From the IMG/VR virus record IMGVR_UViG_3300034200_001443, positions 1 to 64,000 of that record: DNA of 64,000 nucleotides. One strand, 5' to 3'. Of the stretch, positions 1 to 64,000 are shown in pieces (position 1 is the stretch's first letter; every line of letters starts with the position of its first letter). This DNA is from a virus. The notes under the pieces are model-generated. The model did no database searches and was not told where the DNA came from. It saw nothing but the letters and a program-made list of their open reading frames with translations. A program made the position numbers and the translations under genes.

Positions 1-2425
<2,425 letters not shown>

Positions 2426-2449
2426 AACTAGAGGAATAAGGAGGTATAC

Positions 2450-3151
2450 ATGTCAGTATTAGATTTTCCTAGTAGTCCAACTCTTAATCAAGAGTATACA
2501 AACGGTATTCAAACATATCGCTGGAATGGATCTTCTTGGCGTCTAGTTCGTACTAGCGCTGTAGGACCAACAGGACCAACAGGAGCACCTGGTCTTGATT
2601 CAACTGCTATTGGTGCTACTGGTCCAACTGGGCCAATAGGTGTAACAGGACCAACTGGTCCTGAAGGTGCACCTAGTACTGTAACTGGCCCAACTGGTGC
2701 TACGGGTGCTACTGGAGCATTTGCGTTTACTGCTTGGCAAAACTACACACCTAATTTAACTGGTAGCGTTACAAATCCTGTAATTGGAAATGGAACCGTA
2801 AGCGGAAGATATGTAACGTTGGGAGCCACTGTAATTGGAGAAATTAGAGTTATTGCTGGAACTGTAGGTTTTAATAGAGGTTCTGGTATATACACGGTAA
2901 GCTTACCGACAGCTGGAATATACGAAAATTATCAACCAGTTGGTCAAGTTGTTATGCGCGATGAAGGTCCAGGTATTACTTATTTTGGAACTGCAATTTT
3001 TAATAATAATATTAATAACAGATTAGAACTCTACATTCACTCTCAAAGTGCTACTTTCGATGAAGGCGTTGCAATTACTGAAAGTTCACCGTTTTTGTTT
3101 AGCGCTAACGATAAAATTCTTATTCATTTTCAGTACGAGTCGGCAGTATAG
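2450..3151 (+). CDS. Short collagen-like tail fibre protein
   Basis: 233 residues. AAGGAGG at 2438-2444 sets the ATG start. The N-terminal 35 residues (DFPSSP then a TYRWNGSSW core) form a small module shared with the starts of the genes at 3166 and 6198; this module is common at the start of aquatic phage fibre proteins and is probably the attachment end. A short Gly-X-Y tract follows (about residues 40-90), then a beta-rich head (about 95-233) paralogous to the C-terminus of the preceding gene. Probably a distal fibre or receptor-binding tip. It lies 24 nt after the upstream stop and 14 nt before the next start, so cotranscription is likely. Confidence 0.8.
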
Positions 3152-3165
3152 GAAAGGTGAGTTAA

Positions 3166-5052
3166 ATGGCAGCTATAGATTTTCCTAATTCACCTCAAGT
3201 AAACGACACGTTTACTTCTGGCTCTCAAACTTGGATTTGGACTGGTACTTCTTGGAATTTAGTAATTTCACCAGTTATAGGTCCTACAGGTGCCACGGGC
3301 GCTACTGGTGCAGCAAGTAACGTAACAGGTCCAACTGGTGCACAAGGTATTTTTTCAACTGTAGCTGCAACTCCACCAGCTTCACCAGATCTAGGAGATT
3401 CTTGGTTTAATTCAGAAACTGGTCAAATTTTTGTTTATTACGATGATTATTGGGTTGAGTCGGCATCTTCAAATATAGGACCAGCTGGACCAACGGGACC
3501 AACTGGTGCACAAGGAGAAGCCTCTACAGTTTTAGGTCCTACAGGAAATACAGGACCAACAGGAGCAACTGGTCCTCAAGGCAATACTGGCCCAACTGGG
3601 GCTTCAGTTACTGGTGCAACGGGAGCTACTGGAGCGCAAGGACCAACTGGTGTAAGAGGTTTTAAAGGTGATACTGGGGATAGAGGACCCACAGGTCCTG
3701 TAGGTCCAGTAGGACCGACTGGATCTCAAGGTGCGGTTGGAGATACAGGTCCTATAGGTTTACAAGGTTCTTCTGGTCCTACAGGACCAACAGGTCCTAG
3801 AGGTTTCGTTGGTCCTACTGGTGCACCAGGCTCTACTGGTGCTACTGGCCCAGCTATTACAGGTCCAACTGGCGCAACTGGTTCACAAGGACCAGCAGGT
3901 GGTCCAACAGGTCCAACAGGTGCTACTGGTGCACAAGGAATTACTGGTCCACAAGGAGATGTAGGTCTTCGTGGTGCTACTGGACCTACAGGTCAACAAG
4001 GTGCTGCATCTACCGTTCCTGGTCCGCAGGGGCCCACAGGTCCTCAAGGTATTCAAGGTGTTACAGGTCCCGCTTCAACTGTTGCAGGTCCTCAAGGTCC
4101 TCAAGGTCCTCAAGGAATTACTGGACCTATAGGTCCAACTGGAGCTAATTACACAAACACAACTTCATCAACTTCTCGTTTGATGAGTACTGGAAATATT
4201 CTTTTCACAGTTAACGCTGTAAATGCATACATTGTTGGAAACAGAGTTCGCATATTTAACTCTACAGCTCCAACAATTTTTCTTGAAGGTGTAATTATTA
4301 CTATTACAGGAAATGATGTAACTGTAAATATTGATCTTGTAAATGGTAGTGGAACATATAACACATGGCGTTTCTCTCTTGCAGGTGAAAAAGGTCAAAG
4401 AGGAGATACAGGTCCTCAAGGTACTTCAATAACATTTAGAGGATCATCTGCAACTGTAGGACTACTACCTACAGCTGGAAACTTAGTTAATGATGCTCGT
4501 ATTGTTGATTCTGATGGCGATCTTTATGTGTGGGGAGGATCATCTTGGACAAGTGTAGGACAGATTGTTGGCCCTCAAGGTCCGAGAGGCGATACTGGGC
4601 CACAAGGTAACTCTATTGTCGGTCCTGCAGGTCCAACTGGAGCTGATTCATCTGTCCCAGGTCCTCAGGGTCCTCAAGGTTTACAAGGTCCTACTGGTTC
4701 AACTGGAGACACTGGCCCTACAGGTCCAGCATTTTTTAACTTAACTGGTACTCAATATCTAGCTTCTACCACTTTAGGTTCTTCAGATAGAGCTACTTTA
4801 GTAAGAATGAATAGTTCTAGTTTAATGACTTTAACGGTGCCTTTGGATGGAAGTGGTGGATATACTTTTGAAACTGGTACTCAAATAGTTGTTGTACAGC
4901 TAGGAGTAGGTCAAGTTAATATAGTTCCAGCAGCAGGAGTTTCTATTGTAAGTGAAGGATCTAGATTTACAACTAAAGCTAGATATGCACCTGCATCACT
5001 AATTAAGCTAGGAACTAATCAATGGCTTTTAACTGGAAATTTAACGGTGTAA
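3166..5052 (+). CDS. Long collagen-like tail fibre protein
   Basis: 628 residues. The N-terminal module begins MAAIDFP, as in the gene at 6198. It is followed by one TPPASP/WF/YYDxYW module (about residues 65-105), a Gly-X-Y region of over 200 residues, a compact non-collagen insert (about 328-405), a [10 protein letters not shown] module (about 420-465), more Gly-X-Y, and a C-terminal domain of about 95 residues. The C-terminal domain is paralogous to that of the gene at 18651 (both end in an NxWxLxGxL-type strand) and probably nucleates trimer folding. GGAAAGG at 3151-3157 is a plausible ribosome site. A structural role on the virion is inferred from the family and the location. Confidence 0.83.
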
Positions 5053-5053
5053 T

Positions 5054-5971
5054 GTGCTTATTTCCCTTCATTCAATTAGTGCTACTCTCTTTTTCCCTTT
5101 TACTCCAGCAGGGTGGCAGCAAGTAGAGTTAACTTCTTTTGGTTTAACTAACATAAATGCAATTCATTACACAGCTTCAGAAAATTTATATTTAGCTGCT
5201 GGAAACTCTGGAAAACTTGCTACATCTTTAGACACCCAAAATTGGACTCAAAGAGAAACTAATTTTAATGAAAGCAGTATATACGCTATTGCTTATGGGA
5301 ACAATCAATATATAATTGGTGGAAGCTCTGGAAAATTAGCAACTTCTCCAGATGGAGTAAATTGGACACAAAGATCTTCTGGTTTTGGAGCAACACCTAT
5401 TCTTGCAATTACATATTCTCCTAGTGCATCTTTATGGGTAGCTGCAGGAGGATCTGGAAAGTTAGCTACATCTGTAGATGGTATTAATTGGATTTTAAGG
5501 GCTTCCTCTTTTGGGACAAGTTTTATAAATGGACTTGCCGCATCAAATAGCTTAATTACAGCGGTAGGTTATGATGGAAAACTTGCAACATCTAGTAATG
5601 GAACTACATGGACTCAAAGAACTTCTAGCTTTGGAACTAGCAGTATTTTTGCTATAACATCTTCTGAAAATGGACTCTTTTTTGCTGGTGGAGAAGTTGG
5701 AAAGTTTGCAACGTCTAGTAATGGAATTACATGGACTCAAACATTTCCCACAAGTAGTTTTGGATCATCTACAGTTAGAGCTGTTTCAGTTTCTGCAGAT
5801 GGTACATATATAGCTGGTGGAGCTAGTGGTAAAGTAGCTACCTCATCTGACGGAGTTTCGTGGATTCAAAGAAATAGCCAGTTTGGAACTTCTATTATTA
5901 ATGGTGTCTTTATTGACAATAACAATGCCCTAGCTGTAGGCGCATCTGGAAAAATTAGTTACTCGGCGTAA
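5054..5971 (+). CDS. Asp-box-like repeat protein, probable seven-bladed beta-propeller
   Basis: 305 residues made of about six full repeats of 44-46 residues plus a partial one. Each has a GKLATSxDGxxWTQR core followed by SSFGTSxI and a hydrophobic strand. SxDGxxW resembles the BNR/Asp-box motif of sialidase-type and photosystem-stability-factor-type propellers. The C-terminal partial repeat (AVGASGKISYSA) lacks its second half and the N-terminus supplies it (VELTSFGLTNINAIHY), as in 'velcro' ring closure, giving seven blades. The start is GTG 5054, overlapping the TAATG of the previous gene; an ATG at 5052 is in another frame and soon stops. Likely a sugar-binding fibre accessory; enzymatic activity cannot be claimed. 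Confidence 0.7.
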   Translation: MLISLHSISATLFFPFTPAGWQQVELTSFGLTNINAIHYTASENLYLAAGNSGKLATSLDTQNWTQRETNFNESSIYAIAYGNNQYIIGGSSGKLATSPDGVNWTQRSSGFGATPILAITYSPSASLWVAAGGSGKLATSVDGINWILRASSFGTSFINGLAASNSLITAVGYDGKLATSSNGTTWTQRTSSFGTSSIFAITSSENGLFFAGGEVGKFATSSNGITWTQTFPTSSFGSSTVRAVSVSADGTYIAGGASGKVATSSDGVSWIQRNSQFGTSIINGVFIDNNNALAVGASGKISYSA

Positions 5972-5985
5972 AGGAGAGATAGATA

Positions 5986-6156
5986 ATGTTTTCTTATACA
6001 ATTATTGCTGAAAATGGACCTTTAGTTCAAATTTTTTACAGTGACAACGTAATTGATGAAAGTGGCCCTTGGGAATCTTTAGAGTCAGCAACAAACTGGG
6101 CTTCAGCTTATGTAAATAAGCTTAACTCTGGAGCTGTAGAACCACAACTAGATTAA
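5986..6156 (+). CDS. Small hypothetical protein in fibre cluster (56 aa)
   Basis: The reading frame runs from ATG 5986 to TAA 6154-6156, preceded by a strong AAGGAGAG at 5971-5978. The product starts MFSYTIIAENGPLVQIFYSD, is acidic, has no Cys, signal peptide or membrane segment, and has a probable helix around PWESLESATNWASAYVNKL. It follows the propeller gene by 14 nt and precedes the next collagen-like gene by 41 nt. I do not recognise the family; a small fibre chaperone or cap is possible only by position. The strong ribosome site, the spacing and the absence of any overlapping better frame support it being real. Confidence 0.7.
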   Translation: MFSYTIIAENGPLVQIFYSDNVIDESGPWESLESATNWASAYVNKLNSGAVEPQLD

Positions 6157-6197
6157 TAATTATAGAAGTACAATAGGAAAAGAAAGGACGGACCTAA

Positions 6198-6848
6198 GTG
6201 GCAGCAATTGATTTTCCCACACCAGCAGTCGTAGGTGAAGAGTATACGGCTAACGGTCAAACCTGGGTCTGGACTGGAGTTTATTGGGAAGCTCTTCGTG
6301 TCACACCTACTGGCCCTACTGGACCGCAAGGTATTCAAGGCCCTACTGGAGCAACTGGAGCTCAAGGTGCAACAGGTGCACAAGGTATTCAAGGCCCTAC
6401 TGGACCAGTTTCAGATGTAGCTGGCCCAACAGGACCTCAAGGTGTACAAGGTGTAATAGGTCTTACTGGACCACAAGGAATACAAGGCGATCCAGGTGAT
6501 ACTGGCCCTACAGGACCTACTGGTGCAGATTCAAGTGTTCCGGGTCCACAAGGACCTACAGGCCCTCGCGGTCAAACAGGAGCTTCTGGACCAACAGGAG
6601 CACAGTCTGAAGTTCCAGGCCCAACTGGACCAACAGGTCCTGTAGGTAAATTTCAAGCAAGCCCTCAACAGCCAAGCTTACTTACAGCAGTTAATGGAGA
6701 TGTTTGGTTTGATACTCAAACTGCAAAAACTTATGTTTTTTTCGAAGGTGTTTTTGTTGAAACTTCTAGCGGATCTCAAGGTGTCACTGGCCCTACAGGT
6801 GGAGCTGGTTCATATAAAATAACTACATCTTGGTGGCTTGGTGTATAA
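6198..6848 (+). CDS. Collagen-like tail fibre protein, 216 aa
   Basis: GTG start at 6198 after a GAAAGGA ribosome site; the N-terminus (MAAIDFPTP then TWVWTGVYW) matches the attachment module of the genes at 2450 and 3166, which supports this start over the internal alternatives. A Gly-X-Y tract covers about residues 36-150, then one [16 protein letters not shown] module (about 155-195), and a short tail ending in WWLGV with no large C-terminal head. It may be a stub that pairs with another fibre chain, or may have lost its head domain. The following 69 bp (6849-6917) are non-coding and include a 14-nt palindrome. Confidence 0.8.
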
Positions 6849-6917
6849 TTTAGAAAAGTTACTAAGCGTTTTTATAAAAACTATGACTCACTACGTTTTT
6901 GAAAGAGGTACTCGCTA

Positions 6918-9392
6918 ATGCCAGGTTTTCTAGGTGGTAGCTCTGGAGGTAGCTCAACTGGCGGAGAAATTAATTTTCCAAAAGAGTTTATTGACCCAGT
7001 AACTAAACTTCGTGTATCTGAGCCTGAAAACCTCATTGATACCGACTTTGAGTATGGTCTACAGCCTACTAAGTGGGAAACAGTAGAGCTTATTAATAAC
7101 ACCCCATCGTTCTTTTCTAAGAGCGGTGATACCACTATTCCAAATATTTCCTCTATGACAACTATTACAGGTTCTAGAGAGGTTACCGTTAGAACATCTT
7201 TGGACCACGGGCTTGCGGTTGGAACTCCTATAAATGTTAGCGGTTCAAAGGCTATTACCGCCGATGGTTCATATATCATCAACTCAATTCCTAATACTAG
7301 AGCTTTTACATATTTAGCTAGAGAAACTCAGCCTCAAACTCAAAACATTGAAGATCTTTATACAGCAATTATTACTGGTGAATTTTTTCAAGGCTCTCAA
7401 ATTAAAATATCTGACGCTCGTGGTGTAGAAACAGATAATCAAGCTATATCAACATTGACTGTCCAAACAGATAGTCCTCATGGTTTTGGGCCCAATACTC
7501 CTCTTTATTTTCTAAATCTTAACTCTACAATTACACAGGAATTTGATTCAACGAATACTGAAGCAAAATCTTTTGATGCTTCTAATAACGTTACTGCTCG
7601 TACATTTGATGGATCTAATACATCTTCAAGAGTGGTTCAAAATTTTAATAACACATATACAAGTAGTCCTATAACTGTTGCTAGTTCTGTAAGCGGTGTG
7701 GATACAGTAAATAATACAATTACAGTAAGTCATACTACGGAAAACTTTAATGGTAGAAAAATAGGACAGCCTTTAACATATGCAGTAACCGCTGGTGACG
7801 GATATTTTTTAACTAACCCTAGAGGCATTGTCTTTTTAAAAAGCGATACTCAACTAGGAACATCAAGCTCTACTTTTCAAGTCAGTGCCACACCTAATGG
7901 TGCATTTATACCTATTACTTCTAATATTTCAGGAACCTTTCAATTAGCTGATCTTGTAGCAAATTTTGCTGGTAACAACTTAGATACTATAAATCAAACA
8001 AGTATAAATCTTATAAAAGGTACAGAATTTGAGTTTGACGGAGATAATTCTGCAGGATCAACTTTTACAGTTCAACTTATTTCTGGCTTAGGAAATATTC
8101 AGATGACTCAGAACACAAACTGGGCAGCTGGTCAAATGGTTTTATATACTTCAACTGGCTCAGCAGCATCTGGTTTAACTAACAATACAACTTATTGGGT
8201 AGTTGCCTTAAACGCTCAAACTAATATTATTAACATATCTGATTCTCCAGGCGGAGGTGTTCTTTCAGCAATTTCTGGAGGATCTGGAACTCAAACATTT
8301 CAAGCAATTAGCGTTTCTTTAGACAGAGATGTTATTGCAATTCCAGGACACAATTTTGAAGAAGCCGATATGGTTAGATATGAATATCCAGTAGATGGAA
8401 AATTTGGTGTTACTGGAACCGGGTCTACAAATGATTATTTCTTTGTAGAAAGAGTTTATGACTCTACTCATATATCTTTAGGTAGAACAAGAGGTTTCTT
8501 ACTTGACGGAACAACAGAAGCTAGAGCTGCTGCAAGCGCACAAGCAATTAAAACTATAAATCCATCTGCCGCAGACGGTGCTTACTGGATTAAGCCAGCT
8601 GGAACTTCTACAGCATATTTAACATACTGCAATTTCTCTTTGGAGAGTGGTGGATGGACACAAATTATGAAACTTTCCACAACCACACTTCAAACAAACT
8701 CAATTACTTCTGGTTTAGCCCCTCAAAGTGGTGCTGGATTTACTTTTGGCCCTCACTGGAACGGCTGGGCGTGGAATAATGATACAGATTTTACTACCTT
8801 GTTCCCGTTAGTAAATAACTCTAATTTTACTGATATAGATTCTTTTAGTCCATTATTCTACAAACTTCCATTTAATGATGTTATGGTTGTATCTGTAAAT
8901 GCAACAGCTAACAGGCTTGGATGGCGCCACAACTCTACTATTCCAAGTATGCGTACAGTCACTGGAGCTACAAATCTATCTACATTAGGTGACCAATGGT
9001 TATTCCCATCAGTGGCTACATCCGAGTATGCATGGAATAGAAGACTTCAAGTAGTTGCCTCAGTTAATACTGCAACTTTAGTTACTGGAACTCCTCGATT
9101 TGGATTTAAAGTAGTAACAGATTATTCAAATACTTATGCTGCAGGAACTTTAAATACTTACGTTACTGGCGGTTACAGCAACGTTTCTTCAGAAAATAGA
9201 ACTGGTTATGGAATGGCTATGCTAGGTGTTGGTGGAACCAATACTACTGCAACCTCAGCTTTTGGTGGAGGAATTGGATTTGTATATAGCGGAAACTTAA
9301 CTTTTAGAGGTCATGGCGTGTTTAACAACACCTCTACTTCTGGCGGTACAAGCAATAGAACTTTCACTGGTCTAGCGGTTTTCGTTAGATAG
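6918..9392 (+). CDS. Tail fibre protein with fibrinogen/intelectin-like C-terminal domain
   Basis: 824 residues. The N-terminus has a Gly/Ser-rich start, then a conserved block (VSEPENLIDTDFEYGLQPTKW) known from structural proteins of aquatic T4-like and other phages. Residues about 75-130 include a VRTSLDHGL...VG module of the His-Gly type seen in the other tail genes. From about residue 550 the sequence reads ADGAYWIKPAG...YLTYCNF...GGWTQIMKL, which matches the opening of fibrinogen-related (FReD/intelectin-like) domains: DGxYxIxP, YCxM, GGWTxI. The rest, to 824, is Gly/Asn/Thr-rich and fits such a lectin fold loosely. Cys571 is the only cysteine I find, so the usual disulfides are absent. 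Probable role: glycan recognition at a fibre tip. The lectin call is a motif match and needs a structure prediction. Confidence 0.7.
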   Translation: MPGFLGGSSGGSSTGGEINFPKEFIDPVTKLRVSEPENLIDTDFEYGLQPTKWETVELINNTPSFFSKSGDTTIPNISSMTTITGSREVTVRTSLDHGLAVGTPINVSGSKAITADGSYIINSIPNTRAFTYLARETQPQTQNIEDLYTAIITGEFFQGSQIKISDARGVETDNQAISTLTVQTDSPHGFGPNTPLYFLNLNSTITQEFDSTNTEAKSFDASNNVTARTFDGSNTSSRVVQNFNNTYTSSPITVASSVSGVDTVNNTITVSHTTENFNGRKIGQPLTYAVTAGDGYFLTNPRGIVFLKSDTQLGTSSSTFQVSATPNGAFIPITSNISGTFQLADLVANFAGNNLDTINQTSINLIKGTEFEFDGDNSAGSTFTVQLISGLGNIQMTQNTNWAAGQMVLYTSTGSAASGLTNNTTYWVVALNAQTNIINISDSPGGGVLSAISGGSGTQTFQAISVSLDRDVIAIPGHNFEEADMVRYEYPVDGKFGVTGTGSTNDYFFVERVYDSTHISLGRTRGFLLDGTTEARAAASAQAIKTINPSAADGAYWIKPAGTSTAYLTYCNFSLESGGWTQIMKLSTTTLQTNSITSGLAPQSGAGFTFGPHWNGWAWNNDTDFTTLFPLVNNSNFTDIDSFSPLFYKLPFNDVMVVSVNATANRLGWRHNSTIPSMRTVTGATNLSTLGDQWLFPSVATSEYAWNRRLQVVASVNTATLVTGTPRFGFKVVTDYSNTYAAGTLNTYVTGGYSNVSSENRTGYGMAMLGVGGTNTTATSAFGGGIGFVYSGNLTFRGHGVFNNTSTSGGTSNRTFTGLAVFVR

Positions 9393-9426
9393 TAAAATTA
9401 GATTACTAAAAAGGAGTAGAAACTAG

Positions 9427-12400
9427 ATGCCAATTAATATAACCGCCGTAGGTGGCTCTGGTACCCATACCCTTCAAAAGGTAAATGTAAACCTTGAAGA
9501 AGATTACATTTATTTTGCTAGAAGAGACTCTATTACAGCTTTTCCATCAAATATAACAGACGATAGCGCTTGGGTCTATAGAGATGGATCTGCAGATATA
9601 TCAGGTTTAACTACAAACACTGTTTATTATACTAACACTGACGCATACACAATTGGATTTGCTTCTACTCAAGGTGGATCAAATATAGATCTTACAGAGT
9701 ACACTGTCGGTTCTGTAACTCTTAACTATCCAAATGTTTTTGACAATTCATTTAATATTTCTTCTGTTAAGTACGACAATCAGCAAGCAGTAAGGTATTT
9801 AACAGACTCTACACCTATTACAGGTCTAACTTCTGGATCAGTTTATTATGTAAAAAATCAGTTGACAGGTCTTGGCGGCAGCGCACTTTATGAATTTACT
9901 ACTTTTGATTTTACTTCTGCAGGTGTGACTGGACGATTTGGTCCAACTATAGAACAGCTTAGAACATCTTATAGCTCTGCTGCTTGGAGAAACACATACC
10001 TTTCACAGGGTTCATTCCAAGGCTATCAAGATTGGATAGTTCCAGAAGATGGTGTTTATGAGTTTAACGTAAAAGGCGCTCCAGGTCGCCAAGGTCGTGC
10101 TCTTGGTGGCGGTGGCTCAATTATTCGAGGTCGTGTTCGTTTAATTAAAGGCGAAACAATTACTATTGTAGTTGGACAAAGAGGAGAGCTTCCTGCATCT
10201 GGAAACACTTGGCCAGGATCTTCTGGTGCATCATGGGTTGTCCGTAAAAGTGGAAACATTCCTTTATTTGTAGCTGGTGGAGGTTCTTCATCTGGCAACA
10301 CAACATCAGGACTAAATGCTGTAACTACTTCAAATGGTGGAACCTCAAGCACAGGTCAGCTTGGTGGAACAAACGGTAACGGTGGCCCATCTAATGCAAT
10401 TGGTGGTGCTGGTGGAGGTTTCTTATCAAATGGTGGAAACGGTACTCAAGTAACTGGACCACATGCAGGAGGCGGCGGTATTGGTTTCCCATCTGGTCTA
10501 GCTGGTGGTCTTAGAAGTCAAGACAGTACTGCTTCTGGTAATGGTGGTTTTGGTGGCGGCGGTGGAGGTAATAACTCTACTGGTTCTTCTGGCGGTGCTG
10601 GAGGTTATTCAGGCGGAGCTGCTAATACTAACACTGCTAATACTGTAGGTGGCGGTGGTGGTTCATTTATATTTGCTACTGCTACAAATATTGGTACATC
10701 AAATGGTTTATATAACGGATCTGCAACTATTCTCGGGCAAAGTATTTCAAACTTAGCTCAATTTAATACTGGAGATGTTGAAGGTTCAGTTTCTGTAACT
10801 TTAGTAGAGCGTTCAGTATTCGGTTTTAAAATCTATGCAACACCTTCAAACGCAGAATCAGATACAGATCCAATTGCAATCGCTCCAGCTGGTTCTCAAT
10901 ACCATGCATTAGTACCTTTAAGAGTAGATTTCGAGCTTAATAAAGTAAACACTCTAACCCCTCATGGACTTCTTGAAGGAGAAGCTGTTCAATACTTCTT
11001 TACTGGAACAGCGCTAGGCGGCTTAAATAATACAGATGTTTATTATGTAGATCGTATTGATGACTACAGTTACAAACTAAGTTTAACTCCAGATCCTAAT
11101 TTTACTGAAATAAATTTAACTACTGAAGCTAATGCTACAAATCAAGGTTTAAGTAGAGTTATTGTAAATACTGCAACAAATGTTATTACAATTAATAACC
11201 ACGGTTTTCTTGTAGATCAGCCAGTAAGATATTCTTCTGGTTCTGGAAACACCATTACTCCACTACAAAACAACTCTACTTACTATATTAAAGAAGTATT
11301 AGATGCAAATAGATTTACACTTTCTCAATCTCTGCAAGGACCTGTAATAGATTTTACTTCTGTAGGAACTGGAACTAACCACAGCTTTATTCTTACAGTT
11401 GTTAATGATCTTGAAGACTCTTTATATATTCCTACACATGGATATGTGTCAGGTCAAACAGTTAGATATCAAAAATCAAGAGATTTTGTAATAACAACAA
11501 TTTCTTCTTCTACAACTACTAGAATTATAAACACATCCGAGCCGCACGGAATTCAAGTAGGATCAAGAGTAACTTTAGACGGCTTTGCTCGTCCTAACGC
11601 AACTGCAGTTACTCCTATTACTATTACAAGAACTGCCAGCTCTGGTCAAACTAGATCTTTAACTCTTGCAAGTAATCACAGTTATTCAGCTGGTATGTAT
11701 GTTCAGATTTCAGGATTTACTGGAACTAATGCAACTAGATTTAATGGAATTTATATTCTTACTGTAGCTAGCGGAAACACTCTTTCTTATACTGCAGAAG
11801 AAAGCGTATCTATCACTGATGGAGCAGTTACTGGAAACTTTACTATTGTTCGTCGTCCTGATCTAGAAATGCTTGAGCATACAAGAATACTTAATGTTAG
11901 ATCTATTGCTTCTTCTGGAACAACCAGAACTATTATTACAAACGAACCACACTACTACTCAACAGGTCAGTTTGTTTGGATTCAAGGAATTTCTGGAAAC
12001 GTATCTGGCATTCAAGATGACATTGGTGAGTACTTTAATGGAGTATTTGCTATTAGCGCTACAAGTGGAACAAACCAGTTCTCATATGTAGCTTCTCATG
12101 AAGGAACTCCTTCAAATCTACAGCCAAGCATTACCTTTACAACTATTCCTGTGGGAACTCTTGGGGTTAATGCTTCAGGAACTGTTTATAGAGAACAAAT
12201 TGTTACTTCAGTAAGCTCTACACAGCTTCAATACTCAATGCCGTCATCAAGCTTAACTTTTGGCCCAGAAACAGCTATTGGCCGTGTTTCAAAGATTGGC
12301 GTAAGAATAAATAACAGAAATCTTGGTGTTAGCAGGTTTGGAGAAACTTCTAATATTGCATCAATTACCACAGATGTTAATCATGATTTAGCTGTAGGAG

Positions 12401-15400
12401 ATAGATTTACTGTACAGACATTAGTTGGTGGAACTAACGCTAACCAAGATGTGTTCCATGGAACTTACAGAGCTCTAACTGGTTCAAGTGGAACAACACT
12501 ACTTTATACACCAGAGATTAAAACTGTAAATATTTTAGATAGAAGACTTACAGGAAGTACAAATAATATTATTAATCTAACTACACCGCACGATTTTATT
12601 GCTGGTAATTTTGTGTATCTAGAGAATAACAATAGCGATTCAAATGGATTTAATGCAACTTACTGGAATAATAAAGTAAACATTATTAGTCGTGAAAGTA
12701 CGTCTACAACTAGAACTATTAACACAGACAATCCACACTTTTATTCAGTTGGAGATCGTATAAAGATTTCTAATGTAACAGGAGACAATGCTAGCGATTT
12801 CATAGGAGAGTACACCGTTGCATCTATCCCAACCACTACACAATTCACATACACTGCTGTTAATGCTTTAAATACTGCACTTTTAACTATAACTGGAGTT
12901 TCTGAAAAAGCATTTCCTATAGCTACAGTCCCAGCTTTCTCTGTTTCTAACAGAAGTAGAGTTGGAACCGTTGCAGATATAACAACTTCTGCAAACCACG
13001 ATTTACTTGTTGGAGAAACTGTAAGACTAGATAACGTTACTGTAGGAGGAGTTCTTCAACCAGAATTTATTGGTGATTTTGTTATTACTGGAGTTCCAGC
13101 TGCTAACAGATTTACTTTTACAACTGCTACTACTGGAACAATAACTGCTGCTGTAGCATCTGGAACTATTGTTGCTGTAAATCAGATTCGCTATACAGGT
13201 CCTACATATACAAGAACTTTATCTGCAAGACAGCTAATTTCTAATACAGTTGCTAGCTTTACTACAACTTTTGATCACTATCTATCTCCAGGCACAACTG
13301 TAACTATTTCTTCAATATCTGGAAATCAACAGTCAGTGTTCAACGGAACATGGGTAATTGCATCAACTCCAACAGCTAGAACATTTACTGTAACTAGACC
13401 TCAACAAGCAGGTGTTACAACATTTAGCATTACAACTCGTCAAAGAACTTTAAATGTTGCTCGTATAACTACATCAGCTAGCCACACTTTAAAAGCTGGA
13501 GATATTATTAGCATCAACAGCATTACTGGTGCAGATGCCGATCAATTTAACGGAACTCATACAGTTTCTACTGTAATAAGTGCTACAGTATTTGAGTTCT
13601 TTACTTTAGCTTCTGCAAATATTACTTCCGCTTCAGTTACTGGAAACATGCTTATAGAGCAACTAGTTTCAGAAAACGTATCTGGAACAGTAACTTTAAA
13701 CACTATTCCTAGAGTAAACGCTACAGCAGGAAATCTTAAGCTTAGAGAAGTTCCTGCTTCTGCATTAGTTGGAGAACTTGTAACTGACACTAAGATTAGT
13801 GGCTTAGAGAATCAAAGAATTTATTATATTCAAAGAGTAGATGCAAATACAGTTAGATTATTTAATGACATAACTTTATTAAGCTCTACAAATATTTCTT
13901 CCGTAGGTATTGGTACCCATGCTCTAGTAACCTTCTCAGTTAATTTTAATGACAACACTATAACTATTCCTAACAACGGATTTAGCCTTGGCGAGCTTGT
14001 CGAGTATGACAGCGTAGGTCAAACTGTTATTAGCGGATTAACTAGCGGTACTCCATACTATATTATTCCTGTAAACGGAAACACATTTAAACTTGCAACA
14101 TCATCATCAAATGCTGAAAACAATGTTGCTATAGATCTTGTAGATTCCCCTGCACCAGTTGGAAGACAAAAACTTAAGTCTTTAATTAGAACACCAGACG
14201 GAACTTATGTAATTAGTGATATTGTAGATGCTAATACATTTGAAGTTACTGCAGCTGGAACTGTCCCAGAAATTGTAAAAATATTCAACCCAAGAACATC
14301 TTTAGATATTACACAGAACATTATAAAAGTTGTTTCTCATGGCTTTAATACAGGTACAGAAGTTACTTACTCAAATGGTGGCGGTACAGACATTCAAGGT
14401 CTTGTAGATGACACTCACTATTATGTAATTGTTGTTAATAAAGACTGGATTCGTTTAGCTGAAACAGAAGAAGATGCTAGTTCTGGTGTAGTTTTAACCT
14501 TATCAAGTTTTGGTGCTGGACTTGCTCACACACTTACCAGCGTTCAAATTAATGGACAGATTACTGGAACTGGAACTGTAACTACTACATCTGGTTCAGT
14601 ACTCGTTAACGGTTCTGGAACTTCATTTTCTAAGATTCTTAAGGTGGGAGATAGACTCCGTCTATTCCCAACAGATACAACAACTCCAGCATATTTTGCT
14701 TCTACAGATATAAACACTTCAACTGAAAATATAACTGTTGCTGCCCATCCTTTTGTTACTGGAGATGCCGTTTCATTTAATCCAGGAACTGGCGGACCTA
14801 TTCGTCAAATTTTCCGTATCAGCAAGTCTGGTCAAACAGTGACAATTGTAACTCGTGAACCTCACGGATATTCAACATCAAATACTGCAACTATTTCTGG
14901 TTTAAGTAATGCCAGCGCCGCATCAGAATTTAATGGTACTTACACAATAACTGTGTCTGATACTTTTACATTCACATATACTCATCCAGTATCTATTGCT
15001 AGCGCTATTACAAACGAGTATCAAACTTCTGGAACTGTACAAACAACAGGAGCTGGTGGTGTTGCACCTAACCCTCTAGTCTCTAATTACTACTATTTCG
15101 TAAGATCTATTCCATTTACAACAACTGCAACCGTATCTAACAGAAGAAGATTTACTTTAAATGGTTTTACATATCTTGAGTTTACTACTTCAGCAAACCA
15201 CAACTTAAGAGCTGGTAACACATTCACAGTATCTGGAATTGGCGGAGTTAATCCAGAAGTATTTAATGGAGCTTGGACAGTTCATCAAGTAACTTCAGCT
15301 ACTGTAGTAACTGTAAATGTTCCAGTAGCTGGAGATATTGCTCTTGGAACACCTGTAATAGGTGGAACATTAACTCCTACAACAAGTAACTCACTAACAC

Positions 15401-18117
15401 TCCACGTTCTTAAGAGCGAAGCAGAAGCTGGCAGTAACGCAGTAGATCTAACCACTCAAGGCAGTGGTTCTGCAATGGTTCTAACAAAAACAGTCCCATC
15501 TACTCCTATTATTAGAAGAATTACTGCTATTGGTTCTGATACTCAGATTACAGTAGACCGTCCATACAACACTACTTATGCTGGAGTTAACTTTTCTTAT
15601 CCGACTTTCGTTTATGTTCGTCCACAAGGATACTCATTGCATCGTCCGTTTGACGGCGGCGTTGAGATGTCAACAGGTTTTGGTACTTGGTATGGTTCGA
15701 TTATTCGCCAGACTCGTAAGTATTTCCGTTATCAGTCAGGTAAGGGTATCCAGACATCTGCTGGTATAAACTTTAAGCCTTCGATTGATATCGAAAACAT
15801 GGCAAGAATTGGCTCATCACAAGTTGTGTCTGTAAGAACACGCAGACCTCATGGTCTTATTAGTGGATTATCAGCTCGTATTGATGATGCTGAGACATCA
15901 CAAGGAGTTCTTAGCACCGTTTATAACGGAACATTCCAAGTAACAGTAATTGATTCTTTTAACTTTACATTTATAGCTACAGCTACAATTGTAGAAAATA
16001 CAGCATATGGATTCCCACGTCTACATGTGACTGGATGGGTTAATGGAGCTCTCCGAGCTGGTATGTTTGATGATCAAAACGGTATGTTCTTTGAGTTTGA
16101 TGGTCAAAAACTTTACGCTGTTCGTCGTTCTTCTACTCAACAGATTGCTGGAACATGTGCTGCTCTACAAGGATCAGAATTTTTGTTCGGAACAAATACA
16201 TCGTTTAGTAAGCAATTAACTGTTGGTGATTCTATTGTATTAAGAGGTCAAACCTATAAAGTCGGTTCAATTGACAGTGATACTCGTTTGACTATTAAAC
16301 CAGAATTTAAAGGTAACTCTGGAAACGAAAGAGAGTTCGTTCCAGGAGATGGAAGTACTGGAGTTGTTAGAACAGCTAACGACTCATTCGTAATTTTAAG
16401 TCACGGATTTAGTCAAAATCTTCCACTTCAATATAATGCTATTGACGGAAGCCCAATAGGTGGTCTTATTAATGGTCGTACATATTATGTAAATGTTGTT
16501 GACAACAACACATTTAGACTAAAAGCTTCACCAACTGCAACTCAAAACATAACTATATCTAGCGCAGGAACTGGAACACCGCATTCATTTACTCCAGCCA
16601 AGACTGGTATTATTGCAACTCTTACCGTAGACACTAGAACTCCTCAAGAAGAATGGTCTATCGATGTTTGCGACGGTCAAGGTGTTACTGGGTATAACCT
16701 AGATTTATCTAAAATTCAGATGATTTACATGGACTACTCTTGGTATGGTGCAGGTAAGATTCGTTATGGATTCAAAACTGTAGATGGTCAAGTTCGTTAT
16801 GTACACGAGTATGTACATAATAACCAAAAGTACGAGTCATACTTCCGTTCTGGTAACTTGCCAGCTCGTTACGAAGTAGCTACTTTTGCTGGTCCAACTT
16901 ACATCCCATCACTATTCCACTGGGGCACCTCGGTTATGATGGACGGTAAGTTTGATGATGATCGCGCTTACTTGTTCTCTAAGTCAAGTCCATCGCTAAA
17001 TATTGGTGGAACAACTGCAAAGCAGTTTGGCTCTACCGCGATTAACATTACTCCGTTTGGTTCAACTCCAAACTCATTAAACGATATTATAACTATTCCT
17101 TCCCATGGTTTTGCTACTGGAGACGCAGTTAGCTTCTTAGGAACTGGATCTACTGGCCGTCCACAAACCAACGATCAAAACCCACAAATTCAAACTATTG
17201 TTGGTGTAAACACTAATGCTAATTTAAGAAATGAAACAATTTACTTTATTAGAGTGTTTAATGCTAATAATATAATTTTGTTTTACACTCAAGCAGCAGC
17301 TCAAGCAACTCCTTTAACTATTGCAACTCGTCAAAAAACTAATGGCACTGTAACTATAACAACATCTGCTTCTCACGGTTTTTCTAACAACGATTCTATT
17401 TTTATAAACTTACCTTCTTCAGATACACTAGCCGCTGGCTACAACGGTGTTCACACAATTACAGTAACAGGTGCAACAACATTTACTTACGTTAATGGAT
17501 TCCAAGGCGGTATCTTTACTACAGGTTCACAATCTGCTCCCGCTGGTTCAATAGCTACAAAGAACGCTGTTAACTTTTTAAGTCCAGGAAATTCAACAGC
17601 TACCTACAGCTTAACCCCAGCCGGGTCATTAAACAACACTTCTGGAGCAAATTATCAACCTCTAATCTCTTTACGTCTTAGCCCATCGGTATCTGAAGGT
17701 TTAACTGGTGCTCTTGGTGATCGAGATGTTATTAACCGAATGCAGCTTCGTTTAAATGAAATTGGTATACAAACTAACCAGTTAATTGATGTTAAGGTTC
17801 TTTTAAATGGTCGTTTAAATAACCTAAACTTCCAAGCAATCGACAACCCATCACTCGTTCAAATTATTACCCATACATCTAACGACACTATTTCTGGTGG
17901 AGTTCAGGTATATGCTTTTAGAGCTAACGGTGCAGCTGGAGCCGAGCAAACTACCTTGGTTGACGTAAGCGAGCTATTTGAGCTTTCAAATTCTATTCTT
18001 GGAGGTAACTCAGCCTTCCCAGACGGACCTGATATCCTTACTGTTGCGGTAGCTCGTTTAACAGGTAACGAGACCCTGGCATCTGCAAAACTATCATGGG
18101 CTGAAGCTCAGGCATAA
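9427..18117 (+). CDS. Giant tail fibre / structural protein, 2896 aa
   Basis: AAGGAG precedes ATG 9427. Parts in order: an N-terminal beta region; a Gly-rich domain at about residues 217-415 with GGGG runs, similar in kind to Gly-rich domains of fibre tips and animal Gly-rich lectin-like modules; a long array (about 480-2000) of 45-60-residue beta modules with an HGL/HGF...G..V.I.G...FNGTY.V....TF.YT pattern; then a conserved block (SLHRPFDGGVEMSTGFG, about 2070, and QTRKYFRYQSGKGIQ) known from cyanophage and pelagiphage structural proteins; a further beta region; and a C-terminal part with two more His-Gly modules. It is probably a long side or central fibre. Arg codons shift from mainly AGA in the array to mainly CGT in the conserved block, so the gene looks mosaic. 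Confidence 0.8.
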   Translation: MPINITAVGGSGTHTLQKVNVNLEEDYIYFARRDSITAFPSNITDDSAWVYRDGSADISGLTTNTVYYTNTDAYTIGFASTQGGSNIDLTEYTVGSVTLNYPNVFDNSFNISSVKYDNQQAVRYLTDSTPITGLTSGSVYYVKNQLTGLGGSALYEFTTFDFTSAGVTGRFGPTIEQLRTSYSSAAWRNTYLSQGSFQGYQDWIVPEDGVYEFNVKGAPGRQGRALGGGGSIIRGRVRLIKGETITIVVGQRGELPASGNTWPGSSGASWVVRKSGNIPLFVAGGGSSSGNTTSGLNAVTTSNGGTSSTGQLGGTNGNGGPSNAIGGAGGGFLSNGGNGTQVTGPHAGGGGIGFPSGLAGGLRSQDSTASGNGGFGGGGGGNNSTGSSGGAGGYSGGAANTNTANTVGGGGGSFIFATATNIGTSNGLYNGSATILGQSISNLAQFNTGDVEGSVSVTLVERSVFGFKIYATPSNAESDTDPIAIAPAGSQYHALVPLRVDFELNKVNTLTPHGLLEGEAVQYFFTGTALGGLNNTDVYYVDRIDDYSYKLSLTPDPNFTEINLTTEANATNQGLSRVIVNTATNVITINNHGFLVDQPVRYSSGSGNTITPLQNNSTYYIKEVLDANRFTLSQSLQGPVIDFTSVGTGTNHSFILTVVNDLEDSLYIPTHGYVSGQTVRYQKSRDFVITTISSSTTTRIINTSEPHGIQVGSRVTLDGFARPNATAVTPITITRTASSGQTRSLTLASNHSYSAGMYVQISGFTGTNATRFNGIYILTVASGNTLSYTAEESVSITDGAVTGNFTIVRRPDLEMLEHTRILNVRSIASSGTTRTIITNEPHYYSTGQFVWIQGISGNVSGIQDDIGEYFNGVFAISATSGTNQFSYVASHEGTPSNLQPSITFTTIPVGTLGVNASGTVYREQIVTSVSSTQLQYSMPSSSLTFGPETAIGRVSKIGVRINNRNLGVSRFGETSNIASITTDVNHDLAVGDRFTVQTLVGGTNANQDVFHGTYRALTGSSGTTLLYTPEIKTVNILDRRLTGSTNNIINLTTPHDFIAGNFVYLENNNSDSNGFNATYWNNKVNIISRESTSTTRTINTDNPHFYSVGDRIKISNVTGDNASDFIGEYTVASIPTTTQFTYTAVNALNTALLTITGVSEKAFPIATVPAFSVSNRSRVGTVADITTSANHDLLVGETVRLDNVTVGGVLQPEFIGDFVITGVPAANRFTFTTATTGTITAAVASGTIVAVNQIRYTGPTYTRTLSARQLISNTVASFTTTFDHYLSPGTTVTISSISGNQQSVFNGTWVIASTPTARTFTVTRPQQAGVTTFSITTRQRTLNVARITTSASHTLKAGDIISINSITGADADQFNGTHTVSTVISATVFEFFTLASANITSASVTGNMLIEQLVSENVSGTVTLNTIPRVNATAGNLKLREVPASALVGELVTDTKISGLENQRIYYIQRVDANTVRLFNDITLLSSTNISSVGIGTHALVTFSVNFNDNTITIPNNGFSLGELVEYDSVGQTVISGLTSGTPYYIIPVNGNTFKLATSSSNAENNVAIDLVDSPAPVGRQKLKSLIRTPDGTYVISDIVDANTFEVTAAGTVPEIVKIFNPRTSLDITQNIIKVVSHGFNTGTEVTYSNGGGTDIQGLVDDTHYYVIVVNKDWIRLAETEEDASSGVVLTLSSFGAGLAHTLTSVQINGQITGTGTVTTTSGSVLVNGSGTSFSKILKVGDRLRLFPTDTTTPAYFASTDINTSTENITVAAHPFVTGDAVSFNPGTGGPIRQIFRISKSGQTVTIVTREPHGYSTSNTATISGLSNASAASEFNGTYTITVSDTFTFTYTHPVSIASAITNEYQTSGTVQTTGAGGVAPNPLVSNYYYFVRSIPFTTTATVSNRRRFTLNGFTYLEFTTSANHNLRAGNTFTVSGIGGVNPEVFNGAWTVHQVTSATVVTVNVPVAGDIALGTPVIGGTLTPTTSNSLTLHVLKSEAEAGSNAVDLTTQGSGSAMVLTKTVPSTPIIRRITAIGSDTQITVDRPYNTTYAGVNFSYPTFVYVRPQGYSLHRPFDGGVEMSTGFGTWYGSIIRQTRKYFRYQSGKGIQTSAGINFKPSIDIENMARIGSSQVVSVRTRRPHGLISGLSARIDDAETSQGVLSTVYNGTFQVTVIDSFNFTFIATATIVENTAYGFPRLHVTGWVNGALRAGMFDDQNGMFFEFDGQKLYAVRRSSTQQIAGTCAALQGSEFLFGTNTSFSKQLTVGDSIVLRGQTYKVGSIDSDTRLTIKPEFKGNSGNEREFVPGDGSTGVVRTANDSFVILSHGFSQNLPLQYNAIDGSPIGGLINGRTYYVNVVDNNTFRLKASPTATQNITISSAGTGTPHSFTPAKTGIIATLTVDTRTPQEEWSIDVCDGQGVTGYNLDLSKIQMIYMDYSWYGAGKIRYGFKTVDGQVRYVHEYVHNNQKYESYFRSGNLPARYEVATFAGPTYIPSLFHWGTSVMMDGKFDDDRAYLFSKSSPSLNIGGTTAKQFGSTAINITPFGSTPNSLNDIITIPSHGFATGDAVSFLGTGSTGRPQTNDQNPQIQTIVGVNTNANLRNETIYFIRVFNANNIILFYTQAAAQATPLTIATRQKTNGTVTITTSASHGFSNNDSIFINLPSSDTLAAGYNGVHTITVTGATTFTYVNGFQGGIFTTGSQSAPAGSIATKNAVNFLSPGNSTATYSLTPAGSLNNTSGANYQPLISLRLSPSVSEGLTGALGDRDVINRMQLRLNEIGIQTNQLIDVKVLLNGRLNNLNFQAIDNPSLVQIITHTSNDTISGGVQVYAFRANGAAGAEQTTLVDVSELFELSNSILGGNSAFPDGPDILTVAVARLTGNETLASAKLSWAEAQA
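11480..15400 (+). repeat. Array of diverged His-Gly (E1 FCCH-like) coding repeats
   Basis: Within the 2896-residue protein, at least twenty protein modules of roughly 45-60 residues follow one another. Typical features: a TTxxxH(G/D/N)(L/F) turn, GxxVxIxGxxG, FNGTYxV, and an (N/T)xFTYT strand. Copies are strongly diverged in DNA, so this is an old array rather than recent slippage. Profile searches often label this kind of module in phages as E1 FCCH-like; that label is from memory of the family, not a search. Confidence 0.7.
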
Positions 18118-18126
18118 GGGGTCAAT

Positions 18127-18651
18127 ATGGCTATCACTCGGTTGGGGACAGCTAGGCCCAATGCTAACCAAGCTACTGGTATTTATACTTTTTCTGAAAG
18201 TTATTTAATATCGGTAATTGTGGCTAATGTTGCTGCTACCTCCACTCCTATACCAAAATGTGCTATATACGTTGTACCAGCTGGAGCTATAACTGAAACA
18301 TCATATTCTTATATATGCAACAATTTAATTGTTGGTTTTGGTACTTCATTTGAAACATTTAGGTTTGCTGTAAACGCGGGAGATGTTCTAACTGTAAGAC
18401 CTTCTACAGATACTTTAGCTTTTAGCGTATTTGGTATTCTTCAAGATGATGTTGTAGGTCAAGGAGATTTACCTCAAACATTTACCAATAAAGTTATAAG
18501 AGGGGTAAGTAACACTTTATATGTAGACAAAGGTACTAGCGGGCAAAGAAATCCTGCCGCTGAGGTAGGTTATGTTCGTTTTAATATAGAGTACGATACC
18601 CTAGAGGTTAGAACTACTAATGGTTGGAAGAGAGTGACGGTAACCGAATAA
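18127..18651 (+). CDS. Structural protein, paralogue of next gene's N-terminus
   Basis: 174 residues, start set by AAGGGG 7 nt upstream of ATG. It begins [14 protein letters not shown] and carries [13 protein letters not shown] around residues 75-90; the next gene carries the same blocks ([27 protein letters not shown]), so the two N-terminal domains are paralogous, probably a beta-sandwich that docks fibres. The C-terminal 40 residues ([22 protein letters not shown]...[12 protein letters not shown]) resemble a short fibre-tip module. Its stop overlaps the next start (TAATG), so translation is probably coupled. Function is inferred from paralogy and context. Confidence 0.65.
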
Positions 18652-20588
18652 TGGCTGTTAGAAGAGTTGGTATTGTAAATCCATTAGCAAATGTTGCTGG
18701 ATCATTTCCTGCTTCAACACTAAGCGGTGTTGCTTCTATTATAGCAGCTAATACAGGAAATACACCAGCTTTAACTACTATATATATACAACCGTCTGGA
18801 ACGGTATCGTCAACAGATAGAGTATTTCTTTGTTCAAATTTAGAAATTGGAGTGGGTCAATCTTTTGAAACATTTAGATTTGCTCTTTCAGTTGGAGATG
18901 TAGGTTGGGTACAAAGTACAACATCTTCTGTATCTTCTTCTTTGACTTTAGTTTATGAAACTGAAGGAAAAACAAATGTAGTTTATCAAGAAAGCCAACC
19001 AAGCTTTCCTGAAGTAGGTTACATGTGGGTAAAGCCAAGTAATGGAGAAGTTTACTTTTTTGATGGATCTACTTGGGAGCAACTTGCTTATATAGGTCTT
19101 GGACCAACAGGTGCTACAGGTTCTACAGGACCTCAAGGTATTGTTGGCCCCACTGGTCCTCAAGGATCTGGAGTTCAAGTTTTAGGAACATACTCAACTG
19201 TAGAACTTTTAGAAGCTGATAATCCTGTAGGAAATATTGGAGATTCGTATATTGTTCAAAATGATCTTTACATTTGGTCTGATCTAAACCAAGAGTGGTA
19301 CGACGCTGGTCCATTTGTTGGCCCTACAGGAGCTACAGGTGTAGCTGGTGTAACAGGTGCAACAGGGTCTGCAGGAAATACAGGACCGACAGGACCTACT
19401 GGCCCAGAGGGGGGTCCTACTGGCCCTACTGGTGTCTCTGGAGCAGCTGGTGCAACAGGTGCGACAGGTGCGACAGGTGTAACAGGCCCTACTGGTCCTA
19501 GATCAGCTCCTGTATGGAGATTTAGCTCTACAACAACTGACTCAGATCCAGGAAATGGACAATTTAGACTTAATAGTGGAACTATCGGATCTGCTACTCA
19601 GCTGTATGTAAATAAATTAGATTTTGTTTACGGATTTGATTTTTCTAGTTGGATAGAAACATGGGATGATTCAACATCACCTGTCGGTGGAGTTATAACT
19701 CTTTTTACGTCTGCTGGAGCTGTAAGAACTATTCTTTCTGTTACTTCAGATGTTGTTCTGTCTGATAACTACTACAAAATACCTATTTCTTTAATTTCTG
19801 GATCTATTCCATTAGCATCTAGTAATTATAATTTTGAGTTTTCTAGAACTGGAAATGCTGGAGAAACTGGACCAACAGGTCCTGCATCAACTGTAACTGG
19901 ACCTACTGGTGCTGCAGGGGCAACAGGTGCCACAGGAGCTACTGGCGGAACTGGCCCAACGGGGCCAGCTACAACAAATGTTAATCTTTTAGGAAGCGTT
20001 GCCAATACTGGTGCACTCCCAACAGGTGCTACTACAGAAGACACTTACATATCATTGGACACTGGAGATCTTTATTTCTGGGATGGATCTAACTGGGATA
20101 ATTTAGGTCCAATAAATGGACCGAGTGGACCTACAGGTGCTACTGGTGCAACAGGTCCTGCTGGCCCAACAGGTGCTAGTGGACCTACAGGTCCTGCTGG
20201 TGATACAGGTCCTGCTGGCCCAACAGGTGCTGCATCTACTGTTACAGGCCCAACTGGACCACAAGGTGATTGGTCAAGCTCTCAAACTGTTAAGGAAGAA
20301 ACAGATAGCTACACTGTAATTGTTTCCGACGCAGGTAAGTTAATAAAACTTACAAAATCTACTGGTTTAACTTTAACTATACCAACCGAATCCGCACAAT
20401 CTTTTGGTGTAGGTCAGCAAGTAAACATAATTCAGTATGGAGCTGGTCAAGTAACAGTTACTGGTGATACAGGAGTTACTGTAAGATCAACACCTACATC
20501 AAAACTTAGAACTCAATACTCAACTGCTGTCCTTGTAAAAATAGCTACTAATGAGTGGGTTCTTGCTGGAGATTTGGCGCTTAGCTAA
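18651..20588 (+). CDS. Collagen-like tail fibre with docking domain
   Basis: 645 residues from ATG 18651, which overlaps the previous TAA as TAATG; a longer in-frame start at 18624 is rejected because it would add nine residues inside the upstream gene and lose the match to the paralogous N-terminus. Order: docking domain (1-105), [21 protein letters not shown] module, Gly-X-Y tracts alternating with two VLGxxxTxxxL...DLYxWxxxxxxW modules, a non-collagen insert (about 280-405), and a C-terminal domain paralogous to the end of the fibre at 3166. Likely a trimeric fibre binding the host surface. Confidence 0.82.
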
Positions 20589-21238
20589 TGCCTATTACCG
20601 CTGGAATGATGAGCGCTGCTAGCGGGCTAAAAAACCCAGCTAATGCTGTCGAGCTTGGATATCGTATAAATTTATGCGCTAATCCAAATTTTGAAACATC
20701 AACTTTGTACTGGAATCAAAACGGAGCTGGGGTTTCTATAGAAAAAACTTCAGAAGAATTTTTTTCTGGAACTAGCTCTTTAAAAGTTACCCTAGACACT
20801 GCTTCATTTACTGGAGCTGTTTACGGAGGTTCTAATAGAATCCCCATAACACCAAGTCAGTCTTATAGGTTTAGTCTTTACATAAAAACAGGTCCAGACA
20901 ACGCAGTTGCTAGTTACAGACTAAGAACTAGAACTTTTACCGCAGTAAGTGGGGGCAGCACTATTGCAAACCCAGCATCGACAGCTGTAGAAGTGCAGCC
21001 AGATTCAGAGTGGACTAGACTATCTTTTGCCCCTACACTTACAGATCCAGGCATTGCTGCCGTAACCCTGACAATTGATAGAACCACTACAGCACCATCT
21101 GCAGGAGATATTTTATATATAGACAATGTATTGTTTGAAAAATCTTCTACTTTGAATGATTATTTTGATGGAAACTCCCTAGGAGCCTTTTGGGGAGGAG
21201 AAATAAACGCTAGTATTAGCGGTACGACACCTTACTAG
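20588..21238 (+). CDS. Minor tail protein with carbohydrate-binding-like domain
   Basis: 216 residues, TAATG overlap with the preceding fibre gene. NLCANPNFET at about residue 23, the WxxxGAGVS strand, FSGTSSLKV and the long beta-rich stretch match the CBM4/9-type galactose-binding-like fold often seen in actinophage minor tail proteins; the C-terminal YFDGNSLGAFWGGE motif is typical of the same proteins. It probably contacts surface glycans of the host at the tail tip. It is the last clear structural gene of the plus-strand block; two enzyme genes follow. Confidence 0.75.
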   Translation: MPITAGMMSAASGLKNPANAVELGYRINLCANPNFETSTLYWNQNGAGVSIEKTSEEFFSGTSSLKVTLDTASFTGAVYGGSNRIPITPSQSYRFSLYIKTGPDNAVASYRLRTRTFTAVSGGSTIANPASTAVEVQPDSEWTRLSFAPTLTDPGIAAVTLTIDRTTTAPSAGDILYIDNVLFEKSSTLNDYFDGNSLGAFWGGEINASISGTTPY

Positions 21239-21259
21239 TTATTATATTAGGAGAGACTA

Positions 21260-21838
21260 ATGACGGAAATACCAAATTGGTTTATAAATGATGCAATAAA
21301 AAACTTTTCTTTTTATCTTCCAAGGTTTATCAATAAAGAAACAAAAATTCTTCAAATAGGTGCTTATTCAGGAGATGCTTCAGAGTGGATTAGTAAAAAT
21401 ATAACAAATACCCACGAAAAATCTTTTTTAGTAGATGTAGATACATGGGAAGGATCAGATGAGCCACTACATAAAAGTATGGATTGGAAATCTGTAGAAA
21501 ATATATATGATGAAAAAACTAAAGAATATAAAGAATTAGGTAAAATAAAAAAATTTAAAGGAACTAGCGACGAATTTTTTAAAACTAACGAGGAAGTATT
21601 TGATTTTATCTATATAGACGGTGACCACACTTCTTACGGAGTTTTAAAAGATGCAATAAATTCTTACGAATGCCTGTCTATAAACGGCATTGTGGCTTTT
21701 GATGACTACAGATGGTCAGCTAATTTAGGGCCTTTAAAAGAACCTAAAGCTGCGATAGATAGTTTTTTTCATGTGTATCAAGATAGAATAGATATTATGT
21801 TTAAAGATTACCAAGCTTGGTATAGAAAGGTACGCTAG
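21260..21838 (+). CDS. Class I SAM-dependent methyltransferase
   Basis: 192 residues; AGGAGAG at 21249-21255 supports ATG 21260. The SAM-binding motif I is LQIGAYSGDASEW (about residues 31-43), an acidic strand end LVDVDTW follows (about 60-66), and FDFIYIDGDHTSYGV (about 115-130) matches the motif of Methyltransf_24/CmcI-type enzymes, where the aspartates help bind metal or substrate. It lies 21 nt after the carbohydrate-binding-like protein and is followed at once by a glycosyltransferase, so a joint role in modifying a sugar or a virion protein is plausible. The substrate cannot be read from the sequence; DNA methylation is unlikely because no DNA-MTase catalytic motif such as DPPY is seen. 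Confidence 0.75.
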   Translation: MTEIPNWFINDAIKNFSFYLPRFINKETKILQIGAYSGDASEWISKNITNTHEKSFLVDVDTWEGSDEPLHKSMDWKSVENIYDEKTKEYKELGKIKKFKGTSDEFFKTNEEVFDFIYIDGDHTSYGVLKDAINSYECLSINGIVAFDDYRWSANLGPLKEPKAAIDSFFHVYQDRIDIMFKDYQAWYRKVR

Positions 21839-21865
21839 GATATGAGCGACAAAGAGGGGAAAACA

Positions 21866-22939
21866 ATGAAGGTTGCTATCTACACTATAGCTTTAAACGA
21901 ACTTCAGTTTGTAGAAAAATGGTACAACTCTGCTAAAGATGCAGACTACTTACTTATTGCAGACACTGGTTCAACTGATGGGACAATAGAAAAAGCAAAA
22001 GAGCTCGGTATTAATGTTGTAGAGATTAGAGTATCTCCTTGGAGATTTGACGACGCAAGAAATGCTGCTTTAGCTGCACTTCCACTAGATATTGATATGT
22101 GTATTTCTCTTGATATGGATGAAGTAATAACTCCTAACTGGAGAGAGCCTCTTCAAAAAGCATGGGAGCAAGGAATTACTCGTCCTAGATACAAGCATGT
22201 TTGGTCTTGGAATGATGATGGAAGTCCTGGATTAGAGTTTAGTTACGACCATATTCACTCTCGCAAAAACTATCGTTGGAAGCACCCAGTACATGAATGT
22301 TTATATGTTTATGGAAGAGATCAAATAGAAGGATGGATCGATGAAATTGAAACTCATCATCATCCAGATCCAACAAAAAGTAGGTCTCAATATCTGCCTT
22401 TGTTAGCTATGTCTGTTAAAGAAGATCCATATAACGATAGAAATGCTTTTTACTATGGAAGAGAGCTACATTTTTATGGAAAAAATGAAGAAGCAGCAAA
22501 AGAATTAAAAAGATATTTAGACCTTCCTACTGCAACTTGGGCACCAGAAAGAGCGGCAGCCATGAGATTTATTGGAAAATCTCTTCCAAGTGAATCAGAT
22601 ATTTGGTTTAAAAAAGCTGTAGAGCAAGCGCCTGGAAGAAGAGAAGCTTTAGTCGATCTTGCTAAGTATTACTACACAAGGCAAGAGTGGGAAAATTCTT
22701 TATATTATGCTAAAGAAGCTATAGAAATAAAAGAAAAACCTCTAGAGTATCTTTGTGAAGCAGAGGCTTGGGGAGCAGCTCCACATGATTATGCTTCTAT
22801 AGCTTGCTATAGATTAGGTAAATTTAGTGAAGCTTTAGAACACGCTGAAGAAGCTTTTGCTAAAGACCCAAGCAATGAAAGATTAAAAGAAAACTACAAT
22901 TGGTGTGCCAAAGCTGTTGTAGACGAAAAAACTAGTTAG
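21866..22939 (+). CDS. Family 2 glycosyltransferase with C-terminal TPR-like helices
   Basis: 357 residues from ATG 21866, chosen because GAGG at 21854-21857 lies 8 nt upstream and the product then starts MKVAIYTIALNE, the usual first strand of GT2 enzymes; an in-frame ATG at 21842 adds eight residues. GT-A features: ADTGSTDGT (32-40), the DMDE metal site at 83-86, and a KHPVHECLY segment with conserved His. From about residue 190 to the end, helical hairpins (EEAAKELKRYLDL, YYTRQEWENSLYYAKEAIEI, ACYRLGKFSEALEHAEEAF) look like tetratricopeptide repeats. It likely adds a sugar to a protein or glycan; being directly downstream of collagen-like fibres, virion glycosylation is a reasonable guess. 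The 3' end overlaps the convergent WhiB gene by 8 bp. Confidence 0.83.
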   Translation: MKVAIYTIALNELQFVEKWYNSAKDADYLLIADTGSTDGTIEKAKELGINVVEIRVSPWRFDDARNAALAALPLDIDMCISLDMDEVITPNWREPLQKAWEQGITRPRYKHVWSWNDDGSPGLEFSYDHIHSRKNYRWKHPVHECLYVYGRDQIEGWIDEIETHHHPDPTKSRSQYLPLLAMSVKEDPYNDRNAFYYGRELHFYGKNEEAAKELKRYLDLPTATWAPERAAAMRFIGKSLPSESDIWFKKAVEQAPGRREALVDLAKYYYTRQEWENSLYYAKEAIEIKEKPLEYLCEAEAWGAAPHDYASIACYRLGKFSEALEHAEEAFAKDPSNERLKENYNWCAKAVVDEKTS

Positions 22940-23423
22940 AAGGTTTTTTCTTCTTTTTAGTCTTTTTTATTTCTGACTTTTCTTGTTTGTAAGCTTCTAC
23001 AGCATTTGCGCTAGTACGGCTTCTCCAAGCAAAACCACATTCTGTGCAAGTAACAACCTTTGCTGTTGTCCAACGACCACCATTAGGTAGTTCTTCTATA
23101 GATGTTTCAAGCTTAGATGGCCTAGCTGTGCAATAAGGGCAGTTTGGGAATCTACGGCGTCTTGTCTCTTCTCCGTTATAAGAAACAGATAGTGTTCTGC
23201 GAATATCAACTTCATCTTTTCCACCCCAAATTCCCCAAATTTGCCGATGCTCTAGCGCCCATTGCAAGCACTCTGATCTAACTGGACATGTAAAGCACAT
23301 GTTTTTAGCTGCATATTTTTCTTTAAAGTCTTTAGAAAAGAACCAATCTAAGGCGTACCTATTAGAAGGCTTTGCACAGGTGGCTTCTGACTGCCAATTA
23401 AGATTTTCTGCTGGTTTCCACAT
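22932..23423 (-). CDS. WhiB-like Fe-S transcription factor fused to a zinc ribbon
   Basis: 163 residues. Cys16, Cys43, Cys46 and Cys52 follow the WhiB C-Xn-C-X2-C-X5-C pattern for a [4Fe-4S] cluster, and GIWGG (64-68) is the family's signature turn. Unlike typical WhiB proteins of 80-130 residues, a second metal site follows: Cys95-X2-Cys98 and Cys126-X2-Cys129, a zinc-ribbon pattern, and then a lysine-rich tail (KKTKKKKK) suited to nucleic-acid contact. Host WhiB proteins bind the principal sigma factor; a phage copy probably redirects host transcription. ATG is preceded by AT-rich DNA without a strong ribosome site, so it may have its own promoter in 23424-23483. Confidence 0.85.
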   Translation of the reverse strand: MWKPAENLNWQSEATCAKPSNRYALDWFFSKDFKEKYAAKNMCFTCPVRSECLQWALEHRQIWGIWGGKDEVDIRRTLSVSYNGEETRRRRFPNCPYCTARPSKLETSIEELPNGGRWTTAKVVTCTECGFAWRSRTSANAVEAYKQEKSEIKKTKKKKKPSN

Positions 23424-23483
23424 ACTACTATATTAGACTATAAACTATAAAAATATCGTCTATAACACTATATTTATTAAAAA

Positions 23484-23819
23484 TTATATTTCTATCCAAG
23501 TTGCAGGAAGGACGGAATCTACAAACTCTCCATACTCTGTTTCACCTAATTCATCACAAACTACATAATCTTCTTCATCTTCTATTATTCCAGTCCAGCC
23601 ATAATTAGGAAAGCATTTATCTATTAAGTTATATCCGTCTCCTAAAGAAATAGCTACCCCATCTCTTTGTAACGCTGAGGCTAAAGCTCTTCTTACTAAA
23701 TCATTTTCTAAATCTATATGATCAAAGGTGTAATAGATAACTGAACAATCTACCTGAGCGTCGTACCCAGAACCTTCCCATTCTTCCCAAAGAAAGTCGC
23801 CTGGTCTAGAGTCTTTCAC
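23484..23819 (-). CDS. Hypothetical acidic protein, 111 aa
   Basis: GTG start at 23819 with GGAGTAATAA immediately upstream. The product is acidic (many Asp/Glu, e.g. EDEEDYVVCDELGETEYGEF near the C-terminus), has two isolated cysteines, and no membrane segment or signal peptide. I do not recognise the family. It lies between the WhiB/zinc-ribbon gene and a CxxC protein in a minus-strand run of small genes, which in phages often act on host takeover. The downstream 60 bp are non-coding and AT-rich. Confidence 0.6.
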   Translation of the reverse strand: MKDSRPGDFLWEEWEGSGYDAQVDCSVIYYTFDHIDLENDLVRRALASALQRDGVAISLGDGYNLIDKCFPNYGWTGIIEDEEDYVVCDELGETEYGEFVDSVLPATWIEI

Positions 23820-23828
23820 TTATTACTC

Positions 23829-24122
23829 CTAATTAAAGTCTTCATCAGGATTAATATTAACTTCAAAATCAGGATCCCGCTGCTCTGAAAAATACACTTC
23901 ACTGGTTAGTTTTAATTCATAAATTCCAGCTATTGTTATTGAGCCGCACATAGCGCATACCTCTACCGCACCATTGTTGACTTTGTTAGGGACCTCTACG
24001 CCCTTTAGACGCATTAATATGCGTCCACTCTTATCCATACTCTCAGGCTCCCATTTTGCATGCTCACCCATCCAGCAAGCTTCGCAAATAGGAAAAGGAT
24101 TAATAACTGGTTCAGCAGCCAT
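23829..24122 (-). CDS. Conserved phage protein with two CxxC knuckles, 97 aa
   Basis: Two CxxC pairs, CEACW near residue 13 and CAMCG near residue 57, probably bind one zinc ion. The sequence (PFPICEACW...WEPESMD, VPNKVNNGAVEVCAMCGSITIAGIYE) is of a kind I associate with small conserved actinophage proteins of unknown role. Its 3' end is 9 nt upstream of the next start, so it is in the same transcript. No strong ribosome site is seen before ATG 24122 (only GGATAC). A role in DNA or RNA binding is possible but unproven. Confidence 0.65.
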   Translation of the reverse strand: MAAEPVINPFPICEACWMGEHAKWEPESMDKSGRILMRLKGVEVPNKVNNGAVEVCAMCGSITIAGIYELKLTSEVYFSEQRDPDFEVNINPDEDFN

Positions 24123-24160
24123 GTATCCAACTTTCAGTAAGTTAAGACAATATTCTACTC

Positions 24161-24451
24161 TTATGAAGCAAAGGAGATATCTTCTGTAAGTATTATATTT
24201 AGCTTACCTCGCATTTGCTTTCTTTCTTCTGGAGAGTATCCACCCCAAAAACCATGCTTTTCATTCTTTATAGCCCATTCGCCACACTCAGATATGTGGA
24301 CACATTTGGAACAAATTTTCTTGGCTTCTATATATCCATTAAGTCTTTGTCCTACAACTTCTTCATCTTTATCTTCAATATAAAACAGCTCTGCGCCTAT
24401 TTCAGCGCAGAGAGGTTGTTTATACATCCATGGTGGTACAAGCTCTGACAT
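24161..24451 (-). CDS. WhiB-like Fe-S transcription factor
   Basis: 96 residues from ATG 24451. The in-frame TTG at 24463 gives a longer form, but the sequence around it (GGAGGGG then AACATG) is a strong ribosome site for the ATG, so the shorter form is chosen. Cys15, Cys47, Cys50 and Cys56 give the C-Xn-C-X2-C-X5-C cluster pattern and GFWGG follows. The length is normal for the family. With the WhiB/zinc-ribbon gene at 22932 this gives two diverged WhiB proteins within 1.5 kb. Role: sigma-factor-linked transcription control, probably shifting host or phage gene expression. Confidence 0.88.
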   Translation of the reverse strand: MSELVPPWMYKQPLCAEIGAELFYIEDKDEEVVGQRLNGYIEAKKICSKCVHISECGEWAIKNEKHGFWGGYSPEERKQMRGKLNIILTEDISFAS

Positions 24452-24467
24452 GTTCCCCTCCAAGAAA

Positions 24468-24818
24468 CTATTTAAGTTTTTCTGACTCTATTTTTCCTAC
24501 TTCATATCCGCATCCTGCGTAGCCAGCAATATCTATCCAAGTGTCTGGTTGGAAGCCAGATCCATGAGCAAAGCGTGCCATCTTTAAACCAACCATCATC
24601 ATTGCAACCTGCTCATTTGTAATCTCTTGTCCAAGAATTACAGACCAGATTTTTGCAGTTCTTGTAAAGTTTTCCTCTGGTCCGCCATAATTAGCGTTTC
24701 TATCCTGTGTAGTAATTCGAGCAGCTTCACGAAGCGCCTCTACTCGATGCGGGGTATCAGAAGTCTGTTTCATATATTCATTAACAGGGGGAACTGTGCT
24801 ATTTATATTGTCAGACAT
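24468..24818 (-). CDS. DUF6378-like phage protein
   Basis: 116 residues. The pattern RDANYGGPEENFxxxAxxW-like (here NANYGGPEENFTRTAKIWS), then VAMMMVGLKMARF, then DTWIDIAGYAGCGYEV matches the small helical phage family usually named DUF6378; I am matching by memory of the consensus. Its all-helical layout recalls MazG-like proteins, but no clear metal-binding ExxE pair is obvious, so no enzyme activity is claimed. The start overlaps the upstream gene by 8 nt (ATGTCTGA), indicating coupled translation. Confidence 0.7.
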   Translation of the reverse strand: MSDNINSTVPPVNEYMKQTSDTPHRVEALREAARITTQDRNANYGGPEENFTRTAKIWSVILGQEITNEQVAMMMVGLKMARFAHGSGFQPDTWIDIAGYAGCGYEVGKIESEKLK

Positions 24819-25023
24819 TTTTCAACCTCGCAGTCACTAAAGCGGTATATGAGTAGGTACTAGTTGTTTTTGTGTTTGGTTCTATTTCTAATTCATAGCT
24901 AACATACTTGCTAAGCTCTTCAAGATCTACTTCTATAAAATTACATAGTTCTTTTTTAGCTTTTTCTTGTATGTTTTGATAATCACTACCATCAACTCTA
25001 AACTTAAAAACTGCTGAGTTCAC
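24811..25023 (-). CDS. Small hypothetical protein, 70 aa
   Basis: GTG start overlaps the upstream stop by one base (TAGTG); its own stop overlaps the next gene by 8 nt. The product reads as a small alpha/beta fold: a strand (AVFKFRVDG), an amphipathic helix (YQNIQEKAKKELCNFI), and two strands at the end (YELEIEP, YTALVTARL). Proteins of this size and shape recur in phage early regions, but the function is unknown. The overlaps on both sides are the main evidence that it is translated. Confidence 0.6.
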   Translation of the reverse strand: MNSAVFKFRVDGSDYQNIQEKAKKELCNFIEVDLEELSKYVSYELEIEPNTKTTSTYSYTALVTARLKNV

Positions 25024-25463
25024 TATGGAACTCGTTTCTCAAGCTGCTGAGGCGTGTAGTGGTAGCCCTCAAGTACAGGCTCTTTGCCATCAGTTGTTTT
25101 TACAATAATGTCTCCGTAGCGAATACTTACTACTTTGCCACGACGTCCATTATGTAGTTTACCCATGTCGCCATCAAATGCATTCCACTTGACTCTGACT
25201 TCATCAGCAACAACGATCTGACCAGATTGCGCTGGCACCCATCGTTCATTTTTGTTTTCTGCAATGATTGCATGCCCTAAAGCTAGTTTGCCAAACAGTT
25301 CAACAATCTGACTTAGGTTTGCTTCATTCTTAACTGGGTCTGGATCCGTGTTTTTTAGATCCTCCCACTTTTCTAGTAGGGCAATAACATGATCGCCAAC
25401 AACCCTTTTAGTGCGGTTGTTGGTCAATTGTTCTTTGACCCACGGCATATTTACTTTTGCCAT
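25023..25463 (-). CDS. Hypothetical protein with SH3/KOW-like C-terminus, 146 aa
   Basis: Start taken at ATG 25463 (MAKVNMPWVKEQLTNNR), with GAAAGGA upstream. The open frame extends to 25685, but that part lies inside the glycosyltransferase gene in another frame and has low-complexity shadow composition, so it is rejected. Residues about 8-75 are helical; residues about 80-146 hold a small beta-barrel-like pattern (VADEVRVKWNAFDGDMGKLHNGRRGKVVSIRYGDIIVKTTDG), as in KOW or SH3-type RNA/DNA-binding folds. Function unknown; a transcription or replication accessory is one option. Confidence 0.65.
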   Translation of the reverse strand: MAKVNMPWVKEQLTNNRTKRVVGDHVIALLEKWEDLKNTDPDPVKNEANLSQIVELFGKLALGHAIIAENKNERWVPAQSGQIVVADEVRVKWNAFDGDMGKLHNGRRGKVVSIRYGDIIVKTTDGKEPVLEGYHYTPQQLEKRVP

Positions 25464-25489
25464 CTCGCTGTCCTTTCGTACAGTTTTGC

Positions 25490-26518
25490 CTAGACTAACG
25501 ACAACTGGCTCTGGTTGTCCAGAGCTCTCGCTGTTTTTTCCAGAGAGTCCGCGTATGAAGGCACTGCCTCTCTGTAAAAATCTTTCTGTGCTTGAGCCAT
25601 TAGCATTCTTTCCTCTGGACTCATTTCCTCTACTGTCGAAGGTAAATACGCCCATTCTGCTCCTAGCTCGGCGGTATGACGCCATTCAGTAACAACAGGA
25701 ACACCTGCTACAAGTGATTGTGAGATTGCAACAGACCACCAAGGATCTCCACCTTGATAGGTACTTATTAAAGTACCGATAGATCTTTGCATTTTTTCTT
25801 GAACTACATCTTTTTTAGTGTAATTATTGTATCTAATAGATTCAATAGGAACATTTAAATTTGCAGATACTTTTTTAGTCCACGCTGATTTAGGGTTGTC
25901 AGCGCACCAATAAGTTTTATGTACAGGGCTAACTCTGTCTTCAGAAGCATCTATTAGAACTCTATCAAAGCAAAGAGATACTATGTTTTCTTCATCTAAA
26001 TTAGGAATACTATCAACAACTGTTTTCTTAGAAAACCAAGGCATACTAGGCACATATGTTTGATCCCACTTATTATTGTGTAAGTAATCTATAAAAGAAG
26101 AAATTTGCTCTTTATTTTCTGGCTTTACTGCATTGTCGTATTGAAGTCTCTTTGAGTAAAAATCTTTATAAAAATCATCTGTCCCTGTGTAAAAATCTCT
26201 TACAGTTGTTTTAATCTTTTGTGGCTCTGGCATATCTACAATTAAACGAAGCTTCCCAATCTCCTTTGCCTTATTTGCCAAAGCAAAAGCTCCGTGTGCG
26301 TAGTGAGCTGATATGTTTGATGGAGATGCTAGCCCTACAAAAATAGCATCGTATTGATTTAAATGTTCTTTTGTGTATGTAAAGTGTGGCTTTGTAAGAA
26401 CAACTTCATGTCCTAATTCAATAAAAGCATTATGAAGAAGACCAGTAAAGGTCGGATAACGACTTATGGCGTTAAGAGATGACTGAGATGCTGTACATCC
26501 AGTTACTAATATTTTCAT
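25490..26518 (-). CDS. GT-B-type glycosyltransferase-like protein
   Basis: 342 residues from ATG 26518 (MKILVTGCTASQ), supported by AAGGAAATT just upstream; the in-frame codon at 26557 lies inside a hairpin and is rejected. The N-terminus reads like a Rossmann strand-turn (KILVTGC...), followed by YDAIFVGLASPSNISAHYAHGAF. The C-terminal half has STYQGGDPWWSVAISQSLVAGVPVVTEW, the pattern of the GT-B donor-binding region, and ends in a helix. The substrate is unknown. It sits between the recombination genes and the small early genes, so modification of phage DNA bases is a possibility, but it could equally act on a protein or cell-wall glycan. Confidence 0.65.
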   Translation of the reverse strand: MKILVTGCTASQSSLNAISRYPTFTGLLHNAFIELGHEVVLTKPHFTYTKEHLNQYDAIFVGLASPSNISAHYAHGAFALANKAKEIGKLRLIVDMPEPQKIKTTVRDFYTGTDDFYKDFYSKRLQYDNAVKPENKEQISSFIDYLHNNKWDQTYVPSMPWFSKKTVVDSIPNLDEENIVSLCFDRVLIDASEDRVSPVHKTYWCADNPKSAWTKKVSANLNVPIESIRYNNYTKKDVVQEKMQRSIGTLISTYQGGDPWWSVAISQSLVAGVPVVTEWRHTAELGAEWAYLPSTVEEMSPEERMLMAQAQKDFYREAVPSYADSLEKTARALDNQSQLSLV

Positions 26519-26543
26519 AATTTCCTTATCTTGGATTACTAAA

Positions 26544-26574
26544 TTGCTACCCAACAAAAACCGTTGGGTAGCAA
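26544..26574 (-). terminator. Hairpin with 12-bp perfect stem, probable terminator
   Basis: Positions 26544-26555 pair perfectly with 26563-26574 (TTGCTACCCAAC / GTTGGGTAGCAA) around a 7-nt loop. On the minus strand the stem is followed by TTTAG, a weak U-tract. It lies in the 71-bp gap between the SSB-like gene and the glycosyltransferase, so it may end or attenuate the replication operon transcript, or act as an RNA-processing or stability stem. Confidence 0.7.
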
Positions 26575-26589
26575 CCTAGCAAAACCAGC

Positions 26590-27123
26590 TTAGAACGGTG
26601 AGACTGGAGCTGCAGCAGGTGCTGGAGCGGCAGCAGGAGCTGGCGCTGGAGCAGGAGCTGGAGCAGATGCAACAGGTGCTGGAGCGGCTGTCTCGCCATT
26701 CATTGCAGCAACTGTCTGTGCACTTGGATAATAGTTCTTGATTTCGTTCTTCTTAGCGCCGTTATAAAGACGACTACCAATCTGTGCACGGAATCGTCGA
26801 CCTAGAATTGCAGCTTCGATTTGAGCATTTGTTGGGTTGTTGTCGAAGTAGCCACGACCAATTCCCATGGCGTGGAACTTCTTAAACAAGATTCCCAGCG
26901 CTGCTGGAGAATCTGGTGAGACAACTAAGTTGTCCCATACAAGACGCTTGTTATGGGCTCCGCCCTCAACCTGCGCCTTTACTTTGAACATGGTTTTGCC
27001 AGATTGCGATGTTGTCGCAGTGGCTTCCACGACTACGAGATCGTAGTCGCCGTCTGGTAGAGGTTCGTAATTACCCGAATCACCAGCGTCTTTAATGAGG
27101 TCTGCCCAATTGCGTGAACTCAC
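26590..27123 (-). CDS. SSB-like / DUF669-type DNA-binding protein
   Basis: 177 residues; GTG start overlapping the upstream stop as GTGA. Residues 1-135 (YEPLPDGDYDLVVVEATATTS, MFKVKAQVEGGAHNKRLVWDNL, GILFKKFHAMG) match the OB-fold-like DUF669 family that phages encode next to recombination ATPases. The C-terminal 40 residues are a Pro/Ala repeat linker ending in SPF; host SSB proteins also end in a Pro-rich linker with a terminal PF that binds partner proteins, although the acidic residues usual before PF are missing here. Probable role: coating single-stranded DNA and loading the neighbouring RecA-like ATPase. Confidence 0.78.
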   Translation of the reverse strand: MSSRNWADLIKDAGDSGNYEPLPDGDYDLVVVEATATTSQSGKTMFKVKAQVEGGAHNKRLVWDNLVVSPDSPAALGILFKKFHAMGIGRGYFDNNPTNAQIEAAILGRRFRAQIGSRLYNGAKKNEIKNYYPSAQTVAAMNGETAAPAPVASAPAPAPAPAPAAAPAPAAAPVSPF

Positions 27124-27902
27124 TGAGTGCCTTCTTCCTTTGTAGTTGTTTCAGCTGCCGCTGCTTGTTTTGGTCCAAAAACAATGTCTAGCATTTTTTC
27201 AATTGACATGTTTTCTTGTTCTACGACTTTGCCAAGGCGTCCTTGGACACGCTCGCCAGCTTCGTATTGATTAGTGCGTTCAACATACATACGACGAACT
27301 TTGTATGGAAGTTGAGTTGGATCTGGGTTATGACGTTCTTCAACGGTAATCGCTCCCAGAATGTCGTAGAAGTAAGGAGCTTGAATTGCAAGCTGACCTT
27401 GTAGGTATGGACGATAACGACCATCTTTATCAAGACGAGCCATTGCAGTCAATACAACCGCTTCTAACGGATTTGATGGATGCATTGTTAAGTCACGGAG
27501 GTCTCGTAAAAGACCGCCCATATGACGAAGCAACTCTCCCCATTGCTGCTGTGTCATTTGATTAACACCAGCAATGTTTTCCAAGCACTTCACTTGAAGC
27601 TCAGATACAGAGTCAATAATAAGACTCTTGAAATGATGCTTACCAAGTTGAAGCCATTGGTATGTTTTTAGAACAGTATCGTAATCACGAACTGTGACTA
27701 CAACAGTGTCCCATGTTCCATCTGCTAGAGGTGGTTCCTCACGCAGTGGGTCCCAATACTTGACGACGATAGGCAAAAATCTGTGACCGCCTTCTACGTC
27801 AAGCATGAGTCGTGGGTAAGGTGCGGTAACAGCAAGACTTGATTTACCAACCTTGCTCTCTCCATACACCATTACAGTAAGAGAGCGTTGAATTTCGCTC
27901 AT
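27120..27902 (-). CDS. RecA-like AAA ATPase (Sak4-type recombinase)
   Basis: 260 residues from ATG 27902 (MSEIQRSL); a GTG six bases earlier overlapping the upstream stop is possible. Walker A is GESKVGKSS (14-22, Lys20), Walker B is the SLIIDS strand near residue 95, and RARLDKDGRYRP-type segments follow, as in the short RecA/RadB-like ATPases (Sak4, also annotated AAA_24) of phages. These promote single-strand annealing or strand exchange together with an SSB. The gene lies between a Cas4-like nuclease and the SSB-like gene with 4-nt overlap at the 3' end, a classic phage recombination cassette. Confidence 0.82.
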   Translation of the reverse strand: MSEIQRSLTVMVYGESKVGKSSLAVTAPYPRLMLDVEGGHRFLPIVVKYWDPLREEPPLADGTWDTVVVTVRDYDTVLKTYQWLQLGKHHFKSLIIDSVSELQVKCLENIAGVNQMTQQQWGELLRHMGGLLRDLRDLTMHPSNPLEAVVLTAMARLDKDGRYRPYLQGQLAIQAPYFYDILGAITVEERHNPDPTQLPYKVRRMYVERTNQYEAGERVQGRLGKVVEQENMSIEKMLDIVFGPKQAAAAETTTKEEGTQ

Positions 27903-27904
27903 CG

Positions 27905-28834
27905 TCACTCGCTTCCTTTTTTGTCAGTTGTATCGTAATAAGCATATGGGTCTGCGACCTCATATGCATCGCTAATTGCTTGTTCGGCGGCGCTTCCGTC
28001 GTCAAACATTGGGCAAATAGCGAAGAATTGGCATTTCCATTTGCAATCACGAGTTGGTCGTGGATATGCAACATATGTATGTTCTGCTCCTGTATCAAGA
28101 GCTTTACGAACATTCATAAGATCAGCGATGGTTCCGTGGATTCGATTCCAAAAAGAACGCATTGTAAAAATGTTATGGCGAATTTCTACTTGATCGTAGA
28201 AAGGTGGACGAGCATTTGCTGTGCGCTTTACTTTCTTTAGCATTGTAAAAATGCCACCTTCAGAACGCTCTGCCTCATCAGCCTTAGTTGATTCAAGAAG
28301 CATATATGTCATTACTTGCTCATTCATATGAGCTAAGTTTGCAAAGTCACTAAGAGAGCCACCTACTGTTTTAAAGTCACGAAACATACGAACACCATCG
28401 CCTTTGCGACGAACTCGCATATCAAGCTTTCCCTGTAGCTCAACTTCTCCATTAAACAGTGGAGCAATAATTGTTTCTTCTGTAGAAATCATTTCAAGTT
28501 CTGCATCAATTCCATTTTCTTCAACCCACTGCTCATAGCCTTCAAGCATGATGCGACCCATCTCTGCTTCTTGCTCTAATTGATAAGTGTCTTGAAAATC
28601 AACAAGAAGTAGTTGACGATCTGTCTCAACTAAGTCTGCGTGTGCTTGAATAAGTGGAAGACCTTGAGCGTAGTGAGCATCGAGTGCTGCGTGGATACGA
28701 CTACCAAAAGCTAATGCGCCAGTCATATCTCTGTACTTTGGTTGCAAACGGCGGTAATACGCAAGCCACCATTTACGGCGACAATCTTTAAATGTTTGTA
28801 GTTCAGAATTTGAAAGTCTTACTACATCGCTCAT
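27905..28834 (-). CDS. Cas4/RecB-like PD-(D/E)XK exonuclease with Fe-S cysteines
   Basis: 309 residues. LSNSELQTFKDCRRKWWL (7-24) is the opening of PDDEXK_1 nucleases, with Cys18 as the first cluster ligand; the remaining three are in DCKWKCQFFAIC near residue 270, the Cas4/AddB-type [4Fe-4S] arrangement. The catalytic core shows GEVELQGKLDMRV and then FRDFKT (the D...DxK motif). Role: resecting DNA ends to give single strands for the adjacent RecA-like ATPase and SSB. No CRISPR genes are nearby. Start ATG overlaps the helicase stop as ATGA, so the two are probably translationally coupled. Confidence 0.85.
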   Translation of the reverse strand: MSDVVRLSNSELQTFKDCRRKWWLAYYRRLQPKYRDMTGALAFGSRIHAALDAHYAQGLPLIQAHADLVETDRQLLLVDFQDTYQLEQEAEMGRIMLEGYEQWVEENGIDAELEMISTEETIIAPLFNGEVELQGKLDMRVRRKGDGVRMFRDFKTVGGSLSDFANLAHMNEQVMTYMLLESTKADEAERSEGGIFTMLKKVKRTANARPPFYDQVEIRHNIFTMRSFWNRIHGTIADLMNVRKALDTGAEHTYVAYPRPTRDCKWKCQFFAICPMFDDGSAAEQAISDAYEVADPYAYYDTTDKKGSE

Positions 28835-30633
28835 AGCGCCCCTGCCTTATCATCCTTGAGCAACTTCATTAGTTGATCTTTGTCTCGAACGATTTGTTCG
28901 AAGTTATCTGATTTTGTCTCTAGTACTTGTAAAACTCTTTCTTCAATTGTTCCTTCTGTTACATAATCCATAATAAATATTGAGTCGTGAATTTCACTTC
29001 CAATACGATGCACACGATCTAGTGCTTGTTTATGGTCAACTAGTGACCAAGGTCGTTGAAGCATAACTAAACGTCGGGCTGCAGTCAAGGTAATACCTAC
29101 TCCACCAGCCTGTGCCGTAAACAGAATCCACTTAATACGACCTTCTTGAAAATCATCTACTGCCTTTTGACGCTCATCTTCATTTTGAGCACCAGTAATA
29201 AGTCCGTGAGGGATTTTTGCCTTTGTCATGGCAGCACTTAAAATTTCAATAAGCTGTCTAGATACGGCGCAAACTGCAACTGAGTCATCTCCAAAGTCCC
29301 CATTGCTGATGTCATCCATCAGTGAATCGACTTTACAGGAAGGTTCTGTCAAAACCGTTTTCAACTCACCACTTGATTCATCAACAACCATATCGGCGTA
29401 AGAACTGGCAAACTGTAGCAATCGAGTTGTTTGAGTTAAAATACTTGGAGCGGTTAGCGCATCACCAGACTCAAGCTCAGCAATCATTGTGTCACGCATC
29501 TGCTCATAAGCTTTTCTTTGCTTAGGAGACATTTCTACATCTCTGCGTTCATTTATAACTGGAGGTAAATGTGGAAGCACAACCTTTTTAAGCATACGAC
29601 GCATAACAGGGTTTACAGATTTATAAAATTCGTCTTGCATCATTGGTTTAACGCCAATAACCATCATTCCACCAAAAGCATTGAGCATTATGTCAATCAT
29701 TCGATCAATCCATTTTGTCTTAGATGGCCAATCTTTAGGTGATAGCCAGTGAAGAATAGACCAAAGGTCTACAACATTGTTAGCAATTGGAGTACCAGTT
29801 AAAGCAAAACGAATTTCAGCATCACCTGTTGCGGACCACAAAGCACGACTTTGTTTTGATTTAGGATCTTTAGATCTATGAATTTCATCGGCAACTACAG
29901 CCTTAAAATCAATTGCATTTAACTCTCTTGGATGCACTTCGCAACGAGTTTCGGTGACAGCCTCATTAAGACCGCCACAAGCTTTGCAGTGAACTAGAGC
30001 AATAGAGCCGTATCCAGAAAGCCTTGAGTGAGAGCGTAAAGATTCCCAATTAATAATATAAACATCTGCATCTGAATCAAATTGTTTTTTACGTTGAGCC
30101 GAGCTTCCCTTAATTACTTGAGTCTTAACTCCTCCGGGCCACCATCTAGCAAACTCTCTAGCCCAGTTCTTTTTAAGAGTGTTAGGGCAAACAATTAGGG
30201 CTGGAAATACGTCTTCTCCAGACTCTTGTAAAGCCTTAAGAGCACGAATGGCTTGAGCGGTTTTTCCTAAGCCCGGCTCATCTGCCAATAGAGCCCTACG
30301 AGCCGTTTTAAGGAACTGAACCCCTGCTCTTTGATGAGGAAATAGATCTTCGTCCCCGTCGGCGCTTTCAAGCTCTCTGAGGGCGTTTGAGGGGGTAATA
30401 CGGGTGTTTAACTCATTAGTAGCCCACTCAGTAAGGTTAGGACCAATAGTCAATCCATCTCTAAATGTAGAGCGTAAAGCAAGACAAGTAGTCCAACTAA
30501 GTGGAGCTCTCCAGACTTGGTCCTTAGGGCTCCAGGAAGCCCCTGGAAGGCTCTTACAGAGCTCTTTATAGCGCCAGTCGGTAGTTAGAAGGATGTGCTT
30601 TTTATCGGCATCCACTTCGGCTATTACAGACAA
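28831..30633 (-). CDS. SNF2-family DNA helicase/ATPase
   Basis: 600 residues. TTG 30633 is the likely start, with GAGGGT upstream; GTG 30615 is an alternative. An N-terminal HARP-like region (residues 1-60, LPGASWSPKDQVWRAPLSW) precedes the motor. Motifs: DEPGLGKT (Walker A, Lys124), DEIH (249-252), a SAT-like LTGTPIANN (motif III), FTAQAGGVGITLTAA and QALDRVHRIG (motifs V and VI). A CKACGG...CEVH insert near 215-235 may bind zinc. SMARCAL1-like phage helicases act in fork remodelling or annealing. It follows the RuvC gene after a 74-bp gap and overlaps the Cas4-like gene by 4 nt. Confidence 0.88.
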   Translation of the reverse strand: MSVIAEVDADKKHILLTTDWRYKELCKSLPGASWSPKDQVWRAPLSWTTCLALRSTFRDGLTIGPNLTEWATNELNTRITPSNALRELESADGDEDLFPHQRAGVQFLKTARRALLADEPGLGKTAQAIRALKALQESGEDVFPALIVCPNTLKKNWAREFARWWPGGVKTQVIKGSSAQRKKQFDSDADVYIINWESLRSHSRLSGYGSIALVHCKACGGLNEAVTETRCEVHPRELNAIDFKAVVADEIHRSKDPKSKQSRALWSATGDAEIRFALTGTPIANNVVDLWSILHWLSPKDWPSKTKWIDRMIDIMLNAFGGMMVIGVKPMMQDEFYKSVNPVMRRMLKKVVLPHLPPVINERRDVEMSPKQRKAYEQMRDTMIAELESGDALTAPSILTQTTRLLQFASSYADMVVDESSGELKTVLTEPSCKVDSLMDDISNGDFGDDSVAVCAVSRQLIEILSAAMTKAKIPHGLITGAQNEDERQKAVDDFQEGRIKWILFTAQAGGVGITLTAARRLVMLQRPWSLVDHKQALDRVHRIGSEIHDSIFIMDYVTEGTIEERVLQVLETKSDNFEQIVRDKDQLMKLLKDDKAGAL

Positions 30634-30663
30634 CTTACCCTCTTTTCCCTGTCATTATGTCAC

Positions 30664-30706
30664 ATGCGGTTCTAAAACTTTTTTGAAGATGTTTATCTTA
30701 CCGCAT
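30664..30706 (-). other. Inverted repeat in the gap before the helicase gene
   Basis: ATGCGGT at 30664-30670 pairs with ACCGCAT at 30700-30706; inside, AAGAT and ATCTT (30686-30699) form a second stem with a 4-nt loop. It lies in the non-coding 74 bp between the RuvC-like and helicase genes. Possible roles: attenuation, RNA processing or an operator. There is no U-tract after the stem, so an intrinsic terminator is less likely. Confidence 0.45.
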
Positions 30707-30707
30707 A

Positions 30708-31172
30708 TTAGTCTAGCAGAACTCTTGGTTTCCAGCCAGTTTTAACCAGCCTAAGTAAAGCGTGTCGTATTGCATCATTTGCATGCCCTTCTCCCCCAAC
30801 GTACCAAGTCCCTACTTTTTTGAGGGCTTCGTTAGGAAACATTGCTTTGGCATCTGCTGGGGACTGCATAGCAATCTTTTCTGGGTTATATCCGTGTTCT
30901 CTACAAATATGTTTTAAAACCCCTATTTGTTCAAGGCTGTAGGGCGCTTGAGAATTACGAACAGTTTGAGCATTGATGGTAAATCTTTCACAGACAACAG
31001 TAAAGTCGTCAAAAAGGTTCCAACCATTCATAAATGTATTTAATGCCAGTCCATACTCTTCAGGCTGAGATTCACTAGAATAAATAATTGTTGGAGTTTC
31101 TTCAGGTCCAGCTAAAGACATAAAAATAATTCCGCTTGCTTTGCCTGGATCTACTGCTAATACATGTTTCAT
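30708..31172 (-). CDS. RuvC-like Holliday junction endonuclease
   Basis: 154 residues, close to the usual RuvC length. The RNase H-fold acid residues are visible: Asp8 in AVDPGKASG, Glu62 in VVCERF, and Asp133 in GHANDAIRHAL with His130 before it. QTVRNS and SLEQIGVLKHICRE fit the helix region that contacts DNA. Phage RuvC-like enzymes resolve branched replication intermediates before packaging. ATG overlaps the polymerase stop as ATGA, so it is in the same operon as the DNA polymerase. Confidence 0.82.
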   Translation of the reverse strand: MKHVLAVDPGKASGIIFMSLAGPEETPTIIYSSESQPEEYGLALNTFMNGWNLFDDFTVVCERFTINAQTVRNSQAPYSLEQIGVLKHICREHGYNPEKIAMQSPADAKAMFPNEALKKVGTWYVGGEGHANDAIRHALLRLVKTGWKPRVLLD

Positions 31173-33007
31173 CGGTACTTTTGCCCCCAGTTTTCTAGTG
31201 GACCGTCAACATCTGCTGTTAATGGAACTGCCCATCCTTCAGTTGTAGTCATACATTGACGAACTAAATGCTTAATCTCTTCAGCATCCTTGCGTGGAGC
31301 TTCAAGAACAATTTCATCGTGTACTGGAACAATTAGATGATCTGTTAAATCTGCTTGATCAAGTTTTACAAGATTAGATTTAAAAACTTCTGCTGCTCCA
31401 CCTTGGATTAAATAGTTAACAAGAGTGTAAGTGCGGTCTTCATCGCAAGGAATGCGACGACCAGTCCAAGTATGGACATATCCTTGACCCTCATTGCGAA
31501 GTCTAGTTTGTCCTATGTTATCAATTTGTCTTTGAAAAACTGCCATACCTGGATAATTAGCATCAAATGAATCAGAGACAGAACGCATTTGCGCCTCTGG
31601 AACTCCAGCAGTAAGAGCTTGCTTAGCAACACCTGCTCCATAGAGTCGTCCATAAACAACACCCTTGATTAGGTTACGACGCTTATCTGACTTTTGCATA
31701 TCTGGTTCTTGATAAACCTGACGACCAATTTCAGTAAACGGATCAGAACCAGTTGCATCTGCTTTGTGAAATAGCGAAATAAGATTTTCATCTTCAGATA
31801 AAGATGCAAACATACGAAACTCAACTTGATCTAAGTCAGAGGTAATAATTACATTGCCTTCTTCTCTAGGAATAAAAGCTGTGCGAACAGTGTCATCTCC
31901 TTTAGGAAGAGTCTGTAAGGCTGGATCTGTAATAGACATACGAGATGTGCGAGCGCCTAATGTTTTTACAGAAGGATGAACTATGCCATCAATAGACTTT
32001 TCCATAAAGTTAGAAAAGTAGGTGTTAGCCAGTTTGTCAGCCTTGCGTTGCTTAAGAACATTTTCTGCAAGGTTTTTAACATCGCTGTTGCCATTAATCA
32101 TTAAAAGCTGAAGCTGGTCTTTGCTAGCAGATTTAGCTCCAGATGGAGTTGTTTCTGTAATATCTGCGCCAAGACCTTCAAGTAGACGAACTAGTTGAAT
32201 GTTACTTGTAATGCTTACTCCATTGTATGTACTTGATGCCCAATTTTTTACGGAATCTGAATATTGAATAAGTTCATCAAATTTCTTTTTAGAGTAATTT
32301 AAATCAATGCGAGCACCATTTAGCTCCATACGAGTAACAATTTTGCGTGTTGCCATCTCTAGCTCGTAAGCACGATTGTATGGTCCTTGTGGACCACACT
32401 TCTGGTAGAACTGTTCCCAAAGACGCATTGTCAAAACTGTATCTAGAGCACCGTAGACCCAGTAAGGCTCGTAGTTAGTTGGAACAGTTCCCCAAGTCCA
32501 ACCATTCTCAATTAGTCCTTGGTCAAGACTTTCTTGCATTGCAACAGCCTTTCCATCTACATAAAGAGCAGAGAGAGGCTTTAGCGCACCAGAACCTAAA
32601 GGATTAATAATGTGAGCCATAATCATCGTGTCATGAGCACGCTCCCATGGAATCTTCCATCGAGATTGAATATCAAACCAACGGGCTTCAAATGCAATGT
32701 TGTGACAAACAACAGGTCCATCAAATTTACTCATTGCTTCATAGAAAACACCGCCCCACTCATCCCAAGGAATAGACCAGCCAGTCATACCGTCTCCTAC
32801 TTGAACAAGGCGTAATTTTCCATGCCAAGGAGACAATGCATGCTCTCTTTTACCGCCAGGCAATTCACCTGTTTCAGTGTCAATTGCAATTGCGTTGTGT
32901 GGTCTTTTTTCACTTAACCATGAGATAAATTGCTGCGCTTTTTCTGCAGAATCTACAAGGTGCAGTTTTACGTTTCCCAGTCCGTTCGTCACTTGGTTGT
33001 CGCTCAT
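31169..33007 (-). CDS. Family A DNA polymerase with 3'-5' exonuclease domain
   Basis: 612 residues. The exonuclease domain has AIDTETGELPG (Asp43, Glu45), VCHNIAFEARWF and YGALDTVLT, the DEDDy layout. The polymerase domain has motif A SDLDQVEFRM (Asp391), motif B RRNLIKGVVYGRLYG (Arg444, Lys448, Tyr452) and motif C VPVHDEIVLEA (Asp564). The 5'-3' nuclease domain of bacterial Pol I is absent, as usual in phages. Tyr452 aligns with E. coli Pol I Phe762, the position that controls dideoxynucleotide discrimination. The enzyme is the likely replicase; no primase or replicative helicase is seen in this window. Confidence 0.92.
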   Translation of the reverse strand: MSDNQVTNGLGNVKLHLVDSAEKAQQFISWLSEKRPHNAIAIDTETGELPGGKREHALSPWHGKLRLVQVGDGMTGWSIPWDEWGGVFYEAMSKFDGPVVCHNIAFEARWFDIQSRWKIPWERAHDTMIMAHIINPLGSGALKPLSALYVDGKAVAMQESLDQGLIENGWTWGTVPTNYEPYWVYGALDTVLTMRLWEQFYQKCGPQGPYNRAYELEMATRKIVTRMELNGARIDLNYSKKKFDELIQYSDSVKNWASSTYNGVSITSNIQLVRLLEGLGADITETTPSGAKSASKDQLQLLMINGNSDVKNLAENVLKQRKADKLANTYFSNFMEKSIDGIVHPSVKTLGARTSRMSITDPALQTLPKGDDTVRTAFIPREEGNVIITSDLDQVEFRMFASLSEDENLISLFHKADATGSDPFTEIGRQVYQEPDMQKSDKRRNLIKGVVYGRLYGAGVAKQALTAGVPEAQMRSVSDSFDANYPGMAVFQRQIDNIGQTRLRNEGQGYVHTWTGRRIPCDEDRTYTLVNYLIQGGAAEVFKSNLVKLDQADLTDHLIVPVHDEIVLEAPRKDAEEIKHLVRQCMTTTEGWAVPLTADVDGPLENWGQKYR

Positions 33008-33021
33008 TTGTTCCTAACTTC

Positions 33022-33492
33022 TTAAGGGATCATCTCGATTCTATAGATAGAATCTATTTTTTCATCATTCAGGGCTGCTCTTTCAAGCAACCTTTGTGCA
33101 ACGTTAGTAAGGTATCTTGCACCACCAGAGTCGTATTTGTAAAGTGCATCTAATACTGGTTCTGGGTCTTCGCTTACTTGGGCCCAATTTCTATCTGTTT
33201 CTGGAAATATAATAGGCATATCAAAGCTAGGATTGCACTCCTCACAAGGAATAGCATCGTCTCTTAGATCATCAACAATTCCTTCCTTTAAACCATAACG
33301 CTTAACTAAAGAACAGGTGGGTGAATGAAAGACTGTAGAGACACCTATACGAGAAAGAATATAGGACCCATTTTCAGTTTTGTAAAGCTTGAACTCGATC
33401 CAGCGTGTCGAGCCACGGCGCCACGAGGTTGACTCCCCTAGCAAACGCCCGTTAAACTGAAGAGTTCTTGAGCCATCTTTAACCTCATGCAT
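33022..33492 (-). CDS. Hypothetical protein with possible zinc site, 156 aa
   Basis: Start taken at ATG 33492 (MHEVKDGSRTLQFNGRLL), which overlaps the upstream stop by 8 nt; the open frame extends to 33651 but only as a shadow of the upstream gene. An N-terminal beta part contains RWIEFKLYKTENGSYIL. HSPTC near residue 57 and CEEC near residue 84 could form a zinc site similar in spacing to small Ada-like or zinc-knuckle modules. The C-terminus is helical (ALYKYDSGGARYLTNVAQRLL). Family not recognised. It sits between the fibre genes and the DNA polymerase. Confidence 0.6.
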   Translation of the reverse strand: MHEVKDGSRTLQFNGRLLGESTSWRRGSTRWIEFKLYKTENGSYILSRIGVSTVFHSPTCSLVKRYGLKEGIVDDLRDDAIPCEECNPSFDMPIIFPETDRNWAQVSEDPEPVLDALYKYDSGGARYLTNVAQRLLERAALNDEKIDSIYRIEMIP

Positions 33493-33907
33493 TAGGGACT
33501 TCTTCCCCTGTTTCAGGATCGTGAGTATGATCTGAATCTTCACCATGGGAATGACCTTCAGATATTTCCATAGTTGCATTTGGTTGTTCATTTTTAAAAT
33601 AAATATAGTTCCACCAAAGATTAATTTCATTGTTTGCCCATAAAAGTTCAAACCAACCGATAGCTGGCCAAGCTTCAGAACCTACAGGTTCATCTAATGC
33701 AATAAGTCTTAATGTTTCAGATTTATCTTGAATATATTGTATGCAATTGTTCATATGTGCATATATTAATTCTGCTGAAACGGCTTCTTTATCTTCGGTG
33801 TTTTCAAAGTTTATGCCCATACTAAATTCTTCACCAGAAGATGCAGTAAAAATTTTTTTAATAGCAGGTCGTGAACCTACTTCATAGCTAGCTTGATAAT
33901 TTATCAT
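33485..33907 (-). CDS. Hypothetical protein with His-rich tail, 140 aa
   Basis: The start overlaps the end of the S74 fibre gene by 20 nt and has GGAGAG upstream. Residues 1-110 are mixed, with a Trp-rich patch (GWFELLWANNEINLWWNYIYF). The last 25 residues are acidic and His-rich (GHSHGEDSDHTHDPETGEE), a likely metal-binding tail. I do not recognise the family. It directly follows two S74 fibres, whose HxH motifs may also hold metal, so a fibre-folding helper is possible, but nothing proves it. Confidence 0.6.
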   Translation of the reverse strand: MINYQASYEVGSRPAIKKIFTASSGEEFSMGINFENTEDKEAVSAELIYAHMNNCIQYIQDKSETLRLIALDEPVGSEAWPAIGWFELLWANNEINLWWNYIYFKNEQPNATMEISEGHSHGEDSDHTHDPETGEEVPNA

Positions 33908-35453
33908 ATTTTTCTCTCCGTCTCTTAATCTTTTCTTTGATTAAGCTTATCTCAGTTTGTTGTACCTTGACTAGTTCAAGGACTAAGGTTGATAAAAGAC
34001 CATAATTTAAAGAAGCAGGTTCTCCCTTTTCATTATATCCAACTAATTCTTTGAAACCAAGATCTTCTACCTCTTCAGCAATGTATCCGTACATCCATTC
34101 TCTATGAAGGCTTTCTTGCAAATACCTAACTTGGTTTTTGTATTTATATCTTTTTAATTGTAAATTTAAAAGTTTTTTTATTTCTGGAACTTGATAGTCA
34201 GATATGTCTTTTTTAACTTTTAGTGTGGAGGCGTTTTGTCCACTACTACCTGATATAACTGAATAAAAATGGACGTGACTTCCATTAGCTGAAGTATGCC
34301 CAGTATGAGCAGAAGAATCACCAAACTGCCCATTGCTTAATTGAGTAGGGAAAGCTGGACTACCAAAAGACATAGGGTGAGTGTGCTGAGCAACTCCAGT
34401 AGTACTTATATTTGAGTAACCGCCTTGGCCGTGAACGTGATTACCTGCTGCAGCATTAAAACCTGCAGAACTAACTGATAAACCTAAAGCAACTAAACCA
34501 CTTCCTCCACCCCCAGTAACTAATGTTTTAGTCATAGGAAAGCCAACAGATAATCCACTATTAACAATTCCACCACGAACTGATCGCAATGAGCTTATTT
34601 TGGCGTCAGTAACTGCTCCTGTAGCAAATTTTTCTGTAGATACAGCATTAGTAGATATCTCTGCTTCTGGAAATACAGGCATTCTAGCAACAGCTAAAAC
34701 TCCAGTCGTTAGTTTTTGAGTAGAAAGATTTGGAATACGAGCTGCATCAAAGGTACCAGTTGTAAATGCAGAAGCATCTAAACTTGGAATACGAGCTACA
34801 TCAAAGATACCAGTGGTTATTTTAGAAGCATCTAAATCTGGAATTTTATCAGCTGTAATTGATGGAATTCTTGCAAGATTAAAAACTCCAGAAGTTATTT
34901 TGGAAGTGTTTAAGTTAGGTATATTATCTGTACTTAGGATTCCGCTTACTTTAGATGCAGATAGAGAACTAATTTGGCTATCTTGTACTTGTCCAATTAA
35001 TTTTGAAGAAGACATTCCAGATATTTTAGAATCTTGAATATTTCCTTCAAGTTCACTATTACCTACAGCACCTGCGAGTATAGTACGAGAATCTACTGCA
35101 TTAGTGGCAATTTTGTCATTAGTTACTGAATCATCTCGTAGCTCAGCGGTACCTACCGAACCAGGCGCAAATGAGTCAGCATTAACTGCATTACTAGCAA
35201 TAAGAGCATTTGTTATTGAATCTTGCTCTATTTGTGTAGTACCTATTGCATTTGCTGCAATGGTTCTTCTAACAATTGCATTATCAGCAACTATATCTTC
35301 TTCTACAGATCTTAAAGACAAATTTTTACTTGCTACAGCTTTTGAAGCAAGACGCGAGGCAGATGGTCGTGTTTCTAGATATCTAACTCTTTTTTGAATA
35401 TCTGTAAGATTTCCAGAAATAGTCTTTCTGCGGGATCTACGACGGGTTGCCAT
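33888..35453 (-). CDS. Tail fibre/spike with C-terminal S74 chaperone domain (copy 2)
   Basis: 521 residues from ATG 35453; the in-frame TTG at 35459 is rejected as the poorer start. The N-terminus is very basic (MATRRRSRRKT). Residues about 40-290 hold diverged repeats of the type DASKITTGIFDVARIP and NAVNADSFAPGSV, probably a beta-helix shaft. A HVHG...HTHP...HVHF region (about 345-410) resembles the HxH metal sites of T4 gp37-type fibre tips. The C-terminal 110 residues (LKVKKDISDYQ, YGYIAEEVEDLG, YGLLSTLVLELVKVQQ) are the S74 intramolecular chaperone, which trimerises the fibre and is then cut off by itself. Paralogous to the next gene upstream. Confidence 0.85.
   Translation of the reverse strand: MATRRRSRRKTISGNLTDIQKRVRYLETRPSASRLASKAVASKNLSLRSVEEDIVADNAIVRRTIAANAIGTTQIEQDSITNALIASNAVNADSFAPGSVGTAELRDDSVTNDKIATNAVDSRTILAGAVGNSELEGNIQDSKISGMSSSKLIGQVQDSQISSLSASKVSGILSTDNIPNLNTSKITSGVFNLARIPSITADKIPDLDASKITTGIFDVARIPSLDASAFTTGTFDAARIPNLSTQKLTTGVLAVARMPVFPEAEISTNAVSTEKFATGAVTDAKISSLRSVRGGIVNSGLSVGFPMTKTLVTGGGGSGLVALGLSVSSAGFNAAAGNHVHGQGGYSNISTTGVAQHTHPMSFGSPAFPTQLSNGQFGDSSAHTGHTSANGSHVHFYSVISGSSGQNASTLKVKKDISDYQVPEIKKLLNLQLKRYKYKNQVRYLQESLHREWMYGYIAEEVEDLGFKELVGYNEKGEPASLNYGLLSTLVLELVKVQQTEISLIKEKIKRRREKYDKLSS
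34948..35027 (-). repeat. 80-bp direct repeat, copy B (fibre shaft)
   Basis: Second copy of the 36431-36510 block, in the same relative place of the paralogous fibre gene. Confidence 0.88.
35359..35452 (-). repeat. 94-bp direct repeat, copy B (fibre N-terminus)
   Basis: Second copy of the 36842-36935 block. The match ends exactly after the second codon (on the genome's plus strand after CCA), where copy A uses a GTG start and this copy an ATG start. Confidence 0.9.
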
Positions 35454-36936
35454 GCTCAAGCTCTTCTAATTGTCGTAACTCTTCTTTTAAAGAATCTATT
35501 TCTTTTTGCTGCTCTTTAACTAACTCTAAAACAAGAGTTGATAAAAGTCCGTAGTTAAGACTGTTAGGCTCTTTATTTTCATCATATCCAACAATTTCTT
35601 CAATGCCAGTCTCAAGAACCTCTTCAGCTATATAGCCATACATCCATTCCCGATTAATGCTGTCTTGTAAATGTCTTACTTGATTTTTATATTTATATCT
35701 TTTAAGTTTAAGATTTAGTATTTTCTTTACATCTTCAATTTCGTAATTTGAAATTTCTTTTTTTAGTTTTAATGTGGAGCTATTGAATTGGGTAGTTCCT
35801 GAAACTGTAACTGTGTGTGAATGCGCTCCAGTATTACCTCCCGAGTGGCCACTGTGGCCACCACCACCTACGCTAGAAGAAATAGAAACAGGGTGAGTGT
35901 GCTGAGCAACTCCAGTGGCACTAGCATTAGAGTAACCGCCTTGACCATGAACATGGTTACCTATAGCAACTTGAGTTGCGCCAGGTCCAGTATTAACAAA
36001 AACAGTGGCTCCTGTTTTATTTAAAGGAGTATTAACTACTAATCCACTAGAAACAATTGATGCAAAAGCTGAACTAGCTATCTTTGCTGAAGTTATAGAT
36101 CCATCTTGTATTTTAGTATTAGAAATAGCATTTGGTGCTATTTTACTTTCTGGAAGCTGTGGAAGTCTTGCAAGGTCTACAATTCCACTTATAAATTTAG
36201 AAGCATCTAAACCTGGAATACGAGCTGCACCAAAGGTACCACTTATAACTTTAGAAGCATCTAAGTTCGGAATTCTTGCAAGACTAAATATACCAGTTGT
36301 TATTTTAGAAGCATCTAAGCTTGGAACTCTATCAGCTGTAATTGCTGGAATTCTTGCGACATCAAAGACGCCAGAAGTTATTTTGGAAGTATCTAAATTT
36401 GGAATGTTAGCGGTAGAAAGAGTTCCTGAAACTTTAGATGCAGATAGAGAACTAATTTGGCTATCTTGTACTTGTCCAATTAATTTTGAAGAAGACATTC
36501 CAGATATTTTGTCATCTGTTATACCGCCAGCAAGCTCTGAATTACCTACGGCACCTGCAGCTATAGAATCGGCATTTACAGCATCTGTAGCAATTTTTGA
36601 ATTAATTACAGCATTATCTGCAAGAGCTATCGTTTCAACAGCACCAGAGGCAATTGAATCAGCATTTACTGAGTTAGTAGCAAGAAGCGAATTTGTGATG
36701 GAGTCTTGTTCTATTTGTGCAGTACCAACTGCTGAGGCTGCAATAGATCGTCTTACAATGGCATTGTCGGCAACGATATTTTCTTCTACAGCACGAAGAG
36801 CTAAGTTTCGAGTCGATACAGCTTTAGAAGCAAGGCGAGTAGCAGATGGTCGTGTTTCTAGATATCTAACTCTTTTTTGAATATCTGTAAGATTTCCAGA
36901 AATAGTCTTTCTGCGGGATCTACGACGGGTTGCCAC
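35437..36936 (-). CDS. Tail fibre/spike with C-terminal S74 chaperone domain (copy 1)
   Basis: 499 residues; GTG start with AAGGAGA upstream. Same plan as the 33888 gene: basic N-terminus, DASKITTG...ARIP-type repeat shaft, a HVHG...HTHP...HSHT region, and a C-terminal S74 domain (LKLKKEISNYE, YGYIAEEVLETG, YGLLSTLVLELVKEQQ). The catalytic Ser/Lys pair of the S74 family is likely in the SSTLKLKK segment. The two copies share DNA blocks of 94 and 80 bp with no mismatch, while the tip regions differ, the pattern expected if duplicated receptor-binding proteins exchange ends but diverge in specificity. Its stop overlaps the next gene's start region by 17 nt. Confidence 0.85.
   Translation of the reverse strand: MATRRRSRRKTISGNLTDIQKRVRYLETRPSATRLASKAVSTRNLALRAVEENIVADNAIVRRSIAASAVGTAQIEQDSITNSLLATNSVNADSIASGAVETIALADNAVINSKIATDAVNADSIAAGAVGNSELAGGITDDKISGMSSSKLIGQVQDSQISSLSASKVSGTLSTANIPNLDTSKITSGVFDVARIPAITADRVPSLDASKITTGIFSLARIPNLDASKVISGTFGAARIPGLDASKFISGIVDLARLPQLPESKIAPNAISNTKIQDGSITSAKIASSAFASIVSSGLVVNTPLNKTGATVFVNTGPGATQVAIGNHVHGQGGYSNASATGVAQHTHPVSISSSVGGGGHSGHSGGNTGAHSHTVTVSGTTQFNSSTLKLKKEISNYEIEDVKKILNLKLKRYKYKNQVRHLQDSINREWMYGYIAEEVLETGIEEIVGYDENKEPNSLNYGLLSTLVLELVKEQQKEIDSLKEELRQLEELEHGNPS
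36431..36510 (-). repeat. 80-bp direct repeat, copy A (fibre shaft)
   Basis: Identical to 34948-35027. It encodes the ISGMSSSKLIGQVQDSQISS segment plus flanking residues in the shaft of both S74 fibres. It lies between more diverged stretches, which suggests local gene conversion. Confidence 0.88.
36842..36935 (-). repeat. 94-bp direct repeat, copy A (fibre N-terminus)
   Basis: Identical, base for base, to 35359-35452. It encodes about the first 31 residues of each S74 fibre, including the basic start. Identity at DNA level, including synonymous sites, indicates recent duplication or gene conversion. Confidence 0.9.
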
Positions 36937-36938
36937 AG

Positions 36939-39002
36939 TTAGTCTCCTTCTATATTTCTAGTAAGACCAGCTTCTTCTCCAGCTCTATCTACTTTCCAAT
37001 CTGTAATAAGTTCTAGATCTACAGTCTCTGGAAAAGCAGGATTGTCTGGAACTGAAACTTTATATGCTGCAATCTTTCTAACAATAATGTCATCTCTTGG
37101 TTCTTGATCATCTGCAAGACGAGCTAAAACAAATGGGTCGTCAATGATTAATGAGCACCAATCTCCTGGAGCGTAGCTTCCAATTACAGGAGTTAAAGAT
37201 CCATTCACAGTTAATTTAAACTCTCCAATAGGAGGCTTTGACTCGTAAAGATACTCTTTAGCGTATTCATATAAAACTTCTTCATCCCCTGTGTTATTTA
37301 CTACCTCAACTAAATCTAGTAGAGGCCAGCTTCTACCAAAAGGATTATTAAGTAATGAAATATCAGCAGCAGCAGCGTATGGCTGACTAGCTGCATCGGA
37401 TAAGTCAGAAATATTTCCTTCTACAAAGAAACGAGTTGCAGAATCTTCTGCACTCTCTTCTACTGTAAAAGTAGAAATGCTACCTGGATATTCAAATACA
37501 ACTTGATTAAACCCAAGACGTTCTGCATCTGTTAAATCTCTAGAGGTATCTTCTAAAGGGTTAGGGTTTTCAATATTAAGGAGAACAAAAGTTCTTGTAA
37601 ATGATGCTGTAGTAAAATCATAGTCGCAATCAATTCGGTACTCGAAGCCGTTAATATCATTTGAGTAGTCCTCTAAAATCTCTCCAACGCTCTTAAGTTC
37701 GTAGCCTCGTAGATATTGAGTATCTTGATAAAGATTGCTAGTTTCGTTTGTTCCTACAACTATTCCTATATCAGAGTTAGAAGAATACGGTCCATAAGTC
37801 CCATAGACTAATTTACTTCCTGTGGTCAGCAACCCTCCAGATACTGTAGTAGAGGGTATATTTCTAACGTTAGGTAGATCGTAACTAATAGTGTTAGAAG
37901 TAGTAGCTGTAATAGTAAAGTTTCCATCAAAATTTTCATCTAATCTTTCACTAAAAAAAGAATCTACTCCAGACAAAGTTATTCTTTGACCAATGCCAAC
38001 ACCGTGAGGGATGTGAGTAGTAACTGTTGCTACGTTGTTAGTAAGAGCTTTATTTGTTATGTAAAAACTTCTTACACCCGGCAAGGTAGTTAAAGCTATA
38101 TTTGCGCCTCTGTCCTCAAATACAACCGTTTTAGTGTCTGGAACCTCTACCACCGTGTGATACCCATTAAAGCTGGTATCTACTTCAACAAGCTCAAACT
38201 CTTGTCCAGGAACTAATTCGTGATCTTCTAAAGTTTTTAAAATTACTCTTCCCTCATCTCTTTTCTTAGAGACGACAGAGACTTCTATAGTATTACCAGG
38301 CTCTATTACATCATTAGCAAAAAAACCTGGACGTGCATCGGTAGTAACTGAAATGTCTGTAGCAACTTGAAAAAGAAGGTCTCTAACAAAATCGTAGGTG
38401 TCTATAAGTTTTCTTACAGCACCGCTAGTAATTAAAGTAGACCCAACGTTAGGTGCTGCTACAACATAGGTAAAGCTTGTAGGAGATGGTACAGATACAA
38501 TTTTATGCGTTCCGTCTACGGAAGGGTTTGTAAAAGTTACTTTTACAAAGTTGTTTTGCTTAAATCCGTGAGCTTCTTCTGTAACGATTGTGGCTGTTCC
38601 ATCTGTCACAGAAAAAGAAGAAACTCCAATAAACTCTGACCCATAAACAAGAGTTTGCCAGATGTGTCTATGATAAAAGTAGCTAATAAATTCAGAAGCA
38701 TCAACAGAAAGAGTTTTGCTACTTTCATTATAACTTCTTGCCCAAACTATTCCACCCCATACGCAAACATCATTACGCATAACATATAAGCCTGTACGAC
38801 CAGGCATAGTTGACTCGTAAAGGTTTAATTTACTAGTAGAAGCAATTACAGGAATAGTTCCAGAAAAAGATCCAGCTTTACGAAGCTGTCTTTCGTAGCT
38901 AACACCAGAAAAAGGAACTTCTGCTAAAACCTCATTAGAAACGAGGTCAGTTAAGAAATACCTATAATTTACATCTGTCAGTGTCGTGTCGATTGATGTC
39001 AT
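36939..39002 (-). CDS. Minor tail protein (tail-tip, actinophage type)
   Basis: 687 residues, AAGGAT just upstream of ATG. The N-terminus (YRYFLTDLVSNEVLAEVPFSGVSYERQLRKAGSFSGTIPV...GLYVMRNDVCVWGGIVW) is the pattern of actinophage minor tail proteins that follow the distal tail protein and form the tail-tip hub. Two or more His-Gly beta modules are inserted (VTEEAHGFKQNNFVKV at about 135; a VTTHIPHGVGIGQRITLSGVD module near 325), as in the neighbouring genes. The C-terminal part (EFKLTVNGSLTPVIGSYAPGDWCSLIID) fits the same hub family. The next gene starts 2 nt after its stop, so they are coupled. Confidence 0.78.
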   Translation of the reverse strand: MTSIDTTLTDVNYRYFLTDLVSNEVLAEVPFSGVSYERQLRKAGSFSGTIPVIASTSKLNLYESTMPGRTGLYVMRNDVCVWGGIVWARSYNESSKTLSVDASEFISYFYHRHIWQTLVYGSEFIGVSSFSVTDGTATIVTEEAHGFKQNNFVKVTFTNPSVDGTHKIVSVPSPTSFTYVVAAPNVGSTLITSGAVRKLIDTYDFVRDLLFQVATDISVTTDARPGFFANDVIEPGNTIEVSVVSKKRDEGRVILKTLEDHELVPGQEFELVEVDTSFNGYHTVVEVPDTKTVVFEDRGANIALTTLPGVRSFYITNKALTNNVATVTTHIPHGVGIGQRITLSGVDSFFSERLDENFDGNFTITATTSNTISYDLPNVRNIPSTTVSGGLLTTGSKLVYGTYGPYSSNSDIGIVVGTNETSNLYQDTQYLRGYELKSVGEILEDYSNDINGFEYRIDCDYDFTTASFTRTFVLLNIENPNPLEDTSRDLTDAERLGFNQVVFEYPGSISTFTVEESAEDSATRFFVEGNISDLSDAASQPYAAAADISLLNNPFGRSWPLLDLVEVVNNTGDEEVLYEYAKEYLYESKPPIGEFKLTVNGSLTPVIGSYAPGDWCSLIIDDPFVLARLADDQEPRDDIIVRKIAAYKVSVPDNPAFPETVDLELITDWKVDRAGEEAGLTRNIEGD

Positions 39003-39014
39003 TTTTATCCTTTT

Positions 39015-41636
39015 TTAACCTAGCCAACCAGACCTATAAAATACCTTAAGCAGTCCAGTACTTACAGAGTTTTTATCATCGGCAAACTCTATCTCATTAT
39101 CTCCAGGTTGTAGAAAGAAAAAATCAGTAAGTACATCGAGCTTTGCTCTAGCACCTTCATAGTTGCCATTTAAAGCAACATCTCTTGTAAGAGTGTCTAC
39201 CTCTAAAATGTCTGGGCCAAAGTCTACTAGTGCACCACTTAAACCTGGAGTAAAAGGTATATTAGCTTTTTTAACTGCAATGCCAGAAGCCTCTACTTCA
39301 CTTCCATCTCCATTAACAATATTTCCATTAATATTTGCAGTTCCACTAGCATATGCAGCAAACGGAAGTCCCCCACTTACTCTAGCTTCGCCAACATCAT
39401 TAGTGTTTGGAACAGATCTAGAACGTCTTACTAAAGCTCCTGAAATAGATGCAGTGCCACTAGGTGCTGCAGGGTCAATAGTTCCAGAGCTGGGAGTTGT
39501 ATAGGTAAATGTGTTTGCCCCTGTAACTGTTGCAATCCAAATTCCATTTAAAACAGCATCAAGACCATTTACTCTTACATACTGACCATTAACTAAATTA
39601 TGAGAAACAGATGTAGTAATTGTTACAGTGTTTCCAGTCCTAGCCCTAATTGAAATAGGAGGTGTAACTATGCTCGCATCAATTGCAGGTTTTCCTGTGC
39701 CATCAAGACGGATTACGTTAAATTGTGGAGTATCTAAAACAGTATAAGTTCCATTATATGCAGCTCCCAAACCAGAAATTGTAACGCTTTCTCCAACAAT
39801 AAAGCTATGAGTTCCACCAAAAATAATATCAAAAACACCAGCAGCTACTACAGCAGAAAAAGGTCTAATAGAAAGCAAAGTAACTTTTCCAGTTGTAACC
39901 CCAATAGGAGCTTCATTAGCCCCAACAGAAGCAAAAGCATACGTTGTGCTGCTTAAAACCGCAGTAACAGTAAATGTCCCATTGTATGAAGTGTTAGCTA
40001 CATCTTCAATAACTATAGTATCTCCAACGCTAGCTTGAATGCTTTCAGCTACTGTAATAGAAGCTTGATTTGAAGATCTAGAAGTTGTTGTTATAGAAGA
40101 AGAGTAAAGTCTAGGTACATCATAAGTAAAAGATGAAGTAGTTGGAAGAGATTTAATTATAAAAGTTCCATTAAATGGATTTTCAAAGTCAAGGGCAACT
40201 TGATTAGCAGTTCTTTCCATGCCAGATACAGCAACAACTTCGTTAACAGAAAATCCGTGTGTAGAACTCATTGTAATAGTGGCAACATCATTAGCCATTG
40301 AACGTGAAGAAATAGCTCTAGCATCTGTTCTTGTTTTAGAGTAACTAAAAGTCGTGGTTGATGGGATAGATATAATTCTAAAAGCTCCGTTGTAGTTTTG
40401 ATCTAGTCCAGCAATAGTTACCTCTTCACCTTCAACAAATCCATGTGCTTCGCTAGTGGTAAGAGTTGCAATGTTAGAAATTAAAACAGCTCCAGTTACA
40501 GTTCTAGATGTGCTTCTATCTTTTGCAAATGTAAAAGTTGTGGCTGTTGCACTAGTAATTGTGTAGCTACCACTAAAAACAGAATCTATGTCTTTTAAGA
40601 AAACAGTGTTACCGCCAACAAACCCGTGAGCTTCTTTTGTAAACACTGTAGCAACATTATTTACTAACTTTTTTGCTACAACAGTTTTTGTGATAGCTCT
40701 GTTTAAAGGAAAAAGACTGTATTTAAATGTTGTAGATGTAGGAACTTCTGTAATAAAAAATTCGCCATTAAGGTCAGATTCTGCAAGACCGCTAATTTCT
40801 ACTGTATCTCCTTGTAAAAGACCGTGAGCTGTTGTAGTAGTTAAAGTAACAATATCTTCCAAGGTATCTTCATTAAAATCTAACTGTTTATTAACAATTG
40901 AAGAAGTTAAACGTCCTCTAAGTCCTGAAACAATATAAAGCAGCTTGTCTGTAGTTCTGTTGTATATTCGAGCAGGTCCAATAATAGGACCAGAAATTTC
41001 AAAATTAACTGGAACTTCTACATTTCCAATATTAGTAATAGTTTCAATTCCTGTAGCACCAGTAGTTCTATTGACCGCTGGTATTTCAATTCTTTCATAG
41101 CCGTCTGGATCCGAGTCATTCCACGCATACTTAATTGGGTCAGCTGCTTTTAGACCAATTGAAAAATCTGTTCTGCCTCGTGCAGTAGTTGTTTGAATGC
41201 TTGGACCACCACTTAGACGTACAAATGAAGAACGTTTGTTGTCAGATTCAATACCTGTTTTAAGCCAAGCACCACGATATACAAGGTTTGTTGCGTCAAT
41301 GAGACGGTCACGAGCTGCTTCTACTAAAGATGGGTCAGGAGTTAAAAAGCTTCCACTAAGAGTCAAAATTCTTGCTTGGTAGCGACCTTTAATGTCGTAG
41401 GAACCGTCACCAAAACCACGAGGAATATCTGGCATATCTGGCTCTGGATGTTGCCACCATCCATCAATTTCTGTAATTACCCAAACAACACCATACTCAT
41501 CAATAGTGTTAAAAAGAAATTCTCCCAAGGCAATATCGCCTTGTAGCTTCATTCCAGTTAAATGCGGCTGTGGAAGAGGCGTTAAAGAACGATCTACAAT
41601 GCTGTTTTCTTCTCTTTGATTAAATACTTCAGCCAT
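39015..41636 (-). CDS. Distal tail protein with inserted His-Gly repeat modules
   Basis: 873 residues. Residues 1-190 (PHLTGMKLQGDIALGEFLFNT, WWQHPEPDMPDIPRGFGDGSYD, RILTLSGSF) and the last 90 residues (ALVDFGPDILEVDTLTRDV, FFFLQPGDNEIEFADD) are the usual ends of an actinophage distal tail (Dit-like) protein. Between them, from about residue 240 to 740, at least eight modules of about 45-55 residues occur, each with a TTTxAHGLLQGDTVEISGL-like turn, an FNGxFxI strand and a TTFxYS strand. Such a large insertion would decorate the outside of the tail tip. TAATG overlap with the tape measure gene upstream. Confidence 0.78.
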   Translation of the reverse strand: MAEVFNQREENSIVDRSLTPLPQPHLTGMKLQGDIALGEFLFNTIDEYGVVWVITEIDGWWQHPEPDMPDIPRGFGDGSYDIKGRYQARILTLSGSFLTPDPSLVEAARDRLIDATNLVYRGAWLKTGIESDNKRSSFVRLSGGPSIQTTTARGRTDFSIGLKAADPIKYAWNDSDPDGYERIEIPAVNRTTGATGIETITNIGNVEVPVNFEISGPIIGPARIYNRTTDKLLYIVSGLRGRLTSSIVNKQLDFNEDTLEDIVTLTTTTAHGLLQGDTVEISGLAESDLNGEFFITEVPTSTTFKYSLFPLNRAITKTVVAKKLVNNVATVFTKEAHGFVGGNTVFLKDIDSVFSGSYTITSATATTFTFAKDRSTSRTVTGAVLISNIATLTTSEAHGFVEGEEVTIAGLDQNYNGAFRIISIPSTTTFSYSKTRTDARAISSRSMANDVATITMSSTHGFSVNEVVAVSGMERTANQVALDFENPFNGTFIIKSLPTTSSFTYDVPRLYSSSITTTSRSSNQASITVAESIQASVGDTIVIEDVANTSYNGTFTVTAVLSSTTYAFASVGANEAPIGVTTGKVTLLSIRPFSAVVAAGVFDIIFGGTHSFIVGESVTISGLGAAYNGTYTVLDTPQFNVIRLDGTGKPAIDASIVTPPISIRARTGNTVTITTSVSHNLVNGQYVRVNGLDAVLNGIWIATVTGANTFTYTTPSSGTIDPAAPSGTASISGALVRRSRSVPNTNDVGEARVSGGLPFAAYASGTANINGNIVNGDGSEVEASGIAVKKANIPFTPGLSGALVDFGPDILEVDTLTRDVALNGNYEGARAKLDVLTDFFFLQPGDNEIEFADDKNSVSTGLLKVFYRSGWLG

Positions 41637-44600
41637 TATGCAGCACCTTTACGAAGTTGGAAAGCAAGTTGACGGGAGACAAGAGAAGCAAGTTCACGTT
41701 CATCCATTCCTGGAGATGGATTAACTGTTATTTGAATTCCTCGTGACTCTCCAGCAATCATTTCAATCATTGCCTTATCACGTTTTGATAAACCATCTGG
41801 GTCAAGAGGCTCTACACGCTCTGGACGGCCAGCCTCTCCAATACGAGCAAGCATTCCTCCAGGTGTAGCTGGAACTATTCCACCTTCTGCCAGTGGAGTT
41901 ACATATGGAAGTCTAAGAGTTGGACCTTCAAAAGCAGGAATAACAGTTTTACCAGCAATTTTAAGTCCTTCAAAACTTGGCAGTTTAAATGATAAATTAT
42001 TCCATCTTTCAATTACCCAATTAAGAGCAGATTTAAAACTAGTTTTTATTCCTGCCCAAATATCACCAATTTTTAACTCACCTATTTTACCGAATATTTC
42101 TTTAACTTTATCGTAAAACCCTACTACTTCGTTTTTAAATCCAATTAATCTATCTACCCATCTTTGAATAGTTCCTATAATCCCTAAAATAACGTCTTTA
42201 ACTATGTTAATTGCACCAACAAGAATAAACTCAAGAAGAGGAACCAAAGTTACAGATAAAAAGTCTCCTATTTTTTCAAAGACACCAGAAACTCCACCAA
42301 GTGGCTCTAGAAGTTCATTCAAAGCTTCACTTATTTCGTCCCAAGCTTCTTTTAAAGCCTTTAGAACATTTTCAAACATATCTTTAAGAGCTTCTCTTAG
42401 TTTTTCACTATTCTTATATGCTAAGATAAATACTCCTACAACTGCTGCAATTGCAATTCCTATAAGTACAAATTTTGCACTAAGAAAACCAACACCATAA
42501 GTTAGAAAAGCAACTTCTTGCTTTAATCTTTTAACTCCAGGAATTGCACTAGGTAAAGCCATAATACCGTTCATAATTCCTATCATGGCACCTTTAAGTG
42601 AGTTTGCATAAAAAGTAAAAGCTATTTTAGATATATTTATTGCAGCAGTAAATGCAAGCAAACTACCACTAACCAACAAGAAAGCTTGTCCAAGCTCTGA
42701 CCCAAGAACTGTATTTAAAACTTTTAAAATGCCAGTTAAAGTTTTAAAGAAAATATTTATAGATTCTGATTCTGTAACTATTAAAACAAATTTTGCAATT
42801 TCTTCTAAAAACTTGCCAAAAGATTCAAGTGCCCCACCTGGCTTAGATATTTCAAGACCTACTTCATTAAAAGTTCTAGTTACATTTTTTAAAGATTCAA
42901 TAAAAGATAAATATCCTGGAGAAGCGGCTATTTGTAAAAACCCTAAAGCTATTAATCCAATAACTTCTAACACTCCTTGAGCCCCTATGGTTAAGTTTGT
43001 AAGGAATGGCGCAAGTTTTCCTTCTTCATTTAATGCTTTAGTTGTTTTTTCCCAACTCTCTGTTACATCTATAAACCACTGTAAAAACGTATCTGCTGCT
43101 CCACCTGGAGCAACTGTTGCAGAAATAATAGTTCCAAAAGCGCTAAAAGCATTTCCAAAACCTTCTCCTAGCTTTTTTACTATATCTGTAGCTGTCTTAA
43201 ATATCTCATTAAGCTCGCCAGTTGCATCTTTAAGCTCCACAGTTTTTCTAAAAGCTTCTGCTTTCTTTTCAATAAACTGGGAAAATTCTATTGTGTATGG
43301 GATAAAAGCAGCTTGAAGAGTTACAAAAGCTGAAGCAAGATCAATAAATGCTCCACCCAAAGCATCAAGAATAGGGGTAAAGGAATCAAATAAATCGTTT
43401 ATTTCTTTTTGTTTTCTAGCTGATGTAAATACTTCTGCAAATTCAAGAGATAGCTCTCCAAGTTTTCCTGCAATTCTTACTAAAGCTCCTTCTAAGCTAG
43501 AAGGGGAGTTCGGGTTTAAGTATGTGTCGTAAAGAAGTTTTACTGCTTCTGTAAACTTAGGAAAAAATGCTTCTTGTAGTTTTTTACGAAGCTCTTCAAA
43601 GGCTTCTTTTAAACTAATAATATACTTAACAAAATCTTGAGCAGCTGGGGATAGTTTATCTAGAGCAGCCTTATACTCATCAAAACCAGATCCTTTAGCA
43701 GCCGCAGCTTGAGCCTTAATTGCAGCTTCAACTTCTCTATTAGCAAGCTCTAAAGCACGAAGATTTTGACGATCTACTTCTCCACCAGCTGTTACTGCGT
43801 CTTGTGCTTTTTTAAGATCTTCTAAAGCTTCTCTATAAGAAATAGTTGATCGTGCAGCATCTATTTGAGCATCGCTTTCTGCTTGTTTAGAGTCTGCAAG
43901 TTTTTCTTGTGCAGCAATTACTAATTTATTGCCATCTACACCTTCACGATTTGCTTTAGCTGTTGATTTACGCAAGTCGTTGTTTTTATCAATTGCACGT
44001 CGAAGATTGAGATCTGCTTCAGCAAATGCAAGTTCTGCCTCACGGCGAGCACGAGAATTTGGTGGAAGATCTTGAACACGTTGCAGAGAGTCACGAGCTT
44101 TTTCAAACTCAAGACGTGCTTTCTTTTCAGAAATAACTCCGCCTTCAAGTTCAAAACGAAGTTGCTGGATTGCTTCTTTAGCTTCTTCACGAGCTTCTGT
44201 AACTGCTTCAAGGGCTTTTTCAGTATTTCTAACAGCACCTTGATAAGCTCTTTCAGCTCTTTCTACTGCAATAGCTGCATCTGCAACTGCAATAGATGCA
44301 TCTGATTCTGCTTCTACTGCATCTGCTTTTCTTTTATTGTTTTGACGAATTGTGTCATCTAAATTGTAATATGCATCTGATAATCTTAAATTTGCTTCAG
44401 TAAGTCTGTCTGCGTCTTGGGCAGCATTTGATCCAATTTTAGCTCCAGCACTTATTGCTTCGCCTACTCCACCAAAAGCAGCTCTTAATACTCCAGCTCC
44501 AGCGGCAACAGCTAAAAATGCGCCAGAAAGTCCTAATAAAGCAGGAGTAGCAGCGGCTGTTATTGAAATTAAAACACCTAAACCACCTATTACTGAACCT

Positions 44601-44899
44601 AAAACTCCACCAAGAGCAGTTAAGGCTGTAACTACTATATAACCAGTTCTAGCGAGAGATAAAAATCTTTCTCTAGCCGTAGTAAACCTGTCTACATCAG
44701 CTTGAGATAAAGATTTACCAAATAAATAACCTATATCTCCACTTGATTTACTTCTAAAACCTCTACTAAAACTTGCACCAGCGTCTGCACCAGCACGTTC
44801 TCCAACTCTATCAATACCATCAAATGCACGTTGAATATCGTTTTTTACGCCAGTGGTGACGGCACGAACAATTACGGATGCTTCACCTACAACTGCCAT
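41636..44899 (-). CDS. Tape measure protein
   Basis: 1087 residues, and the start has a near-perfect ribosome site (AGGAGGTGAT). Long coiled-coil region (about residues 180-400, many AEA/ERA heptads), a hydrophobic N-terminal zone of about 60 residues (ALTALGGVLGSVIGG...) and another hydrophobic segment near 809-827 (FVLIGIAIAAVVGVFILAY). The C-terminus has GGMLARIGEAGRPERVEPL, which is characteristic of siphophage tape measures. Family knowledge: it sets tail length at about 1.5 angstrom per residue, so a tail near 160 nm is expected (estimate), and it is ejected into the host envelope. It follows the two tail assembly chaperone frames, as expected. Confidence 0.9.
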   Translation of the reverse strand: MAVVGEASVIVRAVTTGVKNDIQRAFDGIDRVGERAGADAGASFSRGFRSKSSGDIGYLFGKSLSQADVDRFTTARERFLSLARTGYIVVTALTALGGVLGSVIGGLGVLISITAAATPALLGLSGAFLAVAAGAGVLRAAFGGVGEAISAGAKIGSNAAQDADRLTEANLRLSDAYYNLDDTIRQNNKRKADAVEAESDASIAVADAAIAVERAERAYQGAVRNTEKALEAVTEAREEAKEAIQQLRFELEGGVISEKKARLEFEKARDSLQRVQDLPPNSRARREAELAFAEADLNLRRAIDKNNDLRKSTAKANREGVDGNKLVIAAQEKLADSKQAESDAQIDAARSTISYREALEDLKKAQDAVTAGGEVDRQNLRALELANREVEAAIKAQAAAAKGSGFDEYKAALDKLSPAAQDFVKYIISLKEAFEELRKKLQEAFFPKFTEAVKLLYDTYLNPNSPSSLEGALVRIAGKLGELSLEFAEVFTSARKQKEINDLFDSFTPILDALGGAFIDLASAFVTLQAAFIPYTIEFSQFIEKKAEAFRKTVELKDATGELNEIFKTATDIVKKLGEGFGNAFSAFGTIISATVAPGGAADTFLQWFIDVTESWEKTTKALNEEGKLAPFLTNLTIGAQGVLEVIGLIALGFLQIAASPGYLSFIESLKNVTRTFNEVGLEISKPGGALESFGKFLEEIAKFVLIVTESESINIFFKTLTGILKVLNTVLGSELGQAFLLVSGSLLAFTAAINISKIAFTFYANSLKGAMIGIMNGIMALPSAIPGVKRLKQEVAFLTYGVGFLSAKFVLIGIAIAAVVGVFILAYKNSEKLREALKDMFENVLKALKEAWDEISEALNELLEPLGGVSGVFEKIGDFLSVTLVPLLEFILVGAINIVKDVILGIIGTIQRWVDRLIGFKNEVVGFYDKVKEIFGKIGELKIGDIWAGIKTSFKSALNWVIERWNNLSFKLPSFEGLKIAGKTVIPAFEGPTLRLPYVTPLAEGGIVPATPGGMLARIGEAGRPERVEPLDPDGLSKRDKAMIEMIAGESRGIQITVNPSPGMDERELASLVSRQLAFQLRKGAA

Positions 44900-44910
44900 G
44901 CCATCACCTC

Positions 44911-45345
44911 CTAGCTACCTAATGGTGCATCTAATATGTCTCCGAAAGGATTTTCGGAGTCTGGATTGAAGTCCGTCGGTGGGACATAAGACTTCGTTGG
45001 TCCTTTTTCAGGATCAAAAACAGATATATCTTCCTCAAAACCATTTGCTGATGTTTGAGAATAAGTATTACTGTTAGATTTAAATCTATAATCTTTGTTG
45101 TATAGACTTTTATAGATAATGCCTCTAGCTTTATCACGAGCTTCTGCTTGTTCTGCACTCGATGTATTAAAATCGGTTTCCATATAGTAATGAAGGACAT
45201 CTAACATGTCTGACATATCCATACTCTCCAATTTTAATCCGTTAGTTAAGGCTTTACCATTTACATAAGGCCAGAGGTCTACTGCCCACTCTGTGATTGC
45301 TCTGGCCCCGACGTAGGGCGGCCTGAATACTGTTCTACTAGCCAA
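44911..45345 (-). CDS. Tail assembly chaperone, downstream frame (gpT-like)
   Basis: The open frame is 144 codons and overlaps the upstream chaperone by 67 nt in the -1 frame relative to it. No good independent start is seen: the first codon of the frame is a TTG with no ribosome site. This is the standard arrangement in siphophages, where the product is made only as a frameshift fusion to the upstream protein. Content: WAVDLWPYVNGKALTNGLKLES, a helical region with EQAEARDKARGIIYKSLY, and a Pro/Asp-rich tail. It would bind the tape measure protein, encoded next. The mature product is likely a fusion starting at 45629. Confidence 0.75.
   Translation of the reverse strand: MASRTVFRPPYVGARAITEWAVDLWPYVNGKALTNGLKLESMDMSDMLDVLHYYMETDFNTSSAEQAEARDKARGIIYKSLYNKDYRFKSNSNTYSQTSANGFEEDISVFDPEKGPTKSYVPPTDFNPDSENPFGDILDAPLGS
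45279..45345 (-). promoter_or_regulatory. Probable -1 programmed ribosomal frameshift region
   Basis: The gpG-like and gpT-like frames overlap here, and the -1 frame stays open upstream to a TAA roughly 40-50 nt further 5', so the slip must occur in or just before this stretch. The only notable slippery run is G-GGG-CCA (the four Gs at 45306-45309 on the plus strand as CCCC), which fits the P-site but not the A-site of a canonical X-XXY-YYZ heptamer. The exact slip site is therefore not assigned. Confidence 0.5.
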
Positions 45346-45629
45346 GCGGTAATTTCGCCTAGTGTTTCTACAGTTACAATCTTGTCCTTATCATCAATAA
45401 GCTTTTCAAATCTTTCATAGCTTTCTGCTAGAAGAGCTCTTGAAAAGATATCTTTAATGGTATCTGCTGCATCTGTAGCGTTTCCACTACCAGCTTTTGC
45501 AACAAGACTTAAAAGCGCATTACCTTGTAGGTTTTTTACGCACTCGAAGTCTTCACCATGAAGTTTAAATGAGATTGGATCGGTGTTTTGAGCTCCACCA
45601 TCTCCAAAATCTTTAAATCGTGTTGTCAT
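45279..45629 (-). CDS. Tail assembly chaperone, upstream frame (gpG-like)
   Basis: 116 residues; ATG with an AAAAACTGATGACAAC context. Helical, acidic protein (VKNLQGNALLSLVAKAG, ADTIKDIFSRALLAESYERFEKLIDD) of the size and gene position of actinophage tail assembly chaperones, which coat the tape measure during tail assembly. Its last codons overlap the -1-frame chaperone. It lies just downstream of the tail tube and connector genes and just upstream of the tape measure gene, which fixes the role by synteny. Confidence 0.78.
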   Translation of the reverse strand: MTTRFKDFGDGGAQNTDPISFKLHGEDFECVKNLQGNALLSLVAKAGSGNATDAADTIKDIFSRALLAESYERFEKLIDDKDKIVTVETLGEITAWLVEQYSGRPTSGPEQSQSGQ

Positions 45630-45658
45630 CAGTTTTTCCTTTTCTGTCGTTGTGTTAA

Positions 45659-46042
45659 TTATATCTTGGCTTTAAGAGCATTACTTAAATAACGATTAGC
45701 TTTAGTTCCTGGATGCTGAACTGAATGTGCATAAACAATCTGTCCTCTTGAAACAAACCTAAGCATTTTTCCGCTTTTTGGGGTTATTACTCTAGGAGCA
45801 GTTCCTTCATGATGTGCTAGTGCGTAATTTAAGGTTGACCCAACCCAGATACGTTGACCTCGTGGATCTCTCATGTGTCTCATATGGATAGAGCTACGAA
45901 GATTTCCAGTTCTTACACCTACCATTGCTCTGGCAGCTGTAATTATTTCTTTTCCTTTATTATTTAGAAACCGACCTACTTCTCCGTTAGGATTGTTAAG
46001 AAAGTTATCTAAAACTGTATCGTAAAACTTAACTCTAGCCAT
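45659..46042 (-). CDS. HK97 gp10-like head-tail / neck protein
   Basis: 127 residues. The pattern GKEIITAARAMVGVRTGNLRSSIHMRH, then GSTLNYALAHHEGTAPRVITP, then VSRGQIVYAHSVQHPGTKANRYL is that of the HK97 gp10-like family of minor tail/neck proteins. They sit at the head-tail interface. The start overlaps the previous stop (TAATG). The neighbours are the tail terminator-like gene upstream and the chaperones downstream, the normal order. Confidence 0.82.
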   Translation of the reverse strand: MARVKFYDTVLDNFLNNPNGEVGRFLNNKGKEIITAARAMVGVRTGNLRSSIHMRHMRDPRGQRIWVGSTLNYALAHHEGTAPRVITPKSGKMLRFVSRGQIVYAHSVQHPGTKANRYLSNALKAKI

Positions 46043-46548
46043 TATGGAACCGCCATAGTTATAGTCATACTTACTGTTTGAAACCCACCCTCAGGAGAGC
46101 TAGTTTCTACTGTTGCAATAACTCCAAGACCAAAGTTTGCTGGATCCCATTGATCCAACAGTCTTGAGCTATCCAACAGAATCCATGCGTCGTATGCAGA
46201 AATTTCTGAACCATCTTGAATTGCATCTCCAGATGGTGCTCTGCCATTTGTTCCTACTGTAGGAACTTCACGAGAAACTTGAACTAAAAGAGTTACTGAG
46301 CGAGGATCATTGCATCTGCGTGGAGAGGTTGCTTCATCTCCTGGAGATCCAATGTACATTTGCAACATAGAAACAACTACCTGCTCGCAATCAACAGCTG
46401 GTGTACCTAATGTCCAATAGCGACGACCAGGAAGTGGCATCGTGTAAGAAGTATATGTATTTATTACAGCATTAAGAACGTTTTGCATAAGAACAGCTAA
46501 ATTCTTAGCATCGTTAGATACTGTAGCTGGGTTCACATCTAGTCCCAT
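46042..46548 (-). CDS. Tail terminator-like protein
   Basis: 168 residues, AGAGGAC upstream of ATG 46548. N-terminal helix (VSNDAKNLAVLMQNVLNAVINTY), then VDCEQVVVSMLQMYIG and a beta-rich C-terminus (GLGVIATVETSSPEGGFQTVSMTITMAVP). Size, fold pattern and position before the gp10-like gene fit the tail completion/terminator proteins that cap the tail tube at the head side. Identification is by position and general pattern rather than by a clear motif. Confidence 0.65.
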   Translation of the reverse strand: MGLDVNPATVSNDAKNLAVLMQNVLNAVINTYTSYTMPLPGRRYWTLGTPAVDCEQVVVSMLQMYIGSPGDEATSPRRCNDPRSVTLLVQVSREVPTVGTNGRAPSGDAIQDGSEISAYDAWILLDSSRLLDQWDPANFGLGVIATVETSSPEGGFQTVSMTITMAVP

Positions 46549-46576
46549 ATGTCCTCTTGTCCTTTAGTTTCTTTAG

Positions 46577-47716
46577 TTATACGGTATAAATTGGAATTGT
46601 TCGTTCGCCTAATTGCATAATAATGTTACTAGAAATTAGCGGAACAATCTCGTCGACAGCTGGATTTGCAAGACTTGGGCGAACAGCGTACATATCTAAA
46701 ATTCCTGGGTCACGAGGACCTAGTACATCTAATACATCTTTATAAGTTGTACTAATTCTTATTGTATTTTCTACTCTATCAACTGCAGCTGCGTTAGCAA
46801 TTGTTGTAGTTGTGAGGTTATTAATGTCAGAAAAATCAATTTGTATGGTCCAGTTATTGTCAGAATCTAAGAAGTCTCCATTAATTTCTGAGAAATAATA
46901 AAGATTAGCTGCGCCATCGGCTGTTACATAGAGATCAAATGCGCTAAGTGGATAGAGAGGAGATGCTCCAGTAATACGACGAGCACGAGGTTGATCAGGG
47001 CTAAAGACACGAGCGCGGGCGCGAGCTTTGTCTGGGTTAGCTGTTTTAAGAAAAAGATCAATTGCATATATACCAGTGCGAAGTTCATCAATAAAATCTT
47101 GGCTGTCAAGAAGGGTATATGAAACACCTTGACGAGAGATAGATGTAACTCGTTGTGGAAGAGCACAGGTGTCATCATTTTCATAAAGCTTTACAAGCTC
47201 TGTAGCAAGAACACGGGCAGCAGCACGACCTGCAGTAGGCGCTGGTGTTCCGTAGGTATAAGTAACTTCTACTTGAGATGGTGACCAACCTGCTCCGGGT
47301 ACTCCAAGAATTGTTGAGTGGTCAGATAAATAATATTTGTTTGGCTCGATAATGTTTCCATCAAGATCACGAAGGGTATGCACTTTAATTACCTTGCGAC
47401 CACGAAGACGTACACGAGAGTTTGCAGAGGTTCCATCACCTTGGAAGTCATCATCTGCGTAGCGATTAAATCCGCCAGATGCAATATTTACAATGTTGCC
47501 ATCTACTAAAACTGGAGTGTAGGTAAGGCTTGATCCGCCTGAGCGAAGATAAGGATCGTAAGAAGATACATATCTCTCTGTTACTGTTGTTACACCGCTA
47601 AATTTACGGCCTGACATTCCCCAAAGAAGATAAGAGGCTGTTTTACAAGCTTCGTAGGCGTAATCAGAGTTAGTGTATGTACCTAACTCTTCTGGTGTTA
47701 CCCAAAGATTACTCAC
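46577..47716 (-). CDS. Head-to-tail connector (adaptor) protein
   Basis: 379 residues; GTG start with GAGGTGAGA upstream. The N-terminal half (WVTPEELGTYTNSDYAYEACKTAS...LLWGMSGRKFSG, VEVTYTYGTPAPTAGRAAARVLATELVKLYENDDTCALPQRVTSISRQGVSYTL) matches the helical adaptor proteins (gp6/gp15-like) of actinophages that join the portal ring to the tail; about 220 residues is the usual length. The C-terminal 130 residues (from about 250) are beta-rich and extra. It lies between the tail tube gene and the terminator-like gene. Confidence 0.72.
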   Translation of the reverse strand: MSNLWVTPEELGTYTNSDYAYEACKTASYLLWGMSGRKFSGVTTVTERYVSSYDPYLRSGGSSLTYTPVLVDGNIVNIASGGFNRYADDDFQGDGTSANSRVRLRGRKVIKVHTLRDLDGNIIEPNKYYLSDHSTILGVPGAGWSPSQVEVTYTYGTPAPTAGRAAARVLATELVKLYENDDTCALPQRVTSISRQGVSYTLLDSQDFIDELRTGIYAIDLFLKTANPDKARARARVFSPDQPRARRITGASPLYPLSAFDLYVTADGAANLYYFSEINGDFLDSDNNWTIQIDFSDINNLTTTTIANAAAVDRVENTIRISTTYKDVLDVLGPRDPGILDMYAVRPSLANPAVDEIVPLISSNIIMQLGERTIPIYTV

Positions 47717-47740
47717 ACTCTCACCTCGTCTCTAAGTAAG

Positions 47741-47790
47741 AAGGCGGGCACAAACCGTAGTTTAAAAACCATCGGCTCGATGCCCGCCTT
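47741..47790 (-). terminator. Long-stem hairpin after the tail tube gene
   Basis: AAGGCGGGCA (47741-47750) pairs with TGCCCGCCTT (47781-47790); an inner CATCG/CGATG stem (47770-47782) shares a few bases with the outer arm. It lies in the 84-bp gap after the tail tube stop. On the minus strand it is followed by CTTACTT rather than a U-tract, so partial termination or an RNA-stabilising 3' end for the highly expressed tube mRNA are both possible. Confidence 0.6.
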
Positions 47791-47800
47791 TCCTAATGAA

Positions 47801-48847
47801 TTAAGCGGTTGGATCCTCGGTTGACGCAATAATGAAGTCAACTGGTAGATCCGCGTTGTATTCTTCGCTACCTGGAACGTTGAATGAAGATGTTGAGCCT
47901 TGTGAGTCAAAATCTGTCACTGCAAGGTATCCACGGTTACGAAGTACTGAACCAACTGGGCTAACTGCTGTAGATGCAACATCTGATGCAGTCTTTGCAT
48001 AGCGGAAGGTTGTTGTGGTTGGAACTGCTGTGATTGTGTAAGTACCGTTAAATGTTGAATCAACGCCGCTTACAGTCACGCTCTGACCAACTTCAAACCC
48101 ATGTGCAGCACCTGTTGTAAGCGTTGCAATGTTTGATGTTAAAGCTTTGTTTGAAACTGTCTTTGTTGAGTTATTAAACCAGCGGTAGAAGCCTTTTAGA
48201 CCTGTAGGTGAGTATGAAGTACGAGCATATGAGTATGAACGCTCAGTAGCTACTGGATACTCCCAACGGCCATCTAGACCTGAACCAAAGTTAACATTTC
48301 CAAGTCCATAACCTTCAAAGGTTGTGGCAAGCATTCCATTTTCAATTACGCGGTCTCCGCTTTGGCGAAGCTTTGCGTATGGGAATACCCAGTGGAAGTA
48401 TGGGTTAGTTGAAGCACGGCGGCCATCTGCGACAGCAAAAGACCAGCATTCAAGAGCAACACCGTTGCCTGAAGGGTCATCGCCAACGGAAGGTGCGGCC
48501 CAACCGACTGACTTATTCTGTGGTGATGCAAAAGAACCGAAGTTCTTACGAAGCAACAAACCGCCAGAGATTAGTTGTGAAAGTTCTGTATCTGGTTCGC
48601 AAATTGCGAGTTCCATTGTAATTCGCTTAAGTGTGTCAGGGGCTTTGTATGACACGCATACAGTGCCGTCTGCTGACTTCTCAACGATTTCGTCACCCTC
48701 TTCATATTCAGGGGTGAAAGATGTGCGGAGGAACGCCGAGGTTGTGTAGCTGTCTCCTGCTCCATTGAGCAAATTGCCAGCGGCGTCCAGTCTTGTGACT
48801 CGGATCGCCACACCTTGGACGCTAGCCGCATAGTCCTGAGTGGCCAT
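47801..48847 (-). CDS. Major tail (tube) protein with an inserted His-Gly module
   Basis: 348 residues; AAAGGAGAACACTGGA before ATG 48847. The N-terminal 225 residues (QGVAIRVTRLDAAGNLL, FTPEYEEGDEIVEKSADG, LELAICEPDTELSQLISGG) fit actinophage major tail proteins, which polymerise as hexameric rings. A single His-Gly module (LTTGAAHGFEVGQSVTVSGV...FNGTYTITAVPTTTTF) occupies about residues 235-285, and the last 55 residues (YLAVTDFDSQGSTSSFNVPG) return to the tube fold. The module would project from every tube subunit, as Ig-like insertions do in other phages. A hairpin at 47741-47790 follows the gene. Confidence 0.82.
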   Translation of the reverse strand: MATQDYAASVQGVAIRVTRLDAAGNLLNGAGDSYTTSAFLRTSFTPEYEEGDEIVEKSADGTVCVSYKAPDTLKRITMELAICEPDTELSQLISGGLLLRKNFGSFASPQNKSVGWAAPSVGDDPSGNGVALECWSFAVADGRRASTNPYFHWVFPYAKLRQSGDRVIENGMLATTFEGYGLGNVNFGSGLDGRWEYPVATERSYSYARTSYSPTGLKGFYRWFNNSTKTVSNKALTSNIATLTTGAAHGFEVGQSVTVSGVDSTFNGTYTITAVPTTTTFRYAKTASDVASTAVSPVGSVLRNRGYLAVTDFDSQGSTSSFNVPGSEEYNADLPVDFIIASTEDPTA

Positions 48848-48875
48848 TCCAGTGTTCTCCTTTGTTTATTTCTTA

Positions 48876-49754
48876 CTAGGTTGTGGGTAGTGCTAGACGA
48901 ATTGTGTAAAAGATACTTGGATCAAAGTATACCGCAGCTGAACGAACCGCTCTGACTGTTAAGTCATTTGTATTCGTACTTACAGTTGCACCTTGACCTA
49001 GGTTCTCATTTACAATTTCAACTTTACTTAGGTGTATATCAACAGGGCCAGTTGCAAACATCCACTTATTTGAAGCAGAAGCAGTGGTGTTGGCATCTTC
49101 TAAACGCCCAGCACCTGTGTAACCAGATCCAATGACAACATCTGTTCCTAAGCGAGTCATTGCTTTACCTGTTTTTCCTCCATCTGCTGGTAGGTAGATG
49201 ATGCGAGATCCTAGGATCGAAGCAACATCGCGGGTCATGTGAATGACTCCGTTTGTTCCTGCTGGCGATGAAGAAATTGCTTGTTCCAACAGCATAAGTG
49301 CTGTTGCTGGAGCTAGAGCACCGCTATTTACTACGGTTGCTACTCCTGTTTCCCTTAAAAAATCATTCCCATTTGTTTCAGCAATTGAAGCTTTGCCTTC
49401 CCAAAACTCAAGCTCTACTGCTTTTTGTGTTGCTGCTTCTAACTGCTTTCTAGCGATTGCAAAACGATCTTCACCATTAATACCAAAATATGAACGAGTA
49501 TCTGTTACTTGAATAAAGAAAGGTTCGTACTCTTTGAATTGTGGAAGAGTTGATGTTCCTACAACTGCACTAGCAGCTGCGTCATTTACTGTAAATATTT
49601 CTACTTCTGGTTGTGAATCAAACTCGTAGCTAAAGCCACGAACCCAACGCTCATCGTAATTTGCGGTGGTATGAGTCATAACCCGAGCGACACTTAGAAG
49701 TCCGCAAGGTGCCTGAACCAAATCTGGTGCTGGATAGATTCCTCTAAACGCCAT
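48876..49754 (-). CDS. Second capsid-type structural protein
   Basis: 292 residues; CAGGAGAAAAC upstream of ATG. It lies directly downstream of the major capsid gene. DRFAIARKQLEAATQKAVELEFWEG, then GVIHMTRDVASILGSRIIYLPADGGK, then GTDVVIGSGYTGAG, then VYFDPSIFYTIRLALP resemble the P- and A-domain strands and spine helix of HK97-fold capsid proteins as seen in actinophages. Possible roles: the pentamer protein of a two-protein capsid, or a head decoration or connector protein. I favour the HK97-like view, at moderate confidence. Confidence 0.6.
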   Translation of the reverse strand: MAFRGIYPAPDLVQAPCGLLSVARVMTHTTANYDERWVRGFSYEFDSQPEVEIFTVNDAAASAVVGTSTLPQFKEYEPFFIQVTDTRSYFGINGEDRFAIARKQLEAATQKAVELEFWEGKASIAETNGNDFLRETGVATVVNSGALAPATALMLLEQAISSSPAGTNGVIHMTRDVASILGSRIIYLPADGGKTGKAMTRLGTDVVIGSGYTGAGRLEDANTTASASNKWMFATGPVDIHLSKVEIVNENLGQGATVSTNTNDLTVRAVRSAAVYFDPSIFYTIRLALPTT

Positions 49755-49825
49755 TTCTAGTTTTCTCCTGTTTCTTTCTAAGTGTCTGCTCGGGTTTTGA
49801 CTTAATTACTTTAGGCTACCGAATT

Positions 49826-51910
49826 TTAGTATTCGATTGCCGCAGCGGTTGCGCCACCTGTTGTGTCACGGAGAGCTGCTGCTACACCGTTCACTGAGAT
49901 GGTTGATGTGACCTTGAGTGACTCAACGCCAACCTTTGCTACACCTTCGAAGGTTTCAACGAACATCTTGTAGTCGTTGGTTCCAACAAGGGTAGAATCA
50001 CGGATAACTCCGAGATCCAATGTACCGCCATCTAGGAACAAGAATGTTCCTTCTGCGAACATGTACCAGACGAATGTGTCTGCGAACTCGTTCATTGCAG
50101 CAGCACCTTGTGCATCGGTGAAATCATCGATGTGGTAGGTGATGTTGATGTTGCGAGATGCGATGTAACCATCGATCTCTGCGGCTGCATTAAGGGTGTT
50201 GTCACCAGGAGCTGCGATAGCAAGATCTGCAACCATTGCATCCTTGATCCAATATGGAGCAATGACGCGAAGTGGAGCATCTGCCTCTAGGCGATGGCGA
50301 CCACGGTAGTTAGCTGCTGCGCGACCTAGTTGTACTAGGAAGTCACGAGCTACACCGATTAGTGATGTTGATGTAACAGCTGTTGACAGTGCTGTCAAGC
50401 GAGTAAGGATTTGTCCTTCTGCTTCACGAGCGTGCTGAATAAGACCAAGCTCATTGTGGCGAGCGATCAATTCAGGATATGCACGAGTCATCAAGTTACC
50501 GAATTGTAGCTGTAGTGTTACAGCATCAGTAGCAACAGTGTTTTCACCAGCAGCAGTTACAGTCAAACTAAGCTTTGCAGCTGGGTTTGGTGTTTCTGCT
50601 GAGTCGTTTGCTGCGGTCCAGATTCCAACAGCGTTAGCGTATGAGCTAAGTACTGGTGGAGTTACGAAGCGGATACCGCCACGGTCAGCCTGGAATTTTG
50701 GAAGTGCATCACGAAGTGGACGAGCAGTGGTACCAAGACCAAAGATGTCGTACTTAACTTCGAATGGTGTTGAATGTCCACCAGATGCAACAAGTGCTTC
50801 AGGACCAGTTACGGCCTGAACCTTTGCCCAGTTTGACTCAGCATCTGTTGTCAGAGTGCGAGCTTCTGGGTATTGAGTAGCGATAGATGCAACGATGTGT
50901 TGCTCTCCATCTCCACCATTTACGCGACGTAGAGCGTGGATACGCTTTTCGAACGCTGAAGCAACATCGATCATGTTGTTCATTGGGCTGCCAGCTGTGT
51001 AGCCAGGAATGTCAGCACCCGCAGTGATTGCCACGGGAGCTACAGATGCCTGTGCAACAGGGCGACGGTCAGCCGGGACCTCGATATTGAGGTTATCTGC
51101 ATTATCAGCAGCGGCGGTCACAGGTGCCTCCATCTTTTCTTGAACCTCTGTAGGTTCTGTTTGTGTTTGGATTGATGCTTCTGCATCTTCTGTAACTTCT
51201 GCAACTGCAGCTTCTGAATCTGCAACAACTGCTGCATCTTCAACAACTACTTCTGCTTCTGTTACAACTGCTTCAACAGCTTCTGCTGCTTCAACAGGTG
51301 CTGCTTCTGCGGCTGGAGCATCTTCTGCACCATCTGCAACAACAGCGGTTGCCTCTACAGCGGCAGCTGCTTCGGTAACAACTTCGTTTGATTCTGTCGA
51401 AAGTTCGACGGTCTTATCTGCATCGATTGACGCTTCGGACATTTTTTCCTCTTCCTTTTTCTTTTCCTCATCCATCACTGGAGTTGGTGCTTCTTCTTCC
51501 ATTGGCATTTCTTCTGCCATAGGAGCTTCGGCTGCAGGAACTTCTTCAGAAGGCATGTCTTCTTCTTTTTTATCTTCAGCCATTGCAGCTTCAGATTCAG
51601 AAGTCATCTCTTCTTTCTTTTCCTCTGAGGAATCGGATTCCATATCCTTTTCTTTGTCTTCGCCGTACACACGAGAGGCTGCTTCTGCTGCCCGCTGTGC
51701 GAGCTCTTGAACCGCGGCCTCGCGTCGCTTGAATTCACCTTGAACGGTGCCAAGCATGTCGGCTAATGACGACATTGCGTCAACTGATTGCGGAGTAAGG
51801 TCATCTTTTTCTACAGACTCAAATTCTTTGATTATCTTGTTCTGTAACTCAGTAACTTGATCGTCAGTGAGTTCAGCTAGTGAATCAAATGATTCTTTAA
51901 TTTGGTCCAT
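49826..51910 (-). CDS. Major capsid protein with fused N-terminal scaffold
   Basis: 694 residues; AAAAGGAACAGTA before ATG. Residues 1-95 are helical (LTDDQVTELQNKIIKEFES, FKRREAAVQELAQRAAEAASRV); residues 95-290 are extremely acidic and low-complexity (runs of Glu, Ala and Lys), as in delta/scaffold domains that are removed on maturation. From about 297 an HK97-like capsid body of about 400 residues follows (ARPLRDALPKFQADRGGIRF, VTLQLQFGNLMTRAYPELIARH, MFVETFEGVAKVGVESLKV). The junction carries AITAGADIPGYTAG (Ile295), similar to motifs in the neighbouring protease. A structured leader (51911-52078) precedes the gene. The usual separate scaffold gene is not seen. Confidence 0.85.
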   Translation of the reverse strand: MDQIKESFDSLAELTDDQVTELQNKIIKEFESVEKDDLTPQSVDAMSSLADMLGTVQGEFKRREAAVQELAQRAAEAASRVYGEDKEKDMESDSSEEKKEEMTSESEAAMAEDKKEEDMPSEEVPAAEAPMAEEMPMEEEAPTPVMDEEKKKEEEKMSEASIDADKTVELSTESNEVVTEAAAAVEATAVVADGAEDAPAAEAAPVEAAEAVEAVVTEAEVVVEDAAVVADSEAAVAEVTEDAEASIQTQTEPTEVQEKMEAPVTAAADNADNLNIEVPADRRPVAQASVAPVAITAGADIPGYTAGSPMNNMIDVASAFEKRIHALRRVNGGDGEQHIVASIATQYPEARTLTTDAESNWAKVQAVTGPEALVASGGHSTPFEVKYDIFGLGTTARPLRDALPKFQADRGGIRFVTPPVLSSYANAVGIWTAANDSAETPNPAAKLSLTVTAAGENTVATDAVTLQLQFGNLMTRAYPELIARHNELGLIQHAREAEGQILTRLTALSTAVTSTSLIGVARDFLVQLGRAAANYRGRHRLEADAPLRVIAPYWIKDAMVADLAIAAPGDNTLNAAAEIDGYIASRNINITYHIDDFTDAQGAAAMNEFADTFVWYMFAEGTFLFLDGGTLDLGVIRDSTLVGTNDYKMFVETFEGVAKVGVESLKVTSTISVNGVAAALRDTTGGATAAAIEY

Positions 51911-52078
51911 TACTGTTCCTTTTCCGGGCCAGTTACGACAAGAAGGTGTTAAGGCTTCTCGTCTCGCTTATCAGTCGAGGCCGAGGGACTCACAGACGCA
52001 TTAGATGCGTGGAGGCACTCCACCTGATTTATATAGTACATTATTTTTTATATGGTTATTTGTACGATTATCTTCTAC
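51911..52078 (-). promoter_or_regulatory. Structured 5' leader and possible promoter of the capsid gene
   Basis: This 168-bp gap is the largest non-coding stretch in the window. On the minus strand an AT-rich part (52024-52078, with TACTATATAAA that could serve as a -10 box, no clear -35) is followed by a GC-richer part with short stems: GTGGAG-TGC-CTCCAC (52009-52023), ACGCAT-CTA-ATGCGT (51996-52010; it shares two bases with the first, so the two compete), and CTCG...CGAG. The ribosome site AAAGGAA lies at the 3' end. I infer a strong, possibly autoregulated, capsid transcript start. No tRNA or open frame was found here. Confidence 0.5.
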
Positions 52079-55000
52079 TTAGGTAAGTAAGCGAAGAAGC
52101 TTTGCCATCTGGGAAGATATTTCTGATTGATTATAGAGATCGCTACCTGAAATAAACTTCTTCAAACCCTCTGTTGCTTCGTCAGCATCTTCTTGACCAA
52201 TCTTGTCCTCTACACGAGTAATCATGTCTTTCATGAGGTCTCTAAGAGCTGGAGGAACGTCTGAGAAGCGAATCTTTTCTGCATCTTCACCGAAGGCAAA
52301 AGGTAGGTTAGCAATAACCTTTCCAAGCTCTCCAGCGCTAATTCGAACGTTCTCTAAAGCTTCAGCATTTAGTGCTCCAGAGTCCAATCGGTCAATAATT
52401 CCGAGTAAATCTCCTGCTGCTTTAGCTGCTCCAGCGTAATCGCCAGTGCTATCAAAGTTTTCAGCTTCTGCAATTTTATCTAGGACACGGTCTAAACCAG
52501 ATGTTCCAAGATCCTGCTTGATACGGGCTAATACCTGACGGAACTTGCCTGAGGCATCACGAGGTTGAGTTTCAGGGGTGTATTTAGCACGGCCATCTTC
52601 ATCACGAGAGATACCATCATTTTCTTGATCTTTACGAGCTTTTGCTTCAGTTTTTAATGCTTCAATTTCTTCATCTGTAAGGTCAGCAATCTCTTCTTCT
52701 ATAGGATCTTCAGCAAATTCTTGTGTTGAAAAAACTGCTTCTGAATTCATAGAAGCTGCTGCAAAAGTTGCTCGAGTTTTCATAGTCTCGACAATTTCAT
52801 CTAAATTAGAGGCTGCACCTTTCCAACTTTCTGGAATGATTTCTTCTCTATTAAGACCAATAGCACGTTTCATGATATGACGTTTTACCTTGCCACGGCT
52901 TCCTGGCCTTGAGCGACCATAAGCACGGATAGCATTTTTTAAATCCTGAGGATTGCGGATAGGAAAGGATCCATCTGGAAGTGCTTTTCCTTCTTCAGCA
53001 AGACGCATACGAGTCTTACGAGAGATAACTCCCATTTCATTTTCTGGGTCATCATCGAACATCTCGGTCATATAGTCATAATCGAGATCCGAGTCTACTT
53101 TTATTTTTGAAACTTTTGCAGCAATTAAAGCTTTTTGCTCTGATAATTGTGCATTTTGAAAAGCTTGAATACGAGAACGAGCATCATTTGCTGAAGCAAC
53201 TAAAGCTTCTTTTTGTGGACGCTCTAAAGCTTCAAGACGACCCTTCATTTCTAAAAGTGGATCGCTTTTTAGTTGTGCAAGAACACTTGCTCCAGCAGCA
53301 ACAAGAGCCATAACAGATCCTGATGCAACACGAGCACGAGCAATTGGGAATCCTGGAACATTTACCTGACATACAGCAACTAGTTCTAAAGAATTTTTAA
53401 TTGGGCGCCAGTCACCAGATGGTGCTGATGCACGAAGTGCACGAATTTGTTCTGGTGTAGATCCTGGACGAACTGATCCAGCTACCCAAATACCATAGGC
53501 ATCTTCTCCAGCATGTACATCTGCAATTGCAGACGCTGTGTCGTCGTAGTGACGAACTGCTTCAGAGGCTGATGCTTCTAGTGATGCGTGTCCCCCCGCA
53601 AGAGTTAATTGCCCTACTGGTACATCTGTACCATCATCTGTACGAACTACACCTGTGTGAAAATATGCATACTTGCTACGACTGCGTGGAGGCTTGGTTC
53701 CCATACTCATGCCGATATGATCAACATTCCAAGCTGCGATATGACCGAATACACGACCATCATCATCAACAGTGAGTGGTGTTGCAGTTGTTAATTTTGG
53801 ATCGTTAAACCACTCTTTTGGTGGATTAACTGGAATTGCACCTGCGATCATTCCGCAAGCAACAAGAGCCGAAGCATCGAGAGGGTTTACTCCTTCGACA
53901 TATACGCCGTCAGGGATATTCACTTCTTCCTCTTCTCCGCCGAGCTCATCGGCGAGTTGAATTGAGCATTCTTGGAAAGCTGGCTTCGGCACCAAAGTCA
54001 CAGCCATGACTCGTGCTTTCTTGATCTTTATTTTACCGCTTTCTACCTTGGTGTCAGAAGTTTCTTTAACCTCTTGAACCTCTTCGTCACCCTCAAATTG
54101 ATCGAGATCTGCCGAAACTCCACGAATAAAGCCACCACGAACTAGTCGTTCAGCTTCTTGTCCATATGCGCCTTTATCAAAGTAGCCTTTAGCATTTCCT
54201 ATTCCGCCATCTACTCTTTCCATTACAACAATTTTTCCAACTACAACCGACCCATTATGGCCTTCTCCTGTTTGAATTTGCCATAAAAGAGGCAGTGGAA
54301 GATCTCTTATAGAAAGAGCATCTTTAACAATAACTCTGCCATCTCCAGACTCGACTTCTTCTGGGATAACTAGAGGAATATAGAACTCTGACCCTTGGTC
54401 ATAATCCATGTCGCCACCAGCGGTCATAACTCTAGCTTTAGCATCTGCTGCTCTAGCACGCATAATAAAAGTGCTCAAAAGTTCATCATAATTATGCAAA
54501 GTATCGACACTAAATGATGTCATTTCACGATTCTTTTTATCGCCTGGCCAGTAACCATTTGCTTCTTTATGACGAAGAGCGCAGTAGCCCTTTGCACGAG
54601 GTCCCATGTATTTAGCTAATTGACGATAGCAACGGGTCCAGTCTCCTGGAGTTCTCCAACGAATTTTTGCTGCACCTTTACCGTATAACCAATAACGACG
54701 AAGCTTTTCTGCTTGACCGCGGTTACGATCTAGTCCTCCAGCAGCAGTCATTGACTCGCCTTTGTTGTCTACTTGCTCTAAAACGTCAACAAGAGTTTTG
54801 TCATCTAAGACAACCACTGGTGGAGGTGTTGCACTACGAAGATCATTTAATATCTGGGAATCAAGTATCCATTTACCATCTTTACGAGTGTAGGTAGCTG
54901 GTTCAATTGTTTTATTAGATGCAGGTACAAGAGCAACTAAATCCATAACAGCTTGCGGGTCATCTGGTGAAACTATTGCCATATGAAGAATAGGCACATC

Positions 55001-56851
55001 TGAAGTTTCAGGAGTCATTGCTTTTTCTTCTCCAGCAGAAGCTTTTAGAGGACGACCTTTAGAGTCAAGTTTAGGAGATTTAATTCCTCGTTCTTCAGTA
55101 ATTTTTTTTGTTTTTTCTGGATCTACAAAAGGATTATATTTACGACGAGTATCTGGTCCAGATTCAAGCCAAGGCTTAAGTATAGGAAGGTTGTATGCAT
55201 TTACTTCCTTAGTCCAATTAGTAAACTTTTCTGGGTAATACTTGTATAAAGGATTGTCTTTAGAAACTTCTTTTTCTACGTTTTGAGGTTGTTGAGGAAC
55301 TGCAGTTTGAGGAGTAGCTCTTAAATTAGAACTTGCAGGTGCTTGAGTTGGTTGTGGATCTGGAGACAGTCTTTGATCTGAAACCCATTGAGGATAATTA
55401 GTTAGCATTAAATTTAAATTTTGTGCGTTTAGTGAAGGAAGAGTTCCTGGCATACGGATAGGTGAATCCATAGGAGTACGAGGCTCACCAAGAATTCCAG
55501 ATGTATCTAATTCTCCTTCTGCAACTGAAGTAGGAATAGGAACGTATGACTCTGCTGGTTCCGTCATATTTGCAGCAATACTAATTAAATTTCCGTTATC
55601 AAGTTCTACTTGAGCAGTTTGTGTTTTAGCGTCAAGAGCACGAATGTTTCCTTGATATTCAGGACGGCCACCGATAATTACACGGCCACCCATCTTTGCA
55701 AACTTACCTGTTTTATCCCTTAACTGAGCAGATGCTTTTTGAGAGCGTTCTTCTGGAGTATAAATACCATCACCTTCACCAGAACTTGGAGTCTCTCCTG
55801 CAGCAGTTAAGCTGTCATCAAAGGAGTCCCATGAATCAGACATTTCATCTTGAAAAGCTAGATCATCTAACAAATCCATATCAATATCTGGGTAGGCTTC
55901 TTGATAAATTTTGCTTTCTTCTGGGTATAGCTTTTCTACCTTATGTGCAATAAATGGTTCGTTGTCGATAAGTGCTGCAATAAAAAGTGCAGTTTCTGTA
56001 TCTACTGGAACGTGTCCACAAGGTGTTTTATCGTTAGGGTTATCAAGAATTTTGTCGTACATAGACATATCAGCGTCTGGCATACCCATATCTTCCCAGT
56101 CGCCATCGTCCCACACATAAATGTGCCCTGCTGGTTCAATTCGATATAAGCGATCAATGCCAGATCCGTCTAAGCGAATACGAGCAAAAAACTCAATAAC
56201 ATTGTCTTCAGGCATTGTCTTTGAAACAATAAAAGAATCGTAATTAATTCTTTTTGGCATTTCAAAATCCATAGGATCTAATCCGCCAGCAGTAATTGAA
56301 TTTGATTTAGCCTTTTTATTTTCACGGTTTACAATTGCAGTAGCCCAAGACTTAGCCGCATCCCCACCCCAAAGAGCCCAAGCGATGCGGCCATTTGATG
56401 GGTAATTCTTTTGTCCCGGCTTGTAGCCAGTTCCCTTTTTATCTACTTCATGACGTGGGAAGTATTTGGCAATGTGTCGGACTTTTCTAATTCCGATTTG
56501 GCCACCCCGAGCAAGCGTGCGAGCGGTATTAAGCCCAACTGATGTTCCTCCTCTATCTTCTTCTTTGCGCCACTCAAGGCCGCGCTTTGCCTCAGCAACT
56601 ACTGAGTCAGGAATCGTATACATACGATCATTATTTGAAAAAACTTTAATATCTAAATTTGTAAGAGCTGCTGCTGCAAGTTCTACAGATGCTCCACTTG
56701 GACGGTTATTTTCTGAATCCCAATTAACTGCTGCAATAAGAGGCTCTTTAACGTCTAAAGCAACAACAAGGTTTTTTGACTCGTCTACTACAGCACCAAA
56801 AGTTTCAGATATGAAGAGAAATCTAGAGCCGTTACGACCAACGTAATCCAT
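52079..56851 (-). CDS. Capsid maturation protease polyprotein, 1590 aa
   Basis: Start at ATG 56851 (MDYVGRNGSR), overlapping the previous TAA (TAATG) with GAGGAGAG upstream; a 22-codon extension lies inside the upstream gene and is rejected. Domains in order: a helical domain (RHEVDKKGTGYKP...WALWGGDAAKSWA, about 85-170); an acidic domain; a Pro-rich linker region (about 350-560); a domain with NRGQAEKLRRYW...GDWTRCYRQLAKYMGPRAKGYC (703-770); the actinophage-type maturation protease (about 811-1250; GHIAAW with His1037, and GGHAS at 1086-1090); a DUF6582-like helix domain (SFPIRNPQDLKNAIRAYGRS); and a helical C-terminus. Short [ILM]TA[AG]G motifs sit at positions 186, 348, 701 and 809, close to domain borders. 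The protease would cut scaffold and capsid precursors during head maturation. Confidence 0.82.
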   Translation of the reverse strand: MDYVGRNGSRFLFISETFGAVVDESKNLVVALDVKEPLIAAVNWDSENNRPSGASVELAAAALTNLDIKVFSNNDRMYTIPDSVVAEAKRGLEWRKEEDRGGTSVGLNTARTLARGGQIGIRKVRHIAKYFPRHEVDKKGTGYKPGQKNYPSNGRIAWALWGGDAAKSWATAIVNRENKKAKSNSITAGGLDPMDFEMPKRINYDSFIVSKTMPEDNVIEFFARIRLDGSGIDRLYRIEPAGHIYVWDDGDWEDMGMPDADMSMYDKILDNPNDKTPCGHVPVDTETALFIAALIDNEPFIAHKVEKLYPEESKIYQEAYPDIDMDLLDDLAFQDEMSDSWDSFDDSLTAAGETPSSGEGDGIYTPEERSQKASAQLRDKTGKFAKMGGRVIIGGRPEYQGNIRALDAKTQTAQVELDNGNLISIAANMTEPAESYVPIPTSVAEGELDTSGILGEPRTPMDSPIRMPGTLPSLNAQNLNLMLTNYPQWVSDQRLSPDPQPTQAPASSNLRATPQTAVPQQPQNVEKEVSKDNPLYKYYPEKFTNWTKEVNAYNLPILKPWLESGPDTRRKYNPFVDPEKTKKITEERGIKSPKLDSKGRPLKASAGEEKAMTPETSDVPILHMAIVSPDDPQAVMDLVALVPASNKTIEPATYTRKDGKWILDSQILNDLRSATPPPVVVLDDKTLVDVLEQVDNKGESMTAAGGLDRNRGQAEKLRRYWLYGKGAAKIRWRTPGDWTRCYRQLAKYMGPRAKGYCALRHKEANGYWPGDKKNREMTSFSVDTLHNYDELLSTFIMRARAADAKARVMTAGGDMDYDQGSEFYIPLVIPEEVESGDGRVIVKDALSIRDLPLPLLWQIQTGEGHNGSVVVGKIVVMERVDGGIGNAKGYFDKGAYGQEAERLVRGGFIRGVSADLDQFEGDEEVQEVKETSDTKVESGKIKIKKARVMAVTLVPKPAFQECSIQLADELGGEEEEVNIPDGVYVEGVNPLDASALVACGMIAGAIPVNPPKEWFNDPKLTTATPLTVDDDGRVFGHIAAWNVDHIGMSMGTKPPRSRSKYAYFHTGVVRTDDGTDVPVGQLTLAGGHASLEASASEAVRHYDDTASAIADVHAGEDAYGIWVAGSVRPGSTPEQIRALRASAPSGDWRPIKNSLELVAVCQVNVPGFPIARARVASGSVMALVAAGASVLAQLKSDPLLEMKGRLEALERPQKEALVASANDARSRIQAFQNAQLSEQKALIAAKVSKIKVDSDLDYDYMTEMFDDDPENEMGVISRKTRMRLAEEGKALPDGSFPIRNPQDLKNAIRAYGRSRPGSRGKVKRHIMKRAIGLNREEIIPESWKGAASNLDEIVETMKTRATFAAASMNSEAVFSTQEFAEDPIEEEIADLTDEEIEALKTEAKARKDQENDGISRDEDGRAKYTPETQPRDASGKFRQVLARIKQDLGTSGLDRVLDKIAEAENFDSTGDYAGAAKAAGDLLGIIDRLDSGALNAEALENVRISAGELGKVIANLPFAFGEDAEKIRFSDVPPALRDLMKDMITRVEDKIGQEDADEATEGLKKFISGSDLYNQSEISSQMAKLLRLLT

Positions 56852-57561
56852 TATTTGCTCTCCTCTGTAACTGGTCCACCAGCGACCCATGCACGACATG
56901 TGCGGGATGCAGCGCATTTAAAGTCGAATGCTTCACAATACCCTAAATCTCCAGCTTCGATTGAGCCCCAAGCATCATTTCCTTCTTCATTTCCAAGCCC
57001 AGAAGCAATACAATCCAGCATCCTTGGGGTCTGAATAAACACGGCACAATTGCCGCAAAGTTGTTTCTTTGCAGTCTCTTTATCGACAGACCATTCATCT
57101 GCAATTGCTTCCCAATACTCATCGTTTGGTTCTAGAGGATTAAGGGGTCCATACATAGCGGTGTCAATAGCGTTTTTACGGTTATCAAGATTAATGCCAA
57201 TATCTTGAGTAGCTGGAGGGCATCCTTCAGATGTCTCAACAGCTGCTGTCATCGATCTACCTTCGATAGAATAAGCTACTTCATACTTTTTAACATTGTC
57301 ATATGTTAAAGGAGTTTTAGTAGCACTGGCATTATCAAACATTTCTGTAACTATTTTGTAGTCTTCTGGGAGAATGTCCATAATAGACATATTTTCCAAA
57401 CTCTCATCGTCTTCGGATAGCAGTTCCCATTGATTGTTTATTCGAGTAAAAATTCCGTAATCTTCTGTATAAAAAATTTGTTGAAGAATAATGTTGTCAC
57501 CATTTGAGTAGACTAATGAGACACCCTCTTTAGGGTACTCTTTAGCGGAAGAGATCTTCAT
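56851..57561 (-). CDS. Hypothetical protein with six-Cys C-terminal domain (Fe-S candidate)
   Basis: 236 residues, start overlapping the 42-aa gene (ATGA), stop overlapping the protease start (TAATG). The N-terminal 100 residues are a mixed alpha/beta domain (EGVSLVYSNGDNIILQQIFYTEDYGIF). At residue 104 the motif MTAAVE resembles the putative cleavage motifs of the next gene. The C-terminal domain has CGNC, then LDCIAS, then GYCEAFDFKCAASRTCRAW, a cysteine layout reminiscent of high-potential iron-sulfur proteins (HiPIP), plus one upstream Cys in EGCPPATQ. Fe-S binding is inferred only. Being in the head operon, it may be a minor head protein. Confidence 0.6.
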   Translation of the reverse strand: MKISSAKEYPKEGVSLVYSNGDNIILQQIFYTEDYGIFTRINNQWELLSEDDESLENMSIMDILPEDYKIVTEMFDNASATKTPLTYDNVKKYEVAYSIEGRSMTAAVETSEGCPPATQDIGINLDNRKNAIDTAMYGPLNPLEPNDEYWEAIADEWSVDKETAKKQLCGNCAVFIQTPRMLDCIASGLGNEEGNDAWGSIEAGDLGYCEAFDFKCAASRTCRAWVAGGPVTEESK

Positions 57562-57686
57562 AGTTCCTCCATTTCGTCTTCATCTGCCTCGACAGCGTTA
57601 GGGTCTGACTCGGCAATATCCATCAACTTTTTATAAGCTGCGGCAACGAGCTCAGCATACTTTTCTTTATCTGACTTAGTAACCAT
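57558..57686 (-). CDS. Small acidic hypothetical protein, 42 aa
   Basis: MVTKSDKEKYAELVAAAY is the start, ending DEDEMEEL. ATG 57686 overlaps the stop of the 2100-residue gene (TAATG) and follows GAAAGGACTGTATA; its TGA overlaps the next ATG (ATGA). One amphipathic helix followed by an acidic tail, with no recognisable domain. The tight overlaps on both sides are good evidence for translation, and coupling may be its main purpose. Confidence 0.65.
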   Translation of the reverse strand: MVTKSDKEKYAELVAAAYKKLMDIAESDPNAVEADEDEMEEL

Positions 57687-60600
57687 TATACAGTCCTTTC
57701 ATCTTTGTTTTCAGGTTCAGCTTTTTTCTCTGCAGCAATCTCTTCTCCAGTTTTACCTTCACTTCCAACTCCGCTGCCAATTGGATTGCCGTCTTCATCG
57801 ACAGGACCTTCTGGCTCTTCTTGCTTTCCAAGCATATGGTCAACTGCTCTTTGAGCTTGTTTTGCTGCTTTAACGATCATCTGTGGATTATTTTTTACAG
57901 CTGGTAGCCAAGACTTGGCATATGCTGCAACGTTTTCGAAGTCAATTTTTACACCAAGACGACCTGCAACAAGTGCAACGGTAATTTCTGCAATAAGCTC
58001 TTCTTCACCACGGCTTTCTAAGTGCTTTCCATAATTGTCCAGAAGTTCTGTTCTATCCAAACGTGACCTATGACCAGTGCTATGCGCTAATTCGTGAACA
58101 AGAGTTTCAAAGAATGATTGCTCAGACTTGAACTGCTCACGTTGTGGAAGCTTAATAATGTCATCTATAGGGCTATAGAAAGCTTGATCTTGAGCTACAA
58201 ATAGAATTTCTGGCTTGTCTTTGTATGCTTCAAGAATTGCTGTTTCGCCTTCTGTAACTGGAATTGGTTCTCCCTTTACAATTGCTGGAAGATCAATATT
58301 CTCAGCTTGCTCTACGTTAAAGACTGTACGAATTGTAGGTGGTCGATAGACACGAACTTTTTCTTTTGTACCGTCTGGCTTTTCAACCTCTTTAAATATT
58401 TGTGGCCAGTGGATAACTTGAGTTCCCTTTTCACCACGACGAATATTTCCGCCAAGTTTTTCTGCTTTATTGTATGTAAGGAATCTGTTGTCTGTCCAGC
58501 CATTCTTTTCCATAGCTGCCCATAAAACAAGGATGTTTGATCCTTCATAAGTTTTACCTGTAGCAACGCTAGTTGGAAGGAATCCTCCACCAGTCCAAGG
58601 CTTTTGCCATGGGACAGTTCCTCTTTCGATTGCTTCAATAATTGCATTAGCAACTTTTTCAACAGCTGGATCAATTTTTTCAGCTGTTTTAACAGTGCTT
58701 TCATTAAACTCATCTTCAGTTACTTTTTCAGTAGGAAGAGCCATTCCCATAGCTGTTTCTACGGCAGTTGGCTTCTTTGGAGACTCGTCTTCATCTTCAG
58801 TGTATTCTTTAATCCAATTAAGTGGACCTGGATCTAACTTTTTCTGTGCACGAGTAAGTGCAACATATGCAAGACGAAGTTCCTCGTCTACTGGCATTTC
58901 AAGTTCGCCAGTTTTTTTGTTTGTACGAGGACCCCAGAAGTCATCAAAAATACGAACGTTGTTCCACTGTAAGCCCTTTGACTTATGTGCAGTGGTTACA
59001 ATTACATCAATTTCATCTTCTTCTTCACCTGCATCAGGTGCAAAACCTCCTACACCTCTGCGTAGGTCATTAATAGCTTTTTGACGATCTAAATCGTCTT
59101 CAACTTCTTTAAACCACTGCTTACCTGTCGCATCCCAACGGAAATTTTGATCTTTAATTTTGTCCTTACCTTTAAATGTTCCATTACCAGAAAGACGAAT
59201 TGCTTTATCTTTAACTTCATAATTAATACCTTCTCCAATAGAACCCTTAGCTCCATCTTCAGCTTGATCTAAAGTAATCTTCTTAAAATCAGATGATGGT
59301 TTTAGGTCTTTCTTTTCAGACTCAGGTGTAGCAACCTTTACTCTGCTAAGAATATCTTTAATAGATCCAATTCCATTTTGTACAACTAAATCGTATAGGG
59401 CTTTTACTTTTCTACCTTCGCCCTTTTCAACAGCTTCTTTTACCTCAGACCAATTTTTAAATTCTGCAAGATCTGGGTGCATTGTTGGCTTTTTAAACTT
59501 TGTCTGGTCTCCTATAAGCCATGAAGCACTAAGAACAAGGCTTTCTAATTCGTCTTTTGTTCCTTTTGTAATTCCAACAACCTTGCCAGCATCAAGAAGT
59601 TCAATCATTGCTCGGAATCCACCAGAGTTAGTACGGGTGATTACAACATCTGGATCTTCCATTCCATCTACTACTTCACCTTTTGACCCAGAACCTTCAA
59701 CGCGGTACTTAGAATCAAGTTGAGTAAGGAAGCGATTTGCCATTCCAGCAATTTCAGGGCCAAAACGGAAAGATTGAGTTAGTGGAAGATCCCATTTAGC
59801 TGTTGTCCTATCTAACTGGTCTTCTGCTCCACGGAATGCATAGATTGCTTGGTTTCCATCGCCAACATAAACTTTTTGAATAGTTTGATCGGCAATAACC
59901 TTTGCAATAACTGGGTTAATGTCTTGAGCTTCATCAAAAAAGATTACATCTGCTGGAGTTTTCATTCCAGAGCCAATAGAACCTAAATCTGGATTGCTTA
60001 ACGCCCAAATTTTTGTAATGTGAGCATTGTTGATACCAAATACTCCTGCAGGACTGTTTAGATCGTCCCAATAAGCATTGGCATACTCTACAAATGAGCG
60101 AGGAACTTCATCAAGCTCTTCTGTAAAATGTTTAGCACCAAGCTCATCGTCTGCGCTAATTGAAAAGTTATTAACTGCTTGCTTAATTATTGCTGGGATT
60201 TCTCGTGAAGAAAGACTTACTTCTACACCCTTAAGTTTTACACCAGTTGGTTTGATTCCAAGCTCGTCTGCAATATCTTCAGCACGAAGCTTCATATTTG
60301 CAGTTTTACCCTTTTGGTTTAAAAATTTTTGACGAATATCGTTGCTTACACCTTGGAAAGCAATTGAATCACCTGTGCGTGATTCAACATTTTTAGGCAT
60401 CTTGCCTTCTGCTTCCATCTGTACTGTTTTGTTAAATGCAATATAAACAATCTTTTTCTTAGGTTGTTCCTCAAGAAGTCGACGAGCAGCAAGTGTGAGT
60501 GTGCTTGTTTTACCTGTACCAGCTAAGGCACGAACAACGACGTTATCACCAGTCATAATTGCTGTAACTACATTTCGTTGCTCGGCTGTAGGAGGGAATT

Positions 60601-63600
60601 TTTCTCCTGCATATTCGTAGTTATCTTCTGGAAGAGCGTTAGGAACAGCTGAACCTTCTTCAGAAAGCGGTGCCATGTCATAAACTTCAGCTCCCATGTC
60701 TGGAAGTGCCATACCCATTGGAGTTTCTGGAGTATCTTCAGGTTTTCTCCAAACCTTTACCTTATCTGTTAAAAGGTAAACGTCGCCGCCGCCTCCTCTA
60801 GAACCTCTAGTTTTTTTGCCAGTATAAACTTTGTCGTCTCTAATCATCATCTTATGAATCGTAGTTTTTCCACTAGGGTCTAGCTTGTCTCCAGGCTTAA
60901 GATCCTTTGCATCAACTATTGATGAAACTAAACCTCTGGTAGTAGGACCTTCTGGAATAGACATTCCCATTCCCATATCTTCCACACCAGAAGAAAGGAT
61001 GTTATCTCCATCATCAAGGTTAAATACTTCTAAGCTGCTAGCACTAACATTTTCTCTTCTCTTAGTGTCATCATATCTGACCTTGAGATAATTTTTGTAT
61101 TTATTTTTTCCGTACTCTTCCCAGAAAACCGACACTGTTCCAGTTCTTCCATTTTTAACGTTTCTAACTCTATCTCCAGCTTTTATGGCTACGTTGTTAG
61201 CGTCTATGTGGAACTTAGAAGAGCCTTCTCGTGCAATAACCTGATCTTTAATTGTTTCGTCAATATTAAGATCCTTAATTGCTTCTTTAACTTTTTTACC
61301 AGACTTAGCTCCAGATGTAATAGTTTCAATAGCATCTGCAACAACTGAAGCCGCTTGAGGGTCTGTAACCTCTTGACCCTTGACTGGCTTTTGTTTTTCT
61401 GAAATTTTTGGAGTAGGGTCGCTTGGTATTGGTTTTGGCAGAATGTCTTTAATATCTTCAGGTTTAATTTTGCCAATAGAAGATCTACGACGAACTACTC
61501 CTCTAAGTACTTTTCCTCTAGCCCAACCAACTCCTGGAGTTGAAGAAGGTTCTACACGTTCTGAAAAAGGTTTTCCATCTCTTAATCTCTTGCGATAAAT
61601 AATAAGTTTGTCAGAGTTTTCTGGGTCAATTTGAATATCTACAACTTCAACTAATCCTGATGTACCTTCAAGAATATCTCCAATTTGTAGTTCGTCAACT
61701 ACAACAGATCCTCCACCATTAACTGCATAGGTATTCTCATCATCAAGTGCCCAAGCTTCGTTAATAATGTCTCCGAATATAGAAACGTGAGCGTAATCTG
61801 TTACTTTATCTGTAGGTCCATCTGAACCAAAGGTTGATGGTGAAACAGCTTCAGGTTGATCTCCTTGGGCTTTAAAGTCAGCTAAATCTTTTTCATATTG
61901 TTCAAGTTTACTTTCATATTCTGCCTTACGCAGTTCTGGCTCAAATTCTCTATTTTCTGGTTTCATTTTCTTAAGAAGATCTTCTAAAACTATTGGAAGA
62001 ACTTCAGAATCTGTCACGGCATTGTGCCACTGCTTATCTTTTGCATCAACTCCAGCCTTCTTTGCAACAGTTACAAGAGAACTACCTCTAGCAACACCTT
62101 TATTAGCAGCATCTATTTCAATAGTGTCAATAACTCCACCGAAAGAATACTCAATTCCAAATTTTTTGGCCCACTTTTCAAAAGTGTTTGTATCAAATTC
62201 TGCGTTATGAGCAACTAAAATTGCGTCTTTTCCAATAAATTCTGCAAATTTACGAAGCTGATCTTCAATGCTTGGTTGAGTAGATAACCACTCGTCATCA
62301 ACTTTTACACCTTTATTGTCAATAACTTTTTCTGGATTTAGAGCTCTATTGCCATTTTCATCAAGGTAAGGCTCTACTATTCTAGTTTTTCCTACATACC
62401 GTTCTTTTGTGTAGTAGTAGTCATCTAGAGGTTGTCCAGGATTCATAAAGAGATCTATTTCGCCAACTTTTTTACCTTTTTCATATAAAGATGCAGCAAG
62501 TTGAATAGGTGCATCTGGATCATCATAATCAAAACGACCAGTGCCTACCGTTTCAAAGTCAAAGTAAACAACTCTTTCGTCTTTAAGAGCTTCCCAAATA
62601 GCAGCGCCATCTTTTAGTTTTGTTAGTTTTTCAGCTGACCCGAAAAATGCTGGTCTGTTTGGACGATCAGGCTTGCTTAAAGCAGGAGATACTGATGGTT
62701 TGTAATCCTTACCTGCTTCTCTGCGGGCTTCTTCAATTTCAGCTCTCTTTTCAAAATATTCTTTGCCCTTTAAAGTTCCATTTGGAATTCTTTCAATTTC
62801 TGGTTTGTCACCAGATTTTGGCATATTAGCTTCAGACTCTCCTCTGATAGCGCTAATTATTGCTCCTTCATTCCAATCATTCTCTTGGATTGTATGTCCA
62901 GGATAGTAACCACGAACAATTGCTTTTATTTCTACTTCGCCATTGTCTGGTCTTACATATTCTCTCGTTTCTTCAAGAACTTCTGTTACAACAAAGAAAC
63001 GTTCTAATTCTTTAGTTTTTTCATTTACGCTAAATGTAATATCTCCTGGTTTAAGGTCCCTAGCTTTAACCGAAACAATAGAAGCTCTAGGAGCTTGAGC
63101 AGTAGATACAGACTCGACGTCTGTTGGAGGAGTCCATGTTGATTTACGACGATCCAACTCTTCATCGTATTTGGCTCTTGCTTCATTGTAGCCTGGGCTA
63201 TCCCCTCTAAAATCTTCACGCTTTGGTTGACGAAGTTCTGGTAAGTCTCCCTTTTCTGGAGGAGTTGCACCACGATAAACATCAAACAATGTGTCATCTG
63301 CCCAAAGCTTGCTTGATTGTTCAACAGATCCTGGGTAGTAGCCGCTAACAATTGATGCTGGTACTTCTACGCCTTTAACTGTCTTCTTATACCCACCTTC
63401 AACATTTGTAATTGTGAAGAAATCATTGACAGTTACATCGCCTGGTTGAAGATCTGCGCCACGAACTGAGGTCTTAATTGGCTTTGAAGCTTCTGGAGTT
63501 ACTTCTTCAGTTGTAGAAGTTTCTTCAGTAGGAACCTCTACTGACTCTGCTGGTCTCTCACCAAGAACAATTTCATCAATTATTCTGGTAACTTCATCTA

Positions 63601-63988
63601 GCTCATCTTTAAGAGCTTTTTTCTGAGCTGGAGTTGTTTCTTCGGAAAGATCTGCTCTATCAATCTTTCTTTGTATTTTGCGACGTCTGTCAACAAGTGC
63701 TTTAAGAACTTCTTTATCTTTAACGGAAAGAGGAGTTGGTTTTTCTTCAGCTACTTTTGGAGTCTCTTCTTCGGTTGAAGTTTCTTCAGGCTTATCTTCA
63801 GATTCTTCGAGAAGTTTGTCTTCACGCTCTTTACGTTTTCTAGCACGAGCATCAGCCAGCTTGCGACTTCTTTCTTTTCGCTCGTTTTGATCAGCAATAA
63901 TGGCATCCATCTCGTCATAATAAAGATTTAACATATCAATCATGTCTTGATCAGAAAGATTTTCTAGTTTTTTCTTATAATCTTTCAT
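57686..63988 (-). CDS. Giant multidomain protein: DEDDh exonuclease, UvrD-like helicase, ArdC antirestriction peptidase
   Basis: At least 2100 residues; the frame is open to the window edge, no ribosome site precedes ATG 63988, and the true start may lie outside. Domains in order: charged coiled coil (1-160); two beta modules with ARDLKPGD-type starts (about 170-400); a DEDDh exonuclease (Asp477, Glu479, Asp599, His655, Asp660; VVYFDFETVGTG, AHNAEFD, HNAVTDSE); more small beta modules to about 1090; an SF1A UvrD/PcrA-type helicase (AGTGKT with Lys1160; FFDEAQD 1351-1357; GDGNQAIYAFRGA; TTAHKSKGLQW; YVALTRAQKK); an ArdC-like ssDNA-binding domain (GTVPWQKPW) and zincin HELAHSTGH (His1965, Glu1966, His1969). 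MGMALP-type motifs flank the helicase at 1091 and 1747. It sits with head genes, so packaging and injection with the DNA is my inference. Confidence 0.82.
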   Translation of the reverse strand: MKDYKKKLENLSDQDMIDMLNLYYDEMDAIIADQNERKERSRKLADARARKRKEREDKLLEESEDKPEETSTEEETPKVAEEKPTPLSVKDKEVLKALVDRRRKIQRKIDRADLSEETTPAQKKALKDELDEVTRIIDEIVLGERPAESVEVPTEETSTTEEVTPEASKPIKTSVRGADLQPGDVTVNDFFTITNVEGGYKKTVKGVEVPASIVSGYYPGSVEQSSKLWADDTLFDVYRGATPPEKGDLPELRQPKREDFRGDSPGYNEARAKYDEELDRRKSTWTPPTDVESVSTAQAPRASIVSVKARDLKPGDITFSVNEKTKELERFFVVTEVLEETREYVRPDNGEVEIKAIVRGYYPGHTIQENDWNEGAIISAIRGESEANMPKSGDKPEIERIPNGTLKGKEYFEKRAEIEEARREAGKDYKPSVSPALSKPDRPNRPAFFGSAEKLTKLKDGAAIWEALKDERVVYFDFETVGTGRFDYDDPDAPIQLAASLYEKGKKVGEIDLFMNPGQPLDDYYYTKERYVGKTRIVEPYLDENGNRALNPEKVIDNKGVKVDDEWLSTQPSIEDQLRKFAEFIGKDAILVAHNAEFDTNTFEKWAKKFGIEYSFGGVIDTIEIDAANKGVARGSSLVTVAKKAGVDAKDKQWHNAVTDSEVLPIVLEDLLKKMKPENREFEPELRKAEYESKLEQYEKDLADFKAQGDQPEAVSPSTFGSDGPTDKVTDYAHVSIFGDIINEAWALDDENTYAVNGGGSVVVDELQIGDILEGTSGLVEVVDIQIDPENSDKLIIYRKRLRDGKPFSERVEPSSTPGVGWARGKVLRGVVRRRSSIGKIKPEDIKDILPKPIPSDPTPKISEKQKPVKGQEVTDPQAASVVADAIETITSGAKSGKKVKEAIKDLNIDETIKDQVIAREGSSKFHIDANNVAIKAGDRVRNVKNGRTGTVSVFWEEYGKNKYKNYLKVRYDDTKRRENVSASSLEVFNLDDGDNILSSGVEDMGMGMSIPEGPTTRGLVSSIVDAKDLKPGDKLDPSGKTTIHKMMIRDDKVYTGKKTRGSRGGGGDVYLLTDKVKVWRKPEDTPETPMGMALPDMGAEVYDMAPLSEEGSAVPNALPEDNYEYAGEKFPPTAEQRNVVTAIMTGDNVVVRALAGTGKTSTLTLAARRLLEEQPKKKIVYIAFNKTVQMEAEGKMPKNVESRTGDSIAFQGVSNDIRQKFLNQKGKTANMKLRAEDIADELGIKPTGVKLKGVEVSLSSREIPAIIKQAVNNFSISADDELGAKHFTEELDEVPRSFVEYANAYWDDLNSPAGVFGINNAHITKIWALSNPDLGSIGSGMKTPADVIFFDEAQDINPVIAKVIADQTIQKVYVGDGNQAIYAFRGAEDQLDRTTAKWDLPLTQSFRFGPEIAGMANRFLTQLDSKYRVEGSGSKGEVVDGMEDPDVVITRTNSGGFRAMIELLDAGKVVGITKGTKDELESLVLSASWLIGDQTKFKKPTMHPDLAEFKNWSEVKEAVEKGEGRKVKALYDLVVQNGIGSIKDILSRVKVATPESEKKDLKPSSDFKKITLDQAEDGAKGSIGEGINYEVKDKAIRLSGNGTFKGKDKIKDQNFRWDATGKQWFKEVEDDLDRQKAINDLRRGVGGFAPDAGEEEDEIDVIVTTAHKSKGLQWNNVRIFDDFWGPRTNKKTGELEMPVDEELRLAYVALTRAQKKLDPGPLNWIKEYTEDEDESPKKPTAVETAMGMALPTEKVTEDEFNESTVKTAEKIDPAVEKVANAIIEAIERGTVPWQKPWTGGGFLPTSVATGKTYEGSNILVLWAAMEKNGWTDNRFLTYNKAEKLGGNIRRGEKGTQVIHWPQIFKEVEKPDGTKEKVRVYRPPTIRTVFNVEQAENIDLPAIVKGEPIPVTEGETAILEAYKDKPEILFVAQDQAFYSPIDDIIKLPQREQFKSEQSFFETLVHELAHSTGHRSRLDRTELLDNYGKHLESRGEEELIAEITVALVAGRLGVKIDFENVAAYAKSWLPAVKNNPQMIVKAAKQAQRAVDHMLGKQEEPEGPVDEDGNPIGSGVGSEGKTGEEIAAEKKAEPENKDERTV

Positions 63989-64000
63989 AGAAGAGCGAAT

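Follow-up and report, generated by a model that had tools for sequence, protein, structure and literature searches.

A single open reading frame of 3,527 codons among the head genes of the virus record IMGVR_UViG_3300034200_001443 encodes a giant protein that combines a DEDDh exonuclease, a UvrD-type helicase, and an ArdC module. We consider it probable that this protein is a phage polyvalent protein that is packaged and ejected with the DNA, and that its DNA-directed domains act in the new host. The gene lies at positions 57686-68269 of the record on the minus strand and extends beyond the window, i.e., the 64,000-nucleotide stretch (positions 1 to 64,000) that was analyzed. The window holds the C-terminal ~2,100 codons (57686..64000, minus strand) of an open frame that continues to record position 68269, while the first ~1,420 residues of the protein, like the portal gene, fall outside it. 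From the window, an earlier note had described a frame of at least 2,100 codons with a DEDDh exonuclease, a full UvrD helicase, and an ArdC-like domain with a HELAH motif, all of which are present with Pfam matches above the cut-off. Because three further contigs (L018, L019, and L024) contain the giant reading frame intact and with 100% identity, the frame is not an accident of assembly.

The DEDDh exonuclease domain spans amino acids 1897-2105 (61955..62581, minus strand, as are all domains below) and was recognized by a Pfam RNase_T match (E = 5e−13, above the cut-off), PolC-type matches, and its catalytic residues. Its relatives, with PolC and DnaQ among the matches, are proofreading domains of polymerases. 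The helicase consists of a UvrD N-terminal part at amino acids 2555-2816 (59822..60607; Pfam UvrD-helicase, E = 2e−15) and a C-terminal part at amino acids 3084-3150 (58820..59020; Pfam UvrD_C, E = 9e−9), both with matches above the cut-off, and its best solved relative is FBH1 (E = 7e−28), which the N-terminal part matches. The ArdC module is complete: an ArdC-N domain (amino acids 3200-3304, 58358..58672; Pfam ArdcN, E = 6e−31) is followed by an MPTase-PolyVal zincin peptidase domain (amino acids 3359-3471, 57857..58195; E = 2e−29), both above the cut-off, and the latter carries a conserved HExxH motif (HELAH) and a downstream glutamate. This part of the giant aligns with residues 11-284 of the 297 residues of a solved ArdC (6i89; E = 7e−44).

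Judged from conserved residues, the enzyme domains look catalytically intact. The giant has the DEDDh catalytic set (D, E, D, H, D), which is kept in 32 to 36 of 36 distinct sequences, the remainder being gaps. The Walker A lysine is kept in all 49 helicase relatives and HExxH in all 30 peptidase sequences. Every helicase motif in the set that we take to define the UvrD/FBH1 group of superfamily 1 was found in the giant (Walker A, DEAQD, GDGNQ..R, SFR, TAHKSKG, and LTRA); most of the motif positions are kept in 44 to 49 of the 49 relatives, the exception being Lys 3096, which is lysine in 19 of 49. The exonuclease, helicase, ArdC-N, and peptidase domains are under purifying selection (dN/dS 0.06-0.22 for the giant versus its relatives in contigs L020 and L023). 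Structure prediction, which the earlier note had put forward as a check of the folds, gave uninformative models of low confidence for amino acids 1-730 (7 sequences, mean pLDDT 51.6) and 2330-3527 (8 sequences, mean pLDDT 41.5); the folds are supported instead at the sequence level, where the giant matches solved ArdC, FBH1/UvrD, and PolC-type exonuclease. The giant was also compared with defense systems such as Gabija, in which the UvrD-like GajB is encoded together with a GajA nuclease. The best 25 of 31 matches include only partial GajB matches and a Cas-associated DEDDh profile, as shared folds would lead one to expect; no GajA was among these 25, nor in the two scanned neighbors.

The giant lies in the gene order portal, 381-amino-acid gene, giant, 236-amino-acid gene, protease-type gene, and major capsid gene. 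The 381-amino-acid gene stops 3 bases upstream of the giant. On the other side, the 236-amino-acid gene (56851..57561, minus strand), which occupies the same place in relatives, begins 124 bases past the giant's stop and overlaps by 67 bases the start of the gene for a 1,612-amino-acid head protease-type protein (52079..56917, minus strand). Contrary to the earlier note, the giant is thus not directly coupled to the capsid protease, given that the 236-amino-acid gene intervenes; the tight spacing is on the side of the portal. The capsid-protease label of the 1,612-amino-acid protein is based on PHROG head-maturation-protease matches, the best PHROG match there being named portal protein, and on a Peptidase_S78 match at 53951-54175 that falls below the cut-off (E = 9e−4); the protein also carries a head-slot module (55586-55747). 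The major capsid protein (49826..51910, minus strand) was identified by phrog_777 and by tblastn to actinophage capsid proteins.

Comparative genomics lends good support to an association of the giant with the head, as judged from a portal-to-capsid slot in two lineages with different portal families, fusion to a prohead protease, and a shared module; a search of the literature for virion proteomics of this phage or any UvrD-bearing relative found none. The relatives are not confined to replication operons, a pattern that the earlier note had set against its own proposal: among contigs with UvrD in a reading frame of at least 1,000 amino acids, 60 of 69 match a profile for a head gene (portal, protease-type, or capsid). 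The corresponding count for stand-alone UvrD reading frames is 0 of 12; because the profiles were derived from these phages and would not recognize unrelated portals, this count carries less weight than the number suggests. The order from the 381-amino-acid gene through the giant, the 236-amino-acid gene, and the protease-type gene to the capsid gene is repeated in viral contigs, with the portal upstream where the contig reaches. In the second lineage, which has a phrog_2662 portal, the portal gene is directly upstream in two of the three checked loci and one reading frame further in the third, and in 8 of 15 searched records Peptidase_S78 (prohead protease), UvrD, and MPTase are found in one reading frame.

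The N-terminal part of the giant bears a small module common to the protease-type and other slot proteins. The profile of this ~75-residue module gave 17 matches (5 of which are not training rows of the profile) in 11 whole phage records, every one between the portal and capsid genes, and in this analysis the module was found only in head-slot proteins. The same profile did not detect it in 7 contigs that share the enzyme order and gave zero matches in GMA2. GMA2 Orf10, located in the same slot, is annotated as "putative structural protein," and mass spectrometry is reported in a supplementary table of the GMA2 paper (PMC4524720); we give this no weight as evidence for packaging. A scan of genome contigs with the helicase-ArdC alignment returned 409 stretches matching its patterns and 0 relatives, a result of little weight because the patterns are short and unspecific.

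Polyvalent proteins are a described class that includes a phage type for which packaging and injection have been predicted (Iyer et al. 2017, PMC5512222). The giant is likewise very large and multidomain, has ArdC-N and MPTase domains, and is encoded among the virion genes of a portal-bearing phage. It carries at least two disparate activities in one polypeptide (exonuclease, helicase, ArdC-N, and peptidase), the class domains ArdC-N and MPTase-PolyVal are both above the Pfam cut-off, and its neighbors (portal, protease-type, and capsid genes) are late virion genes, as for the phage type. It also departs from the class as set out in the main text of that paper (PMC5512222), where UvrD is placed in actinomycete plasmid proteins, whereas a superfamily 1 UvrD is found here in a phage-type protein; where ArdC-N is called rare in the phage type; where no DEDD exonuclease is named, whereas the giant has a DEDDh exonuclease; and where assemblin-like peptidases are always C-terminal, whereas the giant's relatives have an N-terminal prohead protease. 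The statement that the combination had not been described fails for the class, known since 2017, but is fair for the domain combination, which was not found among open-licence papers: DEDDh, UvrD, and ArdC together among phage head genes look new.

Among individual systems, ArdC of plasmid R388 (PDB 6i89 and 6sna) has the same ArdC-N and zincin module over almost its entire length (E = 7e−44) but is encoded by a plasmid, has ~300 amino acids, and is expressed in the recipient cell (PMC7213743), whereas here the module is the C-terminal part of a 3,527-amino-acid phage protein. DarB and DdrB of phage P1 are antirestriction-operon proteins linked to the head, with an MPTase domain in DdrB (PMC5512222). 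DarB consists of an adenine methylase and an SNF2-type helicase; neither had a Pfam match in the 3,527-amino-acid giant, which is not a methylase-helicase of the DarB type. The virion RNA polymerase of phage N4 is similarly huge, but its cargo is an RNA polymerase, whereas that of the giant is a set of DNA-processing enzymes. The N4 protein is packaged uncut and injected, and has an MPTase domain (PMC5512222). UvrD domains 36-39% identical to that of the giant are found within giant proteins of Arthrobacter phages Mimi (gp77) and Atuin (gp71) and of actinomycete plasmids, including a Streptomyces plasmid in which UvrD is inside a ~26 kb gene.

We propose that the giant would be made late, from the head operon, and taken into the prohead, probably via its N-terminal part with the shared small module, where the prohead protease, its own zincin peptidase, or both may cut it. 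It would then be ejected into the next host along with the phage DNA, and its domains would act within the first minutes: ArdC-N may bind exposed single strands and counter restriction like plasmid ArdC, the FBH1-like UvrD motor may travel on DNA and strip bound protein or open ends, and the DEDDh exonuclease may trim 3′ ends. That the giant is packaged, processed, and ejected, and that any of its domains is active in the new host, is our inference, and the "unwinds, trims and shields" role given to the protein in the earlier note is a guess. Counted against our proposal, ArdC is known from conjugation, in which DNA enters as a single strand, and tailed phages inject double-stranded DNA. Moreover, ArdC peptidase activity is dispensable for antirestriction in R388 (PMC7213743).

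The packaged-guard view also has to contend with relatives in which the full domain set is not found. In DSL-LC01, the named phage closest to this one (capsid 75% identical), the slot protein of 3,289 amino acids has none of the three domains. In Mimi and Atuin, UvrD lies within a protein of 2,709 and 3,113 amino acids, respectively, directly after the portal; neither protein has an exonuclease or ArdC Pfam match, and the Atuin protein has an ADP-ribosyltransferase match instead. Cargo differs among phages whose head genes are the same (ADP-ribosyltransferase, 2H/Acb1-like, and NUDIX). Because slot cargo is exchanged among related phages, a single fixed guard function probably does not account for everything that the protein does.

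A possible alternative, to which we give less credence than to our proposal, is that the main job of the packaged polyvalent protein is not antirestriction but the start-up of DNA metabolism, i.e., end opening or resection, clearing of RecA or other proteins, and recombination or circularization. FBH1, the best solved relative of the helicase, remodels recombinase filaments, the exonuclease belongs with polymerase proofreading domains, and on Pantoea plasmids helicase and ArdC-zincin genes are adjacent, near a TraI-domain gene. On the other hand, the ArdC module aligns end to end with a proven antirestriction protein; many relatives have the helicase but no detectable ArdC, which is compatible with either view. 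It is improbable that the giant is a late assembly or packaging-stage factor that is not ejected and has its role in the infected cell or within the prohead, e.g., by processing the DNA presented to terminase. The portal, protease, and capsid neighbors and the fusion of relatives to prohead protease would fit such a role, but the variation of cargo under the same head genes is more in keeping with injected effectors than with a step in packaging, and the N4 RNA polymerase and DdrB are precedents within the class (PMC5512222). An ordinary replication or repair helicase encoded by chance near head genes is very improbable: this reading probably holds for the 12 stand-alone relatives, in none of which a head gene was matched, and a stand-alone relative in Streptomyces phage Satis is found beside DnaQ-like, primase, and polymerase genes. 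For the long forms it is disfavored by the 60 of 69 contigs with head-gene matches, and in this phage another gene (28831-30633) encodes a helicase of the SNF2 type.

Returning to the packaged polyvalent protein, we tentatively suggest a broader reading, in which the portal-capsid slot would be a general cargo bay, with the ~75-residue module or the fused prohead protease serving as capsid-loading tags ahead of swapped effectors. In this reading, the effectors are the FBH1-type helicase, DEDDh exonuclease, ArdC, ADP-ribosyltransferase, NUDIX, and 2H/Acb1-like domains. If true, it would provide a sequence rule to recognize phage-injected proteins. The giant family yields a candidate capsid-loading module and a candidate helicase-driven means of countering, early in infection, restriction or nucleases that degrade DNA ends. 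It extends polyvalent phage proteins to a set comprising a DNA helicase and an exonuclease, and it has cultured relatives in the Arthrobacter phages. Caution is also warranted with "DNA helicase" in some actinophage annotations, which may denote an effector that is probably associated with the head and not an enzyme of replication. In contigs L026, L027, L028, and L088, the relatives' giant gene is broken into at least two reading frames.

The open frame that the earlier note read at 57686-64000 on the minus strand is real and continues beyond the window; within the 134,380-base viral record, the complete ORF of this giant protein spans positions 57686-68269 and encodes 3,527 aa. Its Pfam matches above cut-off are RNase_T (best stretch aa 1992-2090), UvrD-helicase (aa 2562-2816), UvrD_C (aa 3084-3145), ArdcN (aa 3203-3304) and MPTase-PolyVal (aa 3359-3471). 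The region N-terminal to the exonuclease is mostly acidic, and a Pfam search at E of 0.1 or better matched nothing in it. The minus-strand order is portal (phrog_776), a 381-aa protein (DUF5824), the giant, a 236-aa protein, a 1,612-aa protease-type protein and the major capsid protein. We call the place between portal and capsid genes the slot.

Solved ArdC aligned across almost its full length with the C-terminal module of the giant (E = 7e-44), human FBH1 (E = 7e-28) matched the helicase better than Rep, UvrD or PcrA, and the exonuclease is matched by PolC-type exonucleases. The exonuclease D, E, D, H and D are kept in 32, 32, 36, 35 and 35 of 36 distinct sequences, respectively (the remainder are gaps), as are the helicase Walker A Lys (49 of 49 relatives), the DEAQD Asp (48 of 49) and the peptidase HExxH (30 of 30); Lys 3096, in a helicase motif, is variable. 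By a simple Nei-Gojobori count against two relatives' loci, L020 and L023, dN/dS is 0.06-0.22 in the exonuclease (0.38/1.7 and 0.044/0.46, respectively), helicase (0.026/0.34 and 0.12/0.65), ArdC-N and peptidase.

The giant belongs to a known class, the polyvalent proteins (Iyer et al. 2017, PMC5512222). The main text of that paper describes UvrD in actinomycete plasmid proteins, terms ArdC-N rare in phage-type polyvalent proteins and does not mention DEDD exonucleases. The earlier note's view that the combination had not been described thus fails for the class and holds, within the open-licence literature, for the combination and its phage setting; a prior description could exist outside open-licence papers. 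As the most likely mechanism, we propose that the giant would be synthesised late and captured into the prohead, and that its DNA-directed enzyme set would probably be co-ejected with the phage DNA. A rival that overlaps with co-ejection, and that we hold plausible at somewhat less than even chances, is that the point of the giant is the start-up of DNA metabolism and not antirestriction. Plasmid contexts link the helicase with ArdC in elements entering a new cell: in a Pantoea plasmid, a zincin/ArdC-type gene lies ~1.2 kb from a UvrD gene with a TraI-domain gene adjoining (three more Pantoea entries are listed as similar, and a fourth has zincin and DUF1281 without UvrD), and in a Streptomyces plasmid, UvrD lies inside a gene of ~26 kb.

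We infer packaging of the giant from its position, from prohead-protease fusions in relatives and from a segment common to slot proteins. In L066 and L093, loci of a second lineage with another portal family (phrog_2662), Peptidase_S78 lies near the N terminus of the ORF carrying UvrD, ArdC-N and MPTase. Among 15 records searched, Peptidase_S78 (above cut-off), UvrD and MPTase share one ORF in eight. It occupies the ORF directly upstream in one record (G004) and a separate ORF of ~1,500-1,700 aa in five (G000, G001, G011, G012 and G014; above cut-off in G001 only), and was not found in G013. The L066 ORF (4316-18535; 4,740 aa) combines prohead protease, sigma-70 region 4, KTSC, UvrD, exonuclease, ArdC-N and zincin; the sigma-like region suggests that a transcription factor may be packaged.

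The common segment, a head module of ~75 residues, was found by BLAST among slot proteins. A profile of 12 segments (A1), searched at E of 0.1 against 11 whole phage records, gave 17 matches in nine records, each between portal and capsid genes, and nothing in GMA2 and Satis. Twelve matches were training rows; the five new ones all fall in the protein immediately upstream of the capsid gene, which is annotated as capsid maturation protease in two of four named phages. A hand estimate from slot lengths puts the chance of five such placements at ~5 in a million, a figure that exaggerates the strength of the result, as the five are relatives of one another. Of 14,784 ORFs in the full, overlapping set of collected loci, 109 match the module, 102 of them with another slot domain; six of the other seven are slot proteins of named phages and one directly follows a giant. 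The module matched no solved structure and was undetected by profile in seven contigs sharing the giant's enzyme order. Its dN/dS is 0.02-0.03 against L020 and L023; against the more distant L025 it is 0.69/1.1, much less conserved than the enzymes, so its constraint is visible only among close relatives. The alternative that the giant is an assembly factor and is not ejected appears unlikely.

Three viral-contig scans, merged per contig (the second limited to the best 80 of 111 matches), yielded at least 82 contigs with a UvrD domain: 69 with ORFs of at least 1,000 aa, 12 short stand-alone and one cut by the contig end. In the fetched DNA, portal, protease-type or capsid profiles matched in 60 of the 69 and in none of the 12. 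These profiles were derived from the giant's own phage group and fail to detect other portals, and their protease-type match in the second lineage covers the ~75-residue part only. A separate check of three second-lineage loci placed the portal upstream in each, immediately so at L066 and L093 and with one more ORF in between at L079. That the giant is an ordinary replication helicase, as the short stand-alone UvrD proteins probably are, is very improbable.

Domain orders among the 69 are exonuclease-UvrD-ArdC-N-peptidase within a single ORF in 28 (three with a second ArdC-N-peptidase pair), exonuclease-UvrD with ArdC not detected in 18, UvrD with none of these other domains in 10, peptidase-UvrD in seven, UvrD-exonuclease-ArdC-N-peptidase in three, UvrD-ArdC-N-peptidase in two and ArdC-N-peptidase-UvrD in one, counts that are not independent events because contig ends truncate many of the ORFs and some contigs are near-identical copies. 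Twelve of the 18 have the N-terminal part and the module, four have neither and two have both N-terminal regions.

Slot cargo is also mosaic. In 60-residue blocks, L020 is 92-100% identical to the giant in the helicase (except 83% at aa 3001-3060) and 37-73% in the exonuclease, whereas L023 shows the opposite pattern (exonuclease 82-97%, helicase 55-93%); parts of the giant have therefore been exchanged independently. The 3,289-aa slot protein of DSL-LC01, the nearest named phage, resembles the giant only N-terminally (aa 17-327 at 30%, plus 96 residues at aa 446-541), and a domain scan found no exonuclease, UvrD or ArdC in it. ADP-ribosyltransferase occurs in Sixama gp75 and Atuin gp71 (in Atuin beside UvrD), the GMA2 slot protein has a 2H/Acb1-like part below cut-off, and five of 11 slot proteins scanned have no Pfam match at E of 0.01. 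The protein of Gordonia phage GMA2, Orf10 (L015, 7981-10632), is annotated 'putative structural protein', carries that match C-terminally and also matches a PHROG named head maturation protease; it is a candidate packaged anti-CBASS enzyme. A 6,094-aa ORF (L064, 911-19192) has KTSC, exonuclease, UvrD, NUDIX and ADP-ribosyltransferase matches within its last 4,594 aa, and the slot protein gp82 of Microbacterium phage Pumpernickel (L011, 7903-14610) has a weak, below-cut-off PI3/PI4-kinase-like match near its C terminus.

Elsewhere in the window, a 2,896-aa ORF (9427-18117, plus strand) has two Pfam matches only, of doubtful meaning, and a 628-aa ORF (3166-5052) has collagen-like repeats. The G+C content of the window (1-64000) is 40%, compared with 53-56% for segments taken from four relatives that are named phages (L008, L010, L011 and L015).
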